A program made the position numbers and the translations under genes. Positions 1-64,000 of a stretch of DNA of 64,000 nt are shown here, one piece after another; positions within the stretch are counted from its first letter, which is position 1, and the number at the start of each line of letters is the position of its first letter. Location of the stretch: assembly GCF_004365705.1 (NCBI RefSeq), contig NZ_SOBN01000001.1:558001-622000 (forward strand), read 5' to 3'. Origin of the DNA: Streptomyces sp. 846.5. GTDB taxonomy: Bacteria; Actinomycetota; Actinomycetes; Streptomycetales; Streptomycetaceae. The notes beneath the pieces are model-generated. The model saw nothing but the letters and a program-made list of their open reading frames with translations. It made no database searches and had not been told where the DNA came from.

Positions 1-659
1 CGGTCGCCGCCGGCCAGGCCCTCGTCGTGCGCTCGGCCACACTGAGCACCGAGGAGCTGGAACAGACTGTCCGCCGGACCTTCCCGGAGGCCGTGGTCAC
101 CGGCCGCGGGTCGGGCCTGGCCGTGCTCAAGGGCGTCGGTCACCCGGACACGCTGATCGAGGAGTTCGCGCTGCGCCGCGCCGCCGGACGGCAGGGGGTC
201 GTCCACACCCGGATGGCCACCGAGTCCGCCGTCACCCCCGAGGCCGCCCACCCCTTCTCGGTCGGCGGGAACGTGTGCCTGGTCCACAACGGCTCCTTCG
301 CCAACCACGCCACCATCCGGCGCGAACTGCTGGCCGAGGGCGCGCTGTTCGACAGCGACAACGACTCGGAGGTCGGCGCCCGTTTCATCGCCCGCCAACT
401 GGCCCAGGGCGCGGACCTGGAGAAGTCGCTGCGCCTGCTGTGCGAGCGGTTCGACGGCTTCTACACCCTGCTGGTCACCACCGGCGACAGCTTCGCGGTC
501 GTCCGCGACGCCATCGCCTGCAAACCCGCCGTCGTCGCCGAGACCGACGCCTGGGTGGCCATGGCCTCCGAGTACCGGTGCCTGGCCGCACTGCCCGGCA
601 TCGAGTCGGCCCGCATCTTCGAACCCGAGCCTGAGAGGGTCTACCTGTGGCAGCACTGA
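1..659 (+). CDS. glxB: Class II glutamine amidotransferase subunit, GlxB/MgsA type (5' end outside window)
   Basis: The frame is open to the left edge, so only the last ~218 residues are present. The N-terminal catalytic Cys expected for a class II (Ntn) amidotransferase lies outside the window. Visible family features are VVHTRMATES, the core VCLVHNGSFANHATIR and SDNDSEVGARF, typical of the glutaminase domain of glutamate-synthase-like enzymes. As a free-standing subunit it should hydrolyse glutamine and pass ammonia to a GlxD-type FMN subunit. It overlaps the next gene by 13 bp, which suggests translational coupling. The glxBCD/mgsABC trio is known from N-methylglutamate synthase and related methylamine or sarcosine metabolism. 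The exact substrate here is inferred. Confidence 0.85.
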   Translation, partial: VAAGQALVVRSATLSTEELEQTVRRTFPEAVVTGRGSGLAVLKGVGHPDTLIEEFALRRAAGRQGVVHTRMATESAVTPEAAHPFSVGGNVCLVHNGSFANHATIRRELLAEGALFDSDNDSEVGARFIARQLAQGADLEKSLRLLCERFDGFYTLLVTTGDSFAVVRDAIACKPAVVAETDAWVAMASEYRCLAALPGIESARIFEPEPERVYLWQH

Positions 660-1339
660 CCGCGACCGGGGTGGACCTGCGGTCCGTGTCCGTCCGTGAA
701 CTCAACCACGCACTGCACCGGGCGACTTCGGGCACCGCCTGGCGCATCGCCCACCCGGACGGCGCCCACAACCTCGCCGTCGGCCTCGACACCGCCGTCG
801 ACGTCGTGGTCGACGGGCACGTCGGCTACTACTGCGCGGGCATGAACCAGCACGCCACGGTCACCGTCAACGGCAATGCGGGCACCGGCGTCGCCGAGAA
901 CATGATGTCCGGGACGGTTCGGGTGTGCGGTAACGCCTCCCAGGCCGCCGGCGCCACCGCCCACGGCGGTCTGCTGGTGGTCGACGGCGACGCCTCCGCG
1001 CGCTGCGGGATCTCCCTGAAGGGCGCGGACATCGTCGTCGGCGGCAACGTCGGCCATATGAGCGCGTTCATGGCCCAGGCCGGCCGCCTGGTGATCTGCG
1101 GCGACGCGGGCGACGCGCTGGGCGACTCGATCTACGAGGCCCGCATCTATCTCAGGGGCAGGGTTCGGTCGCTGGGCGCCGACTGCGTCGAGAAGCCGAT
1201 GCGGGACGAGCATCTCGCCGAGCTGGCTCAGCTGTTGAAGTCCGCGGGGCGCGACGAGGACGACCCGGCCGACTTCCGCCGCTACGGATCCGCGCGCGGC
1301 CTCTACCACTTCAACTCCGGCAACAGCAGCGCCTACTGA
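647..1339 (+). CDS. glxC: Glutamate synthase GXGXG-domain subunit, GlxC/MgsB type
   Basis: This 230-residue protein matches the third (GXGXG, beta-helix) domain of glutamate synthase as a separate subunit. Repeated Gly-rich turns such as VDGHVGYYCAGMNQ, VNGNAGTGVAENMM and VCGNASQAAGATAHGG are visible, with IVVGGNVGHMSAFMAQAG further on. The domain is structural and links the amidotransferase and FMN subunits. The GTG start at 647 lies within the end of glxB and the glxD start follows 47 bp downstream, so the three form an operon. Function is assigned from family and gene order. Confidence 0.85.
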   Translation: MAALTATGVDLRSVSVRELNHALHRATSGTAWRIAHPDGAHNLAVGLDTAVDVVVDGHVGYYCAGMNQHATVTVNGNAGTGVAENMMSGTVRVCGNASQAAGATAHGGLLVVDGDASARCGISLKGADIVVGGNVGHMSAFMAQAGRLVICGDAGDALGDSIYEARIYLRGRVRSLGADCVEKPMRDEHLAELAQLLKSAGRDEDDPADFRRYGSARGLYHFNSGNSSAY

Positions 1340-1386
1340 CCGCAGCGGCCACCGCCACCCGCACACCGCCAACCCCGGAGACCTCC

Positions 1387-2712
1387 ATGAACCAGGACCT
1401 CGCCCAGCAGGGCCTGCGCGAGTCGGCGACCTTCGACCGTGCCACCATCCACGCCATCCAGCGCGCCGCCGAGACCGGTGTCTACGACATCCGCGGCTGG
1501 GGCGCCAAGCGCAGGCTGCCGCACTTCGACGACCTGCTCTTCCTCGGCGCCTCCATGTCCCGCTACCCGCTGGAGGGTTACCGGGAGCGCTGCGGCACCG
1601 ACGTGGTCCTCGGCGACCGCAACGCGACGCATCCGCTGCACCTGGACACCCCGGTCACCATCGCCGGCATGAGCTTCGGCGCCCTGTCTGCGCAGGCGAA
1701 GGAGGCGCTGGGACGCGGCGCGAGCGAGGCCGGCACCTCCACCACCACCGGCGACGGCGGGATGACCCCCGAGGAGCGCGACCAGTCCAAGCAGTTGGTC
1801 TACCAGTACCTCCCCTCCCGCTACGGCATGAACCCGGACGACCTGCGCAAGGCCGACGCCATCGAGGTGGTGCTCGGGCAGGGCGCCAAGCCCGGTGGCG
1901 GCGGCATGCTGCTCGGCCAGAAGATCACCGAGCGGGTCGCCGGGATGCGCACCCTCCCGGTCGGCATCGACCAGCGCAGCGCCTGCCGCCACCCGGACTG
2001 GACCGGGCCCGACGACCTGGAGATCAAGATCCGGGAGCTGCGGGAGATCACCGACTGGGAGAAGCCGGTCTACGTCAAGATCGGCGCCAGCCGCACCTAC
2101 TACGACGTCAAACTGGCCGTCCAGGCAGGCGCCGACGTCGTCGTGGTCGACGGCATGCAGGGCGGCACGGCCGCGACCCAGGAGGTGTTCATCGAGCATG
2201 TGGGCGTGCCGACGCTGGCCGCCGTTCCGCAGGCCGTCCGGGCGCTGCAGGAGCTGGGCGTGCACCGCAGGGTGCAGCTGATCGTCTCCGGCGGCATCCG
2301 CGGCGGCGCCGACCTCGCCAAGTGCATGGCGCTGGGCGCCGACGCGGTGGCCATCGGCACCGCGGCCCTGATCGCGCTGGGCGACAACCACCCCAGGTAC
2401 GACGACGCCTACCGCGAACTCGGCTCCGCCGCCGGGTACTTCGACGACTACCAGGACGGCCGCGACCCGGCCGGCATCACCACCCAGGACGAGGAGCTGG
2501 CCGCCGGGCTGGACCCGGTCGCGGGCGGCCGTCGCCTCGCCAACTTCATCCGGGTGATGACCATGGAGGCCCAGACCATCGCCCGCGCCTGCGGCAAGTC
2601 CCACCTCACCCATCTGGAACCGGAGGACCTGGTGGCACTCACCATCGAAGCCGCGGCCATGGCCCGGGTGCCGCTCGCGGGCACGGACTGGATACCCGGG
2701 GCCGGGCTGTGA
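1387..2712 (+). CDS. glxD: FMN-binding glutamate-synthase-like subunit, GlxD/MgsC type
   Basis: 441 residues with the glutamate synthase FMN/FeS barrel. The N-terminal part is followed by MSFGALSAQAKEALGRGA (about residue 96), GAKPGGGGMLLGQKI, a VYVKIGASRT strand, VVVVDGMQGGTAATQEVF, and a phosphate-binding end VSGGIRGGADLAKCMALGA. The [3Fe-4S]-type cysteines should lie in the segment beginning RACGKSHL, but I see few Cys, so the cluster content is uncertain. It should join the ammonia from GlxB to a 2-oxoacid or methylamine acceptor. A good RBS (GGAGACC) precedes the ATG. The stop overlaps the next start (GTGA). Confidence 0.86.
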   Translation: MNQDLAQQGLRESATFDRATIHAIQRAAETGVYDIRGWGAKRRLPHFDDLLFLGASMSRYPLEGYRERCGTDVVLGDRNATHPLHLDTPVTIAGMSFGALSAQAKEALGRGASEAGTSTTTGDGGMTPEERDQSKQLVYQYLPSRYGMNPDDLRKADAIEVVLGQGAKPGGGGMLLGQKITERVAGMRTLPVGIDQRSACRHPDWTGPDDLEIKIRELREITDWEKPVYVKIGASRTYYDVKLAVQAGADVVVVDGMQGGTAATQEVFIEHVGVPTLAAVPQAVRALQELGVHRRVQLIVSGGIRGGADLAKCMALGADAVAIGTAALIALGDNHPRYDDAYRELGSAAGYFDDYQDGRDPAGITTQDEELAAGLDPVAGGRRLANFIRVMTMEAQTIARACGKSHLTHLEPEDLVALTIEAAAMARVPLAGTDWIPGAGL

Positions 2713-3833
2713 GCCCCGACGTGGAGATCGCGGTGGTCGGCGCCGGCCTGATGGGCACCGCCACCACGTGGGCCGCCGCCCGCCGGGGCCGTACGGTGGC
2801 GCTGCTGGAGCAGTTCCGGCTCGGCCACGACCGGGGCAGCTCGCACGGCAGCGCCCGCATCGTGCGCCGCGCCTACTCCGACCCGCTGTATGTGACCATG
2901 ACCGGCCGGGCCATGGCGCTGTGGCGGGAGCTGGAGCAGGAGTCCGGCCGGACCCTGCTGCGGATCACCGGCGGCCTGGACCACGGCAGGCTGCGCCGGC
3001 CGGACCGGATCGCCGCCGTCCTCGACGCCTGCGGCGTCGCCCACGAGCTGCTCCCCGCCGCCGAGGCCGAACGCCGCTGGCCCGGCCTGCGGTTCGACGG
3101 CCCGGTACTCCACCACCCGGAGGCCGGCACGGTGGACCCGTCCGAGGCCATGGACGCCTTCGCCTCACTCGCCCGCCGAGGCGGAGCGGACATCCGCGAC
3201 GCGACCCCGGTGCGCCGGATCAGCGTGGAGGCGGACGACCTGGTCCGGCTGGAGACCGCTGCAGGCACGTTGACCGCCCGCACGGTCGTGGTCGCCGCCG
3301 GAGCCTGGATCCGCGACCTCCTCGACGGCCTGGTGCCGCTGCCCGAACTGACCGTCACCCAGCAGCAGGTCTTCCACTTCCCGCGCCTGGACCCCGCGGC
3401 CGTGCCCTGGCCCGTCATCGTGCACAAGGACGCCCTCTCCACCTACAGCCTGCCGGGAGGCCGCGACGGCGGCCCCGACGACGGTCGCAAGATCGCCGAG
3501 CACGACGCCGGCCCCCGCACCACGGCGGCAGACCGGGACGGCAGGGTCGACCCTACGGCCCGCGACCGGATCACCGCCTACGTACGGGACTGGCTGCCGG
3601 GACTGCTGCCGGAGCCCTTCAACGAGACGACCTGCCTCTACACCTCCACCGCGAACGAGGACTTCGTCCTGGACCGGGTCGGCCCGGTCGTGGTGTGCTC
3701 CCCCTGCTCGGGCCACGGCGCCAAGTTCGCCCCGCTGATCGGCGAGTACGCCGCCGACCTCGCCACCGGCCGGCCCGGCCCCGACCCCCGGTTCTCACTG
3801 GCCGCGCACGGCGCACTGTCTCCTCACAGATGA
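2709..3833 (+). CDS. Monomeric sarcosine oxidase / N-methyl amino acid oxidase (MSOX/MTOX family)
   Basis: 374 residues with an N-terminal FAD-binding motif VVGAGLMGTATTWAAARRG and the family SHGSARIVRRAYSDP segment. Cys309 in TTCLYTSTANEDFVLD is at the position that covalently attaches FAD in MSOX, and SGHGAKFAPLIGEY closes the flavin site. It should oxidise sarcosine to glycine, formaldehyde and H2O2, the last step of betaine demethylation. The GTG start at 2709 overlaps the glxD stop, and that coupling decided the start. The neighbouring glxBCD genes fit N-methyl-amine metabolism. A different secondary amino acid remains possible. Confidence 0.85.
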   Translation: MSPDVEIAVVGAGLMGTATTWAAARRGRTVALLEQFRLGHDRGSSHGSARIVRRAYSDPLYVTMTGRAMALWRELEQESGRTLLRITGGLDHGRLRRPDRIAAVLDACGVAHELLPAAEAERRWPGLRFDGPVLHHPEAGTVDPSEAMDAFASLARRGGADIRDATPVRRISVEADDLVRLETAAGTLTARTVVVAAGAWIRDLLDGLVPLPELTVTQQQVFHFPRLDPAAVPWPVIVHKDALSTYSLPGGRDGGPDDGRKIAEHDAGPRTTAADRDGRVDPTARDRITAYVRDWLPGLLPEPFNETTCLYTSTANEDFVLDRVGPVVVCSPCSGHGAKFAPLIGEYAADLATGRPGPDPRFSLAAHGALSPHR

Positions 3834-3852
3834 CGTCGTCCAATGCGGCACA

Positions 3853-4518
3853 ATGTCCGACATGACCACCGACTCCGAGTCCCGCGATCCCGCCGTAGTC
3901 CTGCCGGACCGGGAGGTGGAACCCGGCGGAGCGGCCGGTCCGCTGGAACTGGAGGCCGTCATCGCCCGTCAGGTCCGCCGCTACCGCGTCGCGGCCGGCC
4001 TGTCGGTCGGCGACATGGCGACCCGGGTCGGCATCTCCAAGGCCATGCTCTCCAAGATCGAGAACGCCCAGACCTCCTGCAGCCTCACCACCCTCGGACG
4101 CCTGGCCATCGGCCTGAACGTGCCGGTGACCGCGCTGTTCCGCGGTGTCGACGCCGAGCGCGAAGCAGTCTTCGTCCCCGCCGGACACGGCGCCCGCATC
4201 GCCCGCCGCGGCAGCCGCGTCGGCCACCTCTACGAGCTCCTCGGCGCCCTGCGCGGCCCCCACAAGCGCATGGAGGCCGTCCTGGTCACCCTCACCGAGT
4301 CCAGCGAGGTCTTCCCGCTCTTCCAGCACCCGGGCACCGAGCTCCTCTACATGCTCGAAGGCGAAATGCTCTACGGCCACGGCGAGGCCAGCTACACCCT
4401 CCGCCCCGGAGACGCCCTCCAACTGGACGGCGAGGGCACCCACGGCCCCCAGGAACTGATCGAACTCCCGATCCGCTTCCTCTCCGTAACCGCCTACGGC
4501 GACCACCCGCCCGAGTAG
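3853..4518 (+). CDS. XRE-family regulator with C-terminal cupin domain
   Basis: 221 residues. A helix-turn-helix of the Cro/CI type occupies about residues 38-92 (GLSVGDMATRVGISKAML, then SKIENAQTSCSLTTLGRLA). A cupin barrel follows (FQHPGTELLYMLEGEMLYGHG, RPGDALQLDGEGTHGP). Such HTH-cupin proteins commonly control amino-acid or amine oxidase operons by sensing a small metabolite in the cupin. It starts 19 bp after the sarcosine oxidase gene on the same strand, so it probably regulates the glxBCD-oxidase operon. The effector is unknown. Confidence 0.85.
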   Translation: MSDMTTDSESRDPAVVLPDREVEPGGAAGPLELEAVIARQVRRYRVAAGLSVGDMATRVGISKAMLSKIENAQTSCSLTTLGRLAIGLNVPVTALFRGVDAEREAVFVPAGHGARIARRGSRVGHLYELLGALRGPHKRMEAVLVTLTESSEVFPLFQHPGTELLYMLEGEMLYGHGEASYTLRPGDALQLDGEGTHGPQELIELPIRFLSVTAYGDHPPE

Positions 4519-4544
4519 CCGCTCCCCGCCCAGCCGACGCTGCG

Positions 4545-5600
4545 TCAGGTGTCGAGCGAGGCCCAGAGCTTGGTTGCCGCGCTGGTGGCGACGAGGCGGT
4601 TGGGGTCGCTCGGGGCGGCTGCCACCGGCATGGTGACCGTGGTGACGTCGCTGGTCTTGATCTTGTCCAGGCCGACCGCGAAGTTCACCAGCTTCGACAG
4701 GGAGCCCAGCTTGGTGTCCACCGTCAGGCTCTGGGTGGCCGTCTCCGCCAGGGAGTAGAGCTCCGTGGGGTCGGTGAACGCGTTCAGGCTGCGGATCTTC
4801 TTCAGCATCTGCTTCACCAACTGCTGCTGCAGCGTGATCCGCCCAAGGTCGCTGCCGTCCCCGATGCCGTGCCGGGTGCGGGCGAAGGCGACCGCCTGGG
4901 TGCCGTTGAGGGTGTGGGTGCCCTTGCTGAGCTTGAGGTGGCTGTAGCTGTCGTCGATGTTCTGACTCACCGTCACCCCGCCCAGCGCGTCGACCAGCTT
5001 GGCCAGGCCGGAGAAGTCCACCTCGATGTAGTGGTTGATCTTCAGGCCGGTCAGGTGCTGCACCGTCTTGATGGCGCAGACCGGCCCGCCAACGGAGTAC
5101 GCGGTATTGAACATCACCCCGGACACCGCGTACGTGGTCGCACCCGACGCGGTGGTGCAGGACGGGCGGTAGACCAGGGTGTCGCGCGGGATGCTGACGA
5201 CCGTGGCCTTGGTGTGCGAGGCGTTGATGTGGACCACCATCGCGGTGTCCGAGCGCGCGCCGGAGGCGGCGTGGTCATGGACCACGGCGGAGTTGCTGCC
5301 CGAGCGGGTGTCGGAGCCGAGCACCAGGATGTTCATCGAACCCGTGGCCGCCGTGGAGCCGGGCATGGTCGCGCTCGCGGAGACGGAAGCCGAATCGGAG
5401 GCCGAGGCGCCGTCGTCCAGCGCGGAGGAGATGTCCACGGTCTTGATGTTGTGGTCCAGGCGCCAGTACCCGTAGGCCGCTGCGCTGCCCGCGGCGAGCA
5501 GCACCACGGAGAAGGCGGCAATCACGATCTTGAGCGTGCGGCGTCTGTGCCTGCGCGCTCGCAGCTCGGGTTTCGGCTGGGAGCTGTCTCCGTCAGGCAC
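4545..5600 (-). CDS. LytR-CpsA-Psr (LCP) family cell-wall ligase
   Basis: 351 residues. A basic cytoplasmic N-terminus (RARRHRRRT) is followed by one membrane helix (about residues 25-46), a low-complexity Ala/Ser linker and an extracellular LCP domain. Family signatures are ILVLGSDTRSGSN, HINASHTKATVVSIPRDTLV, VDFSGLAKLVDALGGVTV and FARTRHGIGDGSDLGRITLQ. LCP enzymes transfer lipid-linked glycopolymers to peptidoglycan outside the membrane. It converges with the XRE gene (26 bp apart) and shows no link to the amine genes, so it is probably a housekeeping cell-envelope gene. Confidence 0.9.
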   Translation of the reverse strand: MPDGDSSQPKPELRARRHRRRTLKIVIAAFSVVLLAAGSAAAYGYWRLDHNIKTVDISSALDDGASASDSASVSASATMPGSTAATGSMNILVLGSDTRSGSNSAVVHDHAASGARSDTAMVVHINASHTKATVVSIPRDTLVYRPSCTTASGATTYAVSGVMFNTAYSVGGPVCAIKTVQHLTGLKINHYIEVDFSGLAKLVDALGGVTVSQNIDDSYSHLKLSKGTHTLNGTQAVAFARTRHGIGDGSDLGRITLQQQLVKQMLKKIRSLNAFTDPTELYSLAETATQSLTVDTKLGSLSKLVNFAVGLDKIKTSDVTTVTMPVAAAPSDPNRLVATSAATKLWASLDT

Positions 5601-5738
5601 CTGTGTCGTCCGTCCGTTGCGTGGGGGTGATCAACGACGAACGTACGTGCGGCGGGTCCGCGAGCGACATGATTTCCGGCGTCTTCACTACCAGGTCACA
5701 TGATTGACAGCCTCCCCTCAGCTGCCCTCGCAGGAATG

Positions 5739-5774
5739 GGCGGCCCCGGCGGCGGGAGCACCGTCGGGGCCGCC
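5739..5774 (-). terminator. GC-rich hairpin downstream of the permease remnant
   Basis: A 10-bp perfect stem (GGCGGCCCCG at 5739-5748 paired with CGGGGCCGCC at 5765-5774) encloses a 16-nt loop. It lies 16 bp past the end of the minus-strand permease remnant. There is no T-tract, which is common for streptomycete terminators. The rest of 5601-5790 contains the LCP promoter region and nothing else recognisable. Confidence 0.6.
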
Positions 5775-5790
5775 GGCACTGCGGCTGCGC

Positions 5791-6777
5791 TCAGTCGGTG
5801 GTGCGGGTTCTGCGGCCGGCGAAGTAGAAGGCGACGCCCAGGAGGAGGAAGCCAGCCAGGGGGATGACCTGGGAGAGGGTGTAGGCGGCGCGCTGTCCGG
5901 CCCAGCCTGAAGGTGCGTCGTCGACCTTGGCGCCGGTGAGCCAGTCGGTGGCGAAGCCCGGGTAGACGAGCGTGATCGCACCCAGGAGGAGTAGCGACAC
6001 GGTGGCGACCACGCACAGCGCGATCACCGGCTTTCCGCCGGGAACCCGGTACGGCCGTGCCGCGTCGGGGAGCTTGCGCCGCAGCACCAGCGCGGCCGGC
6101 AGGATGCCCAGGTAGGAGAGCAGGGTGGTGGACAGGGCGAGTGCCAGGACGGCCGCGAAGTACTTGGCGGCGCTGCCGGACAGCTCATGCGCCAGCACGC
6201 AGACGGTCGACGCGACGATCCCGGAGAGCACGTTGACCCGCACCGGGGTGCCGAAGCGCGCCGAGATGACGCCCAGCGATCGCGGGGCCGCGCCGTCGTA
6301 GCCGGAGACGGCGAGGGCCCGGTCGCTGCCCATCAGCCAGGGCACGGCGCTGGTCAGCAGAGCGAGCAGGAACGCGGCGGCGACGATGTCGGCGATCACG
6401 GTACCGGCCCCGGTGAGGGTGACCGTGCCGTCGGCGGCGATGTGGCCGCCGTAGACGGTGAAGGCGGCCCGCATGGCGTCGGTGAACCCGGTCAGGCCGG
6501 TGACGCTGGAGGTGGGCAGGACGGTGAGGATGCCGACCACGGGCAGGAGGTAGCCGAGGACGGCGCCGATGCCGCCGCGCAGGATCCCGATCGGGACGTC
6601 ACGCTGGGGGTCGGTCATCTCCTCGGCGGCGGAACTGGGCACGTCGAATCCGACGAAGTTGAACAGCAGCACCGGCGTGAGCGCCAGGAACACGGCCCAG
6701 CTCGGTCGCAGGTCACCGGCGTGGATGCCGTGGAAGCCGTGCCTGATCGCGTATATGCCGACGGTGACGACGGCACG
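5791..6777 (-). pseudogene. APC-family amino acid permease, N-terminal third missing
   Basis: The readable part is about 328 codons. It contains the C-terminal two thirds of an APC-superfamily transporter: IHAGDLRPSWAVFLALTPVL, NFVGFDVPSSAAEEM (a conserved TM6-region signature), then about six hydrophobic helices ending GFLLLGVAFYFAGRRTRT. Family members are about 480-520 residues. Upstream the frame reaches an in-frame TGA at 6778-6780, and no continuation exists in any frame before the divergent gene at 6944. Internal GTG codons could start a protein of about 300 residues, but the first helices would be missing. This looks like a 5' deletion. The substrate cannot be read. Confidence 0.8.
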
Positions 6778-6823
6778 TCATGACCAACATCGACAGCTGA
6801 CGACTGACGACTGACCCCGGAAC

Positions 6824-6865
6824 GGCGAAGGGCCCCGGACGCGGCGGTGTCCGGGACTCTTCGCC
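6824..6865. terminator. Long hairpin between two divergently read genes
   Basis: Two stacked stems are visible: GGCGAAG (6824-6830) with CTTCGCC (6859-6865), and CCCGGAC (6834-6840) with GTCCGGG (6849-6855). This is a terminator-like structure, yet it lies between a minus-strand remnant and a plus-strand gene, where no transcript should end. It is preceded by a short TGACGAC tandem (6798-6811). It may have served a gene now deleted. Confidence 0.5.
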
Positions 6866-6943
6866 CACCCTTCGCGTACCGCGCAAAGTAGACTGATCGG
6901 GCATTTCAGAAGCCGGGTATCCCCTATCGCTGGGAGCGCTCGC

Positions 6944-9130
6944 ATGGCGGACCAACCGGTGCCCGGCCCGAACGGCTACGACCCACGGACGAGCCCGGCC
7001 GCGACCGTCCGGGTGTCCCGGCCTGCGGCGGCGCCGGCCCAGGTCGAGCCGTCGGCCGGCCGGAACGACCTGCTGGCCCTCAACGGCATGGGCAGCTTCG
7101 ACTGGGACCTCGACGCCGGGACCTACCACCTCGACGAGGTCGGCCTCGAGGTGTTCGACCTGCGGGCGGACGAGTACGACGGCCGGCCGACCTCACTGGC
7201 GACGCGGGTCTCCCCCGAGGACGGCCACCGGCTCGACGCCGCGGTGTCGCTGGCCATCCAGGCGGGCCGGCTGACCTTCGCGGCCTACTTCCAGGTGGTC
7301 TGCCGCGACGGCACCCGCCGCTGGGCACACACCCAGGGCCGGATCCTGCGGGACGAGCAGGCCTACCCCTACCGCGTCGTCGGCATCGTCCGCAACGCCG
7401 ACGAGGAGCTGGCGCACGCCGAGGCGATGCGCACGCTGGGCGCCGACCGGCGCCGCCAGACGGACTCCGTGCGGGCCACCACCGAGGCCCTCGCCCGCGC
7501 TCTCACTGTCGAGGACGTGATCCGCGTGCTCACCGACAGCGAGGGGCTCCGGCGGTTCGGCGCCGACGGGCTCGCGCTGGGCCTGGTCGAAGGGAACACC
7601 ATACGGCTGGTCGCCGCCACCCACCCGCCCTCGCCGGCGCTCCGGGCGCAGGACGACTTCTCCTTCACCCGGTTGGACGACCGGCTGCCGCTGGCCGAAG
7701 CCGTCCGCTCCGGACGGCCGCAGTTCGTCGGCGACCAGGACGAGCTCTGCGCCCGCTACCCCAGGCTGCGCCCCTACGCGGACCAGATGGGCATCAACGC
7801 GGGCGCCTTCCTGCCCCTGATCGCCCAGGCACGCACCCTCGGGGCGCTGGGCCTCTACTACGCCGACAGCCATGAGTTCAGCACCGAGGACCGCAACATC
7901 TGCATCGCCCTGACCAGCGCCGTCGCCCAGTCACTGCAACGCGCCGTGCTGTTCGACCAGGAGCGCGAGTTCGCCACCACCCTGCAGACCACCATGCTGC
8001 CCCGGCGGATCCCGCGGATCAGCGGCGGCGAGGTGGCCGTCCGCTACCGGGCCGGACGCAGCGGACGGGAGGTGGGCGGCGACTGGTACGACGTGATCCC
8101 GCTGCCGCACGGCCGGGTCGGGCTCGTCGTCGGCGACGTCGAGGGGCACGACAGCCACGCCGCCGCCATCATGGGCCAGCTGCGGATCGCCCTGCGCGCC
8201 TACGCCGCCGAGGGCCACGCCCCGTCCACCGTGCTGGCCCGGGCCTCGCGGTTCCTGGCCGAGCTCGACACCGAGCGCTCCGCCACCTGCATCTACGTGG
8301 AGGCGGACCTGGAGACCGGCGCGCTCCGGCTGGCCCGGGCCGGCCATCTCGAACCGCTGCTCCGGCATCGCGGCGGCCGCACCAGCTGGCCCGCGGTGCG
8401 CGGCGGACTCCCGCTGGGGATGGCCACCGTCTTCGAGGCGGACGACTACCCGGAGACCCGGCTGCACCTGAACCACGACGGCGTCCTGCTGCTCTGCACC
8501 GACGGTCTGGTCGAGCGGCCCGGCCAGGACATCGCGGAGGGGATGGACACGCTCGCCGAAGCCCTGGAGTCGGGACCGCTCTGCACCGAGGCGCTCGCCG
8601 ACCACCTGTGCCGCGAAGGCTCCGGCCACTCCGGGACCGAGGACGACATGGCGCTGCTCCTGCTGCGGCGCACCCCCGCTCCCGGCGGCCGGGTTCCGAT
8701 CCGCGCGGTGCAGCACATCCACCAGGCCGATCCGGAGGGGCTGGTCGAAGCCCGCGCCGTGCTCCGGCAGACCCTGTCCGCCTGGGCGGCCAGCGGCCCG
8801 ATCAGCGACATCGAGCTGGTGGCGGACGAACTGATCACCAACTCGCTGGTGCACACCGACAGCGGGGCGACCCTGACCGTCGAGCTCCTCGGCGACGCCC
8901 GGCCCCGGGTCCGCCTGGAGATCCAGGACTCCTCCAGCGAGTGGCCGCGACGCCGGGTCCCCGGCGAGACCGCCACCTCCGGCCGCGGGCTGCTCCTGGT
9001 GGACGCCCTGGCCGAGAGGTGGGGGGTGCAGCCGCTGGGCTCCGGCAAGAGCGTCTGGTGCGAGTTCCCGCTGACGCCGCCGCTCAGTCCAGCAGCCGAC
9101 GGGTCCGCAGAGCCAGGAAGAACTCGGTGA
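6944..9130 (+). CDS. PAS-GAF-SpoIIE (PP2C-type) phosphatase with C-terminal anti-sigma-like ATPase domain
   Basis: 728 residues in four modules. A PAS/PAC sensor is at about 45-165 (GSFDWDLDAGTYHLDEVGLE). A GAF domain is at about 180-335. The SpoIIE-type Ser/Thr phosphatase is at about 345-570 (MLPRRIPRISGGEVAVRYRA, GGDWYDVIPL, VGLVVGDVEGHD, LLLCTDGLVERPG). A GHKL ATPase of the RsbW type is at about 590-715 (VADELITNSLVHT, GRGLLLVDALAERWG). Such proteins dephosphorylate anti-sigma antagonists and may also kinase them, linking small-molecule or redox sensing to partner switching. The ATG has a GGGAG RBS. The 3' end overlaps the convergent pucR gene by 47 bp. Confidence 0.9.
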   Translation: MADQPVPGPNGYDPRTSPAATVRVSRPAAAPAQVEPSAGRNDLLALNGMGSFDWDLDAGTYHLDEVGLEVFDLRADEYDGRPTSLATRVSPEDGHRLDAAVSLAIQAGRLTFAAYFQVVCRDGTRRWAHTQGRILRDEQAYPYRVVGIVRNADEELAHAEAMRTLGADRRRQTDSVRATTEALARALTVEDVIRVLTDSEGLRRFGADGLALGLVEGNTIRLVAATHPPSPALRAQDDFSFTRLDDRLPLAEAVRSGRPQFVGDQDELCARYPRLRPYADQMGINAGAFLPLIAQARTLGALGLYYADSHEFSTEDRNICIALTSAVAQSLQRAVLFDQEREFATTLQTTMLPRRIPRISGGEVAVRYRAGRSGREVGGDWYDVIPLPHGRVGLVVGDVEGHDSHAAAIMGQLRIALRAYAAEGHAPSTVLARASRFLAELDTERSATCIYVEADLETGALRLARAGHLEPLLRHRGGRTSWPAVRGGLPLGMATVFEADDYPETRLHLNHDGVLLLCTDGLVERPGQDIAEGMDTLAEALESGPLCTEALADHLCREGSGHSGTEDDMALLLLRRTPAPGGRVPIRAVQHIHQADPEGLVEARAVLRQTLSAWAASGPISDIELVADELITNSLVHTDSGATLTVELLGDARPRVRLEIQDSSSEWPRRRVPGETATSGRGLLLVDALAERWGVQPLGSGKSVWCEFPLTPPLSPAADGSAEPGRTR

Positions 9131-10598
9131 CGTGCTCCAGCCGGTCGAGGTCCCGCCCGGTCAACTCCTCGACGCGGCGCATCCGGTAGGCGAGGGTCTG
9201 CCGATGGATGCACAGCCGCGCGGCGGCCTCCTGCCAGGAGCGGTTGGCGTCGAGGAACACCTCCAGCGAGCGTACGAGCTCCGTCCCGTGCTCGGTGTCG
9301 TAGCGGACCAGCGTCCCCAGCACTCCGTCGACGGCGGCCTCCGCCTCACCGAGCGTGCGGGGCAGGAAGAGCGGCATGTCCGTGCCGTAGACGGCCACCG
9401 GCGGTCCGCCGGTACGGGACGCCTCGCGGGCCCAACGGGCCTGGCGCACCGCGTCGGGGATTCGTTGCAGCGAGTGGACGGCCCCGCTGGCACCAATGCG
9501 TCCTGCCTGTCCCAGCTCCTCGGCCAGGAGCTTCAGGGCGGTCTCCGAGCCGTCGATCAGCACGGTCAGCCCGTCGTCCGCGGCCACCAGCAGGAAGCCT
9601 GATCCGCGCGCCGCCAGAGCGCGCCGCAGCTCCGCCTGGCCGGCCCCGGCCGCCGGCTCCGTGGTGACGATCCGCCAGGGCGCGTCGCCCAGGCGCAGTT
9701 CCCGCAGGCTGCGCAGTGTGGCCAGCTCCGAGTCCACCTCGCCGCGGATCAGTTGGGAGAGCAGTCGGGATCCGCTCTGGAACAGCCGCTCCTCGGCCGC
9801 CTCGTGCCGGTCCGCCTCCAGCGAGGCGACCGCCGCCACATGCTGGAGGACGACGAGATCCGGGCTGCCCGTCTCGACCACGCCGACCAACAGGGTCCGG
9901 CCACCGGTTCCGACGGGCTGGACGAGCACGGTGGCGTCGCCCCAGGCCGCGCCGGTCTGAGCCGGCAGCGGCCCGGTACGGCCCTGGACCAGCGTCCTGA
10001 CGATCTCGCGCAGTTCCTCCGGTACGGACGGCTCGCCCGTGCCGGGAGCGGGCCGCAGGGTTCGGCCGTCCACCAGGTACAGCCGCGCCCCCACCTGGCG
10101 GCCCAGCCGTTCCAGCAGCCCGGCCCCGCTGTCACCGCTGAGAGCCGTGGCGCGGTAGCTCTCGTAGACGCGCATGATCTGGGCCAGGCGGGCGAAGCCG
10201 TCGCGCTGGTTGGCGTCGGCGACGGTCTGGGCGAGCAGGACGAAGGGGACCTGGTAGGCCGTCTCCAGGACCGGGAAGCCCAGCGCGTCCGCGGTCCGCA
10301 GGGCGGCGGCGGTCAGCGGCGGGGCGTTCATGCCGGCGCCCACGGCCATGCCGCTGAGCCCGGCCCGCGCCAGCCGGGTCAGGAACTCGACCTGGCGGTC
10401 CTGCTCCGAGGGGATGTTCAGGCCGGTGGTGAGCAGCAGCGCGCCGGATCCCATCCACTCCCAGGGCTCGGCCAGCTCGCAGGTGTGCGCCCACAGCACC
10501 GGCCGGTCCCCGCCGGCCGCACCGGCGAGCAGGGTGCTGTGCAGGGAGGGGATCCCGGCCAGGTCCCGCGCGGTGATCCCGGCCGCTGCGTCCGCCAC
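9084..10598 (-). CDS. PucR-family transcriptional regulator
   Basis: 504 residues. The N-terminal purine-catabolism (PucR) sensory domain begins TARDLAGIPSLHSTLLAG and contains WAHTCELAEPWEWMGSGALL and TTGLNIP. A GGDEF-like middle region follows. The C-terminal PucR helix-turn-helix reads VFLDANRSWQEAAARLCIHR, then QTLAYRMRRVEELTGRDLDR. It is the first intact gene downstream of the broken one-carbon block and is 6 bp from the etfA-folD remnant, so it was probably part of that operon. It likely sensed a metabolite of the pathway. It is full length and has no visible lesion. Confidence 0.88.
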   Translation of the reverse strand: MADAAAGITARDLAGIPSLHSTLLAGAAGGDRPVLWAHTCELAEPWEWMGSGALLLTTGLNIPSEQDRQVEFLTRLARAGLSGMAVGAGMNAPPLTAAALRTADALGFPVLETAYQVPFVLLAQTVADANQRDGFARLAQIMRVYESYRATALSGDSGAGLLERLGRQVGARLYLVDGRTLRPAPGTGEPSVPEELREIVRTLVQGRTGPLPAQTGAAWGDATVLVQPVGTGGRTLLVGVVETGSPDLVVLQHVAAVASLEADRHEAAEERLFQSGSRLLSQLIRGEVDSELATLRSLRELRLGDAPWRIVTTEPAAGAGQAELRRALAARGSGFLLVAADDGLTVLIDGSETALKLLAEELGQAGRIGASGAVHSLQRIPDAVRQARWAREASRTGGPPVAVYGTDMPLFLPRTLGEAEAAVDGVLGTLVRYDTEHGTELVRSLEVFLDANRSWQEAAARLCIHRQTLAYRMRRVEELTGRDLDRLEHVTEFFLALRTRRLLD

Positions 10599-10604
10599 GT
10601 CCCG

Positions 10605-11285
10605 TCAGCCCCTTCCGCTGCCGCGCTCGGCGGCCTCCACGACGTTGGCCAGCAGCATCGCGCGGGTCATCGGGCCGACCCCGCCGGGCATCGGGGCCAG
10701 CCAGCCGGCGACCTCCCGTACCTCGGGGGCCACATCGCCGACGAGCCGTCCGTCGACGCGGGTGATGCCCACGTCGAGCACCGCGGCGCCGGGCTTGACC
10801 AGGTCGGCGGTGACCAGCCCGGCGACGCCCGCCGCTGCGACGACGATATCGGCGCCGCGCAGATGGCGGGCCAGGTCTCGGGTGCCGGTGTGGCACAGGG
10901 TGACGGTGGCGTTCTCGCTGCGGCGGGTCAGCAGCAGCCCGAGCGGCCGGCCCACAGTGACGCCGCGGCCCACGACCACGACCTCGGAGCCGTCCAGCGG
11001 TACCTCGTGGCGTCGCAGCAGTTCGACGATGCCGCGGGGGGTGCAGGCCAGCGCCTCGGCCTTGCCGATCGCGGCATGGGCACGACGGCCCGCCGTGGTG
11101 ACGGTGCGGATCGCGGTGGCGCCGTGCCGGGCCAACTCCTCCAGTACGGCGGCGATGTCGTCACCGCCGTCGAGGAAGACCACGGCCGTGGGTTCGCCGA
11201 GACCGCCGGCGAGGGCCAGCAGTTCCAGGGTGGACGAACGGACCGCACCGTCGGCGTGGTCCGCCAGTACCAGGACGTCTGTCAT
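10605..11285 (-). pseudogene. Fused remnant: ETF alpha N-terminus joined to FolD C-terminus
   Basis: The open frame of 226 codons is a chimera. Residues 1 to about 62 are the start of electron-transfer-flavoprotein alpha ([20 protein letters not shown], then GEPTAVVF and HGATAIRTV). From about residue 74 it is the C-terminal NAD(P) domain of methylene-THF dehydrogenase/cyclohydrolase FolD ([60 protein letters not shown]). The FAD domain of EtfA and the N-terminal catalytic Tyr/Lys half of FolD are absent. One in-frame deletion with its joint near 11066-11102 would explain this. The product should lack both parental activities. It could be translated, as the frame, start and RBS region are intact. 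Confidence 0.85.
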
Positions 11286-11315
11286 GGTTCGGCTCCTTTT
11301 CTCCTTGAGTGCGAT

Positions 11316-12088
11316 CTACTTGTGTGCGGCGAGGAAGTCGGCCAGCTGCGCTGCGCCCTGGCCCTCGTCGGTGACGACGGTTCCGCGCTGCCGCGCCGGG
11401 CGCGGGGTGGTGTCGAGCACCCGGGTGGCGGGGGCCAGGCCGGGGTGCGTGGCATCGAGACCCAGGTCGGAGAGGTCCCAGGTGAGGACGGGCTTCTTCT
11501 TGGCGGCGAGAATGCCCTTGAAGGTGGGGTAGCGCGGCTCGCCGGACCGGTCGGTGACCGACACCACGGCGGGCAAGGCCGTTGAGAGCTGCTCGCTCCC
11601 CCGGTCACCGTCCCGACGGACCGTCAGCAGTGAGTCACTCAGCTCGATTTGGGCGGCGAGCGTGGTGTGGGCCACCCCGAGGCGCTCGGCCAGCATGGCC
11701 GGAATCACGGACCCTGCCCCGTCGGTGGAGGCCATTCCGCACACCACCAGGTCATAGCCGAGGGCCTGCACCGCCTTGGCCAGGACCAGCGAGGTGGTCA
11801 GGTAGTCGGCACCCGCGAGGCACTCGTCGCTGACGTGCACCCCCCCGGTCGCCGCCCATGGCCAGGGGCCTTGCGCAGGGCGTCGGCTGCGTCCTCCGGA
11901 CCCATCGTCAGATGGGTGACCTGGGCGCCGGGATGCTGTGCGGCCAGCAGCAGGGCCTGCTCGACGGCGTACTCGTCGAGCTCGGACAGCCTGCCGTCGC
12001 ACAACTCCCGGTCCAGGAGGCCGTCGTCAGTGAAGCAGCGGTCACCCGCACTGTCGGGCACATGCTTGACCAGGACCACGATGTTCAT
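11316..12088 (-). pseudogene. etfB: Electron transfer flavoprotein beta subunit, frameshifted
   Basis: The ATG at 12088 begins MNIVVLVKHVPDSAGDR and reads correctly to DAADALRKA. It then runs out of frame within a run of four C on the coding strand (plus-strand G run 11864-11867). Removing one C restores KALAMGGDRGVHVSDECLAG and the complete remainder (YDLVVCGMASTDG, PAMLAERLGVAHTT, FKGILAAKKKP) to the stop at 11316. The corrected length, about 257 residues, is normal for EtfB. ETF would accept electrons from dimethylglycine dehydrogenase. A sequencing or assembly error in the homopolymer is the alternative, but the lesions on both sides make true decay credible. Confidence 0.85.
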
Positions 12089-12106
12089 CAGCTGCTCCTA
12101 TGGGTT

Positions 12107-12340
12107 TCAGGTGAAGACGACGGTGCGGTGCCCGTTGAGCAGCACCCGGTGCTCGGCGTGCCACTGGACCGCACGGGCCAGCGCTCCGGCCTCCAAGTCA
12201 CGGCCGAGAGCGGCCAGTTGCTCAGGGGTCAGCCCGTGGTCGACCCGGGCGTAGGCCTGCTCGATGATCGGGCCCTCGTCCAGGTCGGCGGTGACGTAGT
12301 GCGCGGTGGCGCCGACGACCTTGACGCCGCGGGCGTGCGC
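12107..12340 (-). pseudogene. purU: Formyltetrahydrofolate deformylase, C-terminal fragment
   Basis: Seventy-seven codons plus stop encode the end of PurU: AHARGVKVVGATAHYVTADL, DEGPIIEQAYARVDHGLTPE, then GALARAVQWHAEHRVLLNG. About 210 N-terminal residues (ACT domain and the first half of the formyl-transferase fold) are missing. It follows, in the same frame, the head of a dimethylglycine-dehydrogenase gene, separated only by the TAG at 12341-12343. PurU would release formate from formyl-THF made from demethylation carbon. The fragment has no start signal of its own. Confidence 0.87.
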
Positions 12341-12778
12341 CTAGTAGAGCGAGCCGACCACGCCGTCCGGGTTGAGCAGCGGGAACAGCTCGGCGGTGGA
12401 GTCGGGGCCGAGCAGCTGGGTGCGGATGCCGTGGCCGCGCGACACGGAGGCCTGGCGGCGCAGTTCCTCCCAGCGGTCGGCCCTGGTGGCGAGGTGGATG
12501 GTGCCGGTGCGCTCGTAGCCGGTGGACAGACCGGTGTCGGCCTCCAGGGTGCGGAACACCTCCAGGCTGCGCTGGACGATCTCGCGGGTGCCGTAGGTCG
12601 GGCGGGCCTGGGTGACCAGGCCGGCGGCGTGCCAGGTCGTGCCCGAGGTCAGCTGCTTGCGTTCGAGGACGACCACGTCGGTCCAGCCCCGCTTGGCGAG
12701 GTGATAGGCGGTGCTGCAGCCGATGACGCCGCCACCGACGATCACCACCTGGGCGCGGGTCGGAAGGGTTCGGTCCAC
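12341..12778 (-). pseudogene. Dimethylglycine/sarcosine dehydrogenase-like FAD enzyme, N-terminal fragment
   Basis: The GTG at 12778 (RBS GGAGA) opens a frame of 145 codons that ends at TAG 12341-12343. It contains the FAD motif VVIVGGGVIGCSTAYHLAKR, then VVVLERKQLTSGTTWHAAG and LFPLLNPDGVVGSLY, characteristic of DMGDH/SDH proteins of about 800-850 residues. Only about 17 percent remains. The intact enzyme would have demethylated dimethylglycine with ETF as acceptor. The cut falls in the middle of a conserved stretch, and purU sequence follows in the same frame, showing a deletion of several kilobases. Confidence 0.87.
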
Positions 12779-13021
12779 CTGGGGGTCTCCTTGGTACGGA
12801 CGGACTGGGTCCGTGGGGTGGTGCGGGACGGGGGTGCCGGGACAGCGGCACCGGAGCACCCCCGGCCGGTACGAGTCTGGGCGCGGCGGGGGGAGGGCGG
12901 GTACTGGCCTGGCTCGACAAGCGGACGGCTCGTCTTGTGCGCGTGGATGAACGAGCGACGGAGCCGGGGCAGCGCAGGGCAAAGCACCCCGCCGGGCGGG
13001 GTCGGCGGGGTAACGGAGGTA

Positions 13022-13660
13022 CTACGGCTGCCCGGCGGGCGGGCGGAACGGCAGCGGCGCGGTCAGACCCAGCTCGCGGCCGATCAGCTCCCCTACGGCG
13101 AGCTGACTGGCTGTCAGCGCCTCGGGCGTGCCCAGCAGCATGGCCTGCAGACCGAAGCCGTCCAGCAGGGCGAGGATCCGGGTGACGGTCGCGTCCGGGT
13201 CCGGACAGGCGAACTCGCCGGCCTTCACCCCGTCCGCGACCACCGCGGTGAACTCCTCGCGCAGCTTGCCGTAGAGGCTCTCCACGGTGCTGCGCAGGCT
13301 GGGGTCACGCACCGCGTGCAGCCACAGCTCCATCCACAGCAGCCACTCCTCGCGCAGCCCGGTGTCGGCGGGCAGCGAGTAGGTGATCAGGTCGGCCAGC
13401 CGCTCGGTGATCCCGGCCCGGGCGCCGGGGGTGCCGCTGAGGCGCAGCACTCCGGCCCGGTCGTAGGCGTGCACCAGGGCGGCGTCCAGCAGGTCGGCCT
13501 TGGTGGCGAAGTGGTAGTGGACCAGGGCGGTCGAGACCTCGGCGTCGCGCGCGATGTCGCGGATCTTCGCGCCCTCCAGCCCGTTGCGGGCGATGTGGGA
13601 GCAGGCGGCTTCGATGATCCTCGCCCGGGCGCCGGTGGTGGTTTCGCTGTCGCTCTTCAT
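13022..13660 (-). CDS. TetR-family regulator of the Rieske oxygenase locus
   Basis: 212 residues. The N-terminal HTH is AKIRDIARDAEVSTALVHYH followed by FATKADLLDAALVHAYDRAG. The rest is a ligand domain with no specific signature. Its start overlaps the Rieske oxygenase stop by 4 bp, so the two are co-transcribed. The palindromes at 14826-14859 upstream of the oxygenase are its likely operator. It probably senses a methylated amine or demethylation product. The gap 12779-13021 to the next remnant downstream holds only the RBS and leader of that remnant. Confidence 0.87.
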   Translation of the reverse strand: MKSDSETTTGARARIIEAACSHIARNGLEGAKIRDIARDAEVSTALVHYHFATKADLLDAALVHAYDRAGVLRLSGTPGARAGITERLADLITYSLPADTGLREEWLLWMELWLHAVRDPSLRSTVESLYGKLREEFTAVVADGVKAGEFACPDPDATVTRILALLDGFGLQAMLLGTPEALTASQLAVGELIGRELGLTAPLPFRPPAGQP

Positions 13661-14802
13661 GTCCGGGAGACATCATGCCCGAGCAGACCGGTGTCTGCCA
13701 GCGACTCCCGCAGCCGGTCGGCGAACCAGCCGACGGCCACCTCGCGGCTGGAGAGCGGCCCGAACTCGAAGCCGGGATTGGCGCTGCCGCGCTGCACCCG
13801 GACCACCACGCCCTCGTCCTCCCCGGTGACCAGGTTGTTGATGGCGATGTTCAGTCGCTGCACGACCTTGGTGCGCAGCCCGGAGCCGGCCGCGCGGTAC
13901 TGCGACATGCAGATGTGGCTGAGGTTCGGGGACTCGGGCACGATCCGCCACACATTGACCTGGTCGGGGTACAGGTCGAGCATCGTGTTGGGGTAGATCA
14001 GGGCGTAGCGCCAGACCCGGGCGTCCTCCTCGGACAGGCCCGGCATCGGGCGCACCAGCTTCTGGTAGGCGCGCTCCACCCGGTTGCCGGAGGGCTCGTC
14101 GCGCAGCGGGGCCTCGAAGAAGGTGAAGCCGGGGTGGGGCGTCGCGGTGTACTTCTGGTACTGGTAGAGCCTGGTCAGCCCGGGGTGGGCGGTGGGGACG
14201 TGGTAGCCCTCCAGGTAGTTGTCGATCAGCACCTTCCAGTTGGAGCCCTGGTCCCACTTGGGGTCCCAGGCGTGGACGCCGAGGCCGGGGCCGAACTGCT
14301 CCAGCGGACCCTTCAGATAACGCCCCGCCAGCTCCTCCAGCCCGGCCAGCTGCTCGCCGAGCGGGGTCGCCGCCAGGTCCAGGTTGACGAAGACCAGACC
14401 CATCAGGGTGTCCACCTGGATCTTGGGTAGCCCCAGCCCGGCGCGGTCCAGGCAGTCGAAGCTGCGGGCCTCGGGCGCGGCCAGGAACGAGCCGTCGTAG
14501 CGGTAGGTCCAGCCGTGGTACGGGCAGCGGATGCCCTTGGTCTCGAAGGCGCCGCGCCCGGTGCCCAGCACCGCGCCGCGGTGCCGGCAGGCGTTGCGGA
14601 TGCCATTCAGCTCGCCCTCCTGGCCGCGGACCACCATCACCTCGTAGCGGCCGACCTTCTGGGCGATGTAGCTGCCCGGGTTCGGCAGATCGCTGACATG
14701 GCCGACGACCTGCCAGGTCCGTTCGAAGACGGCTTCCTGCTCGGCGTCGAAGGCGGCCTGGTCGTGGTACAGCCGGGCCGGCAGCAGTCGGGTCTCGCTC
14801 AT
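13657..14802 (-). CDS. Rieske non-haem iron oxygenase alpha subunit (glycine betaine monooxygenase GbcA-like)
   Basis: 381 residues. The Rieske [2Fe-2S] ligands are Cys72 and His74 (ACRHRGAVLG), then Cys93 and His96 (RCPYHGW). The mononuclear iron site is in IDNYLEGYHVPTAH (His201, His206, with Asp194 bridging). The fold and length fit the choline/glycine betaine/carnitine-type monooxygenases, which remove one methyl as formaldehyde. The local set of sarcosine oxidase and dimethylglycine dehydrogenase remnant supports glycine betaine as substrate. The likely reductase partners are encoded divergently (15256-16743). Stachydrine-type or carnitine substrates cannot be excluded. Confidence 0.85.
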   Translation of the reverse strand: MSETRLLPARLYHDQAAFDAEQEAVFERTWQVVGHVSDLPNPGSYIAQKVGRYEVMVVRGQEGELNGIRNACRHRGAVLGTGRGAFETKGIRCPYHGWTYRYDGSFLAAPEARSFDCLDRAGLGLPKIQVDTLMGLVFVNLDLAATPLGEQLAGLEELAGRYLKGPLEQFGPGLGVHAWDPKWDQGSNWKVLIDNYLEGYHVPTAHPGLTRLYQYQKYTATPHPGFTFFEAPLRDEPSGNRVERAYQKLVRPMPGLSEEDARVWRYALIYPNTMLDLYPDQVNVWRIVPESPNLSHICMSQYRAAGSGLRTKVVQRLNIAINNLVTGEDEGVVVRVQRGSANPGFEFGPLSSREVAVGWFADRLRESLADTGLLGHDVSRT

Positions 14803-14825
14803 CCGGGACTCCTCGAAATTGGGGG

Positions 14826-14859
14826 GCTGACTTTCAAGTCAGCCTGACTCTAGAATCAG
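14826..14859. promoter_or_regulatory. Tandem palindromes between divergent oxygenase and reductase operons
   Basis: GCTGACTT-TC-AAGTCAGC (14826-14843) is a perfect 8-bp-arm palindrome. It abuts a second near-palindrome, CTGACTCTAGAATCAG (14844-14859). The pair fills the gap between the minus-strand Rieske gene (start 14802) and the plus-strand gene at 14864, so one bound protein could control both. The TetR protein encoded at 13022-13660 is the obvious candidate. No binding data are available. Confidence 0.7.
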
Positions 14860-14863
14860 CGGC

Positions 14864-15259
14864 ATGAGACGTCAACGACTCCGCTGGCTCGGTTTGACCG
14901 CCGAGCCGGAACGCGACCTCCCCCATACACTCGCTGTGCTGCAGGCACGCGGAACGCCCAGCGGGGAGGCGGTACGGGAGCAGCGCCGGCTGGCCGAGCG
15001 TTCCGTCCTGCACGGCACCGAGCGGAGCTGGCTGCGCTATCTGGACGACGCTGCGCTCCAGGTCCCGGCGGCTCCCCCCGCCGACCCGGTGGTGCGCGCC
15101 GCGGCCGTCGTGGTCGCCGAAGTCGTCCTGAACCACCACCGACTGCTCGCCGGGTTCCCCGGCCCCGCCTACGACGACGCCGCCCTGGAAAGACGCCGCA
15201 TGCGCGCCTTCCTCGCGGAAGTCCATGCGGAAGACCGTGCCCAAGGAGGCGCCACATGA
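14864..15259 (+). CDS. Small protein of unknown function coupled to the NuoF-like gene
   Basis: 131 residues, Arg/Ala/Leu rich, with no Cys, no membrane helix and no signal peptide. I recognise no domain. The middle (RAAAVVVAEVVLNHHRLLAG) is predicted helical. Its ATG lies only 5 bp after the second palindrome, and its stop overlaps the NuoF-like start (ATGA), so it is the first gene of the electron-transfer operon. It may be an assembly or docking partner of the oxygenase system (inference from position only). A NuoE-type subunit is excluded by the absence of cysteines. Confidence 0.65.
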   Translation: MRRQRLRWLGLTAEPERDLPHTLAVLQARGTPSGEAVREQRRLAERSVLHGTERSWLRYLDDAALQVPAAPPADPVVRAAAVVVAEVVLNHHRLLAGFPGPAYDDAALERRRMRAFLAEVHAEDRAQGGAT

Positions 15260-16527
15260 TCACCCAGTCCGCCGTACGGATCCGCCCGCTCCCCGGAGCC
15301 GCGACCCGGCTGCTCCTGGACCAGCGCCAGGAGTGGGAGGGGCTCGCCGACTACCTCCCCCGGCACGGCTACGCCCGCTCCCCCGACTCCGCCGAGATCC
15401 GGGCCCTGGTGGACGCTGCCGACCTGCGCGGACGCGGCGGAGCCGGCTTCCCGACCGCCGTGAAGATCGCCGCCGTCGCCGACTCCCCGAACCCGGTGCG
15501 CTGCGTGGTCGCCAACGGCGAGGAGGGCGAGCCGGCCAGCGTGAAGGACCGCTACCTGCTGCGACACCGCCCGCACCTGGTCCTGGACGGTCTGATGCAC
15601 GCCGCCCGCGCGGTCCGGGCCGACCGGGCCTACGTCTACGTCTCCGACGCGGCGTCAGCCCGCAGCGTGCGCACCGCACTTGCCGAGCGGCCGCCCGCGG
15701 TCCCGGTGCATGTCGTCACCGTCCCCGCCGGATATGTGGCCGGCGAGTCGTCGGCCGTGGTGCGCGCCATCAACGGCGGGCCCGCCAAGCCGACGGCCAA
15801 GCCGCCGCACCCCTACGAGCAGGGCGTGGGCGGGGTCCCGACCCTGGTGCAGAACGTGGAGACCCTCGCCCACCTGGCCCTGCTGGTCAGCCACGGGGTG
15901 GACGCGCACCGCGCGCACGGCACCCCCGAGTGCACCGGCACCTTCCTGCTCACCCTGTCCCCGCCGCGGGGACCCGCGGTGCTCACCGAGACGGCCTACG
16001 GCACGGTCCTGGGCGACGTCGTCGCCGAGCACCTGGGCCCGGTCGACGTCACCGGGGTGCTGATGGGCGGCTTCGCCGGCGGCATCCTCGGCCCCGAGGC
16101 GCTGGGCCTGCCGCTCACCCACGACGCCGTCCTGCACGCCGGCGGCCTGCTGGGCTGCGGCGCGGTGGCCCTGCTCGGCCCGGACGACTGCCCGATCTCC
16201 GCCGCCGCGGACATCGCCGCCTACTTCGACCGGGAGAACGCCGCCCAGTGCGGCCCCTGCATCAAGGGCACCGACGCCATGGCCGCGGACCTGGCCGCGC
16301 TCGCCTCCGCCCGAGCCGGAACGGCCGAGGTCGACCGCCTGGAACGCCTCTCCACCAACCTGCGCCGCCGCGGCGCCTGCGGCCTGCTCGACGCCGCCTG
16401 CGCCGCGACCGCCTCCCTGCTCAGCCGGCACCGCCCCCTGGTCGACGCCCACCTGGACGCAGCCTGCCCCGACTGCGCCGCCAACCCTCCATGCAGCGAC
16501 GACACCCGTTTCCGCATCACCTGGTAA
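15256..16527 (+). CDS. NuoF-like NADH:FMN iron-sulfur flavoprotein
   Basis: 423 residues. The NADH/FMN motifs of the complex I 51-kDa family are present: LRGRGGAGFPTAVKI (about 57-71) and NGEEGEPASVKDRYLLRHRP (about 88-107). An SLBB-like section follows, then GVGGVPTLVQNVETLAHLAL. The cluster region reads QCGPCIKGT with a later RRGACGL. Compared with NuoF's CxxCxxC plus Cys, the first Cys seems replaced. An extra ACPDC lies near the C-terminus. It probably oxidises NADH and passes electrons to the ferredoxin encoded 21 bp downstream. Its position opposite the Rieske oxygenase suggests it serves as that enzyme's reductase. Confidence 0.8.
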   Translation: MITQSAVRIRPLPGAATRLLLDQRQEWEGLADYLPRHGYARSPDSAEIRALVDAADLRGRGGAGFPTAVKIAAVADSPNPVRCVVANGEEGEPASVKDRYLLRHRPHLVLDGLMHAARAVRADRAYVYVSDAASARSVRTALAERPPAVPVHVVTVPAGYVAGESSAVVRAINGGPAKPTAKPPHPYEQGVGGVPTLVQNVETLAHLALLVSHGVDAHRAHGTPECTGTFLLTLSPPRGPAVLTETAYGTVLGDVVAEHLGPVDVTGVLMGGFAGGILGPEALGLPLTHDAVLHAGGLLGCGAVALLGPDDCPISAAADIAAYFDRENAAQCGPCIKGTDAMAADLAALASARAGTAEVDRLERLSTNLRRRGACGLLDAACAATASLLSRHRPLVDAHLDAACPDCAANPPCSDDTRFRITW

Positions 16528-16548
16528 CACCGGAAAGAGGAACCACCC

Positions 16549-16743
16549 ATGAAGATCGACGTCGACGGAAACAAGTGCCAGGGCTACGGCCTGTGCGCCG
16601 AGGTCGCCTCCGCCCTGTTCGTCCTGGACGACTTCGGCTTCGCCGCCGCCTCGGGCGACGGCACCGTCCCCCCGGAGCAGGTCCAGGCCGCCCTGCAAGC
16701 CATCAACGAATGCCCCGCCTCAGCAGTACGCCGACTCGACTGA
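16549..16743 (+). CDS. [3Fe-4S]-type small ferredoxin
   Basis: 64 residues. Three cysteines are arranged as Cys10-x5-Cys16 ... Cys55-Pro (KCQGYGLCAEVA, NECPASAV), the pattern of single-cluster 3Fe-4S ferredoxins usually paired with P450s in actinomycetes. It follows the NuoF-like gene by 21 bp with a GAGGAA RBS. No P450 is encoded nearby, so its partner is probably the Rieske oxygenase (inference). Confidence 0.88.
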   Translation: MKIDVDGNKCQGYGLCAEVASALFVLDDFGFAAASGDGTVPPEQVQAALQAINECPASAVRRLD

Positions 16744-16874
16744 GCCGCTCCTACGGCGCCGTCTGCTTCGCCTTTAGGGGCGCGGGGCTCTGCTGTCTGA
16801 AAAGCGTGCGCGACAAGCCCCGACGGCCCGGTCACTCCCTCGACGGAGCGCACCCCCCCCCACCGCGGGGGGGC
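16744..16874. other. Convergent intergenic region with GC-rich hairpin-forming runs
   Basis: This region separates the convergent ferredoxin and accA genes. It contains TTTAGGGGCGCGGGGCTCTG (16774-16793) and a later GCGCGACAAGCCCCGACGG. These resemble a degenerate form of an intergenic motif that is frequent in streptomycetes. Next to accA a C10 run pairs with GGGGGGG around CACCGC (about 16851-16872). A bidirectional terminator is likely. Confidence 0.45.
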
Positions 16875-18617
16875 TCAGTCCTTGATCTCGCAGATCACGG
16901 CCCCGCTAGTCACCGTGGCTCCGATCGCCGCCGAGAGCCCGACGATCGTCCCGGCCTTGTGGGCGTTCAGCGGCTGTTCCATCTTCATCGCTTCGAGGAC
17001 GACCACGAGGTCGCCCTCGTTGACGGCCTGCCCCTCCTCCACGTTGATCTTGACGATGGTGCCCTGCATCGGTGAGGCCAGGGTGTCCCCCGAGGCCGCC
17101 GAGCCGGCCTTGGAGGTGGTGGCGCGCCGCTTGGACTTGGCGGCCGGCCGGGCCGAGCTGGTGGCCAGGTTGGCCGGCAGGGAGACCTCGATGCGCTTGC
17201 CGCCGACCTCGACCACCACGGTCTCGCGGGTGTCCGGCTCGTCCTCCTCCCCGCTGCCGCCGGCGAAGGCCGCGATGGTGTTGACGAAGTCGGTCTCGAT
17301 CCAGCGGGTGTAGATGGTGAAGGGCTCGCTGGCAAACGCCGGGTCGGTGACCACCGCGCGGTGGAACGGGATGGCGGTGGCCATGCCCTCGATATTGAAC
17401 TCGGCCAGCGCGCGGGCGGCGCGCTGCAGGGCCTGGGTGCGGGTGGCGCCGGTGACGATCAGCTTGGCCAGCAGCGAGTCCCAGGCCGGCCCGATCACAC
17501 TGCCGGACTCCACCCCGGAGTCCAGCCGCACCCCAGGGCCCGAAGGGGGCTGGAACACGGTCACGGTGCCCGGGGCGGGCAGGAAGCCGCGGCCGGGGTC
17601 CTCGCCGTTGATGCGGAACTCGAAGGAGTGGCCGCGCACCGCCGGGTCGCCGTAGCCCAGAGCCTCCCCGTCGGCGATGCGGAACTGCTCGCGGACCAGG
17701 TCGATGCCGGTGACCTCCTCGGTGACCGGGTGCTCCACCTGCAGGCGGGTGTTGACCTCCAGGAAACTGATGGTGCCATCGGCCGCGACCAGGAACTCGC
17801 AGGTGCCCGCCCCCACGTAGCCGGCCTCGCGCAGGATGGCCTTGGAGGCGGCGTACAGCTGGGCGTTCTGGGCGGCGGTGAGGAACGGCGCGGGGGCCTC
17901 CTCGACCAGTTTCTGGTGGCGGCGCTGCAGCGAGCAGTCGCGGGTGGAGACCACCACGACGTTGCCGTGGGTGTCGGCCAGGCACTGGGTCTCCACGTGC
18001 CGGGGCCGGTCCAGGTAGCGCTCGACGAAGCACTCGCCGCGCCCGAACGCGGCCACGGCCTCGCGGACCGCGGAGTCGTACAGCTCGGGGATCTCGTCCA
18101 GGGTGCGGGCGACCTTCAGGCCGCGGCCGCCGCCGCCGAAGGCCGCCTTGATGGCGATGGGCAGCCCGTGCTCGCGCGCGAACGCGACCACCTCGTCGGG
18201 TCCGGTGACCGGGTCGGCGGTGCCCGCGACCAGGGGGGCGCCGGCGCGCTGGGCGATGTGACGGGCCGCCACCTTGTCGCCCAGGTCGCGGATGGCCTGC
18301 GGCGGGGGGCCGATCCAGGTCAGTCCGGCGTCGATGACGGCCTGGGCGAACTCGGCGTTCTCGGACAGGAAGCCGTAGCCGGGGTGGACCGCGTCCGCGC
18401 CGGAGTCGGCCGCGGCCTTGAGGACCTTGGCGATGTCCAGGTAACTGGTCGCCGGGGTGTCCCCGCCGAGGGCGAAGGCCTCGTCGGCCGCGCGGACATG
18501 CAGCGCGTCCCGGTCCGGCTCGGCGTAAACAGCGACCGCGGCGATACCCGCGTCACGACAGGCCCGGGCGACGCGGACTGCGATCTCTCCGCGGTTGGCG
18601 ATGAGCACCTTGCGCAC
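16875..18617 (-). CDS. accA: Acyl-CoA carboxylase alpha subunit (biotin carboxylase + BCCP)
   Basis: 580 residues. The biotin carboxylase domain begins [20 protein letters not shown] and has the ATP-grasp loop [13 protein letters not shown] and the catalytic [20 protein letters not shown]. The C-terminal biotinyl domain carries the biotin lysine in [11 protein letters not shown]. It makes carboxybiotin for the beta subunit. The GTG at 18617 was chosen because the family always begins [12 protein letters not shown] and a GGGAG RBS precedes it. It is the last gene of the polyketide operon and should supply malonyl-CoA. It may duplicate a housekeeping copy elsewhere. Confidence 0.93.
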
Positions 18618-18645
18618 AATGGCTCCCGGATGGTCGACGCACGGT

Positions 18646-18894
18646 CTACAGGAAGAACTGCTGCAGTGGTCTCCATCCCGCAGGGGACCGCGACGTCCAG
18701 GCGGCGTCGGGACGGTGCCGACCTCCCGCACGACACCAGGACGGCAGGCTGTCCGAGTTGGCGAAGGAGACCGTGTCCCCGCTCACGCCGCTGAACAGGA
18801 CCGCTGTGAGCGCGGCCAGTTCCTCGGCCACGAGCGAGCCTCTGACGACGCGCACCAGGGTGTCCGGGACGGTGGGTTCGGTGAAGGTGGTCAT
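18646..18894 (-). CDS. accE: Acyl-CoA carboxylase epsilon subunit
   Basis: 82 residues. The N-terminal half shows the epsilon signature [20 protein letters not shown]. The tail after [20 protein letters not shown] is variable, as usual. These small proteins bind and activate the beta subunit of actinobacterial acyl-CoA carboxylases. It sits 17 bp after accB and 28 bp before accA, an arrangement that supports a three-subunit enzyme made as a unit. Confidence 0.88.
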
Positions 18895-18911
18895 GGCGGG
18901 TGCCTCCGGGG

Positions 18912-20458
<1,547 letters not shown>

Positions 20459-20462
<4 letters not shown>

Positions 20463-21460
20463 CTCCGGCCCCCGACCTGGCTGGTGTCGACCAGATGGGT
20501 GATGAGCTCCGCAGCCGCAGCCGCGCCGTAGGCGCCACGCAACCGTGTGCTCAGGTTCTCGGCGTCGAGGCGGTAGTCCTGCGGACCGACGACTTCCAGG
20601 GCGGCCGACGCGAGCGCACATCCGAGCCTGGCAGCGGGTACAGCGGACAGTCCCCAGCTGACAGCAGCGAGGAAGCCGGCCCGGAAGGCGTCCCCGAGTC
20701 CGGTGGGCTCCACCGGTTCTGTCGCGGGCACGGCCGGGACGAGCTCGTCCGGTCTCCCGGAGCGCTGCACCAGTACCCCCTCCGCTCCCCGTGTGGTGAT
20801 CCAGGTGCCGACGACGGAGAGGATCTCCTCCCGGCTGCGTCCTGTGTGCTTGCACAGCAGCGTCGCCTCGTACTCGTTGGTGAACAGCAGTGCTGCGCCG
20901 TCAATCAGTTGGCGCAGGTCGGCCCCCTCCAGGTTGGCGATCTGCTGCCCGGGGTCGGCGGCGAAGTCCAGGCCGAGTTCGCGGCATTCCCGGGTGTGAC
21001 GGAGCATCGCCTGCGGGTCGTTGGGTGAGACCACGACCAGATCGAGTCCACCGGGCAGGGAGGCCACAAGTGTCAGGTCGATGTCCCGGGCCTCGCTCAT
21101 GGCGCCGGCGTAGAAGGAGGCGATCTGGTTCCGGTCCGCGTCCGTCGTGCAGACGAAGCGGGCTGTATGACGGGAGGCGCTGACGCGTACATGTGTCGTG
21201 TCGACGCCGTGGCCCTGGAGCCGGACGCGGTAGTCCTCGAAGTCCGGGCCGACGGCGCCGACGAGCAAGGGGGTCAGGCCCAGGCGGCCCAGGCCGAGGG
21301 CGATGTTCGCGGCCACGCCCCCGCGCCGGATCTCCAGGGTGTCGACCAGGAAGGACAGCGAGACCCGGTCCAGTTGTTCGGCCAGCAACTGTTCGGAGAA
21401 CCGGCCGGGAAAGACCATCAGATGGTCGGTGGCGATGGAACCAGTCGCGGCAATGCGCAT
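20459..21460 (-). CDS. adoK: Adenosine kinase (PfkB family)
   Basis: 333 residues. The N-terminus MRIAATGSIATDHLMVFPGR and the segments FSEQLLAEQLDRVSLSFLVD and FYAGAMSEARDIDL follow closely the mycobacterial adenosine kinase (Rv2202c) family as I know it. The catalytic signature is PTGLGDAFRAGF, with Leu where Ala or Val is usual. It should convert adenosine to AMP in the cytosol. It is translationally coupled to accB and lies 43 bp after an O-methyltransferase. Three SAM-dependent methyltransferases in the cluster generate S-adenosylhomocysteine, whose hydrolysis yields adenosine, so this kinase may relieve product inhibition (inference). Confidence 0.88.
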
Positions 21461-21503
21461 GATGCTCGCTCCTTGAACCGCAGGTCGGTGGGAGGGGCGG
21501 GAA

Positions 21504-22586
21504 TCAGGCCCCGTGGTCGGCCACCCGCGCCTGGATCAGCGCTTCGGCCGAGGGGGATCCGGGGCCGACCTCGGGCATCTGTACGTCGGTTGTGCTGAAG
21601 CCGGCCGCCTCCAGGAGCGCGGTGAGCTCCGCGAGGGTGCGCTCGCGCCCCCCGAGGACGACGAGCATCTGCAGGTCGGAGAACTTTCCGGGGTGGAACC
21701 CGGCAACCTGGGGAATGGCCTTGTCGATGAGGAGCAGCCTGGAGTGCGGCCCCATGGCCGCGCGGACCGTGTTCAGGATCCGCAGGGCGTCGTCGTCATC
21801 CCAGTCGTGGATGACCCGGGACAGGATGTAGCAGTCTCCCCCCGTGGGGACGGACTCGAAGAAGCTGCCGCCGAGGACGTCGGCCCGGTCGAGAACGTTC
21901 CGCGCGGCGAGGAGGTCACGGGCCTGGGCCACGCCCGCGGGCGTGTCCAGGAGGATTCCCCTGAGGTGCTGGTGTCGCTCCAGCAGGTGCGCCAGGAGAC
22001 CGCCCATGCCTCCGCCGACGTCCACCACCGTCCGGTCGCCGCTGAAGTCGTGGTGGGTGAGTACGTGTGCGGGTGCTCCGGTGCCGGCCATGGCGTTGAA
22101 CGCGGCGCTGGGAGCCGCCTCCTGCGCGAGGAAGGCGAAGTGCGACATCCCGTAGACATGGTCGAAGGCCGCCTCTCCGGTGCGCACGGTGTGCATCACC
22201 TGGGCCCAGGCGCTGAAGCTCTCCTCCCCGTTGACGATGATGAAGTAGCGCAGGCCCCCCGGGGCGTCGGAACGAAGGGCCGCGCCGACGGGCGTGGTGG
22301 CGAAGGTGCGCCCGGGAAGCTCCCGCAGTACTCCCAGTGCCTCCAGCGCCCGGCAGAACCGGTAGAGGGCTCCGGGATGCGCGTTGGTCTCCTGCGCCAG
22401 GTCCTCGCTGGTCCGCGGGCCGTGGGCGAGCGCGTCGGCGAGGCCGAGTTTGGCGGCGACGTACAGGCTCTGGAACGCCCAGGGCGCCGTGGTGACCACC
22501 AGTTCGCTGAGTGCGGCGGTGTCGGGGGGCGAGGAGGGAGCAGCCTCGGGTGCGACTGCCGGTGCGGATGTGGTGGGGCTGTTCAT
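21504..22586 (-). CDS. SAM-dependent O-methyltransferase 1 (polyketide tailoring)
   Basis: 360 residues. An N-terminal dimerisation/winged-helix domain (SLYVAAKLGLADALAHGPRT, YRFCRALEALGVL) is followed by the SAM-binding loop TVVDVGGGMGGLLAHLL. The catalytic His region is SRVIHDWDDDDALRIL. This is the TcmO/DmpM-type family that methylates phenolic hydroxyls on aromatic polyketides. The ATG at 22586 overlaps the stop of the upstream small gene (ATGA), which fixes the start. It is in the main biosynthetic operon, unlike the other two methyltransferases. Confidence 0.9.
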   Translation of the reverse strand: MNSPTTSAPAVAPEAAPSSPPDTAALSELVVTTAPWAFQSLYVAAKLGLADALAHGPRTSEDLAQETNAHPGALYRFCRALEALGVLRELPGRTFATTPVGAALRSDAPGGLRYFIIVNGEESFSAWAQVMHTVRTGEAAFDHVYGMSHFAFLAQEAAPSAAFNAMAGTGAPAHVLTHHDFSGDRTVVDVGGGMGGLLAHLLERHQHLRGILLDTPAGVAQARDLLAARNVLDRADVLGGSFFESVPTGGDCYILSRVIHDWDDDDALRILNTVRAAMGPHSRLLLIDKAIPQVAGFHPGKFSDLQMLVVLGGRERTLAELTALLEAAGFSTTDVQMPEVGPGSPSAEALIQARVADHGA

Positions 22587-22798
22587 GACTGGCCTTCCTC
22601 GGGAACAGGCTCCGGGGCCGCGGAATGGGGTATGGCGAGGCCGTACCACCAGCCCAGGTGGATGAGGCCGTGGGTCACGGCATGCCCGATGCGTCGCAGG
22701 AATCCGCTCTGCGGAGCGGGGCTGAGGTAGTACCAGGGCGAATCCCCCGACGGGGGCGGGCCCATGGGGTGACGGGTGTCCCGCAGGTGCCTAGGCAT
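22583..22798 (-). CDS. Small protein of unknown function between cyclase and methyltransferase
   Basis: 71 residues if it starts at the ATG 22798 (overlapping the cyclase stop by 8 bp), or 60 residues from 22765. The core PWYYLSPAPQSGFLRRIGHA, then GLIHLGWWYGLAIPHSAAP, is rich in Trp/Tyr and weakly amphipathic. There is no Cys and no recognisable domain. It is coupled on both sides by overlaps, so it is almost certainly translated. Its presence inside the polyketide operon suggests a pathway-specific role, perhaps as a binding or cyclisation helper, which is only inference. Confidence 0.65.
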   Translation of the reverse strand: MPRHLRDTRHPMGPPPSGDSPWYYLSPAPQSGFLRRIGHAVTHGLIHLGWWYGLAIPHSAAPEPVPEEGQS

Positions 22799-23120
22799 TG
22801 CGTTCCCAGCGGTAGAACTCCTGTGCCATGGCGTCCTTGGGCTCGCGCCAGGTCGTCGGGTCGTAGGCCGCGACGAAGGGACGCAGTTCCTCGCTGATGC
22901 GCCGGAACTCCGGGTGGTGCCGCGCGTCGGTGACCGCGGACTCCACCGGCGCCTCCCCTTCGACCAGGTGCAGGTAGACCTGGCCGAACTGGAAGAGGCT
23001 GCGCGACCGGACGCCGATGGTCTGCGGCAGGTCCGTGGTCCGGTCGGAGTTCGCGAAGATCTCCGCGATGTCGGGCGCGGCGTCCGGCAGCATCCGGGCG
23101 ACGATGAGGCTTCGGTACAT
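22791..23120 (-). CDS. TcmI-family polyketide cyclase
   Basis: 109 residues of the TcmI/WhiE-ORFVII ferredoxin-like fold: MYRSLIVARMLPDAAPDIAE, IGVRSRSLFQFGQVYLHLVE, ARHHPEFRRISEELRPFVAA and the C-terminal KDAMAQEFYRWE. TcmI catalyses the last ring closure in tetracenomycin biosynthesis, and relatives act in spore pigment and pentangular polyphenol pathways. It lies 22 bp after the hydroxylase gene in the operon. Together with the monodomain aromatase and the cupin it forms a three-cyclase set for a polycyclic skeleton. Confidence 0.92.
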   Translation of the reverse strand: MYRSLIVARMLPDAAPDIAEIFANSDRTTDLPQTIGVRSRSLFQFGQVYLHLVEGEAPVESAVTDARHHPEFRRISEELRPFVAAYDPTTWREPKDAMAQEFYRWERNA

Positions 23121-23142
23121 CCGTCTCTCCTGTGGTCGTGTG

Positions 23143-24273
23143 TCAGATGAGGAAGTCGGGGACGTCCTGGCCGAGTAGGACGGATCCGGCCCGGCGCTGT
23201 GCCTCCAGGCCGAAGGCGATGTGCTGCGCGGCTGTCTGGACGTCGCGGAAGAACCGCTGGAGCGGCGCGCGGTCGTAGAGCTGGCTCGCCCCGCAGGCCC
23301 GCATCGCCGAGTCCGCCACGTCGATCGTCGTACGCATGGCGTGTTGCACCGAAGCGGTCAGCAGCGCCCGGGACCCGGGCGACGCGATGCCGTCCTGCGT
23401 CTCGGCCCAGACCTGTCGCACCGCGTCGTGGACAAAGGACCGGGCCGAACGGACGGCCGCCTCGCAGCGCACGATCTCGGCCTGAATGATCGGGGTCTGC
23501 GCGAGCAGGGTCCGTTCGGTGTTCCGCTTGACCAGGACGATGTCGCGGTACTCGTCGACGATGCGCCGCGCCGTGCCCAGGGGGAAGCCGGCCATGGCGA
23601 CCAGCAGATAGCTCATGTAGGGCAGGCGGTAGAGCGGACCGTCCTCCTGTGCGGGCCCGAACGGGTCGAACGTGAAGCGCCGGGGGACGACGACGTCGGT
23701 GGCCTCGATGTCGTGGCTGCCGGTGCCCCGCAGGCCGGCGACGTGCCAGGTGTCGTGTATCCGGACGTCGGCGCTGGGCAGCAGCGCGAACCGGGGCCCC
23801 CCGGCGCCTTGCCGGAACCCCGCCACCAGGTAGTCGGCGACCGAGCATCCGCTGGTGTACGGCCAGCGGCCGGTCAGTCGGATCGCGTCGTCCCCGCTGG
23901 GCACCGCGCTTCCGTGCGGTGCCATCGACCCGGTGATCAGGGGTGCGGGCCGGGTGCCCACGACCTCCTCGGCCGCGTCCCGGTCCAGCCAGGCCAGGTA
24001 GCCGGCGCCCTGGCCGATCAGGACGGTCCAGCCGGTGGCGGCGTCGCCTCGGCTCAGCTCCTCCACCACCCCGATCAGGGTCAGCGGGTCGGCTTCCAGG
24101 CCGCCGAGGGAGGCCGGGGCCATGAGGCCGAACAGGCCCGCGTCACGCAGTTCCGCGACCAGGTCGGCGGGGACGGTGCGGCCGGATTCCACCTCCAGCG
24201 CCCGGCCCGGCAGGTCGGCCGCTATCCGGACGGCTGATTCGAGCGGGGAGCTCTGTGTCGTGGTGACGGACAT
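23143..24273 (-). CDS. Acyl-CoA-dehydrogenase-fold flavin monooxygenase A
   Basis: 376 residues with the ACAD fold but no acyl-CoA signature. It resembles two-component FMNH2-dependent hydroxylases (HsaA, ActVA-ORF5 type). Visible segments are RTVPADLVAELRDAGLFGLM, SRGDAATGWTVLIG, TGRWPYTSGCSVADYL, DTWHVAGLRGTGSHDIEATD and the C-terminal ASQLYDRAPLQRFFRDVQ. Such enzymes hydroxylate aromatic polyketides or phenols and need reduced flavin from a reductase. It is paralogous to the adjacent gene (24333-25529). No dedicated flavin reductase of the HpaC type is visible. The WrbA-like gene at 34526 is one possible source. Confidence 0.83.
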   Translation of the reverse strand: MSVTTTQSSPLESAVRIAADLPGRALEVESGRTVPADLVAELRDAGLFGLMAPASLGGLEADPLTLIGVVEELSRGDAATGWTVLIGQGAGYLAWLDRDAAEEVVGTRPAPLITGSMAPHGSAVPSGDDAIRLTGRWPYTSGCSVADYLVAGFRQGAGGPRFALLPSADVRIHDTWHVAGLRGTGSHDIEATDVVVPRRFTFDPFGPAQEDGPLYRLPYMSYLLVAMAGFPLGTARRIVDEYRDIVLVKRNTERTLLAQTPIIQAEIVRCEAAVRSARSFVHDAVRQVWAETQDGIASPGSRALLTASVQHAMRTTIDVADSAMRACGASQLYDRAPLQRFFRDVQTAAQHIAFGLEAQRRAGSVLLGQDVPDFLI

Positions 24274-24332
24274 GACGCCCTCTCTCTGCTTCGTTGCTGC
24301 GGGGAAGTTGGCGGTGCAGGACGGGCGGCGAC

Positions 24333-26347
<2,015 letters not shown>

Positions 26348-27568
26348 TCAGGTGGGTCGCCGGACCAGAAGCGCGGAGTTGCCGCCGGAGATCCCGCGGG
26401 CGAGGACCAGGGCCGTCTGTGCGTCCGTCGCCCGGGGCGCCGCGGTGACCAGGTCGATGTCGAAGCAGGACCCGGTGGCGTACGGAGTGGGCGGGACAAG
26501 CCCGTCGCGCAGGGCCAGCACCGCCAGTGAGACGTCCAGCGCCGCGGCTCCCGCGTACGCGCGGCCGAACCCGGCCTTGGGTACGGTCACCGGGATCCCG
26601 CGCAGCCCGGAACCGAAGACCTCTTCCAGCGCTGCCACTTCCGCCCGGTCGGCAGCCGGGACGCCGAGCCCGTCGGCGAACACCATGCCGACCTCCTCGG
26701 GCGGGCACTGTGCCTCGTCGAGGGCGGCCTGGATCGCCTTCGCCAGGCCCTGTGCGCTCTCCTCGTGCCTGAGCATGCCGGTGTACGTCGCTCCGTGGCC
26801 GGCGATCCTGGCCTGCGGCGCCGCTCCTCGGCGGAGTGCGGCCTGCTCCTCCTCGAGCACAAGCACGGCACCGCCCTCCGCGGGGACGTATCCGCAGGCG
26901 TCCGCACCGAACGGGAGGTACGCGTCGGCGGGGTCCTCCTTCGAGCTCAGCAGTCCGTGGCCGTACTGGCAGGCCATGGCGAACGGGGCGAACGGGGCCT
27001 CTGCCCCGCCTGCCAGCATCGCCGTCGTCCCGTAACGGATGTCCCGGGCGGCGTGGGCCAGCGCGTCCAGCCCCCCTGCCTCGTCGGCGACCAGGACCCC
27101 GCAGGGGCCCTTCAGGCCATGACGGATCGACAGCTGGCCGGTGCTGGCGGCGTAGAACCAGGCGATGGACTGGTAGGGGCCGACGTGGCTGGGCCCACGG
27201 CTCCACAGCAGTTCGATCTCGCGCTGCCCGAATTCCACTCCCCCGGCGGCGCTCGCCGTGACCGCGCCGAAGGAGTAGGGCGGTAGGTCCTGCGGACGCA
27301 GCGCCGCGTCCTGCAGCGCCAGATCGGCCGCGGCCAGCGCGAACTGGGTGAACCTGTCGGTCTGTACGGCGACCCTGGGATCGATCACCTCGGTCGGCCG
27401 GAATCCGGGGACCTCCCCGGCGACCTTCAGCGGGTACGCCCCGGTCGGGTAGCGGGTGAGCGGACCGAGGGCGCCCCTGCCCGCGAGCACCGCCGTCCAC
27501 AGTTCCCCGGTCCCGATGCCGCTGGGCGCGATCACGCCGATGCCGGTGACGACGGTGTGCCGGCTCAT
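26348..27568 (-). CDS. Type II PKS chain length factor (KS beta)
   Basis: 406 residues with the ketosynthase fold but no active-site Cys. The segment [20 protein letters not shown] aligns with the CLF region where Gln normally replaces Cys; here it is Glu163. Other CLF landmarks are [40 protein letters not shown] and [20 protein letters not shown]. It forms a heterodimer with the KS and sets chain length. The start overlaps the KS stop (ATGA). Order and relatives suggest a long chain (whiE-type, about C24), but length cannot be read from sequence by eye. Confidence 0.93.
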
Positions 27569-28827
27569 CGCCTGCTCCCTTCGCGGGTGAGCACGACGGC
27601 GGACTGGAATCCGCCGAAGCCGCTTCCCACCGACAGCACATGGTCCAGCCGCGCCTGCCGCGCGTGGAGCGGGACGTAGTCCAGGTCGCACTCGGGGTCG
27701 GGGATCTCGAGATTCGCGGTCGGCGGGATGGTCTCGTTCTCGATCGCCAGCACGGAGGCGGCGAGTTCGATCGCACCGATGGCGCCGAGAGAGTGTCCGA
27801 CCATCGACTTGATGGAACTGACACTGGTCGCGTAGGCGTGGGAGCCCAGCGCCCGCTTGATCGCCGCGGTCTCGTGGCGGTCGTTCTGCTTGGTTCCGGA
27901 ACCGTGGGCGTTGACGTAGTCGATGTCGTACGGATCCACCCGGGCATGGTGCAGGGCCTGTGTGGCCGCCTCCGCCATCTCCAGCCCCTCCCTGGTCAGC
28001 CCGGTCATGTGATAGGCGTTTCCGCGGGTCGCGAAGCCGCTGACCTCGCAGCGGATCCGCGCGCCCCGGCGGCGCGCGTGGTCGGCCTCCTCCAGGACGA
28101 GGACGGCGGCGCCCTCCCCCATGACGAAGCCGTCACGGGTGAGGTCGAAGGGCCGGGAGGCGTGGGCCGGATCGTCGTTCCGGGTGGACGTCGCCCGGAT
28201 GGCGTCGAAGCAGGCCACCGTGATCGGCGAGATGGGGGACTCGGCCGCCCCGGTGATCACCACGTCGGCCTTTCCCTCCTCGATCAGTCGCAGGCCGTAC
28301 CCGACCGCGTCCAGCCCCGAGGTACAGCCGGTGGAGACGGTGTGCACCACGCCGCGGGCCCCTGCCAGGTCGGCGATCTCCCCGGCCAGCGGCGCCGGGG
28401 AGAAGACCCGGAAGAGGTCGCGTGAGACGCTGCGGTGGTCGACCGCCCATGATCTGCCCCGGTCGCTGGCCGCCACGTACTCGGTCTCCAGCCGGGTGGT
28501 ACCGCCCACCGCGCTGCCCATGGAGACCGCCGTGCGCCAGGACCCGCTCTCGTCCGGGTCGAGTTCCGCGTCGGCCAGCGCCTCCGCCGCGGCGACCACG
28601 CCGAACTGCACATACCGGTCCATGCGGGCGATCTCGGCCGGCTGCAGAAAGCTGTCGGCGTCGAACTGGCACTCGGCGGCGATACGGGACCGGAATCCGG
28701 TCGCGTCGAACAGGGTGATGGCGCGGGTGGCCGTACGGCCGGAGGTGAGCAGCTCCCAGAACGCCTTGGTGCCCGTCCCGCCGGGTGCCACCACACCGAC
28801 TCCGGTCACCACCGCGCGCCGGGTCAC
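27565..28827 (-). CDS. Type II PKS ketosynthase (KS alpha)
   Basis: 420 residues. The active-site Cys168 is in [20 protein letters not shown]. The catalytic histidines are in [14 protein letters not shown] and [15 protein letters not shown]. It begins [20 protein letters not shown] from a GTG that overlaps the cupin stop (GTGA). With the CLF it condenses malonyl-ACP units into a poly-beta-ketone. No KS III or dedicated acyltransferase is nearby, so priming by acetate (malonyl decarboxylation) is the simple inference. Confidence 0.96.
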
Positions 28828-29213
28828 GCCGGCTCCTCGGTGTCCACATGCCCGAGCTCGGGCCGCGGGGCCAGCGGACCCAGGTGGAAGACGATGCGCG
28901 CCTCCTGCTCCCCGGTGTTGCGGACCCGGTGGCGGACGTTCACCGGCACCAGGAGTCCCTGGCCGGCGCGGGCCAGGTGCGGCCGACCGTCCAGGTCGAC
29001 CGTGACCTCACCACTCGTCAGGTACAGGAACTCCTCGGAGTAGGGGTGGTAGTGCTCGACCACCCGTTCTCCGGGCTGCAGGATGGCGACCCCCATGAAC
29101 CCGGAGGTGCTGCCGACGGTGGCCGGGCTCAACAGGGTGCGCAGATCGCCACCGCGTTTGCGGTTGGCGGGGACCTCATCGATGTCGACGACGCGGACGG
29201 GCTTGCTGGTCAC
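28824..29213 (-). CDS. Cupin polyketide cyclase (WhiE-ORFII type)
   Basis: 129 residues from the GTG at 29213, chosen because a TGGAG RBS lies 6 bp upstream and the conserved start is [20 protein letters not shown]. An upstream GTG at 29264 overlapping the previous stop would add 17 residues. The cupin metal motif is [20 protein letters not shown] with [12 protein letters not shown]. Relatives in spore-pigment and pentangular clusters assist ring cyclisation. Its position immediately before KS matches whiE. Confidence 0.88.
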
Positions 29214-29260
29214 GTGGGCTCCAGATCGCGAAGGGGTGTTGACGGTGCCGTGTCCCGCGT

Positions 29261-30259
29261 TCACACGGGCGCCCGGACGGCGGCCGGGAGCTTGGATCCG
29301 AACAGCTTTCGGGCGTTGTCCTCACGTACGGCCTGCCGCTGCGGCTCCGCGACGTCGAGGCCGTCGACGAGCTGCAGCCCCTCCTGAACCGCCGTTCCCG
29401 GCAACGGCGGGGAGTCACTGCCGTAGAGCACCTTGTCGGGGCCGAAGACCTGCAGAGCGAGTTCCAGCGCAGCCGCGCTGGGCGTGGCCGTGTCCACCCA
29501 CAACCGGCGGAGGTAGCTGCTCGGCGGCGCCTTGAGCGCCGGGGTGCGGTGACCGGCGGGGCCGCTTCCCGGCCGGCCCGGCCCCGCACCGGCCCAGTGC
29601 TCGGGCGACCAGGCCCGGTCCAGTTTCTCGCCGAGCAGGGCCAGCGCCCCTCCGGCGCCCTGGCCGATGAGCCGCAGGTCGGGGTGGTGGTCGAACCAGC
29701 CGCCCAGGATGCAGCAGGCGAGGCCGATGGTGACGTCGCTGAACCTGCCGAGCTGCTCCACCGCCATCAGGTCCGCGAGTCCTGTCCCGGCTGCCGGAGC
29801 CGCCGGAGCATGCATGAGCACCGGAGCGGCGGTCTCTGCGGCCAGAGCGAAGAAGTCCTTGGCGTCAGGGTGGTCCAGATAGCGTCCCGCGACGCTGGTA
29901 TTCGCGATCAGGCCGACGAACTCGGCCTGATCGAGCCGTCGGGCTGCCGCGGCCAGGTGGGCGTCCCCTCCGAACGGGTTGACGTAGACGTAGGCGCGCA
30001 GCCGCTGGGGGTGGCGTGCGACCAGTTCACTCGTCCAGTCGTGGAACCGGGCGAGGTCGTCCTCGCTCTGCGCGTAGTTGTCCACACCGGGCAGCGGGAC
30101 CATCGCCCCGGCTCCCACCGGGCTCCCGATCACGGTCAGCTCCACCCCGGCGGCGAGCTTGGCCTCGATCATGCCTTCGGCGTCGCCGAGCGACCGCGGC
30201 ATGGGGAATCTGCGCAGCGACTCCGGCGGGCTGAGATGACCGTGCACGTCGATGGTCAC
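29261..30259 (-). CDS. Amidohydrolase-2 / ACMSD-like metal hydrolase or decarboxylase
   Basis: 332 residues. The N-terminal DVHGHLSP gives the HxH metal site, [11 protein letters not shown] a further His, and VLYGSDSPP the C-terminal Asp. This fits the ACMSD/OHCU-type TIM-barrel family that often decarboxylates aromatic acids. In a polyketide operon it could remove the terminal carboxyl left after cyclisation or open a lactone; both are inferences. An insertion rich in Gly/Pro (about residues 221-245) is unusual. The GTG start overlaps the upstream stop. Confidence 0.8.
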
Positions 30260-31140
30260 AGCCCAGGGCCCTTCTCGTCCGCGCCGCCGACGGTGCGTGA
30301 GATCGCGGCGCAGTCCAGGTCTCCGTCGCCGCGCCGAACCGCTTCCTCATGGGTGGCCAGGGCAGCCTCGACCAGGGGAAGTCCCAGGCTGCCGGACTGC
30401 GCCTCGGCGACCGCGAGAGCGAGGTCCTTGGTCATCAGGCGCAGCCGGAAGTCCGGATCGCCGTACCTGCGCGAGACGAGGCGGCGCGCCTTGTACCCCA
30501 TGACCGGGGTGGCGAAGCCGCCGGCGGTGATGGCGTCGAGCACCACCCCGCGGTCCAGGCCGGCGCTCTCGCCCAGGGCCGTGGCCTCGGCCATGGCCTG
30601 GACCTGGATCCCCATCAGCGTGTTCATCAGGAGCTTGAGGCGCATCCCGTCGCCGGGGCCCCCGACGTGGAGCACCTCCTTCGCGAGCAGGTCCAGGGTG
30701 CCGCGCACCCGGGCGAGGTCCTCGGCCGATCCGCCCACGTAGATCCGCAGCGCCCCGGTCCTGGCGTGCTCGCCGTTGCCCAGCAAGCCCAGGTCGAGCA
30801 CACGGGGAGTGCGTTCGCGGACGACCGCGAGCGACCGCGGCGCGATCGTGCTCGCCGAGGCGAGAACGGCGTCGACGGGACCCGCGGTCAGCACTCCGTC
30901 CGGGCCCAGCAGGACCTCCTCGGTCGCCGCGCCGTCGGCGACCGAGACCAGGATCAGGTCCGCCCCCTGAGCGGCGGCCCGCGGTGTCCTGGCGTGGACG
31001 GCACCCCGCTGCTCCAGGGCCGCGCCGCGCTGCGCGGTACGGTTCCAGACGCGTACCCGGACGCCACTGTCCAGCAGCCGTCCGGCGATGCCCCCGCCCA
31101 TCACGCCGAGTCCCAGCACCGCCACGGTGGTCGCGCTCAC
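30256..31140 (-). CDS. 3-hydroxyisobutyrate dehydrogenase-like NAD(P) oxidoreductase
   Basis: 294 residues. The NAD(P) motif is TVAVLGLGVMGGGIAGRLLD; the family catalytic region is HVGGPGDGMRLKLLMNTLMG (Lys in LKLLMN); the C-terminal part is all-helical. The beta-hydroxyacid dehydrogenase/imine reductase superfamily reduces 3-hydroxy acids, imines or nitro-type substrates. No HIBADH belongs to the standard type II PKS set, so it may act on a side chain or an imine of the product. The GTG start overlaps the SchA/CurD-like stop. Confidence 0.82.
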   Translation of the reverse strand: MSATTVAVLGLGVMGGGIAGRLLDSGVRVRVWNRTAQRGAALEQRGAVHARTPRAAAQGADLILVSVADGAATEEVLLGPDGVLTAGPVDAVLASASTIAPRSLAVVRERTPRVLDLGLLGNGEHARTGALRIYVGGSAEDLARVRGTLDLLAKEVLHVGGPGDGMRLKLLMNTLMGIQVQAMAEATALGESAGLDRGVVLDAITAGGFATPVMGYKARRLVSRRYGDPDFRLRLMTKDLALAVAEAQSGSLGLPLVEAALATHEEAVRRGDGDLDCAAISRTVGGADEKGPGL

Positions 31141-31868
31141 GCCGGCACCCCCAGTCGACGGTCCGTCAGCATCCGCACGGTGATCCGCCGCAGGAAGGCC
31201 CGGAACCCCTGCGGGTCCTCCAGGTCCTCGTCCGCGGTCACCAGGGGGGCCAGCTTCGCGCCGCCTCCCGAGCGGACGGCCGCCAGGGCGATGCGGTCGA
31301 GTGCCTCGTCGGTGTCGCCGTGCACCTCGACCAGCCGGAGCACGACGTCCGTCCGCTGGAAGATCGTCGTGCGGGCGAGGATGGTGGCGGCGTCGGGCCG
31401 CAGCACGCGGGTGGCCGCCAGAAGCTGCGCCACCTCGGCGCCGGCCCCCTGCCGCACCGGGTACAGCAACGCCAGCCGGCGCTCGTGCAGGTGCTCCGGG
31501 ACCTCGGGGAGGAGCCCGGGGGGCGTTCGACGATCGTGCACCAGCGGCAGGACCGACCGCTCCTGGAACGCACGGATGCTCTGCGCGTCGGCGAGGTTCC
31601 GCGGGATCTCCAGGTGCGGGTTCAGTGCCTCCTCGACCGCCTGGATCTGGGGCTGCCCGGCGAGGTGGGCCAGGGCCTCGTGCAGGTCCCCCTCGACGTC
31701 GATCACCCGGATCACCCGGTTGCCCGCGAGGAACACCGAGGTACGCCTGAGCAGGGCCGGGCCACCGGGGCGCCGGCCGGCTGCCGGCCGACCGTAGCTG
31801 GAGAGGATCTCGGCCACCTGCGGCTCGCTGCCCGGCTTGACCGTGAACGAGAGTGCGTGTCGTTCCAT
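31137..31868 (-). CDS. SchA/CurD (WhiE-ORFI)-like protein
   Basis: 243 residues containing two related halves of the SchA/CurD-like domain: MERHALSFTVKPGSEPQVAE with LLRRTSVFLAGNRVIRVIDV, then LALLYPVRQGAGAEVAQLLA with ILARTTIFQRTDVVLRLVEV. It is found in spore-pigment and polyphenol clusters, and its role is not firmly established; an oxygenase-accessory or cyclisation role has been suggested for the family. The TGATG overlap with the FAD monooxygenase shows coupled translation. Confidence 0.87.
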   Translation of the reverse strand: MERHALSFTVKPGSEPQVAEILSSYGRPAAGRRPGGPALLRRTSVFLAGNRVIRVIDVEGDLHEALAHLAGQPQIQAVEEALNPHLEIPRNLADAQSIRAFQERSVLPLVHDRRTPPGLLPEVPEHLHERRLALLYPVRQGAGAEVAQLLAATRVLRPDAATILARTTIFQRTDVVLRLVEVHGDTDEALDRIALAAVRSGGGAKLAPLVTADEDLEDPQGFRAFLRRITVRMLTDRRLGVPA

Positions 31869-33073
31869 CAGGCGCTCCTGCGTGCGGTGTCGGATACGGG
31901 ACTCAGCCCCACACGGCTGAGCCATTCGGCCTCGGTGGTCGCCCGGAAGCGGCGGTTGCGCAGCTCGACCTGCTCCGGATCCAGCTCGTGGTGGAGGCGC
32001 CCGGAATGCCAGGCCGCCTGTGCCGCCGCCGTCACCACGGGAAAGCGCTGTTCCTCGAACGCCCGCAGTCGCCGGGCCAGATCGCCGCTGTCGCCCAGGT
32101 CGGCGTCCTGCAGCAGGTCCGCCAGCGCGACGGCGTCCAGCAGCGCCTGGCCGGCGCCCTGACCGGTGGTGGGCACCATGGGATGCGCGGCGTCGCCCAC
32201 CAGCAACGTGCGTGCCGTGGCCCAGCCGGGGGTGGGCAGCCGGTCCAGGATCGGGGTACGGACCACCTGGTCCGGCGGTGTGGCCGCCACCAGTTCCGCG
32301 GTCGGCTCCGGCGCGGCCCGGAAAGCGGACAGCAACCCGGCGTGCTCCGCGGCTCCGTGCACCCGCGTGCGGTCGTCGGCCCCGAGTTCCGACGCCAACT
32401 CGTCGGCCAGGGTGGCGACCCAGTAGGTCCGGCCGCCGGTGAGCGGCCATGAGCCGAAGGTGGCTCCGGTGCCGAGCACCTGGCGGGCGGTGGACGGGCG
32501 CAGGCCCGCCGGCGCCACGTTGCTGACAGCACGCCAGGACGTGAAACCGGCACGGCGCAGGGGGGCGTCCCCCAGCGTCTGGCGGCGCACCACCGAGTGG
32601 AGTCCGTCCGCGGCGATCAGCAGCTGGGCCCGGTCCCGGGTACCGTCGGCGAGCAGCAACTCGACGCCGTCCGCTGCCTCGCGGTATCCGGTGGCGATCG
32701 ATCCCAGCCGCAGGTCCTCCGGTCGCACGGCCGCGTGCAGCGCCCGTTGGAGCTGTGACCGCAGCACGGTCACGCTCGGGGCCCCCATGGCCTCGGACAC
32801 CTTCGACTGCGGCCACCCGCCGATGCGCTCACCGTCCCAGGACAGGAACTCCCAGGTCCGTACCTCTTCGCCGGCGGCCACGACCTGACGGTCCAGCCCC
32901 AGGCGCCGCAGTGCCAGCACCGCTCCCGGATGCAGACCCAGGGCGGAGCCGGCCGCGTCGAGCCGGCGCTCGCGCTCGTGGACGGCGACCTCGAAGCCGG
33001 CCTCCCTCAGCGCGATGGCCGCGGCCATTCCGGCGATGCCGCCGCCCGCGACGGCGATCCGTCCGCGGACCAT
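31868..33073 (-). CDS. FAD-dependent aromatic monooxygenase
   Basis: 401 residues of the p-hydroxybenzoate hydroxylase fold. It has GxGxxG in RIAVAGGGIAGMAAAIALRE, the DG motif LLIAADGLHSVVRRQTLG and the GD motif LLVGDAAHPMVPTTGQGAGQ. It should hydroxylate the polyketide at the expense of NAD(P)H. It occupies the role of the WhiE-ORFVIII hydroxylase but lies upstream of ORFI here. Both ends overlap neighbours by single-base TGATG junctions. Confidence 0.92.
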   Translation of the reverse strand: MVRGRIAVAGGGIAGMAAAIALREAGFEVAVHERERRLDAAGSALGLHPGAVLALRRLGLDRQVVAAGEEVRTWEFLSWDGERIGGWPQSKVSEAMGAPSVTVLRSQLQRALHAAVRPEDLRLGSIATGYREAADGVELLLADGTRDRAQLLIAADGLHSVVRRQTLGDAPLRRAGFTSWRAVSNVAPAGLRPSTARQVLGTGATFGSWPLTGGRTYWVATLADELASELGADDRTRVHGAAEHAGLLSAFRAAPEPTAELVAATPPDQVVRTPILDRLPTPGWATARTLLVGDAAHPMVPTTGQGAGQALLDAVALADLLQDADLGDSGDLARRLRAFEEQRFPVVTAAAQAAWHSGRLHHELDPEQVELRNRRFRATTEAEWLSRVGLSPVSDTARRSA

Positions 33074-33417
33074 CACAGCGCCCCGGCGTGCTTGCGGGTT
33101 TCCCTGCGCACGGTGAAGCGCCGCGACTCGCGTGCGGTGGTCTCGGCCACCAGCGGACCGGCGAGCTCGTGGTGCCCGGCACCCGATTCCCAGGCGAGGA
33201 AGTCCGCGCCGGAACGCCACTCGCTGGTGATCACCCATTCGCGGGGATCGGTGAGCGACTGGCACACCTGGTCCACCAGGTGCCCCTCGACGGTGGCGAC
33301 GTCGGCACAGATGCGGTCGTAGGCGGCCAGGAACCGTTCCCGGGCCTCCTCCTCGACCGTGAGGAAGAACATCACCCGCAGGTGGTCCGTCTCGACGGTG
33401 GGTTCCTGGATGCTCAT
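33073..33417 (-). CDS. Antibiotic biosynthesis (ABM) monooxygenase-like protein
   Basis: 114 residues of the cofactor-independent ABM ferredoxin-like fold: HLRVMFFLTVEEEARERFLA, VATVEGHLVDQVCQSLTD, EWVITSEWRSGADFLAWESG. Relatives oxidise anthrones to quinones in tetracenomycin- and pradimicin-type pathways. It overlaps the oxidoreductase upstream (ATGA) and the FAD monooxygenase downstream (TGATG). Quinone formation is the likely role, inferred from family. Confidence 0.85.
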   Translation of the reverse strand: MSIQEPTVETDHLRVMFFLTVEEEARERFLAAYDRICADVATVEGHLVDQVCQSLTDPREWVITSEWRSGADFLAWESGAGHHELAGPLVAETTARESRRFTVRRETRKHAGAL

Positions 33418-34529
33418 ACTGCCTCCCAGTGCCGGGTCCGATGACTGCGCTTGACGGCGTCGACGATGCGCGCCACGCGCCAGCCGTCGTCGAGGGTGGG
33501 GTAGTCCACGGGCCGTCCGATGCGGATGGTGTCCAGGAAGCTCGACGCCAGCTGTTCCCAGCGCTGGAGGCCGACCTCATGACGGGTGTTGGCGCCGGAG
33601 CCGGACATCTCGTCGACCGCGAGCCGTTCGGCGGGTTTGCCCGGTCTGAGGACCGAGAGTCCGGCCGTGCCGTTCCAGACCAGGGCGCCGTCGTCACCGA
33701 TCACCGCGATCTCGTCCTCCGCCGGGCCGGTGAGGTGCGTCGACTCCCAGAACCGCGCCCGTGGCCCGGTGCTCGTCTCGGCGAGGAAGTCGTAGCCGAC
33801 GTCAGCGGTGACGTCGTGGTGGGCGGCGTCACCCGGATCCCGGCCCTGGTTCTCGCGGGCCCAGGTGAACGCGTCCAGGGTGTGGTGGAACTCGGGGCCG
33901 ACCTGCGCCCGGGTCACATCGTGGGACAGCCGCCCGGACACGGCGGTGAGCTCCGCGTCCAGGAGCCAGCGCACGCGGTCGATGACATGAGTGCCGTGCT
34001 GCATCAGGCCGCCGCCGCCGACCTGCTCGTCGTAGATCCAGTTCATCGCCATCCGGGGGGCTCCCAGGGCACAGGTGCTGTGCACCTCGCGCAGCTGTCC
34101 CAGGCCGCCGGCTGCGATCAGCTCCCGCATGCGGACCAGGCCGGGGTCCCCGCGCCAGATGAATCCGGTCGCGTGGCGGACGCCCTGCTTGTCCGCGGCG
34201 AGCAGCATCTCCTGCGCCTGTCCTGCGGTCATGGCCACCGGCTTGTCGCACAGCACATGGCAGCCTGCCGCGACGGCGGCCAGCACCTGCTCGTGGTGAG
34301 CGGCGGGAAGCGAGGCGACGGACACCACCTCGGGTCCGGTGGCGCGCAGGAGTTCGTCGAAGGTGTCGGCCACCACCGGAACCCCGTAGCGGGCGGCCAG
34401 GTCGTCGGCCCGGCCACGGGTGCGGCTGAAGATGCCGACCACTTCGGCGCCTGCGCGCCGGAATCCTTCGAGGTGCAGCTCAGCGGCCCATCCTGCGCCG
34501 ATCACCGCCACTCGTGTGGGTGTGCTCAT
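33414..34529 (-). CDS. Gfo/Idh/MocA-family oxidoreductase
   Basis: 371 residues. The Rossmann start is RVAVIGAGWAAELHLEGFRR and the family motif is CHVLCDKPVAMTAGQAQEML with the conserved Lys of the DKP box. GGGGLMQHGTHVIDRVRWLL is in the substrate domain. Members oxidise or reduce sugars and related polyols, and some reduce polyketide or biliverdin-like substrates. No sugar biosynthesis or glycosyltransferase gene is nearby, so an aglycone reduction is more likely (inference). The start overlaps the WrbA-like stop (ATGA). Confidence 0.85.
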   Translation of the reverse strand: MSTPTRVAVIGAGWAAELHLEGFRRAGAEVVGIFSRTRGRADDLAARYGVPVVADTFDELLRATGPEVVSVASLPAAHHEQVLAAVAAGCHVLCDKPVAMTAGQAQEMLLAADKQGVRHATGFIWRGDPGLVRMRELIAAGGLGQLREVHSTCALGAPRMAMNWIYDEQVGGGGLMQHGTHVIDRVRWLLDAELTAVSGRLSHDVTRAQVGPEFHHTLDAFTWARENQGRDPGDAAHHDVTADVGYDFLAETSTGPRARFWESTHLTGPAEDEIAVIGDDGALVWNGTAGLSVLRPGKPAERLAVDEMSGSGANTRHEVGLQRWEQLASSFLDTIRIGRPVDYPTLDDGWRVARIVDAVKRSHRTRHWEAV

Positions 34530-35203
34530 GGGAGCCTCTCGCCTCGGTCGGGCAGGGACGGGCCGTGCAGGGACGGAGCGTGCAGGGCGGGGGCGCTCAA
34601 CCAGGGGTCGAGCCGCTGGGACAGCCGGGCCGCCTCGCGCCACCTGGCCAGCCGGGTGATCCGGCAGCCGACGAACTGCGCCGCCTCGATCTGATCCGGC
34701 GTCAGGGCCCCGTTGCTCGGGGCTGTCACCGAGAGGCCGTAGGGGTTGCCGCCGATCCGGCGCAGCGCTGGGTGTGTGTATCCGGTCGGCACGATCAGCG
34801 AGCCCCAGTGGAACATCGTGTGATAGAGGGCCAGCAGGGCGGCTTCCTGCCCGCCGTTGGGGAGTGAGGCGCTGGTGAATCCGGTGACCGGTTTGTCGGC
34901 GAGCCGACCGTTGAGCGCGAGCGGGCTGCTGGTGTCCAGGAACTGCTTGAGCCTGGCGGCGATGTTGCCGAACCGGGTCGGTGTCCCCAGGAGCAGTCCG
35001 TCGGCCCAGTCGAGGTCCTCGAGGCCCGGCTCGGGGAGTCCCCGGTCGGCGGCCCGCTGCGCTTCGCCGGGCTCGGCCTCCTCGCGCAGAGCGAGCACCC
35101 GAACCTGCGCGCCCTCCGTGCGGGCCCCGTCGGCCAGGTGCCGGGCGATCTCGGCTATCACCCCACTGGAACTGAAGTAGATGACGGCGATGCGAGGTTG
35201 CAT
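34526..35203 (-). CDS. WrbA/flavodoxin-fold NAD(P)H:quinone oxidoreductase
   Basis: 225 residues. The FMN-binding loops are IAVIYFSSSGVIAEIARHLA, LLLGTPTRFGNIAARLKQF and KPVTGFTSASLPNGGQEAAL with TMFHWGSLIVPTGY, typical of WrbA. It is the first gene of the long operon. It could reduce polyketide quinones or supply reduced flavin to the two ACAD-type hydroxylases. The C-terminus has a short repeated stretch (SAPALHAPSLHGPSLPD). The promoter should lie in 35204-35313. Confidence 0.88.
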   Translation of the reverse strand: MQPRIAVIYFSSSGVIAEIARHLADGARTEGAQVRVLALREEAEPGEAQRAADRGLPEPGLEDLDWADGLLLGTPTRFGNIAARLKQFLDTSSPLALNGRLADKPVTGFTSASLPNGGQEAALLALYHTMFHWGSLIVPTGYTHPALRRIGGNPYGLSVTAPSNGALTPDQIEAAQFVGCRITRLARWREAARLSQRLDPWLSAPALHAPSLHGPSLPDRGERLP

Positions 35204-35313
35204 GTCCCTGATCCCTTCTGCCGTGATCCATCCTCACGTGCAGGCCCCCGCAGGAGCGTCAGGGCAGTACCGTCACAATCACCCGGCCCCGGCGGCCTCC
35301 GGTGAACGCAGAA

Positions 35314-35363
35314 GTGGGGTCCAGGGTGGTACCGACGCACGTCGGTACCACCCTGGACCCCAC
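35314..35363. terminator. Perfect 23-bp inverted repeat with 4-nt loop
   Basis: The left arm (35314-35336, beginning GTGGGGTCCAGG) and right arm (35341-35363, ending CCTGGACCCCAC) are exact reverse complements around GCAC. It lies 20 bp past the end of the minus-strand SDR gene and 111 bp before the operon start. It most likely terminates SDR transcription. Streptomycete terminators often lack a U-tract, as here. Perfect pairing over 23 bp is longer than a typical terminator. Confidence 0.75.
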
Positions 35364-35382
35364 GATTCCGGGGAGTCCCCTG

Positions 35383-36171
35383 CTACCCGCCGATATGGGG
35401 GGCGCGGGCGGCGGAGGATCCGTCCCGCACCACCTCGCCGGTGAGGTTCCCGTTGGCGCCCGAGCCGAGGAAGACGATGATCCTGGCGACGTCGTCCGAG
35501 TCGGAGAGCCTGCGGCTCGGCGTGGCGGCCGCCAGGGCGTCGGTGACGAACTGGGGGATGTTCGGACGGCTGTCGGTGAGGGTGAACCCGGGGGCGACCA
35601 CATTGACCAGGATCCCGTCCCGGCCCCCTTCCCAGGCAAGGCTGCGGGCCATGCCGTACAGGCCCGACTTGGCGGTTCCGTAGGGACCGGGTCCGGGGAC
35701 GCCCTCCTCGGCGACGCTGGAGGAGATCAGCACGATGCGGCCCCAGCCGCGGGCGCGCATGCTCGGCAGCACCGCGCGGACCTGGGCAGCCGCGCCGACG
35801 AGGTTGGCATTGATCATCGCCTCCCACTCCGACAGCGGGACGTCCTCGAAGCGGATGCTGGGGTCGGGAGGCCCGTCACCGCCCCAGCGCACGGCATTGG
35901 CCACCAGGACGTCGATGCCGCCCCAGTGCTCGATCACCGTCGTCGCGGCCTGCTCCACGGTGGACAGGTCCTCGAGGTCGAGTCGCACGACGAGCGCCTG
36001 CCCCCCGGCGGCCTCGACCTCAGCGGCGACCTTCTCGGCCTTCTGCGGGTTGTTGCGGTACGTGATGGCCACTCGGGCGCCCTCGGCGCCGTAGGCACGC
36101 GCGGTGGCGGCCCCGATCCCGGTCGATGCGCCAGTGACCAGGACCACGCGGTCCTTGAGTCCAGTGTCCAT
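35383..36171 (-). CDS. SDR-family ketoreductase-like oxidoreductase
   Basis: 262 residues. The NADP motif is VVLVTGASTGIGAATARAYG. The catalytic Ser-Tyr-Lys set is in RIVLISSSVAEEG and PYGTAKSGLYGMARSL. The C-terminal IIVFLGSGANGNLTGEVVRD resembles FabG. It may be the polyketide ketoreductase of the cluster or a post-PKS reductase. It lies upstream of the main operon on the same strand, separated by the hairpin at 35314-35363, so it is probably transcribed separately. Confidence 0.85.
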   Translation of the reverse strand: MDTGLKDRVVLVTGASTGIGAATARAYGAEGARVAITYRNNPQKAEKVAAEVEAAGGQALVVRLDLEDLSTVEQAATTVIEHWGGIDVLVANAVRWGGDGPPDPSIRFEDVPLSEWEAMINANLVGAAAQVRAVLPSMRARGWGRIVLISSSVAEEGVPGPGPYGTAKSGLYGMARSLAWEGGRDGILVNVVAPGFTLTDSRPNIPQFVTDALAAATPSRRLSDSDDVARIIVFLGSGANGNLTGEVVRDGSSAARAPHIGG

Positions 36172-36222
36172 GGTGGGAACGTCCTCTCGTCATGCGGAAC
36201 AGGGTGCGAACCAACGCGCAGG

Positions 36223-36891
36223 TCAGGCGGCCGACGGGGCCGGCGCCGGGGTCCGGGCCGCTAGGGCGCGGACCGCGTCCAGCGCGGCGGCCTGCGAGGC
36301 GTCGTGCGTCTCGCGGAACTGGGCCAGGAAGGGCATGACGGTGGCGTGCGTGAGCTCGGTGTGCACGAACTCCACGTCCTCCAGCCCCAGCGCGGAGAAG
36401 TACGCGCGCAGGTAGGGCTCCTGGAAGTCGAAGGGCTCCCGGGGCGCACCCGGTCCGTAGGCCCCGCCGCGTGCGCTGAGCACGACGGCCGACTTGCCCC
36501 CCAGCGGCAGCCAGGGCAGGGTGACCCGGTCGATCCAGGCCTTCAGGGCGGCCGGTACCGAGAAGTTGTACATCGGAGTACCGAGCACCACCACGTCCGC
36601 GGCCAGCAGCTGCTCGATCAGCGGCCGGGTGGCCGCCCAGGCGGCGGCCAGCTCCGGCGCGGCGGCGACCGCGTCCATCGCGTCGAGGTCACGCACGCCG
36701 TTGACCGAGGACTGGGTGGCGAGCCGGACACGTGCTTCGTCGATCGGTGCCACCGGATCCGCGACCAGGTCACGGTAGACGTAGGCACCGTCCGGGTTCG
36801 CGGCCCGCCATTCGGTGGCGAAGACCTGCCCCAGCCGGCGGGAGAAGGAGTCACCGCGTGCGCTGGCGTCCAGATGCAGCAGAGAGGCCAT
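36223..36891 (-). CDS. azoR: FMN-dependent NADH:quinone/azo reductase (AzoR family)
   Basis: 222 residues. Features are SLLHLDASARGDSFSRRLGQ, VVVLGTPMYNFSVPAALKAW, VVLSARGGAYGPG and PYLRAYFSALGLEDVEFVHT, all typical of AzoR. It reduces quinones or azo compounds in a two-electron step and may protect against the quinonoid product or take part in tailoring. ATG 36891 was chosen because homologues start at MASLLHLDAS. It is 51 bp upstream of the SDR and divergent from a marR gene. Confidence 0.9.
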   Translation of the reverse strand: MASLLHLDASARGDSFSRRLGQVFATEWRAANPDGAYVYRDLVADPVAPIDEARVRLATQSSVNGVRDLDAMDAVAAAPELAAAWAATRPLIEQLLAADVVVLGTPMYNFSVPAALKAWIDRVTLPWLPLGGKSAVVLSARGGAYGPGAPREPFDFQEPYLRAYFSALGLEDVEFVHTELTHATVMPFLAQFRETHDASQAAALDAVRALAARTPAPAPSAA

Positions 36892-36990
36892 GCCGTTGAT
36901 CCCCAATCGAGATGATTTTGATTCGAGACCAGAGTATTCAGAAATCGTTTCAAGTCAAGATGATATTGGTTGTTTGCTAGTCTGTTGACT
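36892..36990. promoter_or_regulatory. AT-rich divergent promoter between azoR and marR
   Basis: The sequence is strikingly AT-rich for this genome. TCGAGATGATTTTGATTCGA (36907-36926) has TCGAGA repeated at a 16-bp period, and the segment AAGTCAAGATGATATTGGTT (36952-36971) repeats the GATGAT element. Divergent MarR-family genes normally carry their operators here. The exact palindrome is not clear. Confidence 0.55.
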
Positions 36991-37497
36991 ATGGCTGCCC
37001 CCTACACCACCGACGTCCCCGCCGGCCGGCTCCACGAGGATCTGCACTGGCTCTTCGCCCGGCTCAAGCAGGGACTCGCAACGGCCGAGGCCGCGGCGGT
37101 GCGCCCGCACGGGCTCAACCTGTGGGGGTACACGGTGCTCATGGCCATCGTGGAGGCCCCTGCGCGCAGTCAGCTGGCCCTGGCGCAGGCCGTGTCCGTG
37201 GACAAGAGCAAGCTGGTGGCCATCCTCGACGAGCTCGAGGACGCCGGTCTGGTGCGCCGCCGTCCCGACGCCGCGGACCGCAGGGCCCGCATCATCGAGG
37301 TCACCGAGCAGGGCCACCGCGCCCTGGACGCCGCCCGCGCCGACGTCGAAGCGATCGAGAACCGGCTGCTGGCCGACCTGGACCGCCCCGCGCAGACCAT
37401 ACTCAGGGACGCGCTGCGCCGGCTTGCCGGGGAACCCATCGTCCGCATCGAGGAAGGACGACCCCCCACCACCGCCTGCGCACCCCAGGAAGCCTGA
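36991..37497 (+). CDS. MarR-family transcriptional regulator
   Basis: 168 residues. The winged HTH is RSQLALAQAVSVDKSKLVAI followed by LDELEDAGLVRRRPDAADRR, then ARIIEVTEQGHRALDAARAD. The ATG at 36991 is chosen over an upstream TTG because the extra residues are not family-like. It is divergent from azoR and ends 8 bp from the convergent LAL gene. It probably represses azoR (and perhaps the SDR) until a phenolic or quinone ligand binds, which is the usual MarR behaviour. Confidence 0.9.
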   Translation: MAAPYTTDVPAGRLHEDLHWLFARLKQGLATAEAAAVRPHGLNLWGYTVLMAIVEAPARSQLALAQAVSVDKSKLVAILDELEDAGLVRRRPDAADRRARIIEVTEQGHRALDAARADVEAIENRLLADLDRPAQTILRDALRRLAGEPIVRIEEGRPPTTACAPQEA

Positions 37498-37505
37498 CCA
37501 CCCGT

Positions 37506-40241
37506 TCATGCCTGCAGCGCGCGGCCCAGTTCGGCGCGACCGCGAATACCCAGCTTGCGGTAGGCCCGGGTCAGATGGGTCTCGACGGTGCGCCGGGTGA
37601 CGAACAGCTCCCTGGCGATGGACCCGTTGGTGCATCCGGTGGCGGCCAGCGCGGCCACCCGGCGCTCGCTGCCGGTGAGTGCCCCGGTCCCGAACTGATC
37701 GCTCCTCCTCGGCAGGGCTCCCGCGGTGAGCAGTTCCGAGAGCACCCGCTCGGAGAGCGTGGCCGCGCCGATCCTCTGCGCGAGACGCAGTGCGCGCTTC
37801 AGCGTCTCCCTCGCCTCACGCTTGGCATTGCCCCGGCACTGCACCACACCCAGGGCAGTGAGCGTATAGGCCAGCTCCAGCTGCGTGTCGCTGGGTTCAA
37901 GGATCTCCACGGCCCGTTTCAGGGCCGACTCCCCCTCCGGTCCCTGCAGGACCAGGCCCTGGGCGCGCAGCGCCACCGCGACCGTGCGCGGGCTTCCCCA
38001 CAGGTACGCCGCCCGCAGTTCCTCCTCGGCCAGGCGCCCGGCCTCCTCGGTGTCCCCGAGCTTGTTCCACATCAGCGCGGTCTCGGAGCGCCACCGCAGC
38101 ACCGCCGGATTGGTCACCCCCCACTCCTCCAACTGGCGTCCGCTGCGGGTCAGATCCTCCGCCGCACCGTGGAAGTCCCCCTGCGCGGCACGGACCCTGG
38201 CGCGCATGGCCGCCAGCAACGGGTAGGGCCACACCTCGGGGAGCGTGCCCGAGTAGCCGCGGGACTCCAACAGGACGGACGCCTCCTCGGCCTGGCCGGT
38301 CTCCACCAGGGTGGCCACCAACGGCACCAGTACCAGTGCCTGCAGGGGATCGGTGTACCCAGGGTCCCCGAGGAACTCCAGGGCGTGCCGCGCATCCTGC
38401 TCCGCGTCGCGCAGCCGGCCCGCCTCGAAGCGGGCGCCGGCCCTCGCGACCAGTGCGACGACGGCGGTGAGCAGACCTCCGGCTTCGAGCGGCGCTGCCA
38501 GGACCGTGCTGCACCAGCGGTCCACCAGGCCGAGTTCGTCCGCCCACAGCAGGGTGAGCAGAGCGAGCAGCAGAGCCGTCCAGTCCTGGCAGCCGCGGGC
38601 GCCGTCCGCGAGCAGCCTGCGGATCCGGGAGACGGCGTTCTTCGCTGTCGCCTCGCCCCTCGCCGCCGCCCGGGCGGTGTGCACCGCCGTCACCAGAAAG
38701 TCGTCGCCGGCCTGTCCGGCCGCGACACCCGCCAGCAGTTCCGGCTCCAGCGTGGACGTGGCGCGCCCGAGCCGGGCCACCAGGACCGCCCCCGCGTCCA
38801 GCCGGTGCACGAGGCCGTCGCGCGACTGCGCGGGTGGATGCTCCAGCAGGCGCGCCCGGCACTGCGCAATGACCTCGCCGGCCTCCTCGGCCCGGTTCAC
38901 CCGCACGAGCGCCTGCGCGCAGGTGAGGGCGGCAGCGACCTGACGCTCGGGCGAACGCGCGGCGGACAGGCCGGGCCGCAGTCGCTGGGCCAGGCGCAGC
39001 GGGTCCGTGATCAACTCGATGTGGTCGAGATCCGTCTGCAGCTCCTCACGCAGCGGGCCCTCCACCGGTTCGCCCAGCGCGCGCAGCAGCAACTCCCTGG
39101 CTTCGTCCAGGCGGCGAGCGCGGACGGCCTCGGCCGCAGCGGCGCGCAGGACCTGCGGGGCCCACTCCGTGTCCGCGGGTTGCGACCGCAGCAGGTGGTG
39201 GGCGATGGCGTCGGGCGGTGCGTTGCGCTCGTGCAGCGTCCGGGAGATACGGCCGTGCACCTCCTGCGGGTCGATGCTGGCCGGCATTCGGTGCAGCGCA
39301 CCACCGACGACCGGATGCACGAAGGTCCACGGTTCGGAGGCAGTGAGCAGGCCCATCCCGCAGAGCATGTCCAGGACGGTGGCCAGTTCCGACTCGGAGA
39401 CCCCGGCGGCCTGCGCCACGAGGGCCCGGTCCTGGCGGCCTCCCAGCAGCGCGACGGTCTCGGCGACCCGCAGCACGCACGCGGGAAGGTGCGCCAGCCG
39501 GGCGCGCACCGCTCGGCCCACCACCCGGTCCAGCTCACCCGGGGACTGCTGAGCCGCCACGTCCGTGGCCGCGGTCAGCAGCCGTCCCTCCAGCAGGGTC
39601 GCGAGCAGCAGCGGATTGCCCCCGGTGAGTTCGTGGATGCCCAGCACGAGCGGGGCCGGAGTGGGGCCGAGCGTGCGATCGGCGAGCTCCTGGGTCCCGG
39701 CGACGCTCAGCGCCGCGCACCGCAGGACGGTCCACACCCCGGCGCCCCGGAGCCCGGCCGTCACCAGCGGGGCGGTGTCCGGCTCACCTGCTCTGCGCGT
39801 GACGGCGATCAGCACCGGCAGCCCCTGAAGCCTGCGGGCCACGTAGGCCAGGGCCTGCAGGGAGGCCGCGTCGCAGAAGTTGAGGTCGTCCACGGCCAGG
39901 ATGACCGGCGCCTGGCGGGCCAGTCGGCGGATCCGGCGCAGCACTCCGTCCAGCAGGTGCAGGTCGACCGGCAGATCGGGGTCCAGGGCCGGGAGTTCGG
40001 GTTCCAGCAGCTGGCGCAGCACACCGTAGGGGAACTCCGACTCGAGCACACTGCTGCGGGCGGTGCACACGGTGAGCTGACGGCCGCAGGCCAGTCTGGC
40101 GAGTTCGAAGAGGAGCTCGGTGCGGCCGGTTCCGCACTGCCCCTCGATGAGCAGGAGACCCCCGACGCCACGGCAGAGGTCGTCGATGAGGCGGTTCAGT
40201 GTGAGTGTCTGGGACCAACGTTCTGTCAGGATGTGGTTCAC
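37506..40241 (-). CDS. LAL-type LuxR regulator (large ATP-binding) of the polyketide cluster
   Basis: 911 residues. The N-terminal AAA/NB-ARC-like domain has Walker A GQCGTGRTELL with Arg40 where Lys is usual, and Walker B VILAVDDLNFCDAASLQALA. A long TPR-like middle follows. The C-terminal LuxR HTH is LTGSERRVAALAATGCTNGS, then IARELFVTRRTVETHLTRAY. LAL proteins are typical pathway-specific activators. The GTG at 40241 has a strong AGGGGGAAA RBS. It sits between the tailoring genes and is the only large regulator in the cluster, so it is the likely activator (inference). Confidence 0.9.
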   Translation of the reverse strand: MNHILTERWSQTLTLNRLIDDLCRGVGGLLLIEGQCGTGRTELLFELARLACGRQLTVCTARSSVLESEFPYGVLRQLLEPELPALDPDLPVDLHLLDGVLRRIRRLARQAPVILAVDDLNFCDAASLQALAYVARRLQGLPVLIAVTRRAGEPDTAPLVTAGLRGAGVWTVLRCAALSVAGTQELADRTLGPTPAPLVLGIHELTGGNPLLLATLLEGRLLTAATDVAAQQSPGELDRVVGRAVRARLAHLPACVLRVAETVALLGGRQDRALVAQAAGVSESELATVLDMLCGMGLLTASEPWTFVHPVVGGALHRMPASIDPQEVHGRISRTLHERNAPPDAIAHHLLRSQPADTEWAPQVLRAAAAEAVRARRLDEARELLLRALGEPVEGPLREELQTDLDHIELITDPLRLAQRLRPGLSAARSPERQVAAALTCAQALVRVNRAEEAGEVIAQCRARLLEHPPAQSRDGLVHRLDAGAVLVARLGRATSTLEPELLAGVAAGQAGDDFLVTAVHTARAAARGEATAKNAVSRIRRLLADGARGCQDWTALLLALLTLLWADELGLVDRWCSTVLAAPLEAGGLLTAVVALVARAGARFEAGRLRDAEQDARHALEFLGDPGYTDPLQALVLVPLVATLVETGQAEEASVLLESRGYSGTLPEVWPYPLLAAMRARVRAAQGDFHGAAEDLTRSGRQLEEWGVTNPAVLRWRSETALMWNKLGDTEEAGRLAEEELRAAYLWGSPRTVAVALRAQGLVLQGPEGESALKRAVEILEPSDTQLELAYTLTALGVVQCRGNAKREARETLKRALRLAQRIGAATLSERVLSELLTAGALPRRSDQFGTGALTGSERRVAALAATGCTNGSIARELFVTRRTVETHLTRAYRKLGIRGRAELGRALQA

Positions 40242-40347
40242 AGTTTCCCCCTGTGGTTGTGCTGCACCCGCTGTCCTCGGGTGGAGGCCCGGGCACGGTC
40301 GACCGCCCGGGCCTCCAGCACCGGATGACTGCAAGGTGCCCCTCGCG

Positions 40348-41880
40348 TCAGTTGATGCTCTGGGCGAAGCGGAAGAAGTTGGTGGGGTCGTAGCAGGCCT
40401 TCACCCGCTGCAGCCTGGGGTAGTTCTCCGCGTAGTAGGCGGAGGACCAGTCCGCCAGCAGCGGATCGAGGTAGTTCACATAGCTTTCCCTGTTGGAGTA
40501 GGGGTCGACGGCGTTGAAGCCCCCCGTGGCCCAGGCCTGGGCGGCGGACTGGTCGGACACGCTGGGCGTGGCGCTGGGCAGCCCGATGTCGAAGCTCACG
40601 ATGAACTGCGAGTCGCGGTGCACGTAGGCGGTGTCCGTACGCCCGAGGTCGTTCGCCCTGCCTCCCAGGACGATCGCGCGCATGAAGCGGGACTGCCCAC
40701 TGGTTCGGTTGGCGTCGAAAGCGGCCAGCAGCGCGTCGATCCCCGCCGTGGGCAGCGGGTCGCTGAACAGCCGGCTGCGGTCCAGCGACCATCCGAACCG
40801 GCCGAGCTGTCCGTCGCCGGTCGTCCCCACACGGTGGCACTGGGACACCGTCAGGTTGCTGCAGCCGTACCAGTTCAGCATGCCGTTCGTGTAGCTGAAG
40901 TCAGCGGAGGTCCGGCTCGCCGGAGCATGGCCGACCAGCGCGACCAGGGCGTCCAGAAGCGGCCCGGCCGCCGCCGGATTCCCCATCCACACGCCGGCCA
41001 CGCTCACCAGGGGCACATTGCCCGCCGCGGCGTCGAACAACGCGATGGCCGGCCCGGAGCTGAGCTGCCGGGGCCCGTCCAGCGCCCACTCCTGCCATCC
41101 GGCCAGGACGTCGGCCGCCTGGTCCCAGGTCCAGGTGAGGGTGAAGTTGGTCATGGTGGTCACTGCGGTCGGCGCCATGCTGTACGAGGTGACGACCCCG
41201 AAGTTCCCACCGCCGCCACCGCGCAGCGCCCAGAACAGGTCGGCGTCATGCTTCGGCGAACAGGTCACCACCGTTCCGTCGGCGAGGACCACCTGGGCGG
41301 AGAGGAGGGTGTCGCAGGCCATGCCCAGCAGGCGGGTCTCCCAGCCCAGGCCGCCGCCCTGGATGAAGCCGCCCGACCCGACCGTCGGGTAGAGGCCGCC
41401 GGGCAGGGCCAGCCCGGAGCCTGACAGGCCGTTCAGGACGTCGATCTGCAGCGCGCCGCCGCCTACGGTCGCCGTGCCGCCGCTCAGCTGGACGCCGTTG
41501 ATTTGCGACACGTCCATGACAAGGCCGGGGCCCAGAGAGAAGCCCGAGAAGCTGTGCCCGCCGCTGCGCGGCGTCGCCGGCAGGCCGTTGGCCCGGGCGA
41601 ACACCAGACACGCACTCACATCCGCGGCCGAGCGGCAGTACGCGATGGCCGCCGGATTGACGGAGTCGAACTGGGACCACTGGATCTGCTTGGCCGTCGC
41701 ATAGTTAGTGTCCGAGGGCAGCACCAGCGGCCCGCTCAGACGCCCCGCCAGGCCCGCCCAGTCGGGCGCCGCGGCCTGCGCGAACACAGCGGGCAGCGCA
41801 CCCGACGCGCCCACCGCCGTCGCCGCTGCGGTCGCCGCCGCGGTCGCCCCCAGACGGATGAACGATCTCCTGCTGACCAT
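40348..41880 (-). CDS. Secreted berberine-bridge-type FAD oxidase (Tat signal)
   Basis: 510 residues. It begins with a twin-arginine signal (SRRSFIRLGA) and an Ala-rich hydrophobic stretch ending near AVFAQA. The PCMH FAD domain contains RSGGHSFSGFSLG, whose His109 matches the histidyl-FAD residue. The second covalent Cys found in AknOx/GOOX enzymes is missing: the usual Gly-x-Cys-Pro is GGLYPTVG (161-168). The C-terminal BBE motif is YYAENYPRLQRVKACYDPTN. It is probably an extracytoplasmic oxidase that finishes the product after export. The ATG at 41880 is chosen for the Tat motif. Confidence 0.88.
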   Translation of the reverse strand: MVSRRSFIRLGATAAATAAATAVGASGALPAVFAQAAAPDWAGLAGRLSGPLVLPSDTNYATAKQIQWSQFDSVNPAAIAYCRSAADVSACLVFARANGLPATPRSGGHSFSGFSLGPGLVMDVSQINGVQLSGGTATVGGGALQIDVLNGLSGSGLALPGGLYPTVGSGGFIQGGGLGWETRLLGMACDTLLSAQVVLADGTVVTCSPKHDADLFWALRGGGGGNFGVVTSYSMAPTAVTTMTNFTLTWTWDQAADVLAGWQEWALDGPRQLSSGPAIALFDAAAGNVPLVSVAGVWMGNPAAAGPLLDALVALVGHAPASRTSADFSYTNGMLNWYGCSNLTVSQCHRVGTTGDGQLGRFGWSLDRSRLFSDPLPTAGIDALLAAFDANRTSGQSRFMRAIVLGGRANDLGRTDTAYVHRDSQFIVSFDIGLPSATPSVSDQSAAQAWATGGFNAVDPYSNRESYVNYLDPLLADWSSAYYAENYPRLQRVKACYDPTNFFRFAQSIN

Positions 41881-41952
41881 GAATTCAAGCCTCACTTCGC
41901 TCAGGACGTGACAAGCGGCCGCCTGTCACGCAGTGCAGGGTGTGCGCGGGTG

Positions 41953-42987
41953 TCACACCCGTACTGCCTCGACCAGGCCGTGGATCAGGGTCCCGCCGGT
42001 GTTCTCGGCCTGGACGACCTTGGTCAGCCGGAAGCCCGCGCCGGCGAGCAGCGCGCCCCAGTCGCCCTCCGTGCGCTCCTTGCCCCCGAGGATCACCAGC
42101 ATGAACAGGTCGGCGAGCATGCTCGGATGCAGGCCGCCCTCCTCGGGGACCACGCTGTCGATGACCACGAGCCGGCCGTGCGGCGGCATCGCCTCGTGCA
42201 CCCGCCGCAGGATCCGCCGCGAGTCGTCGTCGTTCCAGTTGTGCAGGACCCGGGAGAGGATGTAGGCGTCCCCTCCGGAGGGGACCGAGTCGAAGAAGCT
42301 TCCGCTGACCACCTCGACCCGGTCCGCCACGCCCAGTTCGGCGAGATGCTCCGGAGCCTCGGTGGTGACCACCGACAGGTCGTGCAGCACCCCGGTCATA
42401 CCCGGGTGCCCCTGCAGGACGGCGGCGAGCAGCGTCCCGATCCCGCCGCCCACGTCGACCACCCGCCGGACACCGGCGAAGTCGTACCGTTCCAGTGCCG
42501 CGACCGCGGGCGCCAGCGAGGTCACGCCCATGGCCCTGTTGAACAGTTCGTTCTGCGCGGGGTTCGCGTCCAGGAAGTCGTAGTACGCGGCACCGTGGAC
42601 CCGGTCGAAGGCCGGCCGCCCCGTGCGGACGCTGTGCAGGACCTCGGTCCAGGCGCCGAAACAGGCTCCGCTCTGCAGCATCACGCCGTAGCGGAACCCG
42701 CCGGGCGCATCGCTGCGCAACATGCCGCCGGCCTCGGTGAGCGAGAAGCGCCTGCCGGGATGGCCGGCGAGGACACCCAGCGCGGCCAGGACCCGGCAGA
42801 AGCGGTACAGCGCGTCCTCGTCGGCCTCGACAGCGGCGGCGAGCTCGGTGACGGACATGGGCTCGGAGCCCAGGAGATCGGCCAGCCCGAGCTCGGCCGC
42901 CACATAGATGGTCTGGCCGATCCACGGTCCGCCCATCTGGTACAGCTGCATCAGGTCCAGGCTCATGGAAGGGGCTTCGGTCGACAC
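41953..42987 (-). CDS. SAM-dependent O-methyltransferase 2
   Basis: 344 residues. QLYQMGGPWIGQTIYVAAEL and LYRFCRVLAALGVLAGHPGR form the N-terminal domain. VVDVGGGIGTLLAAVLQGHP binds SAM. SRVLHNWNDDDSRRILRRVH holds the catalytic His. The GTG at 42987 has a GAGGAGG RBS at ideal spacing. It is closely related to the divergent gene at 43500 (same length and landmarks), which suggests local duplication followed by inversion. It should methylate another phenol of the polyketide. Confidence 0.9.
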   Translation of the reverse strand: MSTEAPSMSLDLMQLYQMGGPWIGQTIYVAAELGLADLLGSEPMSVTELAAAVEADEDALYRFCRVLAALGVLAGHPGRRFSLTEAGGMLRSDAPGGFRYGVMLQSGACFGAWTEVLHSVRTGRPAFDRVHGAAYYDFLDANPAQNELFNRAMGVTSLAPAVAALERYDFAGVRRVVDVGGGIGTLLAAVLQGHPGMTGVLHDLSVVTTEAPEHLAELGVADRVEVVSGSFFDSVPSGGDAYILSRVLHNWNDDDSRRILRRVHEAMPPHGRLVVIDSVVPEEGGLHPSMLADLFMLVILGGKERTEGDWGALLAGAGFRLTKVVQAENTGGTLIHGLVEAVRV

Positions 42988-43499
42988 AGGGTTCCTCCTC
43001 GGGTTACGGATCATTCCGGGACTCACGAACAGGGAACTCATCCGGGCCAGAAGTCGGACGTACGCGCAACGGATGGACTGCCCAGTGAAGCGGCTCGGAC
43101 GAAATGTCGGTACCGGTCGCATATATAAGATCCCCCCGGAAATCGCACAAAGCTAATCACCAAAGGGGGCAGGGCGCCAGATAGCTGGCTCGAAATATGC
43201 CCAAGACGGCGAGAAATGGTTGCGAGTCGAACAGTGATGCACCTGAAGTGCAAATTTGCCCCGATTCGCCCGGCCCTGCCAAGGCAAGAGTTCTTACCGA
43301 GTGCCGTCCGGGCCTTCGGCCGAAGCGGAACGGACCGGCGCACTCCTGTCACCCCGGAGGCACCAGTACAAAGACCACGATATTTCTGTCCGCACCATCG
43401 TTCCGGTCCTATCTAATTGCCGCGCCTAGCATTCGCCGGAATCCCGGCGCATACTGGATCGGCAGCTGCGAGATATCCGCCCCCCATTCAGGAGGACCC
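42988..43499. promoter_or_regulatory. 512-bp divergent, lower-GC region between two methyltransferases
   Basis: No convincing gene is present. The base composition drops well below the surroundings (for example CATATATAAGATCC near 43119 and GAAATATGCCC near 43192). Promoters for both methyltransferases must lie here. GGAGGACCC immediately precedes the plus-strand ATG. Short reading frames in it lack codon bias and RBSs. It could bind the LAL regulator. Confidence 0.6.
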
Positions 43500-44534
43500 A
43501 TGTCGGCCGGCAATCGCGAAACACCCGATCTGATGGCGCTTTACCATGCGTCGGGCCCGTGGATCAGCCAGACCCTGTTCGTGGCCGCTCAGCTGGGGCT
43601 CGCCGACCTTCTCAGCGACAGGCCCAGGCCCGTGAGCGAGATCGCCCGGGCGACCGACAGCAACGAGGACGCCCTCTACCGCTTCTGCCGGGCACTGACC
43701 GTCTTCGGCATGCTGACCGAGCACCCCCGGCGGTCGTTCGCACTCACCCCTTCGGCCGCGGTGCTCGCACGGGACGCGCCCAACGGCTTCCGCGACGGAG
43801 TGCTCCTGCAGAGCGGCGCGGTGTTCCGCGCCTGGGGCGACGTGCTGCACACCGTCAGGACCGGGCTCCCCGCCTTCGACAAGACCTTCGGCATGGACTA
43901 CTTCGAGTTCCTTGCCTCGAACCCCGAGGAAGCCGCCCTCTTCAACCGGGCCATGGGCGCCACCATGGCCGGCGCGGTAGCCGCGATCCAGCGCTACGAG
44001 TTCGCCGGATGCCACACCGTCGTCGACGTCGGTGGGGGCGACGGCAGGCTCATCGCCTCCGTCCTGGCCCGCCACCCCCAGCTGAAGGGCATCCTGCAGG
44101 ACCTCCCCGAAACCGTCGAGCAGGCCCACCGGCAACTGGTCCCCGCCGGAGTCGCCGACCGCTGCGCGCTCCTCGGCCAGGACTTCTTCGAAGCGGTCGC
44201 CCCTGGCGGCGACGTGTACCTGCTCTCCCGGGTCCTGCACGACTGGAACGACGACAAGGCCCTGCAGATACTGCGGCAGGTCCGCACCGCCATGCCCCCG
44301 CACGCCCGCCTCGTCATCGTCGACAGCGTCCTGCGCCCGACGGACGACGAACAGCTGAGCGTGCTCGGCGACCTCCTGATGCTCGTCATCCTCGGGGGGA
44401 AGGAACGCAGCGAGGCCGACTGGACCGCTCTCCTGGACTCGGCCGGATTCGACATCCGGCACATCACCGACGACCCCGGAACGGAGACGACCCGCGGGCA
44501 CAGCATCATCGAAGCGGTACCGCAGCCACGCTGA
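43500..44534 (+). CDS. SAM-dependent O-methyltransferase 3
   Basis: 344 residues, a paralogue of the divergent gene at 41953. Landmarks are ALYHASGPWISQTLFVAAQL, LYRFCRALTVFGMLTEHPRR, TVVDVGGGDGRLIASVLARH and SRVLHDWNDDKALQILRQVR. The C-terminal VLGDLLMLVILGGKERSEAD is shared with its partner. The start is fixed by GGAGG 6 bp upstream. It marks the right edge of the recognisable polyketide cluster. Substrate position is unknown. Confidence 0.9.
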   Translation: MSAGNRETPDLMALYHASGPWISQTLFVAAQLGLADLLSDRPRPVSEIARATDSNEDALYRFCRALTVFGMLTEHPRRSFALTPSAAVLARDAPNGFRDGVLLQSGAVFRAWGDVLHTVRTGLPAFDKTFGMDYFEFLASNPEEAALFNRAMGATMAGAVAAIQRYEFAGCHTVVDVGGGDGRLIASVLARHPQLKGILQDLPETVEQAHRQLVPAGVADRCALLGQDFFEAVAPGGDVYLLSRVLHDWNDDKALQILRQVRTAMPPHARLVIVDSVLRPTDDEQLSVLGDLLMLVILGGKERSEADWTALLDSAGFDIRHITDDPGTETTRGHSIIEAVPQPR

Positions 44535-44552
44535 CGGCACCGCGTGCCCGCT

Positions 44553-44777
44553 TCACTCCTCCCACTGGTGCGGGCCGCCGCCGATCCACTGGACGCTGCC
44601 CTCGAGCTCCAGGTCGAGGTCCTCCAGGCCGGCGCGGCGGCAGAACTCGGCGACGTCCCGCAGCGAGTGGGCCTTGCCGACCTCGACGCCCAGGATGTCG
44701 ACGCGCCGGAACGGCGGAGTGGCGTCGACGACGGGATGGACGACGACATGCGGGTGGTGGTGCTGCGGGTCGCTCAT
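44553..44777 (-). CDS. Small conserved hypothetical protein
   Basis: 74 residues. A His-rich N-terminus (DPQHHHPHVVVH) precedes FRRVDILGVEVGKAHSLRDV and AEFCRRAGLEDLDLELEG, ending GGGPHQWEE. I recall similar small proteins in streptomycetes but no assigned function. It follows the SCO4226-like gene by 62 bp on the same strand. A metal-binding N-terminus would fit a nickel-binding neighbour (inference). Confidence 0.75.
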   Translation of the reverse strand: MSDPQHHHPHVVVHPVVDATPPFRRVDILGVEVGKAHSLRDVAEFCRRAGLEDLDLELEGSVQWIGGGPHQWEE

Positions 44778-44839
44778 GTTCCCAGCGTGGCGGCAACGGC
44801 GCAGCTCGGCATCCCGAGGCCGATCGGGACCGGGACGGT

Positions 44840-45088
44840 TCAGATGCTGAGCGCCACCGGGTGGATCTCGCTGGCCGGGTGGCCGCTCCTGGCGTGGATG
44901 CGCTGGACCGCTTCCGCGGAGGGGGCCTCCGACAGGCAGTACACCGTGCCCGAGACCGGGTCGGCCCAGGCCTTCTCGAAGTGGACGCCCTCCTCGCCCT
45001 CGATCGCGAGGTCCGCGTTGTGGGCCTCCTTGAGCTGCTCGGCCGTTATCCCGACCATCCCGTGATGGACATCCATGAACGTGGTCAT
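44840..45088 (-). CDS. SCO4226-family nickel-binding protein (DUF4242)
   Basis: 82 residues: TFMDVHHGMVGITAEQLKEA, HNADLAIEGEEGVHFEKAWA, TVYCLSEAPSAEAVQRIHAR. This is nearly the consensus of the Streptomyces SCO4226 protein, a small cytoplasmic nickel-binding protein of ferredoxin-like fold. The ATG at 45088 is supported by family length. It probably forms a two-gene unit with the downstream small gene. Confidence 0.88.
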   Translation of the reverse strand: MTTFMDVHHGMVGITAEQLKEAHNADLAIEGEEGVHFEKAWADPVSGTVYCLSEAPSAEAVQRIHARSGHPASEIHPVALSI

Positions 45089-45200
45089 CGCCCTGCACCT
45101 CCGGTATCGGGACGGGGCTCGGCGGAACCCCGTCAAGAATTCCAGCCAAGAACCATGGTCCGCCCGATGAGGGACGGTCGCCACGCCGCGCCCTGCCCGC

Positions 45201-45767
45201 TCACCCCGCTGCCGCGGCCGCCGCCAGCTCCTCCATCGACTCCCGGACGACCTTGGTCAGCGGCCCCTCCGCGGAGTCCTCGATCCAGCGGGCGAACGCC
45301 ACCCGGAAGGCGGCCATGCCCGTCTCCGCGACCAGGCGCGCGGGCCAGCTGCCGAGGCCGCGCTCGCCCAGCGCCGCGGCGATGTCCCCGGCCATCGCGG
45401 CGAGCTTGACCAGCTCGCGTTCCTGCAGCTCAAGGTGGGCGTCGATGACGGCCTGACGCAGCTTCACGTCCTCGGACCGTTCCTGGATCATCCCTGCCGC
45501 CGCCTCCAGCCCGAGCGAGACCACCGCGAACGGAGGCAGCGCTGCCGGCGCCTCGGCGATCGCACGCACGACCACCACCCGCAGCAGGTCCGTGCCGGCG
45601 AACAGCACGTCGCGCTTGTCGGCGTAGTGGCGGAAGAAGGTGCGTTTGGTCAGACCGGCGCGTTCGGCGATCTCCGCGACCGTGGTCTGGTCGAAGCCGC
45701 GCTCGCGGTACAGCTCCATCGCAGCGCGCCCCAGGCGGCCACGCGCGTCCGGCTCCCATCGTCCCAT
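45201..45767 (-). CDS. TetR-family regulator, divergent from an NAD-epimerase-like gene
   Basis: 188 residues. The HTH is QTTVAEIAERAGLTKRTFFR followed by HYADKRDVLFAGTDLLRVVV. The C-terminal ligand domain has no specific signature. It is divergent from the gene at 45852, with two inverted repeats in the 84-bp gap (45781-45828), so it should repress both. A reading frame continuing upstream past 45767 is not coding. Confidence 0.9.
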   Translation of the reverse strand: MGRWEPDARGRLGRAAMELYRERGFDQTTVAEIAERAGLTKRTFFRHYADKRDVLFAGTDLLRVVVVRAIAEAPAALPPFAVVSLGLEAAAGMIQERSEDVKLRQAVIDAHLELQERELVKLAAMAGDIAAALGERGLGSWPARLVAETGMAAFRVAFARWIEDSAEGPLTKVVRESMEELAAAAAAG

Positions 45768-45780
45768 CCCCCCATCATAG

Positions 45781-45828
45781 TGATGACATCTGGTGTCATC
45801 ATGAGTAGAGTGATGACACCAAGTGTCA
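45781..45828. promoter_or_regulatory. Two TetR-type inverted repeats
   Basis: Site 1 TGATGACATCTGGTGTCATC (45781-45800, extended by one A at 45801) and site 2 TGACACCAAGTGTCA (45814-45828) share the half-site TGACA/TGTCA. They lie between divergent tetR and epimerase-like genes and leave no room for a promoter outside them, which fits repression of both genes. Confidence 0.8.
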
Positions 45829-45851
45829 TTGACTCTTCGGAGGTCTCCCTC

Positions 45852-46784
45852 ATGCACGTTTTCGTCACCGGCGCTTCCGGCCACCTGGGCTCCGCCGTCC
45901 TCCCGGAACTGCTCGCCGCCGGCCACCGCGTCGTCGGCCTGGCCCGTTCGGACGCCTCGGCCGCGGCGATATCCGCGCTCGGCGCGGAGGTACACCGCGG
46001 CGACCTGGACGACCTCGACGGTCTGCGCGAGGCCACCGCGGCCGCGGACGGCGTCATCCACCTCGCGTTCAAGCACGAGGCGATGCGCAGCGGCGCCTTC
46101 GCCGACGCCGTGGATGCCGACCTGCGCGCCGTCCAGGCCATGGGCGACGCCCTGGCCGGCTCCGGCACCGGAAAGCCGCTGGTCATCGCCGCGGGCACGC
46201 TGATGCTCGCTCTCGGCGGCATCGGCGGACGGCTCGGCACCGAGGCCGACACCCTGCCGTCCGGGCCACGGGCCGACACCGAGAACGCGGTGATCGCCAT
46301 GGCCGAGCAGGGCGTACGGTCCTCGGCCGTGCGGCTGCCCCCGCTGGTGCACAGCGACCTGGACCACCACGGTTTCACCCCCGCGCTGATCGGCTTCGCC
46401 CGCGCCAACGGCTACGCCGGCTACCCCGGCGAGGGCGACAACCGCTGGCCGGCCGCCCACACCCTGGACGCCGCCCTGCTGTTCCGCCTCGCGCTGGAAC
46501 AGGCCCCCGCGGGCACCCGGCTGCACGCCGTCGGCGACGAAGGCGTGCCGATCCGGCAGATCGCCGAGGCCATCGCCCGCAATCTCGACATCCCCGCCAA
46601 GTCCGTCCCCACCGAGGAGGTGCCCGACTACTTCCGGTTCCTCGCCGCCTTCATCGCCCTGGACAACCCCACCTCCGGCGCCCGCACCCGCGAGCTGCTC
46701 GGCTGGGAGCCGGCCCACCCCGGCCTGATCGCCGACATCGACGCGGGCCACTACTTCGCCCCCACGGGCGGGCCGGAGCGCTGA
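45852..46784 (+). CDS. NAD(P)-dependent epimerase/NmrA-like SDR
   Basis: 310 residues. It begins MHVFVTGASGHLGSAVLPEL, the atypical SDR nucleotide motif, with HRGDLDDLDGLREATAAADG. The rest lacks the canonical YxxxK and resembles nucleoside-diphosphate-sugar-epimerase-like stress proteins. Induced through the adjacent TetR, it is likely a detoxifying reductase. The substrate is unknown. The start is supported by GGAGG 10 bp upstream. Confidence 0.85.
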   Translation: MHVFVTGASGHLGSAVLPELLAAGHRVVGLARSDASAAAISALGAEVHRGDLDDLDGLREATAAADGVIHLAFKHEAMRSGAFADAVDADLRAVQAMGDALAGSGTGKPLVIAAGTLMLALGGIGGRLGTEADTLPSGPRADTENAVIAMAEQGVRSSAVRLPPLVHSDLDHHGFTPALIGFARANGYAGYPGEGDNRWPAAHTLDAALLFRLALEQAPAGTRLHAVGDEGVPIRQIAEAIARNLDIPAKSVPTEEVPDYFRFLAAFIALDNPTSGARTRELLGWEPAHPGLIADIDAGHYFAPTGGPER

Positions 46785-46904
46785 CGGACTCCGCCACCCT
46801 GCTGAACAGCCGGTGCATTCGGGGGACCCCGCCGCCGCCGGACGACGGCCCGCACCAGCGGTGGGTACGGTGCGCCGCGGGGACCTGACCTGAGGAGGCG
46901 GCGC

Positions 46905-48164
46905 ATGGACCGGACCGTGATCGCACACCTCGCGGAGGTGCGCGAGGACCTGGCCACGCTCTACCGGGACCTGCACCAGCACCCGGAGCTGTCCCTGCAG
47001 GAGACCCGCTCGGCCGACCTGCTCGCACAGCGTCTGCGCAACGCAGGCTTCGACGAGGTCGCCGAGCAGGTCGGCGCCACCGGCGTGGTCGGCGTGCTGC
47101 GCAACGGGGACGGCCCGGTGGTGATGCTGCGCGCCGACATCGACGCCCTGCCGGTGCAGGAGAAGACCGGCCTGCCCTACGCCAGCCGGGCGCGCGGGGT
47201 GGACCCGGAGGGCCGCGACGTCCCGGTGATGCACGCCTGCGGACACGACATGCACGCCGCCTGCCTGGTCGGCGCGGCCACCCTGCTGGCCGGGGCGCGC
47301 GACCGCTGGCGCGGAACGCTGCTGGTGGTGTTCCAGCCCGCCGAGGAACTCGCCCGCGGCGCGCGCGCCATGGTCGACGACGGCCTGTTCGAGCGGTTCC
47401 CCGCACCGCAGATCGTGCTGGGACAGCATGTGGCACCATTGCCGGCCGGTGTCATCGGCTACGGCACCGGCCCGGTGATGGCGGCCGCCGACTCGCTCAG
47501 CATCACCCTGCACGGCCGCGGAGCGCACGGCTCGCGCCCCGAGGCCTCCATCGACCCGGTGCTGATGGCCGCGAGCGTCGTCACCCGGCTCCAGGGCATC
47601 GTGGCGCGCGAGGTGCCGCCGGCCGAGTCCGCCGTGGTGACTGTGGGCCGCCTGCAGGCGGGGACCAAGGACAACATCATTCCCGACACCGCCGAACTCG
47701 GCGTCAACATCCGCACCTACACCCCGCAGACCCGCGACCTGGTCCGCACGGCGATCGAACGCATCGTCCGCGCGGAGTCCGCCGCCAGCGGCGCCATGAC
47801 CGAACCGACCCTGACCTGGTTCGCCAGCACCCCGGCCCTGGTCAGCGAAGCGGCCGCGACCAAGGCCACGATGGCCGCCTTCACCGAGCACTTCGGCGAA
47901 CAGCGGATCCAGACGATGCCGCTGGTGAACGCGAGCGAGGACGTCGGCGTCTTCGGCGAGGTGCTCGGGGTCCCGACCGTCTTCTGGTTCTGGGGCGGCC
48001 TGGAGCCGGAGACCGTCATCGCCGCGATGCGGGAGGACCGGTTCGACCAACTCCCCGGCAACCACTCGCCCTTCTTCGCACCGCTGATCGAACCCACCCT
48101 CAGCACCGGCGTCGAGGCCCTCACCCTCGCCGCCCTGACCTGGCTCGACACACCCTCAGTCTGA
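46905..48164 (+). CDS. M20-family metal-dependent amidohydrolase (N-acyl amino acid/IAA-amino acid hydrolase type)
   Basis: 419 residues. Metal ligands are in VMHACGHDMHAACLVGAATL and VVFQPAEELARGARAMVDDG. The dimerisation domain carries GRGAHGSRPEASIDPVLMAA. The C-terminal GNHSPFFAPLIEPTL is conserved. Enzymes of this type hydrolyse N-acyl or N-benzoyl amino acids. Its ATG is preceded by GAGGAGG. The 3' end overlaps the convergent CoA-transferase by 9 bp. No functional link to neighbours is evident. Confidence 0.9.
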   Translation: MDRTVIAHLAEVREDLATLYRDLHQHPELSLQETRSADLLAQRLRNAGFDEVAEQVGATGVVGVLRNGDGPVVMLRADIDALPVQEKTGLPYASRARGVDPEGRDVPVMHACGHDMHAACLVGAATLLAGARDRWRGTLLVVFQPAEELARGARAMVDDGLFERFPAPQIVLGQHVAPLPAGVIGYGTGPVMAAADSLSITLHGRGAHGSRPEASIDPVLMAASVVTRLQGIVAREVPPAESAVVTVGRLQAGTKDNIIPDTAELGVNIRTYTPQTRDLVRTAIERIVRAESAASGAMTEPTLTWFASTPALVSEAAATKATMAAFTEHFGEQRIQTMPLVNASEDVGVFGEVLGVPTVFWFWGGLEPETVIAAMREDRFDQLPGNHSPFFAPLIEPTLSTGVEALTLAALTWLDTPSV

Positions 48165-49541
48165 GTCGGTCCAGCGCGGAAGGTCGCTGCCCCAGCGGGT
48201 CGACGCCCGCGCCCAGGTCCTGGGGGCGCCCTCGTAGTGGACGGGCGGGAGGGCGTACCGCAGCCGGCCGTAGTCGGAATCCGTTTCGGCCAGCCACAGT
48301 TCCGGATCGGCGTCCCCGGCCGACACCGGAGTGCTCTTGACGCTCCGCACCAGCCAGGCCGCCGTCCCCGCCAGCGAGAATCCCAACTCCACTCCCCCGC
48401 CGCCCGACTGACGCTCACTCAGCGCTCGCAGTACACCGGCGGCGAGCAGGTAGCCGGTGCCGTGGTCCAGGGCCTGGGCGGGCAGGACGCCGGGGCGGCC
48501 GTCGCTGCCGCGCTCGATCGCGGCGATGCCGCTCGCGGCCTGGACCAGGCTGTCGAAACCGCGCCGCCGCGCCCACGGTTCCGACCCGCCCCAGGCGCGG
48601 AGGTGGGCGACGACCAGGCCGGGGCGGCGCGCCGACAGGGCCTCGGGCGCGAGCCCGTGCCGGTCGAGCGCGCCCGGACGGTAGCCCGTCACCACGACGT
48701 CCGCGGTGTCCAGGAGGGCTTCGAAGGTCTGCCGGTCATCGGCCGCCGTGAGGTCCAGCAGCGTGGAGCGCTTGCCCATACCGGTGTCCGTGTGGGTGTC
48801 CGCGTCCTCGGGGAGCGACGGCTGGTCGACGCGCAGCACGTCCGCGCCGAGCAGCGCGAGTGTGCGGGTCGCGACCGGGCCCGCGATCACCCGGGTCAGG
48901 TCGAGCACCCGCACCCCGCTCGCGGGCAGCGGTCCCGGCGGCAGCGCCCGGGGCGCGCCTCCCGGCGTCCGACGCATCGTCACCAGCGGGCGGCCGTCCA
49001 GCAGATGGGCGCCGTCGTCGGCCGACTCGGCCACCGCGACGGCCAGGCCGCCCCGGGCGTAGACGGACTCCTGGACCGACCGCGCCGGCCGCGACGCCAG
49101 AGTCCGTGCCAGCGCCTCTGCCAACTCCTGGTCGTCGCCGGTGTCCTGGACGCCCAGGGCGTCCAGCAGCCGGGCCCGGTGGTGCGGGTAGTTGGCATGG
49201 GTGCGGACCCAGCCGTCGTCCGCGCGCCAGAAGCCGGACAGCGGTGCGAAGGCTGTGGGGGTCCTGCCGTCGATCCGCAGATGGCGTTCGCTGACAAACG
49301 CGGTCGCCACCGCCGCCTCGTTCACCCGTACCGCGGGGAGCGGGACCCCGTTGCGCAGGGCCAGCAGCTCCGCCGCCGCCAGCGAGCAGGCGCCCACGCA
49401 GGCGCGGGCCAGCTCGCGCACGGGCAGACGGGCCGGCAGGACGTCCCCCGCGCCGTCGTAACGGACCCCCGCCGCGAGCTCGGCGCGGCCCCCCAGCGCG
49501 GTCCAGGCGTCAACGGTCGCAGCATCGTCTGTGTACGTCAT
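48156..49541 (-). CDS. CoA-transferase family III (CaiB/BaiF-like) protein
   Basis: 461 residues. The recognisable core is VRVLDLTRVIAGPVATRTLA with LLGADVLRVDQP, DLTAADDRQTFEALLDTADV, VVTGYRPGALDRHGL and FDSLVQAASGIAAIERG. An N-terminal 200 residues form a diverged half, so this is the fused two-half form. Family III enzymes transfer CoA between carboxylates by way of an aspartyl intermediate. It is 42 bp downstream of the isochorismatase-fold gene and likely co-transcribed with it. Confidence 0.87.
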   Translation of the reverse strand: MTYTDDAATVDAWTALGGRAELAAGVRYDGAGDVLPARLPVRELARACVGACSLAAAELLALRNGVPLPAVRVNEAAVATAFVSERHLRIDGRTPTAFAPLSGFWRADDGWVRTHANYPHHRARLLDALGVQDTGDDQELAEALARTLASRPARSVQESVYARGGLAVAVAESADDGAHLLDGRPLVTMRRTPGGAPRALPPGPLPASGVRVLDLTRVIAGPVATRTLALLGADVLRVDQPSLPEDADTHTDTGMGKRSTLLDLTAADDRQTFEALLDTADVVVTGYRPGALDRHGLAPEALSARRPGLVVAHLRAWGGSEPWARRRGFDSLVQAASGIAAIERGSDGRPGVLPAQALDHGTGYLLAAGVLRALSERQSGGGGVELGFSLAGTAAWLVRSVKSTPVSAGDADPELWLAETDSDYGRLRYALPPVHYEGAPRTWARASTRWGSDLPRWTDSD

Positions 49542-49583
49542 CCGGCAATTCTGGCGGACGGCGGCGAGACGCGGCGAGCCCGG

Positions 49584-50108
49584 TCAGCCGCGCAGGTCGG
49601 CGAGCTCGGACGAGTCCAGCACCCGGGCGATGCGCCAGAGCCCGATCCAGCTCTCCGGGAAGACGGACCGGTCGACCAGCGCGGCGTGCGCCCGCGCGTC
49701 GGGATCGGCGCAGGCGTCGGCGCAGACGACGACCTCGTAACCGGTGTCGTACGCCCAGCGAGCGGTGGACAGCACCGTACCGGAGGTCGCCACACCGGCG
49801 ATGACGACCCGTTCGACGCCGGCCGCGCGCAGCCGGGCATCCAGGTCGGTGCTGGCGAAGGCTCCCATGGTGGACTTGGCCAGCACCGGTTCGTCGCCCT
49901 CGGGCCCCAGCAGCGGGTGCAGTTGGCCGAGCATCGCCTCGTGGACGATGTGGAACACCGGCAGCCCGGCGGCCCTGGCCGCCTTCAGTGCCTTGGCGGC
50001 GTTCGCCGCGACGTCGTGGTCATGGCTGAAGTTCTCGACGATGTAGGTCGCGAAGTCCAGCGCGAGAAATGCCGTCCGCACCGGTGTCGTCTGATCGGCC
50101 GTGGTCAT
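49584..50108 (-). CDS. Isochorismatase-fold hydrolase lacking the nucleophile Cys
   Basis: 174 residues. Asp (FLALDFATYIVENF) and Lys (VLAKSTMGAF) of the triad are present. The nucleophile segment reads GVATSGTVLSTARWAYDTGY, with Thr where most cysteine hydrolases have Cys. Variants with this substitution occur in actinobacteria, and their activity is unclear. It is divergent from a TetR gene and likely its target. ATG 50108 is chosen since the residues upstream are not family-like. Confidence 0.85.
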   Translation of the reverse strand: MTTADQTTPVRTAFLALDFATYIVENFSHDHDVAANAAKALKAARAAGLPVFHIVHEAMLGQLHPLLGPEGDEPVLAKSTMGAFASTDLDARLRAAGVERVVIAGVATSGTVLSTARWAYDTGYEVVVCADACADPDARAHAALVDRSVFPESWIGLWRIARVLDSSELADLRG

Positions 50109-50141
50109 GCGTTCTCCCTCAGCGAGGACGTCGGGGCGCAC

Positions 50142-50203
50142 AATCGGAGAGTGCGCCCCGGTTACCCGGTTACGCTAGCATAATCGGAGACAGCGCCCCG
50201 GTT
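50142..50203. promoter_or_regulatory. Two 22-bp direct repeats upstream of tetR / isochorismatase-fold gene
   Basis: AATCGGAGAGTGCGCCCCGG (from 50142) and AATCGGAGACAGCGCCCCGG (from 50182) each continue TT and differ at two central bases. They are spaced exactly 40 bp. The first is also preceded by GGGGCGCA (50133-50140), which pairs with TGCGCCCC at 50152-50159. Positioned between divergent genes, they are probable operators of the adjacent TetR protein. Confidence 0.75.
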
Positions 50204-50251
50204 GGTGCCCAGAGGCCCGAACCGCAGCCGGACCCAGGGACGGAGACCCGC

Positions 50252-50893
50252 GTGCAGGCCGAGCAGAGACCGCTGCGCGCCGACGCCCGCCGCAACCGGG
50301 AGCGGCTGCTGGAGGTGGCCCGGCAGGCCTTCGCTGCCGAGGGACTCGCCGTCCCGCTGGACGAGATCGCGCGCCGGGCCGGGGTGGGTCCGGGCACCCT
50401 CTACCGGCACTTCCCTACCAAGGAGGCGCTGTTCGAGGCCGTCGTCCATGCGCGGCTGCGGCACCTCGTCGACCAGGCCCGGGCCCTGCGCGACAGCGAG
50501 GACCCGGGAGCGGCGCTGTTCCTGATGCTCGACCGCATCGTCGCCGACGCCGCCGCCAAGGCCGACCTGGTCGACGCCCTGGCCGGAGCGGGCGTCGAGG
50601 TCCGGACCGCGGTGGCCGGGTCGGCCGCGGACCTCCGCGGCGAGATCGGCCATCTCCTCGCCGCCGCCCAGAAGGCGGGCACGCTGCGCGACGACATCGA
50701 CATCGCCGACCTGATGACCGTCCTGTCCGGCGTACTGCTGGCCCTGCGCCACCCGGCCACCCGGGTCACCGACCCCCGGCGCACCCTGGCGATCCTGCGC
50801 GACGGCCTGCGCGCCGCGCCTTCCGTTCCGGCGGTCAGTCCACCGCAGGGAGCGGGTTCTGCCGGGCCGCCTCCGCCCGGTGCCGGAGGATGA
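50252..50893 (+). CDS. TetR-family regulator
   Basis: 213 residues from the GTG at 50252 (GGAG 8 bp upstream). The HTH is VPLDEIARRAGVGPGTLYRH followed by FPTKEALFEAVVHARLRHLV. A Pro/Gly-rich tail ends the protein. It is divergent from the isochorismatase-fold gene and overlaps the convergent membrane-protein gene by 59 bp at its 3' end. It likely represses the divergent pair of genes through the direct repeats. Confidence 0.9.
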   Translation: MQAEQRPLRADARRNRERLLEVARQAFAAEGLAVPLDEIARRAGVGPGTLYRHFPTKEALFEAVVHARLRHLVDQARALRDSEDPGAALFLMLDRIVADAAAKADLVDALAGAGVEVRTAVAGSAADLRGEIGHLLAAAQKAGTLRDDIDIADLMTVLSGVLLALRHPATRVTDPRRTLAILRDGLRAAPSVPAVSPPQGAGSAGPPPPGAGG

Positions 50894-51641
50894 CCAGGGC
50901 GAGGACGGCGAGCAGCACCAGCCCGGTGGCCAGGCTCATCGGACCCGTCCCGAGCTGGAGTCCGTCGCCGTAGGGGGCCGGGACGCCGAGCCAGTCGGCG
51001 AAGGACGCGCCGAGCGGGCGGGTGATGGTGTAGGCGAACCAGAAGGCGAACACCTCGTTGAGGCGCAGCCACCTGTACCCCGCGGCCGGCAGCAGGATGA
51101 CCGCCAGGAACACGAACGTGGAGTCCAGGGTGCCCAGGCCGAGCGGCCCGGCCACGAAGTCACCGGCAGCGGTGCCGAGGGCGAAGGTGAAGATGACGGT
51201 GAGCCAGTAGTACACCTCGCGCTGCCTGGTGGTGATGGAGTGCATGTCCAGGGTCTTCTGGCTGCGGTACCAGGCGATGAACACCGCTCCTTGCAGACCC
51301 AGCAGCATCACCGTGGACCCCCACAGCGGCATCCCCAGGTTCTTGTTCAGGTAGTCGGCCGACATGGTGCCGAAGATGCTGACGGCGGTCACCGTCAGCC
51401 AGTAGACGGCCGGGACGTACTTCCTGGTGGCCACCTGCCAGACCAGACAGACGGCGAGCAGCCCCATGGCTCCCAGGATGGCCGCGTTCCTGCCGATGTA
51501 GTCGTTGAAGAAGACGTAGTCGGAGAGCGCCTCTCCGAACGCCGTCGTCCCCAGTTTCGCCACCCAGAAGATCAGCGTGACTTCCGGAACCTTCACCAGG
51601 AGGTCCGTTCGGACCCCGGGTACGATCGTGCTCTGTCCCAT
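50835..51641 (-). CDS. COG4705-type integral membrane protein
   Basis: 268 residues with about seven to eight hydrophobic helices in a repeated pattern (VPEVTLIFWVAKLGTTAFGE and YYWLTVIFTFALGTAAGDF are the two similar motifs). These membrane-anchored proteins occur beside kinases and manganese- or stress-related genes. The function is not established. It is divergent from the sensor kinase gene (216-bp gap), but a link to that system is only positional. Confidence 0.82.
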   Translation of the reverse strand: MGQSTIVPGVRTDLLVKVPEVTLIFWVAKLGTTAFGEALSDYVFFNDYIGRNAAILGAMGLLAVCLVWQVATRKYVPAVYWLTVTAVSIFGTMSADYLNKNLGMPLWGSTVMLLGLQGAVFIAWYRSQKTLDMHSITTRQREVYYWLTVIFTFALGTAAGDFVAGPLGLGTLDSTFVFLAVILLPAAGYRWLRLNEVFAFWFAYTITRPLGASFADWLGVPAPYGDGLQLGTGPMSLATGLVLLAVLALVILRHRAEAARQNPLPAVD

Positions 51642-51857
51642 GGGACACCCTCTCCTTCATCCGCCCGGGGCTCCGCCTGCCTCCGGGGTGCACCGAAGAG
51701 TACGAACCCACCCCTGTTGTGTGGATCGGACGATCGTCGCCATTTCGCACGGACCGTACGACCTTTGGATGACCCGGCCGCCCACCTGCGCCTTCCCGCA
51801 GAATGGGCGGAGCCCGGCCCCGGTGCCCGGAGTTGACCTCCCTGTAGGCTTCCGACG
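51642..51857. other. Divergent promoter region, no gene
   Basis: This gap separates the membrane-protein gene and the histidine kinase gene. It contains GGACGATCGTCGCC and GGACCGTACGACC short palindromes but nothing assignable. Both promoters should be here. Confidence 0.4.
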
Positions 51858-53051
51858 GTGATTCCCCTGAGCCCGCGACCGCGCTCCGCCGCAGGCAGGC
51901 CGCACCCGGCGCTCACCCTGGCCGTGCTGGTCGGACCGCCGCTGGGTGTCGCCGTCGCCGCGACACACGCGCTGCTCTACGACGACTCGGACCCGCTGCG
52001 CTGGACCCTGGCAATGGCGACGATCTGGCCGCTGCTGCTGCGCCACCGCGCGCCCGTCCCGGTGTTCTGGCTCTGCTGGGCGGCCGCGGTGGGGTCGTGG
52101 GCGCTCGGGTCCGTCGAGGTCCCGGCCTTCGCGGTGCTGGTCGCCTTCTACACCGTGGTCGCCCTGCGCGGGGCGCGGTACTCCGTCGCCGCAGCGGTGG
52201 CCGTCGAGGCCGGCGTCGTCCTGGTGGCTCTCCAGATGGCCCCGCCCGGCAGCCTGAACGACGCCGTGATCATCCTCACCGGCCTGGCCGCCGCGGTGTT
52301 CCTGCTCGGCACCACCCTGCGCAACCAGCGCCGGTACCTGGCCTCCGTCGAGGACCGGGCGCAGCGCCTGGAGCAGGAGCGGCTCCAGCAGCAGCAGCTC
52401 GCCGCCGCGACCGAGCGGGCCCGGATCGCCCGCGAGATGCACGACATCGTCGCCCACGGCCTGGTGGTCGTCATCGCCCTGTCCGAGGCGGCGGCCGCGA
52501 CGGCCGGGACCGATCCGGAGGCCGCCCGCGGGCAGATGCTCCAGTCCGCGTCCGCCGGACGGCAGTCCCTGGCCGGCATGCGCCGGCTGCTGGGCATGCT
52601 GCGGGCGGACGACGGGGCGGACGACGCGGCGGACCTCGCCCCGCAGCCGGACCTGGACGCGCTGCCGCCCCTGGTCGAGGAGACCCGCCGCACCGGTCTC
52701 GACGTGCGCCTCACCGAGACCGGCAGCCGGGAGGCCCTGAGCGCGGCGGTGCAGACCACGGTCTACCGGATCGTGCAGGAGTCGCTCACCAATGTGGTCA
52801 AGCACGCCCCCGAGGCGTCCAGGGCCGATGTGGTGCTGCACTGCGGCCGCGACCTGGTGCGCTTCTGTATCACCGACGACGGTTGGCGAGTACCCTCCCT
52901 CCGCGGGGAGCGCCGCATCGCGATCGGCGCCGGGGACGGACTCACCGGGATGCGGGAGCGGGCGGCGATGTTCGACGGTGAGCTGTACGCGGGGCCCACC
53001 ACGGACGGCTGGGCGGTTGCCGGTGAGCTGAGACTGGAGGATCCGCGGTGA
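51858..53051 (+). CDS. NarL-type sensor histidine kinase
   Basis: 397 residues. About five N-terminal membrane helices (residues 18-150) lack a periplasmic sensor domain. A coiled coil (SVEDRAQRLEQERLQQQQLA) leads to the HisKA_3 H-box ARIAREMHDIVAHGLVVVIA. The ATPase shows NVVKHAPEA (N-box) and GDGLTGMRERAAMFDGEL (G-box). It should phosphorylate the response regulator encoded next. The GTG start is preceded by GACG only, a weak RBS. Confidence 0.92.
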   Translation: MIPLSPRPRSAAGRPHPALTLAVLVGPPLGVAVAATHALLYDDSDPLRWTLAMATIWPLLLRHRAPVPVFWLCWAAAVGSWALGSVEVPAFAVLVAFYTVVALRGARYSVAAAVAVEAGVVLVALQMAPPGSLNDAVIILTGLAAAVFLLGTTLRNQRRYLASVEDRAQRLEQERLQQQQLAAATERARIAREMHDIVAHGLVVVIALSEAAAATAGTDPEAARGQMLQSASAGRQSLAGMRRLLGMLRADDGADDAADLAPQPDLDALPPLVEETRRTGLDVRLTETGSREALSAAVQTTVYRIVQESLTNVVKHAPEASRADVVLHCGRDLVRFCITDDGWRVPSLRGERRIAIGAGDGLTGMRERAAMFDGELYAGPTTDGWAVAGELRLEDPR

Positions 53052-53710
53052 CGATCTCGGTTCTGCTCGCCGACGACCAGGCGCTGGTGCGGATGGCCTT
53101 CCGCGCCCTGCTGGACACGATGCCGGGGATCACTGTGGTCGGCGAGGCCGCCGACGGCGACCAGGCGGTGGACCTGGCCCGAAAGACCTGTCCCGACGTG
53201 GTGCTCATGGACATCCGGATGCCCGGCACGGACGGAATCGAGGCGACCCGGCGGATCGCCTCGGAGACGGCCTCGCGCGTCCTCCTGCTCACCACCTTCG
53301 ACCTGGACGACTACGCCTTCGACGGGCTGCGCGCGGGCGCCTGCGGCTTTCTGCTCAAGGACGCGGTCCCGGCCACGCTCGGCGAGGCGATCCGCGCCGT
53401 CGCCTGCGGGGAGGCCGTGCTCACCCCGCGGATCACCCGCGGCCTGGTGGACCGCTTCGCCCGGATCGCCCCCTGGCCCCGCGACGAGCACGCCAGCACC
53501 CGCTTCGCCCAGCTGACCCCGCGCGAGCAGGAGGTCTTCCGGCTGATCGCGGCAGGACTGAGCAACGCCGAGATCGCCGAGCGGCTGTTCCTGACCGAAG
53601 CCACCGTCAAGACCCACATCACCCGCATCCTCGCCAAGCTGCAGCTCCGCGACCGGGTCCAGGCCGTCATCTTCGCCTACGAGCACCAGCTGCGCGGCCG
53701 AGCGGGCTGA
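53048..53710 (+). CDS. NarL/FixJ-type response regulator
   Basis: 220 residues. The receiver domain has the phospho-acceptor Asp in VVLMDIRMPGTDGIEATRRI, and the C-terminal LuxR HTH is LTPREQEVFRLIAAGLSNAE followed by IAERLFLTEATVKTHITRIL. The GTG start overlaps the kinase stop (GTGA), so the pair is coupled. Regulated genes are unknown. The next gene (AhpD-like) begins 75 bp downstream. Confidence 0.93.
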   Translation: MTISVLLADDQALVRMAFRALLDTMPGITVVGEAADGDQAVDLARKTCPDVVLMDIRMPGTDGIEATRRIASETASRVLLLTTFDLDDYAFDGLRAGACGFLLKDAVPATLGEAIRAVACGEAVLTPRITRGLVDRFARIAPWPRDEHASTRFAQLTPREQEVFRLIAAGLSNAEIAERLFLTEATVKTHITRILAKLQLRDRVQAVIFAYEHQLRGRAG

Positions 53711-53784
53711 GCGATGTCACATCCGGTCGGGCTGTTCTGTCCAAGGGGTGTAGCAACCACCACCAAGGCACAGGAGTTCACACC

Positions 53785-54258
53785 ATGGATGCTCGCCTCA
53801 ACCTCTTCACCAGCGCCGTCGGGGCCCAGGCCCTGAAGTACGTCAACTCGGCGGGGAAGGTGGTCTCGGACTCGACCCTGCCGGCCGCGACGCAGGAGCT
53901 GGTGAAGCTCCGCGCCAGCCAGATCAACGGCTGCGGCTTCTGCACCGACATGCACACCAAGGAGGCCACGCACGCCGGGGAGACCTCGGTACGCCTCAAC
54001 CTGGTCGCGGCCTGGCGTGAGGCCACGGTCTTCACCGACGCCGAGCGCGCCGCGCTGGAGCTGACGGAGCAGGGCACCCGTATCGCCGACGCCGCCGGCG
54101 GCGTCACGGACGAGGCCTGGGCCAACGCCGCCAAGCACCACGATGAGGAGCAGCTCGCCGCCCTGGTGTCGTTGATCGCGCTCATCAACGCCTACAACCG
54201 CGTGAACGTCATCGTCCGGCAGCCGGCCGGCGACTACCAGGTCGGCATGTTCGGCTGA
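53785..54258 (+). CDS. AhpD-like/carboxymuconolactone decarboxylase-family protein
   Basis: 157 residues. The redox motif is INGCGFCTDMHTKEATHAGE (CxxC with the following His), as in AhpD-type alkylhydroperoxidases. It should reduce peroxides in the cytosol or act as a thiol protein. It follows the response regulator by 75 bp on the same strand and could be its target. The RBS is AGGAG 8 bp before the ATG. Confidence 0.9.
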   Translation: MDARLNLFTSAVGAQALKYVNSAGKVVSDSTLPAATQELVKLRASQINGCGFCTDMHTKEATHAGETSVRLNLVAAWREATVFTDAERAALELTEQGTRIADAAGGVTDEAWANAAKHHDEEQLAALVSLIALINAYNRVNVIVRQPAGDYQVGMFG

Positions 54259-54299
54259 GCCGTACCTGAACGAGGTCCCGCACCGACGTTCCGGGAGGA

Positions 54300-54321
54300 A
54301 CAAACCGCCCAGGTGGTTTGT
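54300..54321. promoter_or_regulatory. ARE-like operator overlapping the promoter of the GBL-receptor-like gene
   Basis: ACAAACC-GCCCAGGT-GGTTTGT is a perfect 7-bp inverted repeat with an 8-nt spacer. It matches the autoregulatory element type bound by gamma-butyrolactone receptors (AAACC/GGTTT core). Its last base begins a TATACT box (54321-54326), so binding would block the -10 region. It lies 51 bp upstream of the receptor ATG. Confidence 0.85.
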
Positions 54322-54371
54322 ATACTGTCGAGCGTCGAGCCGACGAAACCAAGCACAAGGGGTGGTGGAGG

Positions 54372-55079
54372 ATGCAGGAGCGGGCCTTGCGTACGCGGAT
54401 GTTCCTGGTGGAGAGGGCCGCCGAGGTGTTCGCCCGGCGTGGTTACCGAGGCGCCTCGCTCGACGAGATCGCCACGGCGGCCGGGGTCTCCACCGGAGCA
54501 CTGCACTTCCACTTCCCGACCAAGGTGCAGCTCAGCGATGCCGTCCGCGCGGCCGGGCAGCCGGCCCTGCGCCTTCTCGTCCAGAGTCTCGACACCCGTC
54601 GCCCGGCACCGGTGCAGCAACTGATCAATCTGTCGCAGCTGGTGCTGGAGTGGCTCGCCGGAGATGTGAAGGTGCGGATCGCCGTCCGGATGCACCATGA
54701 ACTGCCGCCGGCCCCGGAGTCGGGACCCGACTTCTGCACGGACTGGCTGTACGAGATGCGCGTGCTCACCGCCCTGGCCGCCCGGAGGGGGAACCTGCTC
54801 CCCGGGCTCGACCTCCCGGAGGTCGACGCGACGATCGCTGCGGCGACCGCGGGCGCGGAGCTGCTCGCCGGGCGACAGGGACGCTGCCGCGGCGTCTCCG
54901 AGGTGGCGGCGACCTGGCGGCTCATCCTCCCCGGACTGGTGGGCGAGGCGGCGGCCCGTGGCCTCGATCCGTACGGCGGCCTGCATCTGGGAAACCGGTC
55001 CCGGCTCCCGCAGATCAGCCGGACGGCGCCGCCGACGGCCCCCCGGCTCCCCGTGCGCGTGCCTGTGCCCCGGAGATGA
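54372..55079 (+). CDS. Gamma-butyrolactone receptor-like TetR regulator 1
   Basis: 235 residues. The DNA-binding region EVFARRGYRGASLDEIATAA, then GVSTGALHFHFPTKVQLSDA, follows the ArpA/ScbR pattern. A Trp in FCTDWLYEMRVLTALAARRG is near the position of the ligand-contacting Trp of true receptors (alignment by eye). An ARE-like site is in its own promoter, which suggests autorepression released by a butyrolactone. The ATG has GGTGGAGG as RBS. The C-terminal tail is Arg/Pro rich and overlaps the convergent tetR by 65 bp. Confidence 0.85.
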   Translation: MQERALRTRMFLVERAAEVFARRGYRGASLDEIATAAGVSTGALHFHFPTKVQLSDAVRAAGQPALRLLVQSLDTRRPAPVQQLINLSQLVLEWLAGDVKVRIAVRMHHELPPAPESGPDFCTDWLYEMRVLTALAARRGNLLPGLDLPEVDATIAAATAGAELLAGRQGRCRGVSEVAATWRLILPGLVGEAAARGLDPYGGLHLGNRSRLPQISRTAPPTAPRLPVRVPVPRR

Positions 55080-55623
55080 GCAGTTCGCAGGAGCGCTCCG
55101 CCTTCGCCTGTGCCCGGTCCGGCCGGCCGAAGGTCCGAGCCATCGCCTGAGCTCCGAGCAACGCGCCCACCAGGGCGAAGGCGAGGGCGTCGGCCTCCGC
55201 CCCGGCAGCGGGCGACGGTGGGCGGCCGCGCTCCCCCCGGGCGGCCAACTGCGCTGCGAGCGCGTCGATCAGGAGCCGGTACCGCGGGGCCGGAGGATTC
55301 GGGCAGCCCTCGACGATCAGCCGCAGCCCCGCCCGCACGATCAGGTCACCGTCCGCCAGCGCCGCCAGCTCGCGGGCGAGGCCGTGCGCGCTCGCCTCGG
55401 CCGCGGCCCGGACGAATCCGCTCACCAGCTGCGCCTCGCAGGCGTCGACGACCACTTCGGCGAGTTCCTCCTTGGCGGCGAAGTGGAAGTACAGCGCGCC
55501 CCGGGCCGTACCGGACCTGCGTACGATCTCGGCCACCCCCGCGCCGACGTAACCGCGTTCGCCGAAGGTCGACGCGGCGCCGGCGATGATCGCGCCCCTC
55601 GTACGCTCCGCCCGCTCCTGCAC
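55015..55623 (-). CDS. Gamma-butyrolactone receptor-like (possible pseudo-receptor) TetR regulator 2
   Basis: 202 residues from the GTG at 55623. The HTH is FGERGYVGAGVAEIVRRSGT, then ARGALYFHFAAKEELAEVVV, close to the GBL-receptor family. The ligand region reads CPNPPAPRYRLLIDALAAQL and shows no Trp where regulator 1 has one. It is divergent from the afsA-like gene, with an ARE-like site between them. A promoter (TTGGGT-17-TACAGT) reads toward it. It may bind other ligands, as pseudo-receptors do. Confidence 0.82.
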   Translation of the reverse strand: MQERAERTRGAIIAGAASTFGERGYVGAGVAEIVRRSGTARGALYFHFAAKEELAEVVVDACEAQLVSGFVRAAAEASAHGLARELAALADGDLIVRAGLRLIVEGCPNPPAPRYRLLIDALAAQLAARGERGRPPSPAAGAEADALAFALVGALLGAQAMARTFGRPDRAQAKAERSCELLISGAQARARGAGGPSAAPSG

Positions 55624-55695
55624 CGTCGGGTACCTCCCTGTCAGCGCCGGGAACGATTGCCCCGACTGTAGCCCCAGCAAATCCTTGACCCAAAT

Positions 55696-55717
55696 AAAAA
55701 CCGGATGGTAGGTTTTT
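55696..55717. promoter_or_regulatory. ARE-like operator within the afsA-like promoter
   Basis: AAAAACC-GGATGGTA-GGTTTTT is a perfect 7-bp inverted repeat with the same 8-nt spacer as the site at 54300. It overlaps a plus-strand promoter TTGACC (55685) -18 bp- TAGGTT (55709). It also lies just upstream of the -35 box of the minus-strand tetR promoter. One bound receptor could therefore control both genes. Confidence 0.85.
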
Positions 55718-55762
55718 TTTATGGCCAGAGAAGCCGTGCTTCAGCCAGAGGGGGGACCATCC

Positions 55763-56797
55763 ATGTCGCTCAAGGAAATCGCCTTACCGTCCGCTGTCAC
55801 GGACCACCGGACAGCAGACCGTTCAGCCGACCGCACAGCGCCCGAGCCCAGTGGGCCGGGGAGCACGATGGTCGAGGACTTCTTCGCCCGCACCGTACCG
55901 CGCAAGCTCGTGCACCGCTCGGCGATATCCGAAGTTCTCGTCACCGCCTGCCGGGCGGTCGCATCCGACAGCTTCACGGTGGGGGCCCAACTCCCGCGCG
56001 CACACAGCTTCTACGGTCCGGTCGCGGCCCGCTGGCACGATCCGCTGCTGGTGGCCGAGGCCATCCGCCAGGCCGGCCTGGTCGTCTGCCACCAGGAGCT
56101 CGGCATCCCCCTGGACCACCAGTTCCTCATGCACGAACTGGCCTACGACATCGACCTGAACGGGCTGCTGGTCGCGGACCGGCCGGCCGACCTGGTACTC
56201 GCCGTCGAGGTCCGCGATCTGCGCCACCGGGCCCGGACCGTGTCGGGCGCCCGCCTGGAGATGACGGTCCACCGGGACGGGCGCTGGCTGGGCACCGGCG
56301 GAGCGCGCTTCGACTGCGTCTCCCCCGCCGCGTACAGCCGAATGCGCTCGATCGGCGGTTGTCCTCCCGAAGCCGCTGGCGCACCGACCGGAACCCCGGC
56401 CCCGGCCCTGCCGACACCCCTCGCGCCGGCCGCGGTCGGCCGCGACCGTCAGATGGACGTGGTCCTCTCCCCGGCCACCGGGCCGGCCGCATGGCTGCTG
56501 CGGGCCGATCGGTCGCACCCCGTGCTCTTCGACCACCCGGTCGACCACGCCCCCGGCATGCTGCTCGCCGAGGCGGCGCGGCAGGCGAGCGCCGCGCTGC
56601 TCGGCCGACCCGAGGCCCTGCCGGCCGCCTTCCGTATCGACTACCTGAGCTACGTCGAGCTGGACGCCCCCTGCGTGGTGCGTGCCCAGGTCCTGGAGCA
56701 GGCCGGCGACCTCGCCCAGGTGCGGGTGACCGTCGCCCAGGGCGGGGAGGTGGCGGTCCGCGGCCGGGTCACCGTCGTGACCGGGACCGGTGCCTGA
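55763..56797 (+). CDS. afsA: AfsA-type gamma-butyrolactone biosynthesis enzyme
   Basis: 344 residues with two hot-dog AfsA domains. The first has VPRKLVHRSAISEVLVT and WHDPLLVAEAIRQAGLVVCH. The second has HPVLFDHPVDHAPGMLLAEA. The conserved Glu/Arg pairs (EAIRQ, EAARQ) are present. AfsA condenses a beta-ketoacyl-ACP with dihydroxyacetone phosphate to start autoregulator synthesis. ATG 55763 is favoured by a GAGGGGGGA RBS. ATG 55721 (14 codons earlier) sits where a leaderless transcript would begin and is a real alternative. The end overlaps the reductase-like gene. Confidence 0.9.
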   Translation: MSLKEIALPSAVTDHRTADRSADRTAPEPSGPGSTMVEDFFARTVPRKLVHRSAISEVLVTACRAVASDSFTVGAQLPRAHSFYGPVAARWHDPLLVAEAIRQAGLVVCHQELGIPLDHQFLMHELAYDIDLNGLLVADRPADLVLAVEVRDLRHRARTVSGARLEMTVHRDGRWLGTGGARFDCVSPAAYSRMRSIGGCPPEAAGAPTGTPAPALPTPLAPAAVGRDRQMDVVLSPATGPAAWLLRADRSHPVLFDHPVDHAPGMLLAEAARQASAALLGRPEALPAAFRIDYLSYVELDAPCVVRAQVLEQAGDLAQVRVTVAQGGEVAVRGRVTVVTGTGA

Positions 56798-57788
56798 CCG
56801 GACGTCGCGTCCCCTGCTCGTGACGGGGGCCACCGGGTTCGTCGGCAGCGCTGTGGTCCGGGAACTCGTCGCACGGCAGGACCGCGCGACCGCCGGCGCC
56901 GCGGCCGGATCGTCCGGGCACAGGTTTCTGGCCCGCCGTGTCCCGGCGGGCCGCCCGGCCGGGGTCGGTGAGTGGCGCACGGCCGACCTCGACGACCCGA
57001 CCACGCTGCGGGGTTGCTGCGACGGGATCGACACGGTGCTGCATCTGGCCTCCCGGATAGGAGGTGACCCGGAGCAGTGCCGGCGCACCAACCTGCTGGG
57101 AACCGAGGCCCTGCTCGCCGAGGCGCACCGGGCCGGGGTCCGCCGGGTGGTCCTGCTGAGCACCGCCGCCGTGTACGGCGACGGCCCTCACCGCGGCTGC
57201 CGGGAGGGCGAGTTGACGCCGGCCCCGGTGTCCGCGACGAGCCGCAGCAGGCTCGCCGCGGAGCGCGTGGTGCTCGCGCACGGCGGAACGGTGGTCAGGC
57301 CGCATCTGATTCACGGGCCGGGGGACCGCTGGGTGCTGCCGGGCATCGCCGACCTGGTGCGCAAGGCACCCGCCTGGCCCGCCGGAGGCCGGGCCAGGGT
57401 GTCGCTGGTCGCGGTCGAGGATCTTGCCAGGGCCCTGCTGGCGCTGGCGCTCGACGGCGGGCATCCGCACCTGGCCGGACGCGTGCTGCACGCCGTCCAT
57501 CCGGAGCCCGTGAGCGTACGGGAGTTGATCGGCGCGGTCTGCGGACTGCTGGAACTTCCGCTTCCCGGAACGGAGCTGGACCGCGACCGGTTGACGCGTC
57601 GTCTGGTCGCGGCGGGTGCGGATCCCGCGGACCGACGGCCCGCCCTGCTGACCGTCGACCGCTGGTACGACGGCGACGCCCTGTGGCGCTGCACCGGTGT
57701 CGAGCCGGGGCCGGGATTCGCGCACCGGCTCGGGGAGCACTCCGGCTGGTACCGGGCGGCGCTCGGCGTGGGAGCCCGGTCGGTCTGA
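56790..57788 (+). CDS. NAD(P)-dependent epimerase/reductase of the GBL locus
   Basis: 332 residues, extended SDR. The nucleotide motif is LLVTGATGFVGSAVVRELVA; VVLLSTAAVYGDGPH is the Ser region. The catalytic Tyr appears replaced (APVSATSRSRLAAERVVLAH keeps no obvious YxxxK). Similar genes adjoin afsA in several GBL clusters, where they are thought to modify the autoregulator. The GTG overlaps the afsA stop by 8 bp, so translation is coupled. It converges with adk, leaving one base between stop codons. Confidence 0.85.
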   Translation: MPDRTSRPLLVTGATGFVGSAVVRELVARQDRATAGAAAGSSGHRFLARRVPAGRPAGVGEWRTADLDDPTTLRGCCDGIDTVLHLASRIGGDPEQCRRTNLLGTEALLAEAHRAGVRRVVLLSTAAVYGDGPHRGCREGELTPAPVSATSRSRLAAERVVLAHGGTVVRPHLIHGPGDRWVLPGIADLVRKAPAWPAGGRARVSLVAVEDLARALLALALDGGHPHLAGRVLHAVHPEPVSVRELIGAVCGLLELPLPGTELDRDRLTRRLVAAGADPADRRPALLTVDRWYDGDALWRCTGVEPGPGFAHRLGEHSGWYRAALGVGARSV

Positions 57789-57789
57789 G

Positions 57790-58446
57790 TCAGCGGCGGC
57801 TCGCCGCCAGCGCCCGGTGCACCCGGTTCCCGACCTCGGGGACCGGGCCCAGCGCGTCCACCCGGAGCAGCAGGCCCGCCCTCAGATAGTGGTCCACCAA
57901 CGGGGCGGTCTCGCTCCGGTACAGCTCCTGACGGCGCAGCACAGTCGCCGGTTCGTCGTCGGCCCGCCGGTGCAGCGCGCCGCCGCAGTGGTCGCACTCC
58001 CCCGCCCGCAGCGGGGGCGCCGTGTCCTCGTGGAAGGTGTGGGACGGGTCGCGGCCGCACACCCGCCGACCGGCGATCCGCCGGACCACCTCGTCGTCGG
58101 GGAGGTCGAGGAGCACCGCCGCGCTCAACTCCTGTGCGCGGGAGGCGAGAATCCGGTCCAGCGCCTCGGCCTGCTCGGTGCTGCGGGGGAAGCCGTCCAG
58201 CAGGAAACCGTCGGCGGCGTCGCCGTGGGAGAGCCGCTCCTCGGCCACGGCCACGGTCAGCGCTGTGGGCACCAGCCCGCCGGTGGCCATGACGGCGCGC
58301 ACCTGTTCGCCCAGGGCCGTCCCCCGTTCCACATGACCCCGGAACAGTTCCCCGGTGGAGATGTGCGGGACGTCCAGGGACGCGGCCAGGAGCAAGGACT
58401 GGGTGCCCTTGCCGGCACCCGGCGGGCCGAGCAGAACGAGGCGCAT
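57790..58446 (-). CDS. adk: Adenylate kinase (probable second copy)
   Basis: 218 residues. The P-loop is VLLGPPGAGKGTQSLLLAAS; GFLLDGFPRSTEQAEALDRI is the signature; the LID begins RRIAGRRVCGRDPSHTFHED and contains Cys-Asp-His-Cys-Gly, suggesting a zinc-type LID. It converts AMP and ATP to two ADP. The housekeeping adk normally sits in the secY operon, so this copy outside that context is probably accessory. It may pair with the adenosine kinase in the polyketide operon (speculative). It lies 80 bp downstream of an MFS gene. Confidence 0.9.
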   Translation of the reverse strand: MRLVLLGPPGAGKGTQSLLLAASLDVPHISTGELFRGHVERGTALGEQVRAVMATGGLVPTALTVAVAEERLSHGDAADGFLLDGFPRSTEQAEALDRILASRAQELSAAVLLDLPDDEVVRRIAGRRVCGRDPSHTFHEDTAPPLRAGECDHCGGALHRRADDEPATVLRRQELYRSETAPLVDHYLRAGLLLRVDALGPVPEVGNRVHRALAASRR

Positions 58447-58526
58447 GGTGAACCTTTCCGATTGGGTGCCGGCCGGGCTGTCCGTCCGGCGCCGGACGGA
58501 CAGCCCCCTGGCCGGTGGACGGGCGG

Positions 58527-59951
58527 TCAGCGGGTGGAGGCCTGCTGCGGCGTCTCCGGTGCGGCGATCCGTACCGGTGCCACCGGTGCGGTCACTGCGA
58601 CCGCGGGGTCCTGCACCCGCCCGGGTCGGCTGCGACTCAGCATCGCGACCAGCCCTGCGGAGAGGATCATCATGGCACCGGCCAGCCACAGGCCGGGCTT
58701 GGTCGAGCCGCTGTAGTCCTTCAGCCAGCCGGTGACGTACGGCGCGGCGAATCCACTGAGGCTGCCCACCGTGTTGACCAGCGCTATCCCTCCCGCAGCC
58801 GCCCGCCGGCTGAGCATCTCGGTCGGCAGCGCCCAGAACACCGGGATCGCGGACAGCACGGCCACCGCGCACACCGAGATGGCGGCCATGGTGGGCAGCG
58901 GACCGCCGAGGTAGAGCGCGCACGGGATGACCGCGCCGGCGACCAGCGCGGGGACGGCGACGTACGGGGCGCGCGACGGCGCCCGCTGGGCCCGCTTCGC
59001 CCAGCCCACCATGACGGCCGCGGCCAGCACGTACGGAACCGCGTTGATCAGTCCCCGCTGGATGATCGAGAAGTGGCCGCCGGACTGCGTCTCGAAGCCC
59101 TTGATGATGGTGGGCAGGAAGAAGCCGAGGGCGTACTGGCCGTAGATGATGCCGAAGTAGGCCAGTGCCAGCCCCCACACCCGGGGTGCCAGCCACTCCC
59201 TGGAGGCGCTGCGGTCCGCCGGCACCGCTGATCTGGACGACGCGGCGGCGTCCTGGTCCAGCCGGGCCGTGAGCAGGGTCTGCTCCTCCCCGGTCAGCCA
59301 GCGCGCGTCGCGCGGTCCGTTGGGCAGGAGTCTCCAGACCGCCACGGCCAGGAGCAGCGCGGGCGCTCCTTCGAGCAGGAACATCGCCCGCCAGCCGGCC
59401 ACCCCGAACAGGCTGTCGCTCCACTGGATCAGCATTCCCGACAGGGGTGCCCCGAGGGCCGTGGACAGGGGCAGGGCCAGGAAGAACCACGCCGTCAGCC
59501 GGGTGCGCACATCGTCGGGGAACCACAGCGTCAGATAGAGCACGATGCCGGGCAGGCACCCCGCCTCGGCGGTGCCGAGCAGGAACCGGGCGACCTCCAG
59601 CTCGGTCGCGTTCTGGACGAAGGCGGTGAGCGTGGCCACCACGCCCCAGACCACCAGGATCCGCGCCAGCCAGGAGCCGGCGCCGAATCTGTGCAGGGCC
59701 AGGTTGCTCGGCACTCCCAGGAGCGAGTAGCCGAGGAAGAAGATCCCCGAGGCCAGGCCGAAGGCGGTGGAGGTCAGGCCGAGGTCGTGGTTCATGCCGT
59801 TCGGCCCGGCGAAGGCGATGTTGCTGCGGTCCAGATAGCTGATCAGGTAGAGCAGGCCGAGCAGCGGAAGCAGCCGCTTGGCGGCCTTGCGGTGGAGGGC
59901 GGCGAGCAGCCGGCCGTCGTCGGTGGGCAGGGGTGTGCTCAGGTGCGTCAT
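58527..59951 (-). CDS. MFS transporter, anion:cation symporter (phthalate/tartrate permease-like) type
   Basis: 474 residues with twelve predicted helices. The signature is LYLISYLDRSNIAFAGPNGM in TM1 and GTAEAGCLPGIVLYLTLWFP near TM4, typical of the ACS family for organic anions. The central loop (residues 215-250) is hydrophilic. It should import or export a carboxylate. It is divergent from leuC and could carry a substrate or product of that pair. Confidence 0.88.
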   Translation of the reverse strand: MTHLSTPLPTDDGRLLAALHRKAAKRLLPLLGLLYLISYLDRSNIAFAGPNGMNHDLGLTSTAFGLASGIFFLGYSLLGVPSNLALHRFGAGSWLARILVVWGVVATLTAFVQNATELEVARFLLGTAEAGCLPGIVLYLTLWFPDDVRTRLTAWFFLALPLSTALGAPLSGMLIQWSDSLFGVAGWRAMFLLEGAPALLLAVAVWRLLPNGPRDARWLTGEEQTLLTARLDQDAAASSRSAVPADRSASREWLAPRVWGLALAYFGIIYGQYALGFFLPTIIKGFETQSGGHFSIIQRGLINAVPYVLAAAVMVGWAKRAQRAPSRAPYVAVPALVAGAVIPCALYLGGPLPTMAAISVCAVAVLSAIPVFWALPTEMLSRRAAAGGIALVNTVGSLSGFAAPYVTGWLKDYSGSTKPGLWLAGAMMILSAGLVAMLSRSRPGRVQDPAVAVTAPVAPVRIAAPETPQQASTR

Positions 59952-60349
59952 TGATCGTCTCCAGACAAGCATGCGGACGATGGGTTGCGCGAGAAGAGCG
60001 ATTGCGCGCGAGGAGCGACGGAACGGAATGCGCCTGCAGCGCACCCGGGAGAAGGTCCGGTCGTCGTCGACCGGCACGGAACTCGAATGACACCTGATTC
60101 AGGAGAGGCCGGGTGAAGATCACGGCAAGTCTCCGCAGTATGTCCGATCGAAAATGACCGTAAATGGCGCGAGCAGCCATTGGCAAGCTTTTTCTTGAAT
60201 CCGCCGACGGGCGGTGCGAAAGTTGCGAAGAGTCCTTTTTGTCTGTTATGCGATGGAATGTAAGCCGGTTGACAACAGACCGCGTATGCGGTTTTCTTTG
60301 ACTGTCAGGCGAAATCGCGGTGCCCGCAATACGAGACAGGAACTGTGAA
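59952..60349. promoter_or_regulatory. 398-bp divergent region between MFS and leuC-like genes
   Basis: The base composition is clearly lower in GC around 60120-60300. Features are a small inverted repeat ACCGC-GTAT-GCGGT (60279-60292), TTGACA at 60269-60274 and CAAG-CTTTTT-CTTG (60184-60197). The leuC GTG at 60350 is the family-consistent start. No small gene was found. Confidence 0.5.
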
Positions 60350-61789
60350 GTGACTGGTCAGACCCTTGCCGAGAAGGTGTGGGACACACACCTGGTGAGC
60401 CGGCAGCCCGGAGAGCCGGACATCCTCTACATCGACATGCACCTTCTCCACGAGGTGACGAGCCCTCAGGCATTCGACGGGCTCGGGCTTCGCGGGCGGC
60501 AGGTTCGCCGCCCCGGACTCACCCTCGCCACCGAGGACCACAACACCCCGACCCTGAATATCCTCAAGCCCATCGAGGATCCTTTTTCACGGGCCCAGGT
60601 CGAGGCAATTCGGGAGAACTGCAAGAAGTTCGGTGTACGAATTCACGAACTCGGCGACCCCGGCCAGGGAATTGTTCACGTCATCGGCCCGGAGACCGGG
60701 CTCACCCAGCCCGGAATGACCGTGGTCTGCGGCGACTCGCACACCTCGACGCACGGCGCCTTCGGCGCGCTGGCGTTCGGCATCGGCACCAGCGAGGTCG
60801 AGCACGTGCTCGCCACCCAGACCCTGCGGCTGCGCCCGTTCCGCACCATGGCCGTCAACCTGGTCGGCGCCCCGCGGCCCGGCGTCACCGCGAAGGACAT
60901 CATCCTCGCGGTGATCGGCCGCATCGGCACCGGCGGCGGCCAGGGGCACGTCATCGAATACCGCGGCGAGGTGCTCGCGGGGATGACGATGGAGGCCCGG
61001 ATGACGATCTGCAACATGTCGATCGAGGCCGGCGCGCGGGCCGGGATGATCGCGCCGGACGAGACCACCTTCGCCTACCTGCACGGCCGCCCCTACGCCC
61101 CGAGCGGCGCGCTCTGGGACCAGGCCGTCGCGCACTGGCGCACACTGCGCACCGACGAGGACGCGGTCTTCGACAAGGTGGTCGACATCGATCTGACCGA
61201 ACTCACCCCCTACGTCAGCTGGGGCACCAACCCGAGCCAGGTGCTGCCGCTGTCCGCCACCGTCCCCGCCCCGGAGGACGTCGCCGACCCGGACCAGCGC
61301 GCCGCCTGCGAACGCGCGCTGGAGTACATGGGCCTGAAGCCCGGTCAGGAGCTGACCGGCATTCCGGTCGACGCCGTCTTCCTCGGCTCCTGCACCAACG
61401 GCCGGCTGGAGGACCTGCGCGCCGCAGCGGCGGTGCTGCGCGGCCGCTCGGTCGCCCCGGGCCTGCGCATGCTGGTGGTCCCCGGGTCCGACCGGGTCCG
61501 CGAGGCAGCCGAGAGCGAAGGGCTGCACCACGTATTCCGGGACGCCGGCGCCGAGTGGCGCAATGCCGGCTGCTCGATGTGCATGGCGATGAACCCCGAC
61601 TTCCTCCAGCCGGGCCAGCGCGCGGCCTCCACCTCCAACCGCAACTTCGAGGGCCGTCAGGGAGCGGGGTCCCGCACCCACCTGGTCTCGCCCGCCGTCG
61701 CCGCGGCCACCGCGGTGGCCGGAGCACTCAGCTCCCCCGCCGACCTGCCCGCACCCCCTGCCGCCCGCTCCGTCACCGACGAGGTCTGA
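60350..61789 (+). CDS. leuC: 3-isopropylmalate dehydratase large subunit (LeuC-like)
   Basis: 479 residues. Features are [60 protein letters not shown] and [20 protein letters not shown], the last two carrying the [4Fe-4S] cysteines. It should isomerise 2-isopropylmalate or a related hydroxy diacid. The GTG at 60350 gives the usual start [12 protein letters not shown]. It pairs with leuD 2 bp downstream. A tRNA-leader or attenuation signal was not seen. Confidence 0.93.
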
Positions 61790-61791
61790 CC

Positions 61792-62385
61792 ATGCAAGCC
61801 TTCCGTCTCCACACCGGCCGCGTCCTGCCGATGCGACGCAGCAACGTCGACACCGACCAGTTGATCCCGGTCCGCTTCCTCAAACGGCTCACCCGGACCG
61901 GCTACGCCGACGGGCTGTTCGCCGCCTGGCGCGAGGACCCGGACTTTGAACTCAACCGCCCCGAGTACGCCGGCGCGAGCGTGCTGGTGGCCGGCCCCGA
62001 GTTCGGCACCGGCTCCTCCCGCGAGCACGCGGTGTGGGCGCTGCTCGACAGCGGCTTCCGGGCGGTGATCTCCTCCCGGTTCGCCGACATCTTCCGTGGC
62101 AACTCGTTGAAGAACGGTCTGCTGACGATCCAGCTCGACCAGGGCACCGTGGAGGCGCTCTGGCGACGGGCCGAGGAGTTCCCCGCCGAGGCCGTCACGA
62201 TCGACCTGGAGGCCCTGGAGGTACGGGCGGGCGACCTCCGGGTCGGCTTCGAACTCGACCCCTACCACCGGATGCGGCTGCTCGAAGGGCTCGACGAGGT
62301 GGACGCCACGCTACGGCACGAGGCCGCGGTCAGCGCCTACGAGGCAGGCCGCCCGGCCTGGATGCCCACGGTCGCGGCCGTCTGA
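61792..62385 (+). CDS. leuD: 3-isopropylmalate dehydratase small subunit (LeuD-like)
   Basis: 197 residues. The motifs RRSNVDTDQLIPVRFLKRLT, VLVAGPEFGTGSSREHAVWA and AVISSRFADIFRGNSLKNGL are all conserved. Together with LeuC it forms the active dehydratase. It starts 2 bp after the leuC stop. Since other leucine genes are absent and a transporter and regulators flank it, this may be a pathway-specific paralogue rather than the housekeeping copy. This cannot be decided here. Confidence 0.93.
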   Translation: MQAFRLHTGRVLPMRRSNVDTDQLIPVRFLKRLTRTGYADGLFAAWREDPDFELNRPEYAGASVLVAGPEFGTGSSREHAVWALLDSGFRAVISSRFADIFRGNSLKNGLLTIQLDQGTVEALWRRAEEFPAEAVTIDLEALEVRAGDLRVGFELDPYHRMRLLEGLDEVDATLRHEAAVSAYEAGRPAWMPTVAAV

Positions 62386-62418
62386 GCCATCCGCCACCCA
62401 CTCGGAACGGAGGACCCG

Positions 62419-63651
62419 ATGTCCAGCGCCGTACGGAGATTCACCGCGTACCGAATCCTGTCCCGGAGCTACTTCCACCTGACGATCCTCTTCGTCTTCT
62501 TCTACGACCGGGGGCTGTCCCTGCCCGGCGTCGAGGCCGTCCTCGCGGTCTACGGGGCCACCCTGGCACTGGCCGGGCCCGTGGTCCGGCCCGTCGCCGC
62601 ACGGCTCAGTCTCACCGCCGCGGTCTCCCTCGGCGAGGTGCTCAAGGCCGTCGGACTGCTGCTCCTCGCCGCTCCCGGCGGCATACCGGTGGCCGTGGTC
62701 GCCCAGGTGGTCGCGGCACTCGGCTTCTCCCTGGCCAGCGGCACCGACTCGGCGCTGCTCGCCGAGATCTGCCGCCGCGACGGCGAGGACGCACGCGCCT
62801 GGGAGAGCCGCAGCGGCTCGCTCACCTTCATCGCGGCCCTGGTCGCCGGGGTCGCGGGCGCCGTCCTCTACCAGGCGAGCCACAACGGCCCGTTCGTGCT
62901 CTCCGCGGTCATGTCGGCGCTGGCCGCCGCCATGGCCGTGAGCGCCGGCCGCGGCCTGGACCGCGGCTCCGCCTCGGCGGCGCCGCGTCCCGCCGGCGCG
63001 GCCCCGGCCGCCGACGGCCGGGCCGGAGGCAATCCGCACGCCGGAGCGCTGCGCCGCTGGGCCGCCTTCTACACCATCGTCCGCGGCTTCGTCCTGGCCC
63101 TCTTCATCGGCTTCCTGCCCTACCTGCTGTACGTCCGGCTGCACGCCGCGCTCCCGGTCTTCGGGCTGATCCTCGGCTCGTACACACTCAGCGGCTACTT
63201 CAGCGCCCGCTACGCCAAGCTCCTGACCGAGCGGGTCGGCGCCAGGGGGACGGCTCTCGCCGCCATCGTGCTGACCGGTGCCGGGCTGCTGATCCTGCTC
63301 TGGCAGGAGAACGTCGCCGGCGCGGCCGTCGCCACCGTGGCCCTCGGCCTCGGCGTCGGCGGGGTACGGCCGATGGTGGTGGGCGCGGTGAACGACATCC
63401 TGGCCGATCGCCCGGCCACCGAGCGGGCGGCGGCGCTGCGCGCCAACGAGGCCAGGTTCGCTGCCTTCAACACCGTGCTGATCCTGCTGGCCGGGCTGGC
63501 CCTGGACCGGATCCCCTTCTCCCATCTGCTCGCCGGGCTCGCCCTGGGCTACCTGCTGGTGGCCGGTCTGGTCCTGGCGACGCTGCCGCGCGGCAACGAC
63601 GCGGCGGCAGAACCGGCGGCCGCGCCCGCTCCGGCAGCCACAGCACGCTGA
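62419..63651 (+). CDS. MFS-family transporter
   Basis: 410 residues with about eleven to twelve hydrophobic helices. The cytoplasmic loop is rich in Ala/Pro (residues 182-208), and the TM7 onset is RRWAAFYTIVRGFVLALFIG. TM2/3 contains GTDSALLAEICRRDGEDARA. It is a member of the drug-efflux-like MFS type. It follows leuD by 33 bp with GGAGG, so it is co-transcribed. It may export the product of the leuCD-associated pathway (inference). Confidence 0.85.
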   Translation: MSSAVRRFTAYRILSRSYFHLTILFVFFYDRGLSLPGVEAVLAVYGATLALAGPVVRPVAARLSLTAAVSLGEVLKAVGLLLLAAPGGIPVAVVAQVVAALGFSLASGTDSALLAEICRRDGEDARAWESRSGSLTFIAALVAGVAGAVLYQASHNGPFVLSAVMSALAAAMAVSAGRGLDRGSASAAPRPAGAAPAADGRAGGNPHAGALRRWAAFYTIVRGFVLALFIGFLPYLLYVRLHAALPVFGLILGSYTLSGYFSARYAKLLTERVGARGTALAAIVLTGAGLLILLWQENVAGAAVATVALGLGVGGVRPMVVGAVNDILADRPATERAAALRANEARFAAFNTVLILLAGLALDRIPFSHLLAGLALGYLLVAGLVLATLPRGNDAAAEPAAAPAPAATAR

Positions 63652-63726
63652 CCCTCCGGCCCGCCCTCCCCCACTGACCATCGCCCCAGTAGTCGACACC
63701 ACATCTCCACCGAAAGGCACACCATC

Positions 63727-64000
63727 ATGGCCGACATCCGCCAGCGCGCCGCCATCACCAACTCCCTGGCCCAGAAGATCCTGGCCGCCGCGCTCAAGGC
63801 CGCGGAGGAACTGGGCATCCCCTCCGCCGTGGCCGTGGCCGACGAGTCCGGGCACCTCAACGCCTTCGCCCGGATGGACGGAGCGCCCCTGCTCGCCATC
63901 GACATCGCCCAGGACAAGGCCTACACGGCCGCGGGCTTCGGCCTAGCCACCGACGCCTGGCACGAGTTCATCAAGGACGACGCGCCCCTGGCCGCCGGCG
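63727..64000 (+). CDS. GlcG/HbpS-family protein (3' end outside window)
   Basis: Ninety-one codons are visible. The GlcG/HbpS family pattern is AAEELGIPSAVAVADESGHL with NAFARMDGAPLLAIDIAQDK and AYTAAGFGLATDAWHEFIKD. Members include the haem-binding HbpS of Streptomyces reticuli and many proteins of unknown role in operons with dehydratases. The ATG follows a CCGAAAGG sequence 8-15 bp upstream. The rest is cut by the window. It lies 75 bp after the MFS gene and is probably in the same operon. Confidence 0.85.
   Translation, partial: MADIRQRAAITNSLAQKILAAALKAAEELGIPSAVAVADESGHLNAFARMDGAPLLAIDIAQDKAYTAAGFGLATDAWHEFIKDDAPLAAG

Follow-up and report, generated by a model that had tools for sequence, protein, structure and literature searches.

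Related systems

The purU-mabO-folD operon of pAO1 in Paenarthrobacter (Arthrobacter) nicotinovorans is activated by PmfR; MabO transfers the methyl group of a methylated amine to tetrahydrofolate, from which FolD and PurU free the carbon as formate (PMC3891541, PMC6214936). In Paracoccus aminophilus JCM 7686, folD and purU serve the oxidation of CH2-THF derived from methylamine use (PMC4543880).

The locus described here lies in a 64 kb window (the whole stretch of DNA that was analysed) of Streptomyces sp. 846.5 and resembles the pAO1 operon in holding pieces of a FAD demethylase, PurU and FolD next to a regulator whose sole NCBIfam match is PmfR. It differs from that operon in the addition of ETF genes, a Rieske oxygenase and a BetI-type regulator, in a PmfR-like regulator that scores far under the PmfR cut-off, and in that most of its enzyme genes are broken: the FAD demethylase, PurU and FolD are all recognisable, but solely as head or tail fragments. 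The pieces of FAD demethylase, PurU, ETF and FolD nevertheless fit the job of the pAO1 operon, with ETF as the electron acceptor. As with the folD-purU loci of P. aminophilus, tmm, dmm, gmaS and mgs genes are found in the same genome; unlike them, the locus belongs to an actinomycete, its folD and purU survive as tails only, and intact copies of both are located elsewhere in the genome.

Deletion-fusion pseudogenes, in which the head of one gene is joined to the tail of a neighbour by a deletion with little homology, are a general class. The chimera reported below differs from this class in nothing essential, except that the reading frame happens to be kept; a literature search on chimeric pseudogenes yielded no specific paper to the point.

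The chimeric reading frame

The chimeric open reading frame is located at 11285..10605 on the minus strand, starts with ATG and encodes 226 amino acids without an internal stop; it comprises residues 1-79/80 of EtfA followed by FolD from the motif CTPRGI onward. Its description in the earlier note as one intact frame of 226 codons, beginning as EtfA and ending as FolD, was borne out by the ORF check, by Pfam and by the homology of the head to EtfA. The only Pfam match was the FolD NAD(P)-binding domain PF02882, which is near-complete (model positions 11-158 of 160, residues 74-221, E 5e-56), and the highest-scoring NCBIfam model for the tail was the FolD equivalog, matched from profile position 132. 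Regarding the head, similarity to EtfA extends over residues 1-61 or 62, with an identity of about 50-60% to sequences from the same genome and from relatives. The ETF N-terminal domain PF01012 gave no match in the chimera at 1e-3, only about 79 EtfA residues being kept.

The C-terminal FAD-binding motifs of EtfA (GGRGVG, QVGQTGK and GISGAIQH), which are found from residue 203 on in the full protein, are absent from the chimera, as are the catalytic YxxxK, Q and D motifs of FolD, located at residues 49-124 of the full protein; the FolD portion starts at about residue 140 of FolD, past these motifs. Residues essential to EtfA and residues essential to FolD are thus both missing, as expected of a pseudogene, and the earlier proposal that the NADP domain of FolD was kept but neither active site agrees with this motif content and with the PF02882 match. 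Within the FolD part the nucleotide motif GRGxTVGRP, the C-terminal core and the Rossmann core are conserved. Of 63 near-invariant columns only two deviate, including one at the joint, which suggests that the decay is recent.

The deletion joint

The spacing between the motifs [YHF]GA and K..AL of EtfA was 18 residues in all 53 loci in which it was measurable, and it is likewise 18 residues in the chimera (HGA...KAEAL, residues 54-79, with K75-A-E-A-L79). Because this spacing is unchanged, the EtfA part is taken to run to residue 79 despite the divergent sequence there. The strictly conserved CTP of the FolD motif CTPRGI begins at C81, and the proline that precedes CTPRGI in 94 of 94 relatives is replaced by alanine at position 80 of the chimera. 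These three features place the joint within CTG GCC TGC (codons 79-81), at about 11053-11045 on the minus strand, slightly further on than the interval 11066-11102 given in the earlier note, whose reading of the frame as a head-to-tail deletion fusion is otherwise supported. Microhomology at the joint is little or none, apparently one or two bases at most.

With a full EtfA of 317 amino acids and a full FolD of 282 amino acids (relative locus L113) as size models, the DNA missing from the parents amounts to about 726 bp of etfA, about 417 bp of folD and whatever spacer lay between them, that is, at least about 1.15 kb; an earlier figure of roughly 1.3 kb is about right. The run folD-etfB-etfA in L113 was considered as an ortholog of the region and rejected, as it represents a chromosomal purN-purH-folD locus.

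An 18-base inverted repeat with 94% complementarity links the chimera (11088-11105) with etfB (11557-11574). It is probably due to chance; a role as templated filler at the joint was rejected, since the EtfA spacing passes through it unchanged.

Further lesions in the operon

Between the two fusions lies a broken etfB (11316..12088, minus strand), the N-terminal part of which is in a frame starting at 12088 and the C-terminal part in a frame ending at 11316. Compared with eight aligned relatives, two of its homopolymer runs (11840-11846 and 11865-11868) each hold one extra base, which shifts the reading frame.

Upstream in the same operon, the segment 12110-12793 is a second head-to-tail deletion fusion, here of a FAD oxidoreductase head to a PurU tail. 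Of the roughly 815 residues of a MabO/DMGDH-like FAD oxidoreductase, the head (12344..12793, minus strand, start approximate) codes for 150, and it covers positions 2-139 of the 353 positions of the DAO domain; it is followed by an in-frame TAG stop codon made at the joint (12341..12343, minus strand) and directly by the PurU tail. Homologues of the oxidoreductase (66-69% identity) have open frames of 818-918 codons that reach 665-674 codons beyond the break. Of PurU (formyltetrahydrofolate deformylase), only the final 76-77 residues remain (12110..12340, minus strand; PRK06027 positions 210-285 of 286), about 210 residues being missing. If the oxidoreductase and PurU genes were adjacent, the second deletion removed at least about 2.6 kb.

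About 4 kb from the chimera, an amino-acid permease gene (5794..6777, minus strand; PF13520 positions 161-405 of 427) is truncated at its 5' end and lacks the first 160 or so residues. The second fusion with its stop codon, the frameshifted etfB and the truncated permease nearby indicate that the chimera is part of operon decay and not the product of a clean single birth: an in-frame deletion fusion is supported, as had been proposed, but the earlier picture of one deletion leaving a clean chimera does not extend to an operon that is damaged throughout.

Distribution and redundancy

Sought among 14 genomes of the genus, the chimera was matched over its full length only in its own genome, the others matching the head or the tail separately; the same was true of 80 loci from a species-wide collection of genome contigs, in which the fusion was absent. 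The search for the same junction in sister genomes that the earlier note had suggested thus found it nowhere else. Proteins related to the head run on as complete EtfA, and proteins related to the tail as complete FolD.

Searches with EtfB, the Rieske oxygenase and the FAD oxidoreductase head, each in several hundred genomes, did not find the operon whole and intact; a DNA search with the whole region in the genus and searches of plasmids likewise yielded separate homologues only. The neighbourhoods of homologues and of plasmid hits were fetched and compared, and none carries the whole gene set.

Besides the broken operon, the genome carries two etfBA pairs, three FolD genes and two copies of PurU; since intact copies exist, loss of the genes of this operon would be tolerable. 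A second close copy of the FAD oxidoreductase was not seen in the genome at E 1e-45. In a separate region (G000:C3:258807-266570; L206:6807-14570), intact FolD and PurU genes are located beside genes that, by eye, look like tetrahydrofolate-dependent demethylases and a reductase.

Origin of the chimera

The chimera is very probably a pseudogene remnant of a deletion in a decaying one-carbon (tetrahydrofolate) oxidation operon that was damaged by end-joining deletions. The sequences, the two joints, the frameshift in etfB and the intact paralogues elsewhere in the genome are observed directly; how the genes were arranged in the ancestor, in what order the lesions arose, that function was lost and which pathway was served are inferred. 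The ancestral minus-strand operon would have encoded a MabO/DMGDH-like FAD demethylase, PurU, EtfB, EtfA and FolD, ahead of the PucR-family regulator; the adjacency of etfA and folD is suggested by the fusion itself and by the logic of such an operon. The oxidase would have removed N-methyl groups, passing the electrons to ETF and the methyl carbon to tetrahydrofolate, and FolD and PurU would then have oxidised the tetrahydrofolate-borne carbon to formate; the operon may have handled the one-carbon steps in the use of methylated amines or betaine. A deletion of the end-joining type (at least 1.15 kb) would have fused codons 1-79/80 of etfA in frame to the NADP domain of FolD, a second one (at least 2.6 kb) would have brought the oxidoreductase head up against the PurU tail, thereby creating the stop codon, and etfB would have acquired two +1 slips. 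The in-frame survival of the EtfA-FolD fusion would be a matter of luck, with a chance of about 1/3 for the phase and with stops being rare in DNA of very high G+C content.

An error of sequencing or assembly, under which the genes are complete in the genome while two stretches were dropped and two bases added in the assembly, is unlikely. Both lesions of etfB are single-base homopolymer insertions, which are typical sequencer errors; the two deletion joints, however, are not of this type. No long direct repeat was found spanning either joint, which leaves a repeat collapse without a substrate, and the paralogues in the genome (about 50-65% identical to the EtfA head and 71% to the FolD tail) are too different for mis-merging. 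Furthermore, the damage is concentrated in one operon. Among the nearby genes checked, Tmm and the GmaS-like, MgsC-like, carboxylase and biotin carboxylase genes have complete domains, and the assembly (5 contigs) has a completeness of 100% and a contamination of 0.08%.

That the chimera is a functional new protein, made by the cell and serving, for instance, as a regulator or as a decoy that binds NADP, is very unlikely. The frame keeps its start and stop and has coding-like codon positions, the GRGxTVGRP motif and the C-terminal core of FolD are retained, and the spacing to the downstream PucR-family gene is tight; on these sequence features a residual protein may be made. Against a function stand the absence of the fusion from all other genomes searched and the breakage of other genes of the operon. 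The open frame itself carries little weight, because the six frames of the window contain 131 stop-to-stop frames of at least 236 codons, a consequence of composition. The AlphaFold prediction (mean pLDDT 56, below 50 in the joint region) was based on a shallow alignment of 26 rows, gave no confident fold and, as a model, is uninformative to negative. The earlier suggestion that the chimera could matter as a protein therefore gains no support: no congener shares the fusion, the predicted structure is of poor quality, and open frames are to be expected given the base composition. A more specific form of the same idea, in which the chimera is translated, its Rossmann domain kept or gained a use (such as NADP binding or interference with ETF or FolD) and the strain moved methylated amines from carbon to nitrogen-only use, is extremely unlikely. 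The chance of an old, native family of EtfA-FolD fusions is practically nil, as the relatives of head and tail are full EtfA and full FolD proteins and a second fusion of the two was not seen among them.

The chimera is thus almost certainly a commonplace pseudogene, one of several lesions in an operon undergoing decay, and does not represent a new kind of protein. The locus gives a clear view of an actinomycete operon in the course of decay, with two deletion fusions and two slips within one small operon, and cautions annotators against taking a long, clean frame in high-G+C DNA as evidence of a functional chimeric protein.

Neighbouring genes

Several genes around the broken operon have complete domains. 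The PucR-family regulator (9084..10598, minus strand) is distantly similar to PmfR, its single NCBIfam match (NF045769) scoring 184.9 bits against a cut-off of 800. On the other side are a TetR-family regulator with a BetI-type C-terminal domain (13022..13660, minus strand), the alpha subunit of a Rieske oxygenase nearest to carnitine and glycine-betaine monooxygenases (13657..14802, minus strand), and, as possible electron-supply partners on the plus strand, a NuoF-like flavoprotein (15256-16527) and a small ferredoxin (16549-16743).

A methylated-amine cluster, apparently intact as far as its sequence tells, adjoins the broken operon (G000:C1:547680-557736, i.e., L207:9680-19736, and window positions 27-2712). 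It encodes a trimethylamine monooxygenase (Tmm; 815.5 bits, cut-off 675), a DmmA-family protein that also scores above its cut-off, a haem-dependent N-demethylase (HODM subunits), a type III glutamine synthetase (GmaS-like), a permease and three proteins with MgsABC-type domains. With the one-carbon oxidation operon broken beside methylated-amine genes that look intact, methylamines are predicted to be a nitrogen but not a carbon source for the strain. One further frame of the cluster looks like a TMAO demethylase of the DUF1989/GcvT type.

Farther along the window, positions 21500-35200 contain type II polyketide-type genes (a ketosynthase at 27565-28827, a SchA/CurD domain, a cyclase and an O-methyltransferase), possibly a spore-pigment-like cluster.

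Follow-up and report, generated by a model that had tools for sequence, protein, structure and literature searches.

For many Rieske oxygenases the native redox partners have not been identified, which limits their study (PMC12445004). Rieske oxygenases that receive electrons from a [3Fe-4S] ferredoxin are already known, from the type V systems of Kweon et al. (PMC2358900). Separately, a Cys-X-X-Cys near the iron site has been described for some group V Rieske oxygenases (PMC10952381). CXXYXXC is among the ferredoxin motif types in PMC6237146, where the members examined held [3Fe-4S], and in the published Aib system AibF is an FMN/[2Fe-2S] ferredoxin:NAD+ oxidoreductase (PMC7782822, PMC10811679).

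The genes considered here lie in 64,000 nucleotides of Streptomyces sp. 846.5 DNA, the whole stretch analysed (the window). As read from sequence, and with a probability of roughly 0.78, they would specify a self-regulated three-component (perhaps four-component) oxygenase, in which electrons pass from NADH to a NuoF-like flavoprotein, then to a [3Fe-4S]-type ferredoxin and finally to a Rieske enzyme.

Components of the cassette

The gene block is real: the Rieske and TetR genes on the minus strand diverge from a plus-strand operon for a 131-aa protein, the NuoF-like protein and the ferredoxin. The positions given in a preliminary description for the Rieske, NuoF-like and ferredoxin genes are correct and the Pfam domains agree; the gene for the 131-aa protein had been overlooked there.

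13022..13660, minus strand: TetR-family regulator, Pfam TetR_N + TetR_C_6 (BetI-type C-terminal)
13657..14802, minus strand: Rieske non-heme iron oxygenase alpha subunit, 381 aa, Pfam PF00355 (Rieske) + PF00848 (Ring_hydroxyl_A)
14825..14844, no strand: perfect palindrome GGCTGACTTTCAAGTCAGCC, probable TetR operator 1
14844..14859, no strand: near-palindrome CTGACTCTAGAATCAG, one mismatch, probable operator 2
14864..15259, plus strand: conserved 131-aa protein, all-helical
15256..16527, plus strand: NuoF-like flavoprotein, 423 aa, Pfam Complex1_51K + NADH_4Fe-4S
16549..16743, plus strand: single-cluster ferredoxin, 64 aa, CQGYGLC...CP, Pfam Fer4_15/Fer4_13

The active-site motifs of the Rieske protein are complete in a motif scan. 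With roles assigned by analogy with CntA, the Rieske ligands would be C72, H74, C93 and H96, the iron site H201, H206 and D329, and the bridging residue E198. The bridging Glu and 2-His-1-carboxylate of group V are thus present, in motifs NYLEGYHVPTAH and GEDEGVVVRVQRG; the former aligns to CntA, and the closest solved structures are those of this carnitine monooxygenase (6y9c/6y8j). The Cys-X-X-Cys beside the iron site is missing, as Gly199 and Val202 stand at the positions of CntA Cys206 and Cys209. No gene for a beta subunit was seen among those of the cassette.

The preliminary description had treated the enzyme as a GbcA-type oxygenase without its GbcB. At the family level the GbcA label is wrong: against the GbcA equivalog profile NF058607 (cut-off 670 bits) the score is 117.7 bits, the match is limited to residues 7-212, and the group V Cys pair is missing. 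A better GbcA/GbcB-like pair is present in the same genome about 0.56 Mb away (G000:C1, ~1.136-1.138 Mb; 417.5 and 309.7 bits), where the GbcB-like gene (FAD/NAD/Fer2) adjoins the GbcA-like paralogue. With a different Rieske subfamily in the window and such a pair elsewhere, that framing is unsupported. The accompanying observation that no GbcB-type reductase is encoded locally does stand: a GbcB-like tblastn query (FAD_binding_6 + NAD_binding_1 + Fer2) found no match in the window or the cassette loci, its matches being confined to loci picked for FAD_binding_6 and one ferric-reductase-type locus. The cassette also contains no GR-type reductase gene, the genome's five Reductase_C matches lying elsewhere.

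The NuoF-like protein is above the Pfam cut-offs for its FMN/NADH and Fe-S domains (PF01512, 119.8 bits; PF10589, 51.4 bits), and is not a true NuoF equivalog (TIGR01959, 199.7 bits vs a cut-off of 558.65). Its closest PDB chains are HydB (7p5h), NAD-reducing hydrogenase and complex I subunits, and the conserved columns of the FMN/NADH region are retained. Of the four canonical N3 cysteines, C332, C335 and C375 are kept, but Ala329 stands where the first would be, and throughout the aligned NuoF-like family that position is Ala or Ser; because one N3 cysteine is lost, the state of the cluster is uncertain. No gene for a NuoE-like partner is present in the operon. A search for plasmid carriage of the window NuoF gave no match at E<=1e-60.

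The CxxYxxC motif, with its Tyr, is present in each of the 17 cassette ferredoxins that were aligned. This motif in the window ferredoxin and its closest PDB chains, 4id8/4ov1, fit the [3Fe-4S] type found in type V systems, and a [3Fe-4S] cluster is expected.

The 131-aa protein has 37-47% identity to 15 relatives in an alignment, and among the 16 sequences W8, L11-T12-E14-P15-E16, H91 and G97-P99-G100 are invariant. It matched no Pfam or NCBIfam family, and in a fold search its AlphaFold model (pLDDT 85.7) matched nothing in the PDB at E<=0.001. The last 4 bp of its gene are shared with the start of NuoF, an overlap that most relatives also have. An ORF at 14834-15244 on the minus strand, preferred on codon bias in one gene call, was rejected in favour of this plus-strand gene, which is the one conserved in the 15 relatives.

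The TetR gene is downstream of the Rieske gene, with a 4 bp overlap, and a homologue is found in the relatives' clusters. Its product is likely, by sequence, to bind the palindromes, both of which are inside the 61 bp divergent gap, operator 2 abutting operator 1 and ending 4 bp upstream of the ATG at 14864. In each of the 15 intact relatives the divergent gap holds CTGA..TCAG palindromes resembling these, usually two, with CTGACTAATTGGTTAGTCAG-type sites and, in most, a second site. The earlier suggestion of shared operators is well supported by these two palindromes and their counterparts in relatives.

Conservation of the cassette and the wider NuoF-ferredoxin module

Genes for the Rieske enzyme, the 131-aa protein, NuoF and ferredoxin occur together in 17/17 Streptomycetaceae loci found to encode a close homologue of the Rieske enzyme. 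These loci are the window, a frameshifted assembly (L183) and 15 intact relatives; recurrence of the arrangement in 16 other genomes is far beyond chance. A genome taken to have the Rieske gene without NuoF (G070) was dismissed as an exception, since its locus carries the whole cassette, frameshifted. Across the loci, pairwise identities of the Rieske protein correlate with those of the 131-aa protein (Spearman 0.89), NuoF (0.82) and ferredoxin (0.67), values uncorrected for species phylogeny. A link of the cassette to the demethylation genes on its left was discarded, their homologues being scattered in the genus and the window copies broken.

The NuoF-ferredoxin pair is an actinobacterial module wider than the Rieske cassette. 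The ferredoxin gene is 3′ of NuoF in 80/80 genome-contig loci, and in two loci (L059, in the strain's own genome, and L070) NuoF is fused to Fer4_15. A survey of the neighbourhoods of such pairs, as the preliminary description had proposed, finds not only the cassette kept in relatives but the same pair beside genes for two other sorts of oxygenase. In 67/69 well-covered loci, mostly mycobacterial, it adjoins AibH-like amidohydrolase monooxygenase genes and a Rieske ferredoxin (for the second amidohydrolase, the 300-residue N-terminal part was the query of the PDB search), and in three loci (L113, L125 and L055) it adjoins heme oxygenase. This presence beside two further kinds of oxygenase suggests that a class of electron-supply module has been overlooked. 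We lean towards the broader proposal that the pair is a portable actinobacterial NADH donor for unrelated oxygen-activating enzymes (Rieske, AibH-like dinuclear and heme oxygenases), of a class outside FNR/GR, with the 131-aa helical protein an extra of the Rieske version.

In a tree the window NuoF is weakly grouped with the heme-oxygenase NuoFs (support 91/81, not starred). A single clade uniting it with the NuoFs of the other Rieske cassettes is not rejected (p-AU 0.09); the tree suggests, but does not establish, that the window Rieske enzyme recruited NuoF independently.

The proposed electron chain and its alternatives

In the chain envisaged, NADH would reduce the FMN of the NuoF-like protein, whose Fe-S cluster would hand electrons singly to the CxxYxxC ferredoxin; the latter would reduce the Rieske [2Fe-2S] cluster and, via the bridging Glu198, electrons would then reach the mononuclear iron. 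NuoF and ferredoxin would so do the work that reductases of the FNR or GR type do in known Rieske systems, and both divergent arms would be under the TetR repressor on its paired palindromes. We infer the direction of electron flow, the cluster types, the specificity of the components and TetR binding. An alternative electron chain for the Rieske enzyme, as proposed earlier, has good support from comparative genomics (the conserved cassette, the operators, the fusions and the other oxygenase contexts), and what falls away is its framing as a GbcA lacking GbcB. The best guess for the substrate, judged from relatives, is an N-containing, possibly N-alkylated compound.

The relatives raise the possibility that the pair instead takes electrons from acyl-CoA dehydrogenases, like a replacement for ETF, and regenerates NADH without feeding the Rieske enzyme, since in them the genes straight after NuoF and ferredoxin encode an NDP-forming CoA ligase and one or two acyl-CoA dehydrogenases, to which some relatives add a 3-hydroxyacyl-CoA dehydrogenase. 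However, the window cassette lacks the ligase and dehydrogenases, yet retains oxygenase, NuoF and ferredoxin together; the neighbours listed for two of the heme oxygenase loci (L113, L125) include no acyl-CoA dehydrogenase; and the gap at the start of the NuoF operon is common to the Rieske gene. One locus (L184, in G351) has a Rieske homologue (37%) and shares the genes for transporter, ligase and dehydrogenase, with NuoF and ferredoxin absent; it speaks against the dehydrogenase role, but also against the proposed chain, as this branch must use another donor. We regard the dehydrogenase role as quite improbable. Equally improbable is service of the Rieske enzyme in trans by an unlinked GbcB-like or GR-type reductase, with NuoF and ferredoxin serving something else. 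Promiscuity towards redox partners has been described for Rieske systems (PMC12445004, PMC2358900), and the genome's six FAD_binding_6 matches, the GbcB-like reductase and the five Reductase_C matches include proteins that could act so, but the GbcB-like gene adjoins its own GbcA-like oxygenase, whereas the Rieske and NuoF-ferredoxin genes are co-localised, have palindromes in common and diverge in a correlated way.

In this genome the cassette might, instead of acting in catabolism, serve as a tailoring module for the polyketide cluster next to it, with a polyketide as substrate, which would be compatible with the proposed chain. Genes for biotin carboxylase, carboxyltransferase, an O-methyltransferase, a polyketide cyclase and two ketosynthases lie from position 16.9 kb rightward, and the catabolic genes of relatives are missing from the window cassette. 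We consider this unlikely, as the cassette forms a transcription unit apart, convergent and equipped with a TetR and palindromes of its own, and the homologous cassettes of relatives are in a catabolic-looking cluster.

If the NADH-to-Rieske chain is true, oxygen chemistry has reused the NADH-entry unit known from complex I and from bifurcating enzymes, an oxygenase reductase of this complex-I type would form a class that the five-type scheme (PMC2358900) does not contain, and the pair becomes a candidate partner for orphan Rieske enzymes, mycobacterial AibH-like monooxygenases and actinobacterial heme oxygenases. No NuoF-type oxygenase reductase is described in the literature searched, which is weak evidence as subscription journals were mostly outside its scope.

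Comparison with known systems

The window enzyme shares with the group V monooxygenases (CntA/CntB, GbcA/GbcB, Stc2; PMC10952381) the bridging Glu, and CntA is its closest structure, but it differs in having no Cys-X-X-Cys, in its GbcA score (118 bits vs 670) and in a cassette without a CntB/GbcB-type reductase. As in M. marinum Fdx3, one of the [3Fe-4S] ferredoxins that partner P450 enzymes and vary at one motif residue (PMC6237146), the ferredoxin has CXXYXXC(X)nCP; the partners of Fdx3, however, are a ferredoxin reductase and CYP147G1, whereas the window ferredoxin is encoded alongside a NuoF-like protein and a Rieske enzyme. The mycobacterial NuoF-ferredoxin operons resemble the Aib monooxygenase AibH1H2-AibG-AibF and related amidohydrolase-fold oxygenases in carrying AibH-like amidohydrolases and a small Rieske ferredoxin, with NuoF and ferredoxin in the place that AibF has in the published system (PMC7782822, PMC10811679). 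Complex I NuoF/Nqo1 and HydB/HoxF/FdsB have the same FMN/NADH-binding and Fe-S domains as the window protein, which differs in being stand-alone, with no NuoE-type partner in its operon, and in the Ala/Ser of its aligned family at the first N3 cysteine. Type V (phenanthrene dioxygenase PhdABCD, PhtA; Kweon et al. 2008, PMC2358900) combines an actinobacterial Rieske enzyme with a [3Fe-4S]-type ferredoxin, as is expected here, but with a GR-type FAD reductase and alpha-beta oxygenases, where the window has a NuoF-like candidate reductase and no beta gene was seen; the unusual part of the system is this reductase, not the expected [3Fe-4S] ferredoxin.

Cassette genes and their proteins

The positions at which the Rieske oxygenase, the NuoF-like protein and the ferredoxin had been placed in the preliminary description are correct, though its list omitted two genes, for a TetR regulator and a 131-aa protein. 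The cassette is as follows:

13022-13660, TetR regulator (4-bp overlap with the Rieske gene)
13657-14802, minus strand, Rieske oxygenase
14864-15259, 131-aa protein (4-bp overlap with the start of NuoF)
15256-16527, plus strand, NuoF-like protein
16549-16743, plus strand, single-cluster ferredoxin

In a motif scan, the Rieske and iron-site motifs of the oxygenase are complete and the bridging Glu is present. Its closest solved relative is CntA, but it has no counterpart of the two cysteines that PMC10952381 discusses in group V enzymes. The NuoF-like protein, whose top PDB match is HydB, retains the FMN/NADH region. Across its aligned family Ala or Ser replaces the first canonical N3 cysteine, the remaining three are retained, and an invariant cysteine, C404, lies near the C-terminus. 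The ferredoxin motif is CQGYGLC...CP. PMC6237146 includes this Tyr variant among its motifs, and the ferredoxins examined there contained [3Fe-4S].

The 131-aa protein, which matched no Pfam or NCBIfam family, is kept in 15 relatives with the motifs WLxLTxEPE and GxPG, and most of these share the 4-bp overlap with NuoF. Its gene adjoins NuoF in Rieske cassettes. An all-helical fold is predicted (pLDDT 85.7), for which a PDB fold search gave no match at E<=0.001.

Conservation and the putative electron chain

A NuoF match below 1e-90 occurs in 18 of 150 family genomes, the window's among them, and in 15 of the other 17 the Rieske gene adjoins NuoF. One of the remaining two loci (L051) stops near a contig edge and the other (L055) has a heme oxygenase in the Rieske gene's stead. 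At genus level the cassette is present in every one of the nine genomes whose Rieske match is below 1e-70; G070 was considered as an exception and rejected, the cassette being present. The divergent gaps hold CTGA..TCAG palindromes, usually two. Pairwise Rieske and NuoF identities across loci correlate at 0.82, to which shared species history contributes. The window Rieske is an outlier, 50% identical to other cassette Rieskes, which average 77% among themselves; by phylogeny, the window NuoF and those of the other Rieske cassettes may have either a single origin or separate ones.

In the simplest reading, with direction and rates of flow inferred, electrons would pass from NADH to the FMN and then the Fe-S cluster of NuoF, and on via the [3Fe-4S] ferredoxin to the Rieske cluster and mononuclear iron. 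NuoF-ferredoxin fusions and constant adjacency support contact between these two proteins, and shared palindromes and co-conservation support a ferredoxin-Rieske partnership. GR-type reductases are also encoded in this genome, and a locus of a more distant phylum member (L184, genome G351) has the same ABC/TetR/Rieske/CoA ligase/acyl-CoA dehydrogenase set as the relatives, but without NuoF-ferredoxin.

A GbcA-type oxygenase with NuoF-like and [3Fe-4S] ferredoxin partners instead of GbcB had been proposed. The GbcA identity falls, the score being far under the cut-off, while the main point, an alternative electron chain for a Rieske enzyme, appears right: gene context points to a three-component oxygenase with a candidate new reductase class. 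Elsewhere in the genome (contig C1, about 1.136-1.138 Mb; L061:5072-7296) a GbcA/GbcB-like pair (417.5 and 309.7 bits) lies beside a flavin oxidoreductase-like gene; because its scores are under the curated cut-offs, it is possibly active on another betaine.

Substrate and neighbouring genes

In relatives the cassette neighbours genes for a polyamine-type ABC transporter, flavin amine oxidase, aldehyde dehydrogenase, CoA ligase and acyl-CoA dehydrogenases, a setting that hints at catabolism of an N-containing compound; the transporter and the aldehyde dehydrogenase were named partly by reading sequences. All of these genes are absent from the window, and the genome's nearest CoA ligase homologues (<=35% identity) are unlinked. 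The substrate here could differ from that of relatives, and could be a polyketide of the adjacent cluster (16875-36171: two ketosynthases, cyclase, O-methyltransferase, carboxylase subunits and an ACMSD-like amidohydrolase). At 10605-12982 (minus strand) is a decayed N-demethylation operon, possibly reflecting assembly error: an oxidase N-terminus (DAO domain) reaches a stop, after which comes a PurU C-terminus (scoring 119 bits against the PurU subfamily), a frameshift interrupts etfB, and a FolD C-terminal domain is fused to an EtfA-like N-terminus (EtfA recognised by eye).

NuoF-ferredoxin pairs in other contexts

A broader NuoF-ferredoxin module behind the cassette is plausible. A genome-contig scan gave at least 80 loci, mostly from Mycobacteriaceae and Nocardia, the pattern choice favouring mycobacteria; its counts describe contexts and are not frequencies. 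A ferredoxin gene adjoins NuoF in all 80 loci listed, and in none of them did one GbcB-like query find such a reductase within 6 kb of NuoF. Fusions of the two proteins occur in this genome (contig C3, L059:7459-8976) and at L070:7330-8766; more distant pairs accompany ApbE and ferric-reductase-like genes. A heme oxygenase adjoins NuoF, with a ferredoxin gene in each case, at L113:8198-10098, L125:8036-10161 and L055:8887-10912; these loci come from Microtetraspora and from a single Streptomycetaceae-family genome.

In 67 of 69 listed loci with 6 kb of upstream sequence, a pair of amidohydrolases and a small Rieske ferredoxin are encoded on the same strand (the other two being the Microtetraspora loci with heme oxygenase). 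The amidohydrolases best match the structures of AibH1H2 (6m1w/6m2i/8ful) and entries 8sm6-8sm9. Such operons, found among L080-L159 (e.g. L089, L138, L140), are candidates for an uncharacterised family of monooxygenases that is widespread in mycobacteria. The reductase of the published Aib system is AibF, an FMN/[2Fe-2S] protein, and in the AibH-like loci NuoF-ferredoxin is in that place; thus, in two unrelated oxygenase families, it occupies the place of a known relative's FNR-type reductase.

Follow-up and report, generated by a model that had tools for sequence, protein, structure and literature searches.

An amidohydrolase and a beta-hydroxyacid-dehydrogenase-fold reductase as a conserved, probable add-on of whiE-type polyketide pathways

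We find that two adjoining genes in a type II polyketide synthase (PKS) operon of Streptomyces sp. 846.5, encoding an amidohydrolase (AMH) and a reductase of the beta-hydroxyacid dehydrogenase (beta-HAD) fold (HBD), are a conserved add-on of whiE-type polyketide pathways. Because a cassette with both genes is conserved, because the cassette P450 is linked to whiE, and because the cassette co-occurs with the whiE-type KSalpha, we consider it highly probable that AMH and HBD tailor WhiE-type (spore-pigment-like, C24) aromatic polyketides. Taken as a whole, our best explanation is a two-enzyme WhiE-type tailoring module in which a metal-dependent keto/enol step would be followed by a reduction, and we hold it with about as much belief as doubt. 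The module is built into the PKS operon studied here, and many Streptomyces carry it in trans as an ABM-HBD-AMH-P450 cassette.

The stretch of DNA analysed (64,000 nt, hereafter the window; G000:C1:558001-622000, with G and L as our labels for genomes and loci) belongs to a 9.0-Mb genome, and the operon lies on its minus strand. It begins with genes for an azoreductase-type flavodoxin-fold protein, an SDR and an FMN reductase (together 34526..36906; assigned by Pfam, and syntenic with L063 and L106), followed by a GFO/IDH/MocA-type oxidoreductase (33414..34529; PF01408), an ABM-domain protein (33073..33417; PF03992, E = 2.3e-15), an FAD-binding monooxygenase (FMO, 31868..33073; PF01494, 5.7e-21) and a SchA/CurD protein corresponding to the cyclase part of WhiE-I (243 aa, 31137..31868, ATG start at 31868; PF04486 in two stretches, 9.7e-47). 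Then come HBD (294 aa, 30256..31140; PF03446 NAD_binding_2, 2.9e-29, and PF14833 NAD_binding_11, 1.8e-21), AMH (332 aa, 29261..30259; Amidohydro_2 of the ACMSD fold, PF04909, 2.1e-25) and a WhiE-II type cupin (28824..29264; Cupin_2, 6.3e-19) that is 61–69% identical to the cupin adjoining KSalpha in whiE loci. The remainder consists of KSalpha (27565..28827; ketoacyl-synt, 66–72% identical to whiE-type KSalpha), CLF (KSbeta, 26348..27568, with a putative upstream start set from the overlap with KSalpha; ketoacyl-synt, frame 26351-27691), ACP (26011..26268, the end exact and the start approximate, at the first internal ATG; PP-binding, 0.00041), a START-type polyketide cyclase (ARO/CYC, 25526..26014; Polyketide_cyc, 9.7e-16), two acyl-CoA-dehydrogenase-type flavin monooxygenases (24333..25529, PF08028, HsaA-like with the NCBIfam HsaA match under the cut-off; and 23143..24273, PF08028), a TcmI-type cyclase (22791..23120; PF04673, 5.2e-41), an O-methyltransferase (21504..22649; PF00891) and PfkB.

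HBD and AMH overlap each other by 4 bases, and each overlaps its outer neighbour by the same length. Their third-position GC (0.91 for HBD and 0.87 for AMH) is typical of real genes in the same genome. Together with the Pfam matches, this bears out both genes as an earlier, sequence-only reading had called them, in position and strand. That reading had placed the pair inside the minimal PKS operon: the operon is indeed the same one, but the two genes precede KSalpha-CLF-ACP and are flanked by SchA/CurD and the cupin.

The downstream end of the cluster (16875-21460) holds biotin carboxylase, carboxyltransferase and PfkB-kinase genes; PfkB is common to the window, L063 and L107, and the biotin carboxylase is 84% identical in L107. 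On the other side, at 37506-44534, a berberine-bridge-type oxidase and two more O-methyltransferases are found near a LuxR-type regulator, and each of these has a counterpart in L106 (52–78% identical).

The window genome has no second KSalpha of this kind, the remaining matches there being a 37%-identical synthase and the CLF. Across genomes the matches of the window KSalpha form one set at about 66–73% identity and another at about 57–65%, with some overlap at the border. Around members of the former set we read 14 loci (L153–L165 and L167), with the 63% locus L166 as a contrast. The series SchA-cupin-KSalpha-CLF-ACP-ARO-TcmI was complete in 12 of the 14 and incomplete in the other two; it is the gene order of whiE. 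The window core keeps the whiE order SchA/CurD, cupin, KSalpha, CLF, ACP, ARO, CYC, with insertions such as HBD-AMH. Known spore-pigment clusters of the whiE/sch/cur type, which also have an FAD hydroxylase, share the core gene order, and in the whiE loci read the cupin, KSalpha and ARO are 61–75% identical to those of the window. The window differs from them in the insertion of HBD-AMH, in having the ABM gene apart from SchA, and in the addition of two acyl-CoA-dehydrogenase-type monooxygenases, three O-methyltransferases, GFO/IDH/MocA, a carboxylase and PfkB. According to the available part of PMC6689052, WhiE-I (SchA/CurD) comprises an ABM and a cyclase domain, and WhiE-II is a cupin. In the window the ABM part of WhiE-I (33073-33417) and its SchA/CurD part (31137-31868) are separate genes with the FAD monooxygenase in between; the ABM gene is the counterpart of both the WhiE-I N-terminal domain and the cassette ABM, which is 34–46% identical to it.

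Apart from PKS clusters, HBD and AMH occur in a four-gene cassette. The order ABM-HBD-AMH-P450, on a single strand, was found in all 32 stand-alone loci, from 32 Streptomycetaceae genomes (one further carrier, L214 in G865, is truncated by a contig end and was left out). In the 10–20 kb read around the cassettes there was no match to the window KSalpha, CLF, cupin, SchA, ARO, TcmI, FMO or GFO; the flanks vary, and the commonest neighbour family occurs in 7 of the 32. ABM proteins can act as non-catalytic fidelity factors (PMC6689052, in the part available), so the ABM of the cassette is not necessarily a monooxygenase. In the open-access literature we found no clearly relevant paper on the four-gene cassette, nothing joining an amidohydrolase to type II PKS, pentangular, whiE, cupin or SchA, and nothing joining 3-hydroxyisobutyrate dehydrogenase to type II PKS.

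Relatives of the cassette P450 lead back to whiE. A search at E 1e-160 gave one match each in 44 of 333 Streptomyces genomes, 18 of them of the cassette type (68–88% identity) and 26 others (60–65%). Among the latter, 21 lie 6.4–6.8 kb downstream of a whiE-type KSalpha on the same strand, and five are on other contigs. We read 16 of the 21 linked loci (L162, L199–L213) and four of the five unlinked ones (L215–L218), and all 20 have a second amidohydrolase and an FAD hydroxylase beside the P450. This amidohydrolase is about 25% identical to AMH (Amidohydro_2, 5e-22 in L162), and the hydroxylase shares about 60% identity with the FAD gene at other whiE loci. At the 16 linked loci the WhiE-type FAD hydroxylase sits between amidohydrolase and P450, the unit follows whiE directly, and an adjoining ABM gene was called in 11; at L215–L218 the unit sits away from whiE. 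Given the linkage of P450, ABM and amidohydrolase at both cassettes and whiE loci, whiE-type genes are thus served by two amidohydrolases that are only distantly related, one acting in cis and the other in trans. Each comes with one of two sister P450s and in many cases with an ABM protein. The view that an amidohydrolase falls outside the standard type II toolkit therefore did not survive, as one adjoins whiE in these 16 loci, chosen by their P450. We also considered a mutual exclusion of cassette and whiE-linked P450s. There is no overlap between them (18 and 26 of 333 genomes), but the chance probability is 0.22, or 0.08 when the approximately 210 whiE carriers alone are counted, and the idea was not used.

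A whiE-type KSalpha (threshold E 1e-172 or better) is present in 20 of 20 cassette carriers of the Streptomyces sample, as against 233 of 371 other genomes (Fisher p = 1.3e-4, uncorrected for kinship; 2.4e-4 at a looser cut). Overall it is found in 31 of the 32 cassette genomes, G233 having none above the threshold. As a control, the other type II KSalpha (about 57–65%) is not commoner in cassette carriers (approximately 21 of 32 against 22 of 29 of the rest). This co-occurrence of cassette and whiE is confounded by kinship. The genome G983 has a window-type cluster plus a separate whiE-type KSalpha, which argues that the window cluster is not simply the spore-pigment locus.

A search with AMH at E 1e-30 gave matches in 27 of the 394 Streptomycetaceae genomes covered, made up of the window, 17 cassettes standing alone, seven type II PKS clusters, one further locus in G140 and a distant match (30%) in G117. 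The family looks restricted, because a phylum-wide search at E 1e-45 matched the window genome alone among 396. With HBD at E 1e-60, 21 of the 392 Streptomyces genomes searched gave a match, namely G983 and 20 cassettes, 15 of these new. Streptomyces avicenniae (L063) carries AMH and HBD at 78 and 75% identity in a syntenic cluster, and in G983 HBD is 70–71% identical, again in a cluster syntenic with the window. A scan of named genomes gave 18 loci, 12 of them distant matches; the close ones were S. avicenniae, three Actinophytocola, Kitasatospora purpeofusca and Streptomyces sp. NRRL F-6131. Two locus pairs (L057/L067 and L058/L066) are the same genome counted twice. Searches of plasmids gave no match for HBD and a single one for AMH (Nonomuraea, L105). 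Quick trees of both proteins, with long branches flagged, group the 32 cassettes in a single clade and place the three window-type clusters in a second. The suggestion that the two enzymes act together fits well with the conservation of AMH and HBD as a unit across orthologs.

A gene for an NAD(P)H reductase, either HBD or an SDR, adjoins AMH in 48 of 49 rows. HBD takes this place in the 32 cassettes, in the three window-type clusters and at L048, and an SDR does so in 11 rows (in L054 seen by tblastn alone); L038 has an adjacent SDR and HBD nearby. The exception is L105, where an SDR-like gene is non-adjacent and on the opposite strand. A different type II PKS cluster, seen at L038, L044 and L054–L058 and with K. 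purpeofusca (L066) as a named member, also has AMH, there accompanied by an SDR, a SchA/CurD protein and a monooxygenase of the luciferase type. The Actinophytocola loci (L064, L065, L068) have the AMH-SDR-SchA-luciferase-type unit, while cupin, CLF and ARO were not matched in the 21 kb covered; next to it is a large gene, called at 803–1766 aa, which at two of these loci shows a weak match to KSalpha.

AMH had been read as an ACMSD-like decarboxylase, and ACMSD is its nearest solved structure by both sequence (best phmmer match among PDB sequences, 7.8e-15) and fold (best Foldseek match to the AMH model, E 9.3e-18, TM 0.77, about 23% identity; model pLDDT 87). The four metal ligands shared with ACMSD and other Amidohydro_2 decarboxylases, which the sequence-only reading had proposed to check by modelling, are kept in the alignment: all 49 rows have H6, H8 and H150, and the 48 rows that extend to D282 all have it. 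However, a His at the position of ACMSD His228 is found in none of the 49 rows, which have Gly, Thr, Val, Asn, Ser or Ala instead, whereas the 31%-identical outgroup L061 does have it. As the catalytic His is missing throughout although the ligands are kept, an ACMSD-type decarboxylase identity, judged from sequence, is doubtful. The family tolerates change at this site, because three of eight same-genome Amidohydro_2 paralogs have Glu there and five have His (the window genome has 20 Amidohydro_2 matches). Counterparts of Arg51 and Arg239, the arginines of ACMSD that bind the substrate carboxylate, were not identified in AMH, the model being of low confidence at 50–52 and 230–234. In the AMH of G983 (L107:1066-2562), the loop that follows the sixth strand is enlarged by an insert of about 170 residues, which is of low complexity and rich in Gly, Ser, Asn and Asp.

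HBD has the GxGxMG Rossmann motif and the beta-HAD fold by Pfam, alignment and model (pLDDT 92), the nearest folds being N-PAC and gamma-hydroxybutyrate dehydrogenases (TM 0.9). All 37 rows keep the catalytic Lys169, Asn173 and an NR (NADP-type) motif after the second strand. As far as the fold goes, the assignment as a beta-hydroxyacid-type dehydrogenase is supported. The narrower label of HIBADH-like is right for the superfamily fold and fails at the NCBIfam HIBADH equivalog, where HBD scores 119.4 bits against a cut-off of 291.6. Compared with gamma-hydroxybutyrate dehydrogenases and tartronate semialdehyde and glyoxylate reductases (3pef, 3pdu, 1yb4), HBD is alike in fold, Rossmann motif, Lys and Asn, but their SGG substrate motif has become (L/V)GN (LGN in the window): the Ser is kept in none of the 37 rows and the Gly in all, and an invariant His-Ala follows two residues on.

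Our tentative proposal for the chemistry, to which we would give somewhat less than an even chance, is that AMH carries out a keto/enol step with the help of a metal and that a reduction with NADPH comes next, where the substrate, the reaction and the order of steps are inferred. A single divalent metal in AMH (H6, H8, H150, D282) would bind the polyketide through an enolised 1,3-diketone or a phenol. Lacking the water-activating His, AMH could act as a Lewis-acid keto/enol enzyme (a tautomerase or an aldol-type cyclase) instead of decarboxylating in the manner of ACMSD, and it would present a ketone to HBD, which may reduce it with NADPH bound through the NR motif and Lys169 as the acid/base. 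In other clusters the SDR would take the part of HBD. A keto/enol role is easier to reconcile with the missing His than ACMSD-type decarboxylation, because in the H228A mutant of ACMSD the kcat for decarboxylation falls 142-fold while tautomerisation of oxaloacetate is near-normal (2.98 versus 6.51 per s), although the tautomerase activity requires Arg51 and Arg239 (PMC11650718, in the part available). An AMH that makes a carbonyl for a reducing partner also fits the reductase gene found beside it. On the other hand, the whiE-linked amidohydrolase keeps this His (19 of 19 aligned members), and should the two enzymes share a function, its absence from AMH is less telling; HBD and SDR might also act at unrelated positions. 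As a bolder and, in our judgement, unlikely version, AMH could drive a phenol ring in the WhiE-type polyketide over to the keto tautomer for HBD or SDR to reduce, giving a two-enzyme dearomatising reduction encoded on a mobile, trans-acting spore-pigment cassette.

Alternatively, in line with the sequence-only reading, AMH could resemble ACMSD or 6-MSA decarboxylase and strip the polyketide acid, once released, of its terminal carboxyl, with HBD reducing the resulting or a neighbouring ketone. We take this as a serious rival, though less likely than not. It agrees with the sequence and fold nearest to AMH, with the retained ligands and with the complete site of the whiE-linked amidohydrolase, and in the available text on fasamycin, whose pathway is related, hydrolysis of the thioester is followed by the loss of a carboxyl group (PMC6689052). 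The lost His and the effect of H228A speak against it, and such beta-keto acids can decarboxylate without an enzyme, as the same partly available source says of one intermediate. We consider it quite unlikely that AMH is a C-C bond hydrolase or a retro-aldol or ring-opening enzyme acting after oxidation by ABM, FMO or P450, with HBD reducing an aldehyde or keto acid. The accompanying ABM and P450 or FMO would suit this, as would a meta-cleavage-product hydrolase of lignin-dimer breakdown among the distant matches of AMH and the tartronate semialdehyde reductases and gamma-hydroxybutyrate dehydrogenases among the nearest folds of HBD. Hydrolysis, however, normally uses an activated metal water, whose activating His in ACMSD (PMC11650718, in the part available) AMH lacks, and the carboxylate-binding motif of HBD is without its Ser.

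The sequence-only reading had also raised imine chemistry, for which we found no positive evidence, and an HBD that works like an imine reductase towards a nitrogen-containing terminus is very improbable. Imine reductases share the fold, appear lower among the HBD matches, and the Ser of SGG is lost in HBD; but in imine reductases the catalytic Lys of the beta-HAD fold is replaced, while HBD keeps the Lys of carbonyl and hydroxyacid reductases, its nearest folds are beta-HAD proteins that are mostly carbonyl reductases, and no aminotransferase family was found among the scanned cluster genes of the window. We find it scarcely credible that AMH and HBD are a chance catabolic insertion that takes no part in the polyketide pathway. 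Both proteins do come from large catabolic superfamilies, as the many Amidohydro_2 matches in the genome illustrate, but the 4-base overlaps within the operon, the retention of the pair in three syntenic clusters and the tie of cassette and P450 to whiE argue against it.

Pentangular polyphenol pathways such as those of formicamycin and pradimicin use WhiE-II cupin, TcmI-type cyclase, ARO and ABM jointly, as the window cluster appears equipped to do, whereas the word amidohydrolase is absent from that paper (PMC6689052). The AMH/HBD module is probably a variant of type II PKS tailoring and not a new kind of system.

To our knowledge, neither the mature spore pigment made by WhiE nor the steps that tailor it have yet been worked out. 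The compact conserved gene set of amidohydrolase, P450, ABM and reductase, found both beside whiE and away from it, is a place to seek the missing tailoring steps, and the clade of amidohydrolases without the His would be a test case for the reuse of a decarboxylase fold.

What the first reader, a model, noticed from the sequence alone, without database searches (positions are those of the whole stretch)
54300..55717. Two matched ARE-like operators define a butyrolactone circuit
Inverted repeats AAACC-N8-GGTTT, each with 7-bp perfect arms and identical 8-nt spacers, lie in the promoter of receptor-like gene 1 and in the shared promoter of receptor-like gene 2 and the afsA-like gene. This predicts autoregulation plus control of signal synthesis by the same proteins. 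The polyketide cluster 10 kb away may be a target.
Basis: partly seen in the sequence, partly recalled or inferred. Interest (0 to 1): 0.7.

Follow-up and report, generated by a model that had tools for sequence, protein, structure and literature searches.

The report
Butyrolactone-type operators flank a cispentacin-like cluster
Two of four conserved DNA switches of a bacterial hormone circuit lie here; the third in this window controls a neighbouring cispentacin/coronafacic-acid-like gene cluster rather than the aromatic polyketide cluster first suspected, and the same four switches sit at the same places in a species of another genus.

Summary
ACAAACC-N8-GGTTTGT (54300-54321) and AAAAACC-N8-GGTTTTT (55696-55717) lie in the promoter of TetR1 and between TetR2 and the afsA homologue. 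The exact core occurs three times in 9.03 Mb, twice here (reversed control: 0). The 8-nt spacers match in length, not in sequence. A motif model trained on other genomes finds exactly four strong sites in 178 kb: these two, a third at 60277 before a leuCD-ACP-KS-AMP-ligase cluster resembling cispentacin/coronafacic acid clusters, and a fourth 9.4 kb beyond the window, before a canonical receptor gene at the far end of that cluster. One species of another genus has the same locus, with the four sites at the same four places (arms 47/48 identical, flanks about 36%). A third genome has the biosynthetic cluster without the signalling genes and without any site. The interpretation needs correcting: TetR1 looks like a pseudo-receptor, TetR2 is a tryptophan-less divergent regulator, the likely true receptor lies outside the window, and the aromatic type II PKS genes at 18-44 kb have no site. 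Binding, ligand and product are untested. It is a new member of a known kind.

The parts
54300..54321 (.). Operator 1, ACAAACC-N8-GGTTTGT, promoter of TetR1
   Evidence: 28.2 bits with a motif model from other genomes; conserved in G164 at 193502
54321..54326 (+). TATACT, likely -10 box of TetR1, abutting operator 1
   Evidence: read from sequence; not listed by the consensus scan
54372..55079 (+). TetR1, ScbR-like regulator of pseudo-receptor type (235 aa, pI 10.8, pocket Trp present)
   Evidence: 59% identical orthologue in G164
55015..55626 (-). TetR2, divergent ScbR-like regulator without any Trp (203 aa, pI 9.0); its 3' end overlaps that of TetR1 by 65 bp
   Evidence: 46% identical orthologue in G164, also without Trp
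55696..55717 (.). Operator 2, AAAAACC-N8-GGTTTTT, shared by TetR2 and afsA
   Evidence: 30.5 bits; conserved in G164 at 194863
55685..55714 (+). Promoter-like TTGACC-N18-TAGGTT of afsA, overlapped by operator 2; G164 has TTGTCG-N18-TAGGTT
   Evidence: read from sequence
55763..56797 (+). AfsA/ScbA-family signal synthase
   Evidence: Pfam AfsA, NF041195 333 bits, cut-off 200
56790..57788 (+). NAD-dependent epimerase/dehydratase beside afsA, probably signal biosynthesis
   Evidence: Pfam; relatives beside afsA in several genomes of the genus
58527..60077 (-). MFS transporter divergent from leuC
   Evidence: 77% identical in G164
60277..60294 (.). Operator 3, AGACCGCGTATGCGGTTT, after a TTGACA (60269-60274) in front of the leuC operon
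   Evidence: 24.2 bits; conserved in G164 at 199324, absent in G155
60320..61789 (+). leuC-like 3-isopropylmalate dehydratase large subunit, second copy in the genome, first gene of the target cluster
61789..62385 (+). leuD-like small subunit
62419..63651 (+). MFS transporter in the cluster
   Evidence: 79% identical in G164
63727..64000 (+). Start of a small HbpS-like gene; the cluster continues outside the window as far as 72.6 kb (ACP, KS, AMP ligase and others), followed by the canonical receptor (minus strand) with operator 4 at C1:631367

Best explanation
The palindromes are ARE-type operators of a butyrolactone-type signalling circuit with four operators, spanning window 54.3 kb to about 9.4 kb past the window. 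Inferred mechanism: without signal, the canonical receptor (C1:630755-631312, outside the window) represses its own gene, TetR1, TetR2/afsA and the leuCD-led biosynthetic operon by occupying operators that overlap promoter elements. AfsA and the neighbouring epimerase/dehydratase make the lipid signal; the signal releases the receptor, which raises signal synthesis and opens the cluster. TetR1 (pseudo-receptor type) then binds the same sites and shuts the circuit down or reads another ligand. TetR2, which lacks the ligand-pocket tryptophan, probably acts as a further repressor that does not answer to the butyrolactone. Shown by sequence: the sites, their rarity, their conservation and the gene classes. 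Inferred: binding, ligand, direction of control, product.
For: Exact core 3 in 9.03 Mb, two here. ARE-like sites precede ScbR/AfsA homologues across the genus: 47 of 93 upstream regions reach 9 of 12 consensus letters, 1 of 93 control regions do. A motif model built without this genome gives exactly four sites of 20 bits or more in 178 kb, none of 16 or more in 5 Mb of Markov sequence. G164, another genus, keeps all the genes in order and four sites at the same places, the only ones above 9 bits in 56 kb; arms 47/48 identical, flanks 16-21 of 50. G155 has the biosynthetic cluster but no receptor, TetR1, TetR2 or afsA and no site (best 7.2 bits; leuC upstream -3.8). In S. filipinensis receptor and pseudo-receptor bind AAACVGNNBVNNCSGTTT in the same promoters (PMC7480387); both sites here match 17 of 18 positions.
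Against: No binding, expression or ligand data. TetR1 and TetR2 are below the curated cut-off of the ScbR family. Which protein binds which site is not resolved. Operator 4 is less symmetric. The motif model was seeded with a consensus, not found de novo. Only one other genome with the whole locus was found among about 1250 searched.
Confidence: 0.82

Rival explanations
1. One reading: TetR1 and TetR2 are the receptors and act on the two sites only, with the aromatic polyketide cluster at 34-44 kb as possible target.
For: Both are ScbR-like and flank the sites.
Against: A better receptor with its own operator closes the locus in two genera. TetR2 has no Trp. No site above chance at 18-44 kb. 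Two further sites exist.
Confidence: 0.08
2. The operators are local autoregulatory sites only: each regulator controls its own neighbour and the leuC operator is bound by another regulator, so the cluster is not under butyrolactone control.
For: The regulators differ in class; operator 3 has AGACC instead of AAACC in one arm.
Against: Operator 3 scores like the others with a model trained on ScbR/AfsA promoters, is conserved in G164, and is absent where the signalling genes are absent.
Confidence: 0.08
3. The palindromes are chance or belong to an unrelated TetR.
For: With two mismatches the relaxed motif is common (102 against 68 in the control).
Against: Exact rarity, four-for-four positional conservation and flank divergence.
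Confidence: 0.02

Closest known systems
Streptomyces filipinensis SfbR/SfbR2/SfbA system (PMC7480387)
   Same: Receptor, pseudo-receptor, AfsA-type synthase and an epimerase; 18-bp ARE AAACVGNNBVNNCSGTTT in the regulator and synthase promoters, overlapping -10 or -35 boxes; SfbR2 is the nearest named relative of TetR1 found in genome contigs (34%).
   Different: There no ARE lies in the filipin cluster, so control is indirect; here an ARE lies directly before the biosynthetic operon. Here there is a third, Trp-less regulator, and the receptor lies at the far end of the cluster.
S. coelicolor ScbR/ScbA with ScbR2
   Same: A biosynthetic cluster (cpk) lies between the pseudo-receptor and the receptor/synthase genes (PMC7480387).
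   Different: Here the pseudo-receptor stays beside the synthase and the receptor is the distant one.
Cispentacin (amc) and coronafacic acid (cfa) type II PKS-like clusters (PMC10698177)
   Same: ACP, KS (AmcF-like 285 bits), AmcG-like KS partner, AmcH-like ligase, FabA-like AmcE candidate.
   Different: All matches to the amc models are below their cut-offs; this cluster adds leuCD, ketoreductase, enoyl reductase, thioester reductase-like and TsaC-like genes, and a butyrolactone-type regulon.

Membership tests
ARE operators of butyrolactone receptors | 18-22-bp palindrome AAACCG-N6-CGGTTT in promoters of receptor and synthase genes | tested here: met
   consensus from PMC7480387
ARE operators of butyrolactone receptors | Bound by the receptor and released by the ligand | not testable with these tools
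   needs gel shifts
AfsA/ScbA signal synthase | Two AfsA hotdog domains, curated family score | tested here: met
   PF03756, two stretches; NF041195 333 bits, cut-off 200
ScbR-type receptor (TetR1, TetR2) | NF041196 score of at least 150 bits | tested here: not met
   139 and 105 bits; the receptor outside the window has 222
ScbR-type receptor (TetR1, TetR2) | Conserved ligand-pocket Trp (ArpA W119, ScbR W121; PMC3461410) and acidic pI | tested here: not met
   TetR1: Trp present but pI 10.8; TetR2: no Trp, pI 9.0; receptor outside the window: Trp, pI 5.4
Pseudo-receptor (TetR1) | Groups with pseudo-receptors such as SfbR2, basic pI, convergent with the synthase-side regulator | tested here: met
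   (support 83 for the clade); the G164 orthologue has pI 7.9
Pseudo-receptor (TetR1) | Binds antibiotics or intermediates instead of butyrolactones | not testable with these tools
   needs ligand assays
[quoted passage not shown]
   AmcB 74/80, AmcF 285/325 and AmcH 216/370 bits against cut-offs; FabA-like and KS-like candidates for AmcE and AmcG

The most novel reading that the evidence does not exclude
A conserved three-regulator module in which a tryptophan-less ScbR-like protein has taken the receptor's place beside the synthase, acting as a signal-blind repressor on the same operators, while the true receptor sits at the other end of an amc/cfa-like cluster: the first butyrolactone-type control of this pathway type.
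Probability: 0.4. Interest if true: 0.6.

Novelty: new member of a known kind. Interest (0 to 1): 0.5.

Why it matters
It predicts which genes to remove (the receptor outside the window, TetR1) to wake a rare cispentacin/coronafacic-acid-like cluster found in 3 of 394 genomes of the family, and it ties a butyrolactone-type signal to that pathway type, a link I did not find in the paper searches I ran. It also offers a conserved Trp-less regulator for testing whether some receptor-like proteins in these circuits have lost signal sensing.

Tried and rejected
Aromatic PKS cluster as target: rejected, no site above chance at 18-44 kb. Second AfsA/receptor pair at C1:541 kb: no such operator nearby (best 10.2 bits, at C1:547129), so probably a separate circuit. 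Other near-matches in the genome (C3:379916, C1:4410264, C1:1103852, C4:115747, C1:1962725): 9.1-13.1 bits only. A relaxed two-mismatch genome scan is not informative (102 against 68). The consensus promoter scan found nothing. Genome contigs gave only distant relatives of TetR1. Plasmids gave no close relative of the KS. No structure was predicted: the Trp question was settled by sequence.

Full report
Observation. Both palindromes are present as described: 54300-54321 ACAAACC-gcccaggt-GGTTTGT and 55696-55717 AAAAACC-ggatggta-GGTTTTT. The spacers agree in length only. In the 9.03-Mb genome the exact core AAACC-N8-GGTTT occurs three times, two of them here; the reversed control occurs zero times. 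With one mismatch the count is near background, 17 against 11.

Genes. TetR1 (54372-55079, plus) and TetR2 (55015-55626, minus) converge and overlap by 65 bp; afsA (55763-56797) diverges from TetR2 and is followed by an epimerase/dehydratase. AfsA passes the curated ScbA/BarX cut-off with 333 bits; the two TetRs score 139 and 105 on the ScbR family, below its cut-off of 150. Their nearest solved structures are butyrolactone-type receptors (5xay, CprB, AvaR1).

Is the motif real? Upstream regions of ScbR and AfsA homologues from the genomes of the genus plus S. filipinensis hold a site with 9 or more of the 12 letters of AAACCG-N6-CGGTTT in 47 of 93 cases, control regions in 1 of 93 (the window's own genes are included and some regions are shared by two genes). 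A model from 43 such sites, with the window's genome left out, was run over 178 kb around the window. Exactly four sites reach 20 bits: 55698 (30.5), 54302 (28.2), 60277 (24.2) and C1:631367 (21.5), the last outside the window; none reached 16 bits in 5 Mb of Markov sequence. The model was seeded with a consensus and was not found de novo.

Conservation. In G164, a genome of another genus, the locus is complete and in the same order: TetR1 59%, TetR2 46%, AfsA 61%, epimerase 62%, transporter 77%, leuC 86%, through to the receptor at 73%. The model finds four sites there at the same four places and nothing else above 9.0 bits in 56 kb. In G155, a third genus, the biosynthetic genes are present (KS 65%) but TetR1, TetR2, afsA, the epimerase and the receptor are not, and the best score is 7.2. 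Between the window's genome and G164 the twelve arm positions are 11, 12, 12 and 12 identical, while the 50 flanking bases are 17, 19, 21 and 16 identical. This is the strongest evidence: the palindromes are kept while their surroundings drift, and they are missing where the signalling genes are missing. It rests on one genome with the whole locus and one without the signalling genes.

Promoters. Site 2 overlaps TTGACC-N18-TAGGTT (G164: TTGTCG-N18-TAGGTT) before afsA. Site 3 follows a TTGACA that both genomes keep before leuC. Site 1 abuts TATACT. These boxes were read by eye; the scanner lists none at its thresholds (which covered sites 1 and 2). The positions fit repression.

Regulator classes. 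In a maximum-likelihood tree the receptor outside the window groups with genes divergent from afsA and with AvaR1, TylP and SfbR; TetR1 groups with SfbR2 and other convergent genes; TetR2 with its orthologue groups with four paralogues that also lack the pocket Trp (support 91). The name TylP for 5xay/5xaz is from memory; the record says only 'gamma-butyrolactone receptor protein'. Among genes in the receptor position in the genus, the pI is mostly 4.8-6.3; TetR2 has 9.0. TetR2 of both genomes contains no Trp at all. A Trp at this position is needed for ligand binding in ArpA (PMC3461410). Basic pI as a mark of pseudo-receptors has known exceptions (PMC7480387). In the synthase tree the window's AfsA is closest to synthases (L093, L097, L104) whose loci also hold neighbours of the receptor outside the window, which fits a matched pair; support is modest.

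Target. Downstream of site 3 lie leuC and leuD (a second leuC copy; the other is at C1:2682307), a transporter and an HbpS-like gene (name by eye), then outside the window an ACP, thioesterase, KS, thioester reductase-like protein, FabA-like protein, ketoreductase, FabI-like reductase, KS-like protein, AMP ligase and TsaC-like protein. Three of these resemble AmcB, AmcF and AmcH of cispentacin biosynthesis below the curated cut-offs. The set of AmcB, E, F, G and H-like genes fits what PMC10698177 calls the CFA type. The product is unknown. The aromatic type II PKS genes (KS, cyclase, methyltransferases) at roughly 18-44 kb have no site above chance (best 10.1 bits).

How it most likely works. 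Receptor represses; AfsA signal releases it; positive feedback on afsA; TetR1 and TetR2 damp or terminate the response. Only the sites, their conservation and the gene classes are shown; the rest follows from the known behaviour of such systems (PMC7480387, PMC7554373).

Verdict. A real, well-conserved member of a known kind of circuit.

Noticed in passing
window 55015-55079: The 3' ends of TetR1 and TetR2 overlap by 65 bp; their orthologues in G164 overlap by 56 bp, so the convergent overlap is conserved.
   Followed up: partly
G000:C1:540606-542057: A second AfsA/receptor pair lies 72 kb upstream of this locus without a detectable operator of this type; a third AfsA homologue at C2:715854 has an in-frame TGA.
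   Followed up: partly
L098, L103, L095, L076: Four ScbR-like paralogues near afsA loci also lack the pocket tryptophan and group with TetR2 (support 91): possibly a recurring third class of regulator.
   Followed up: partly
L068:7908-8606 (just outside the window): A TsaC/Sua5-like gene accompanies the biosynthetic cluster in all three genomes that carry it; its role there is unclear.
   Followed up: no
L074 and L075 (G001:C1): One receptor sequence occurs twice in the G001 chromosome, near both contig ends (2029 and 9813859), which suggests a terminal repeat or duplication.
   Followed up: no
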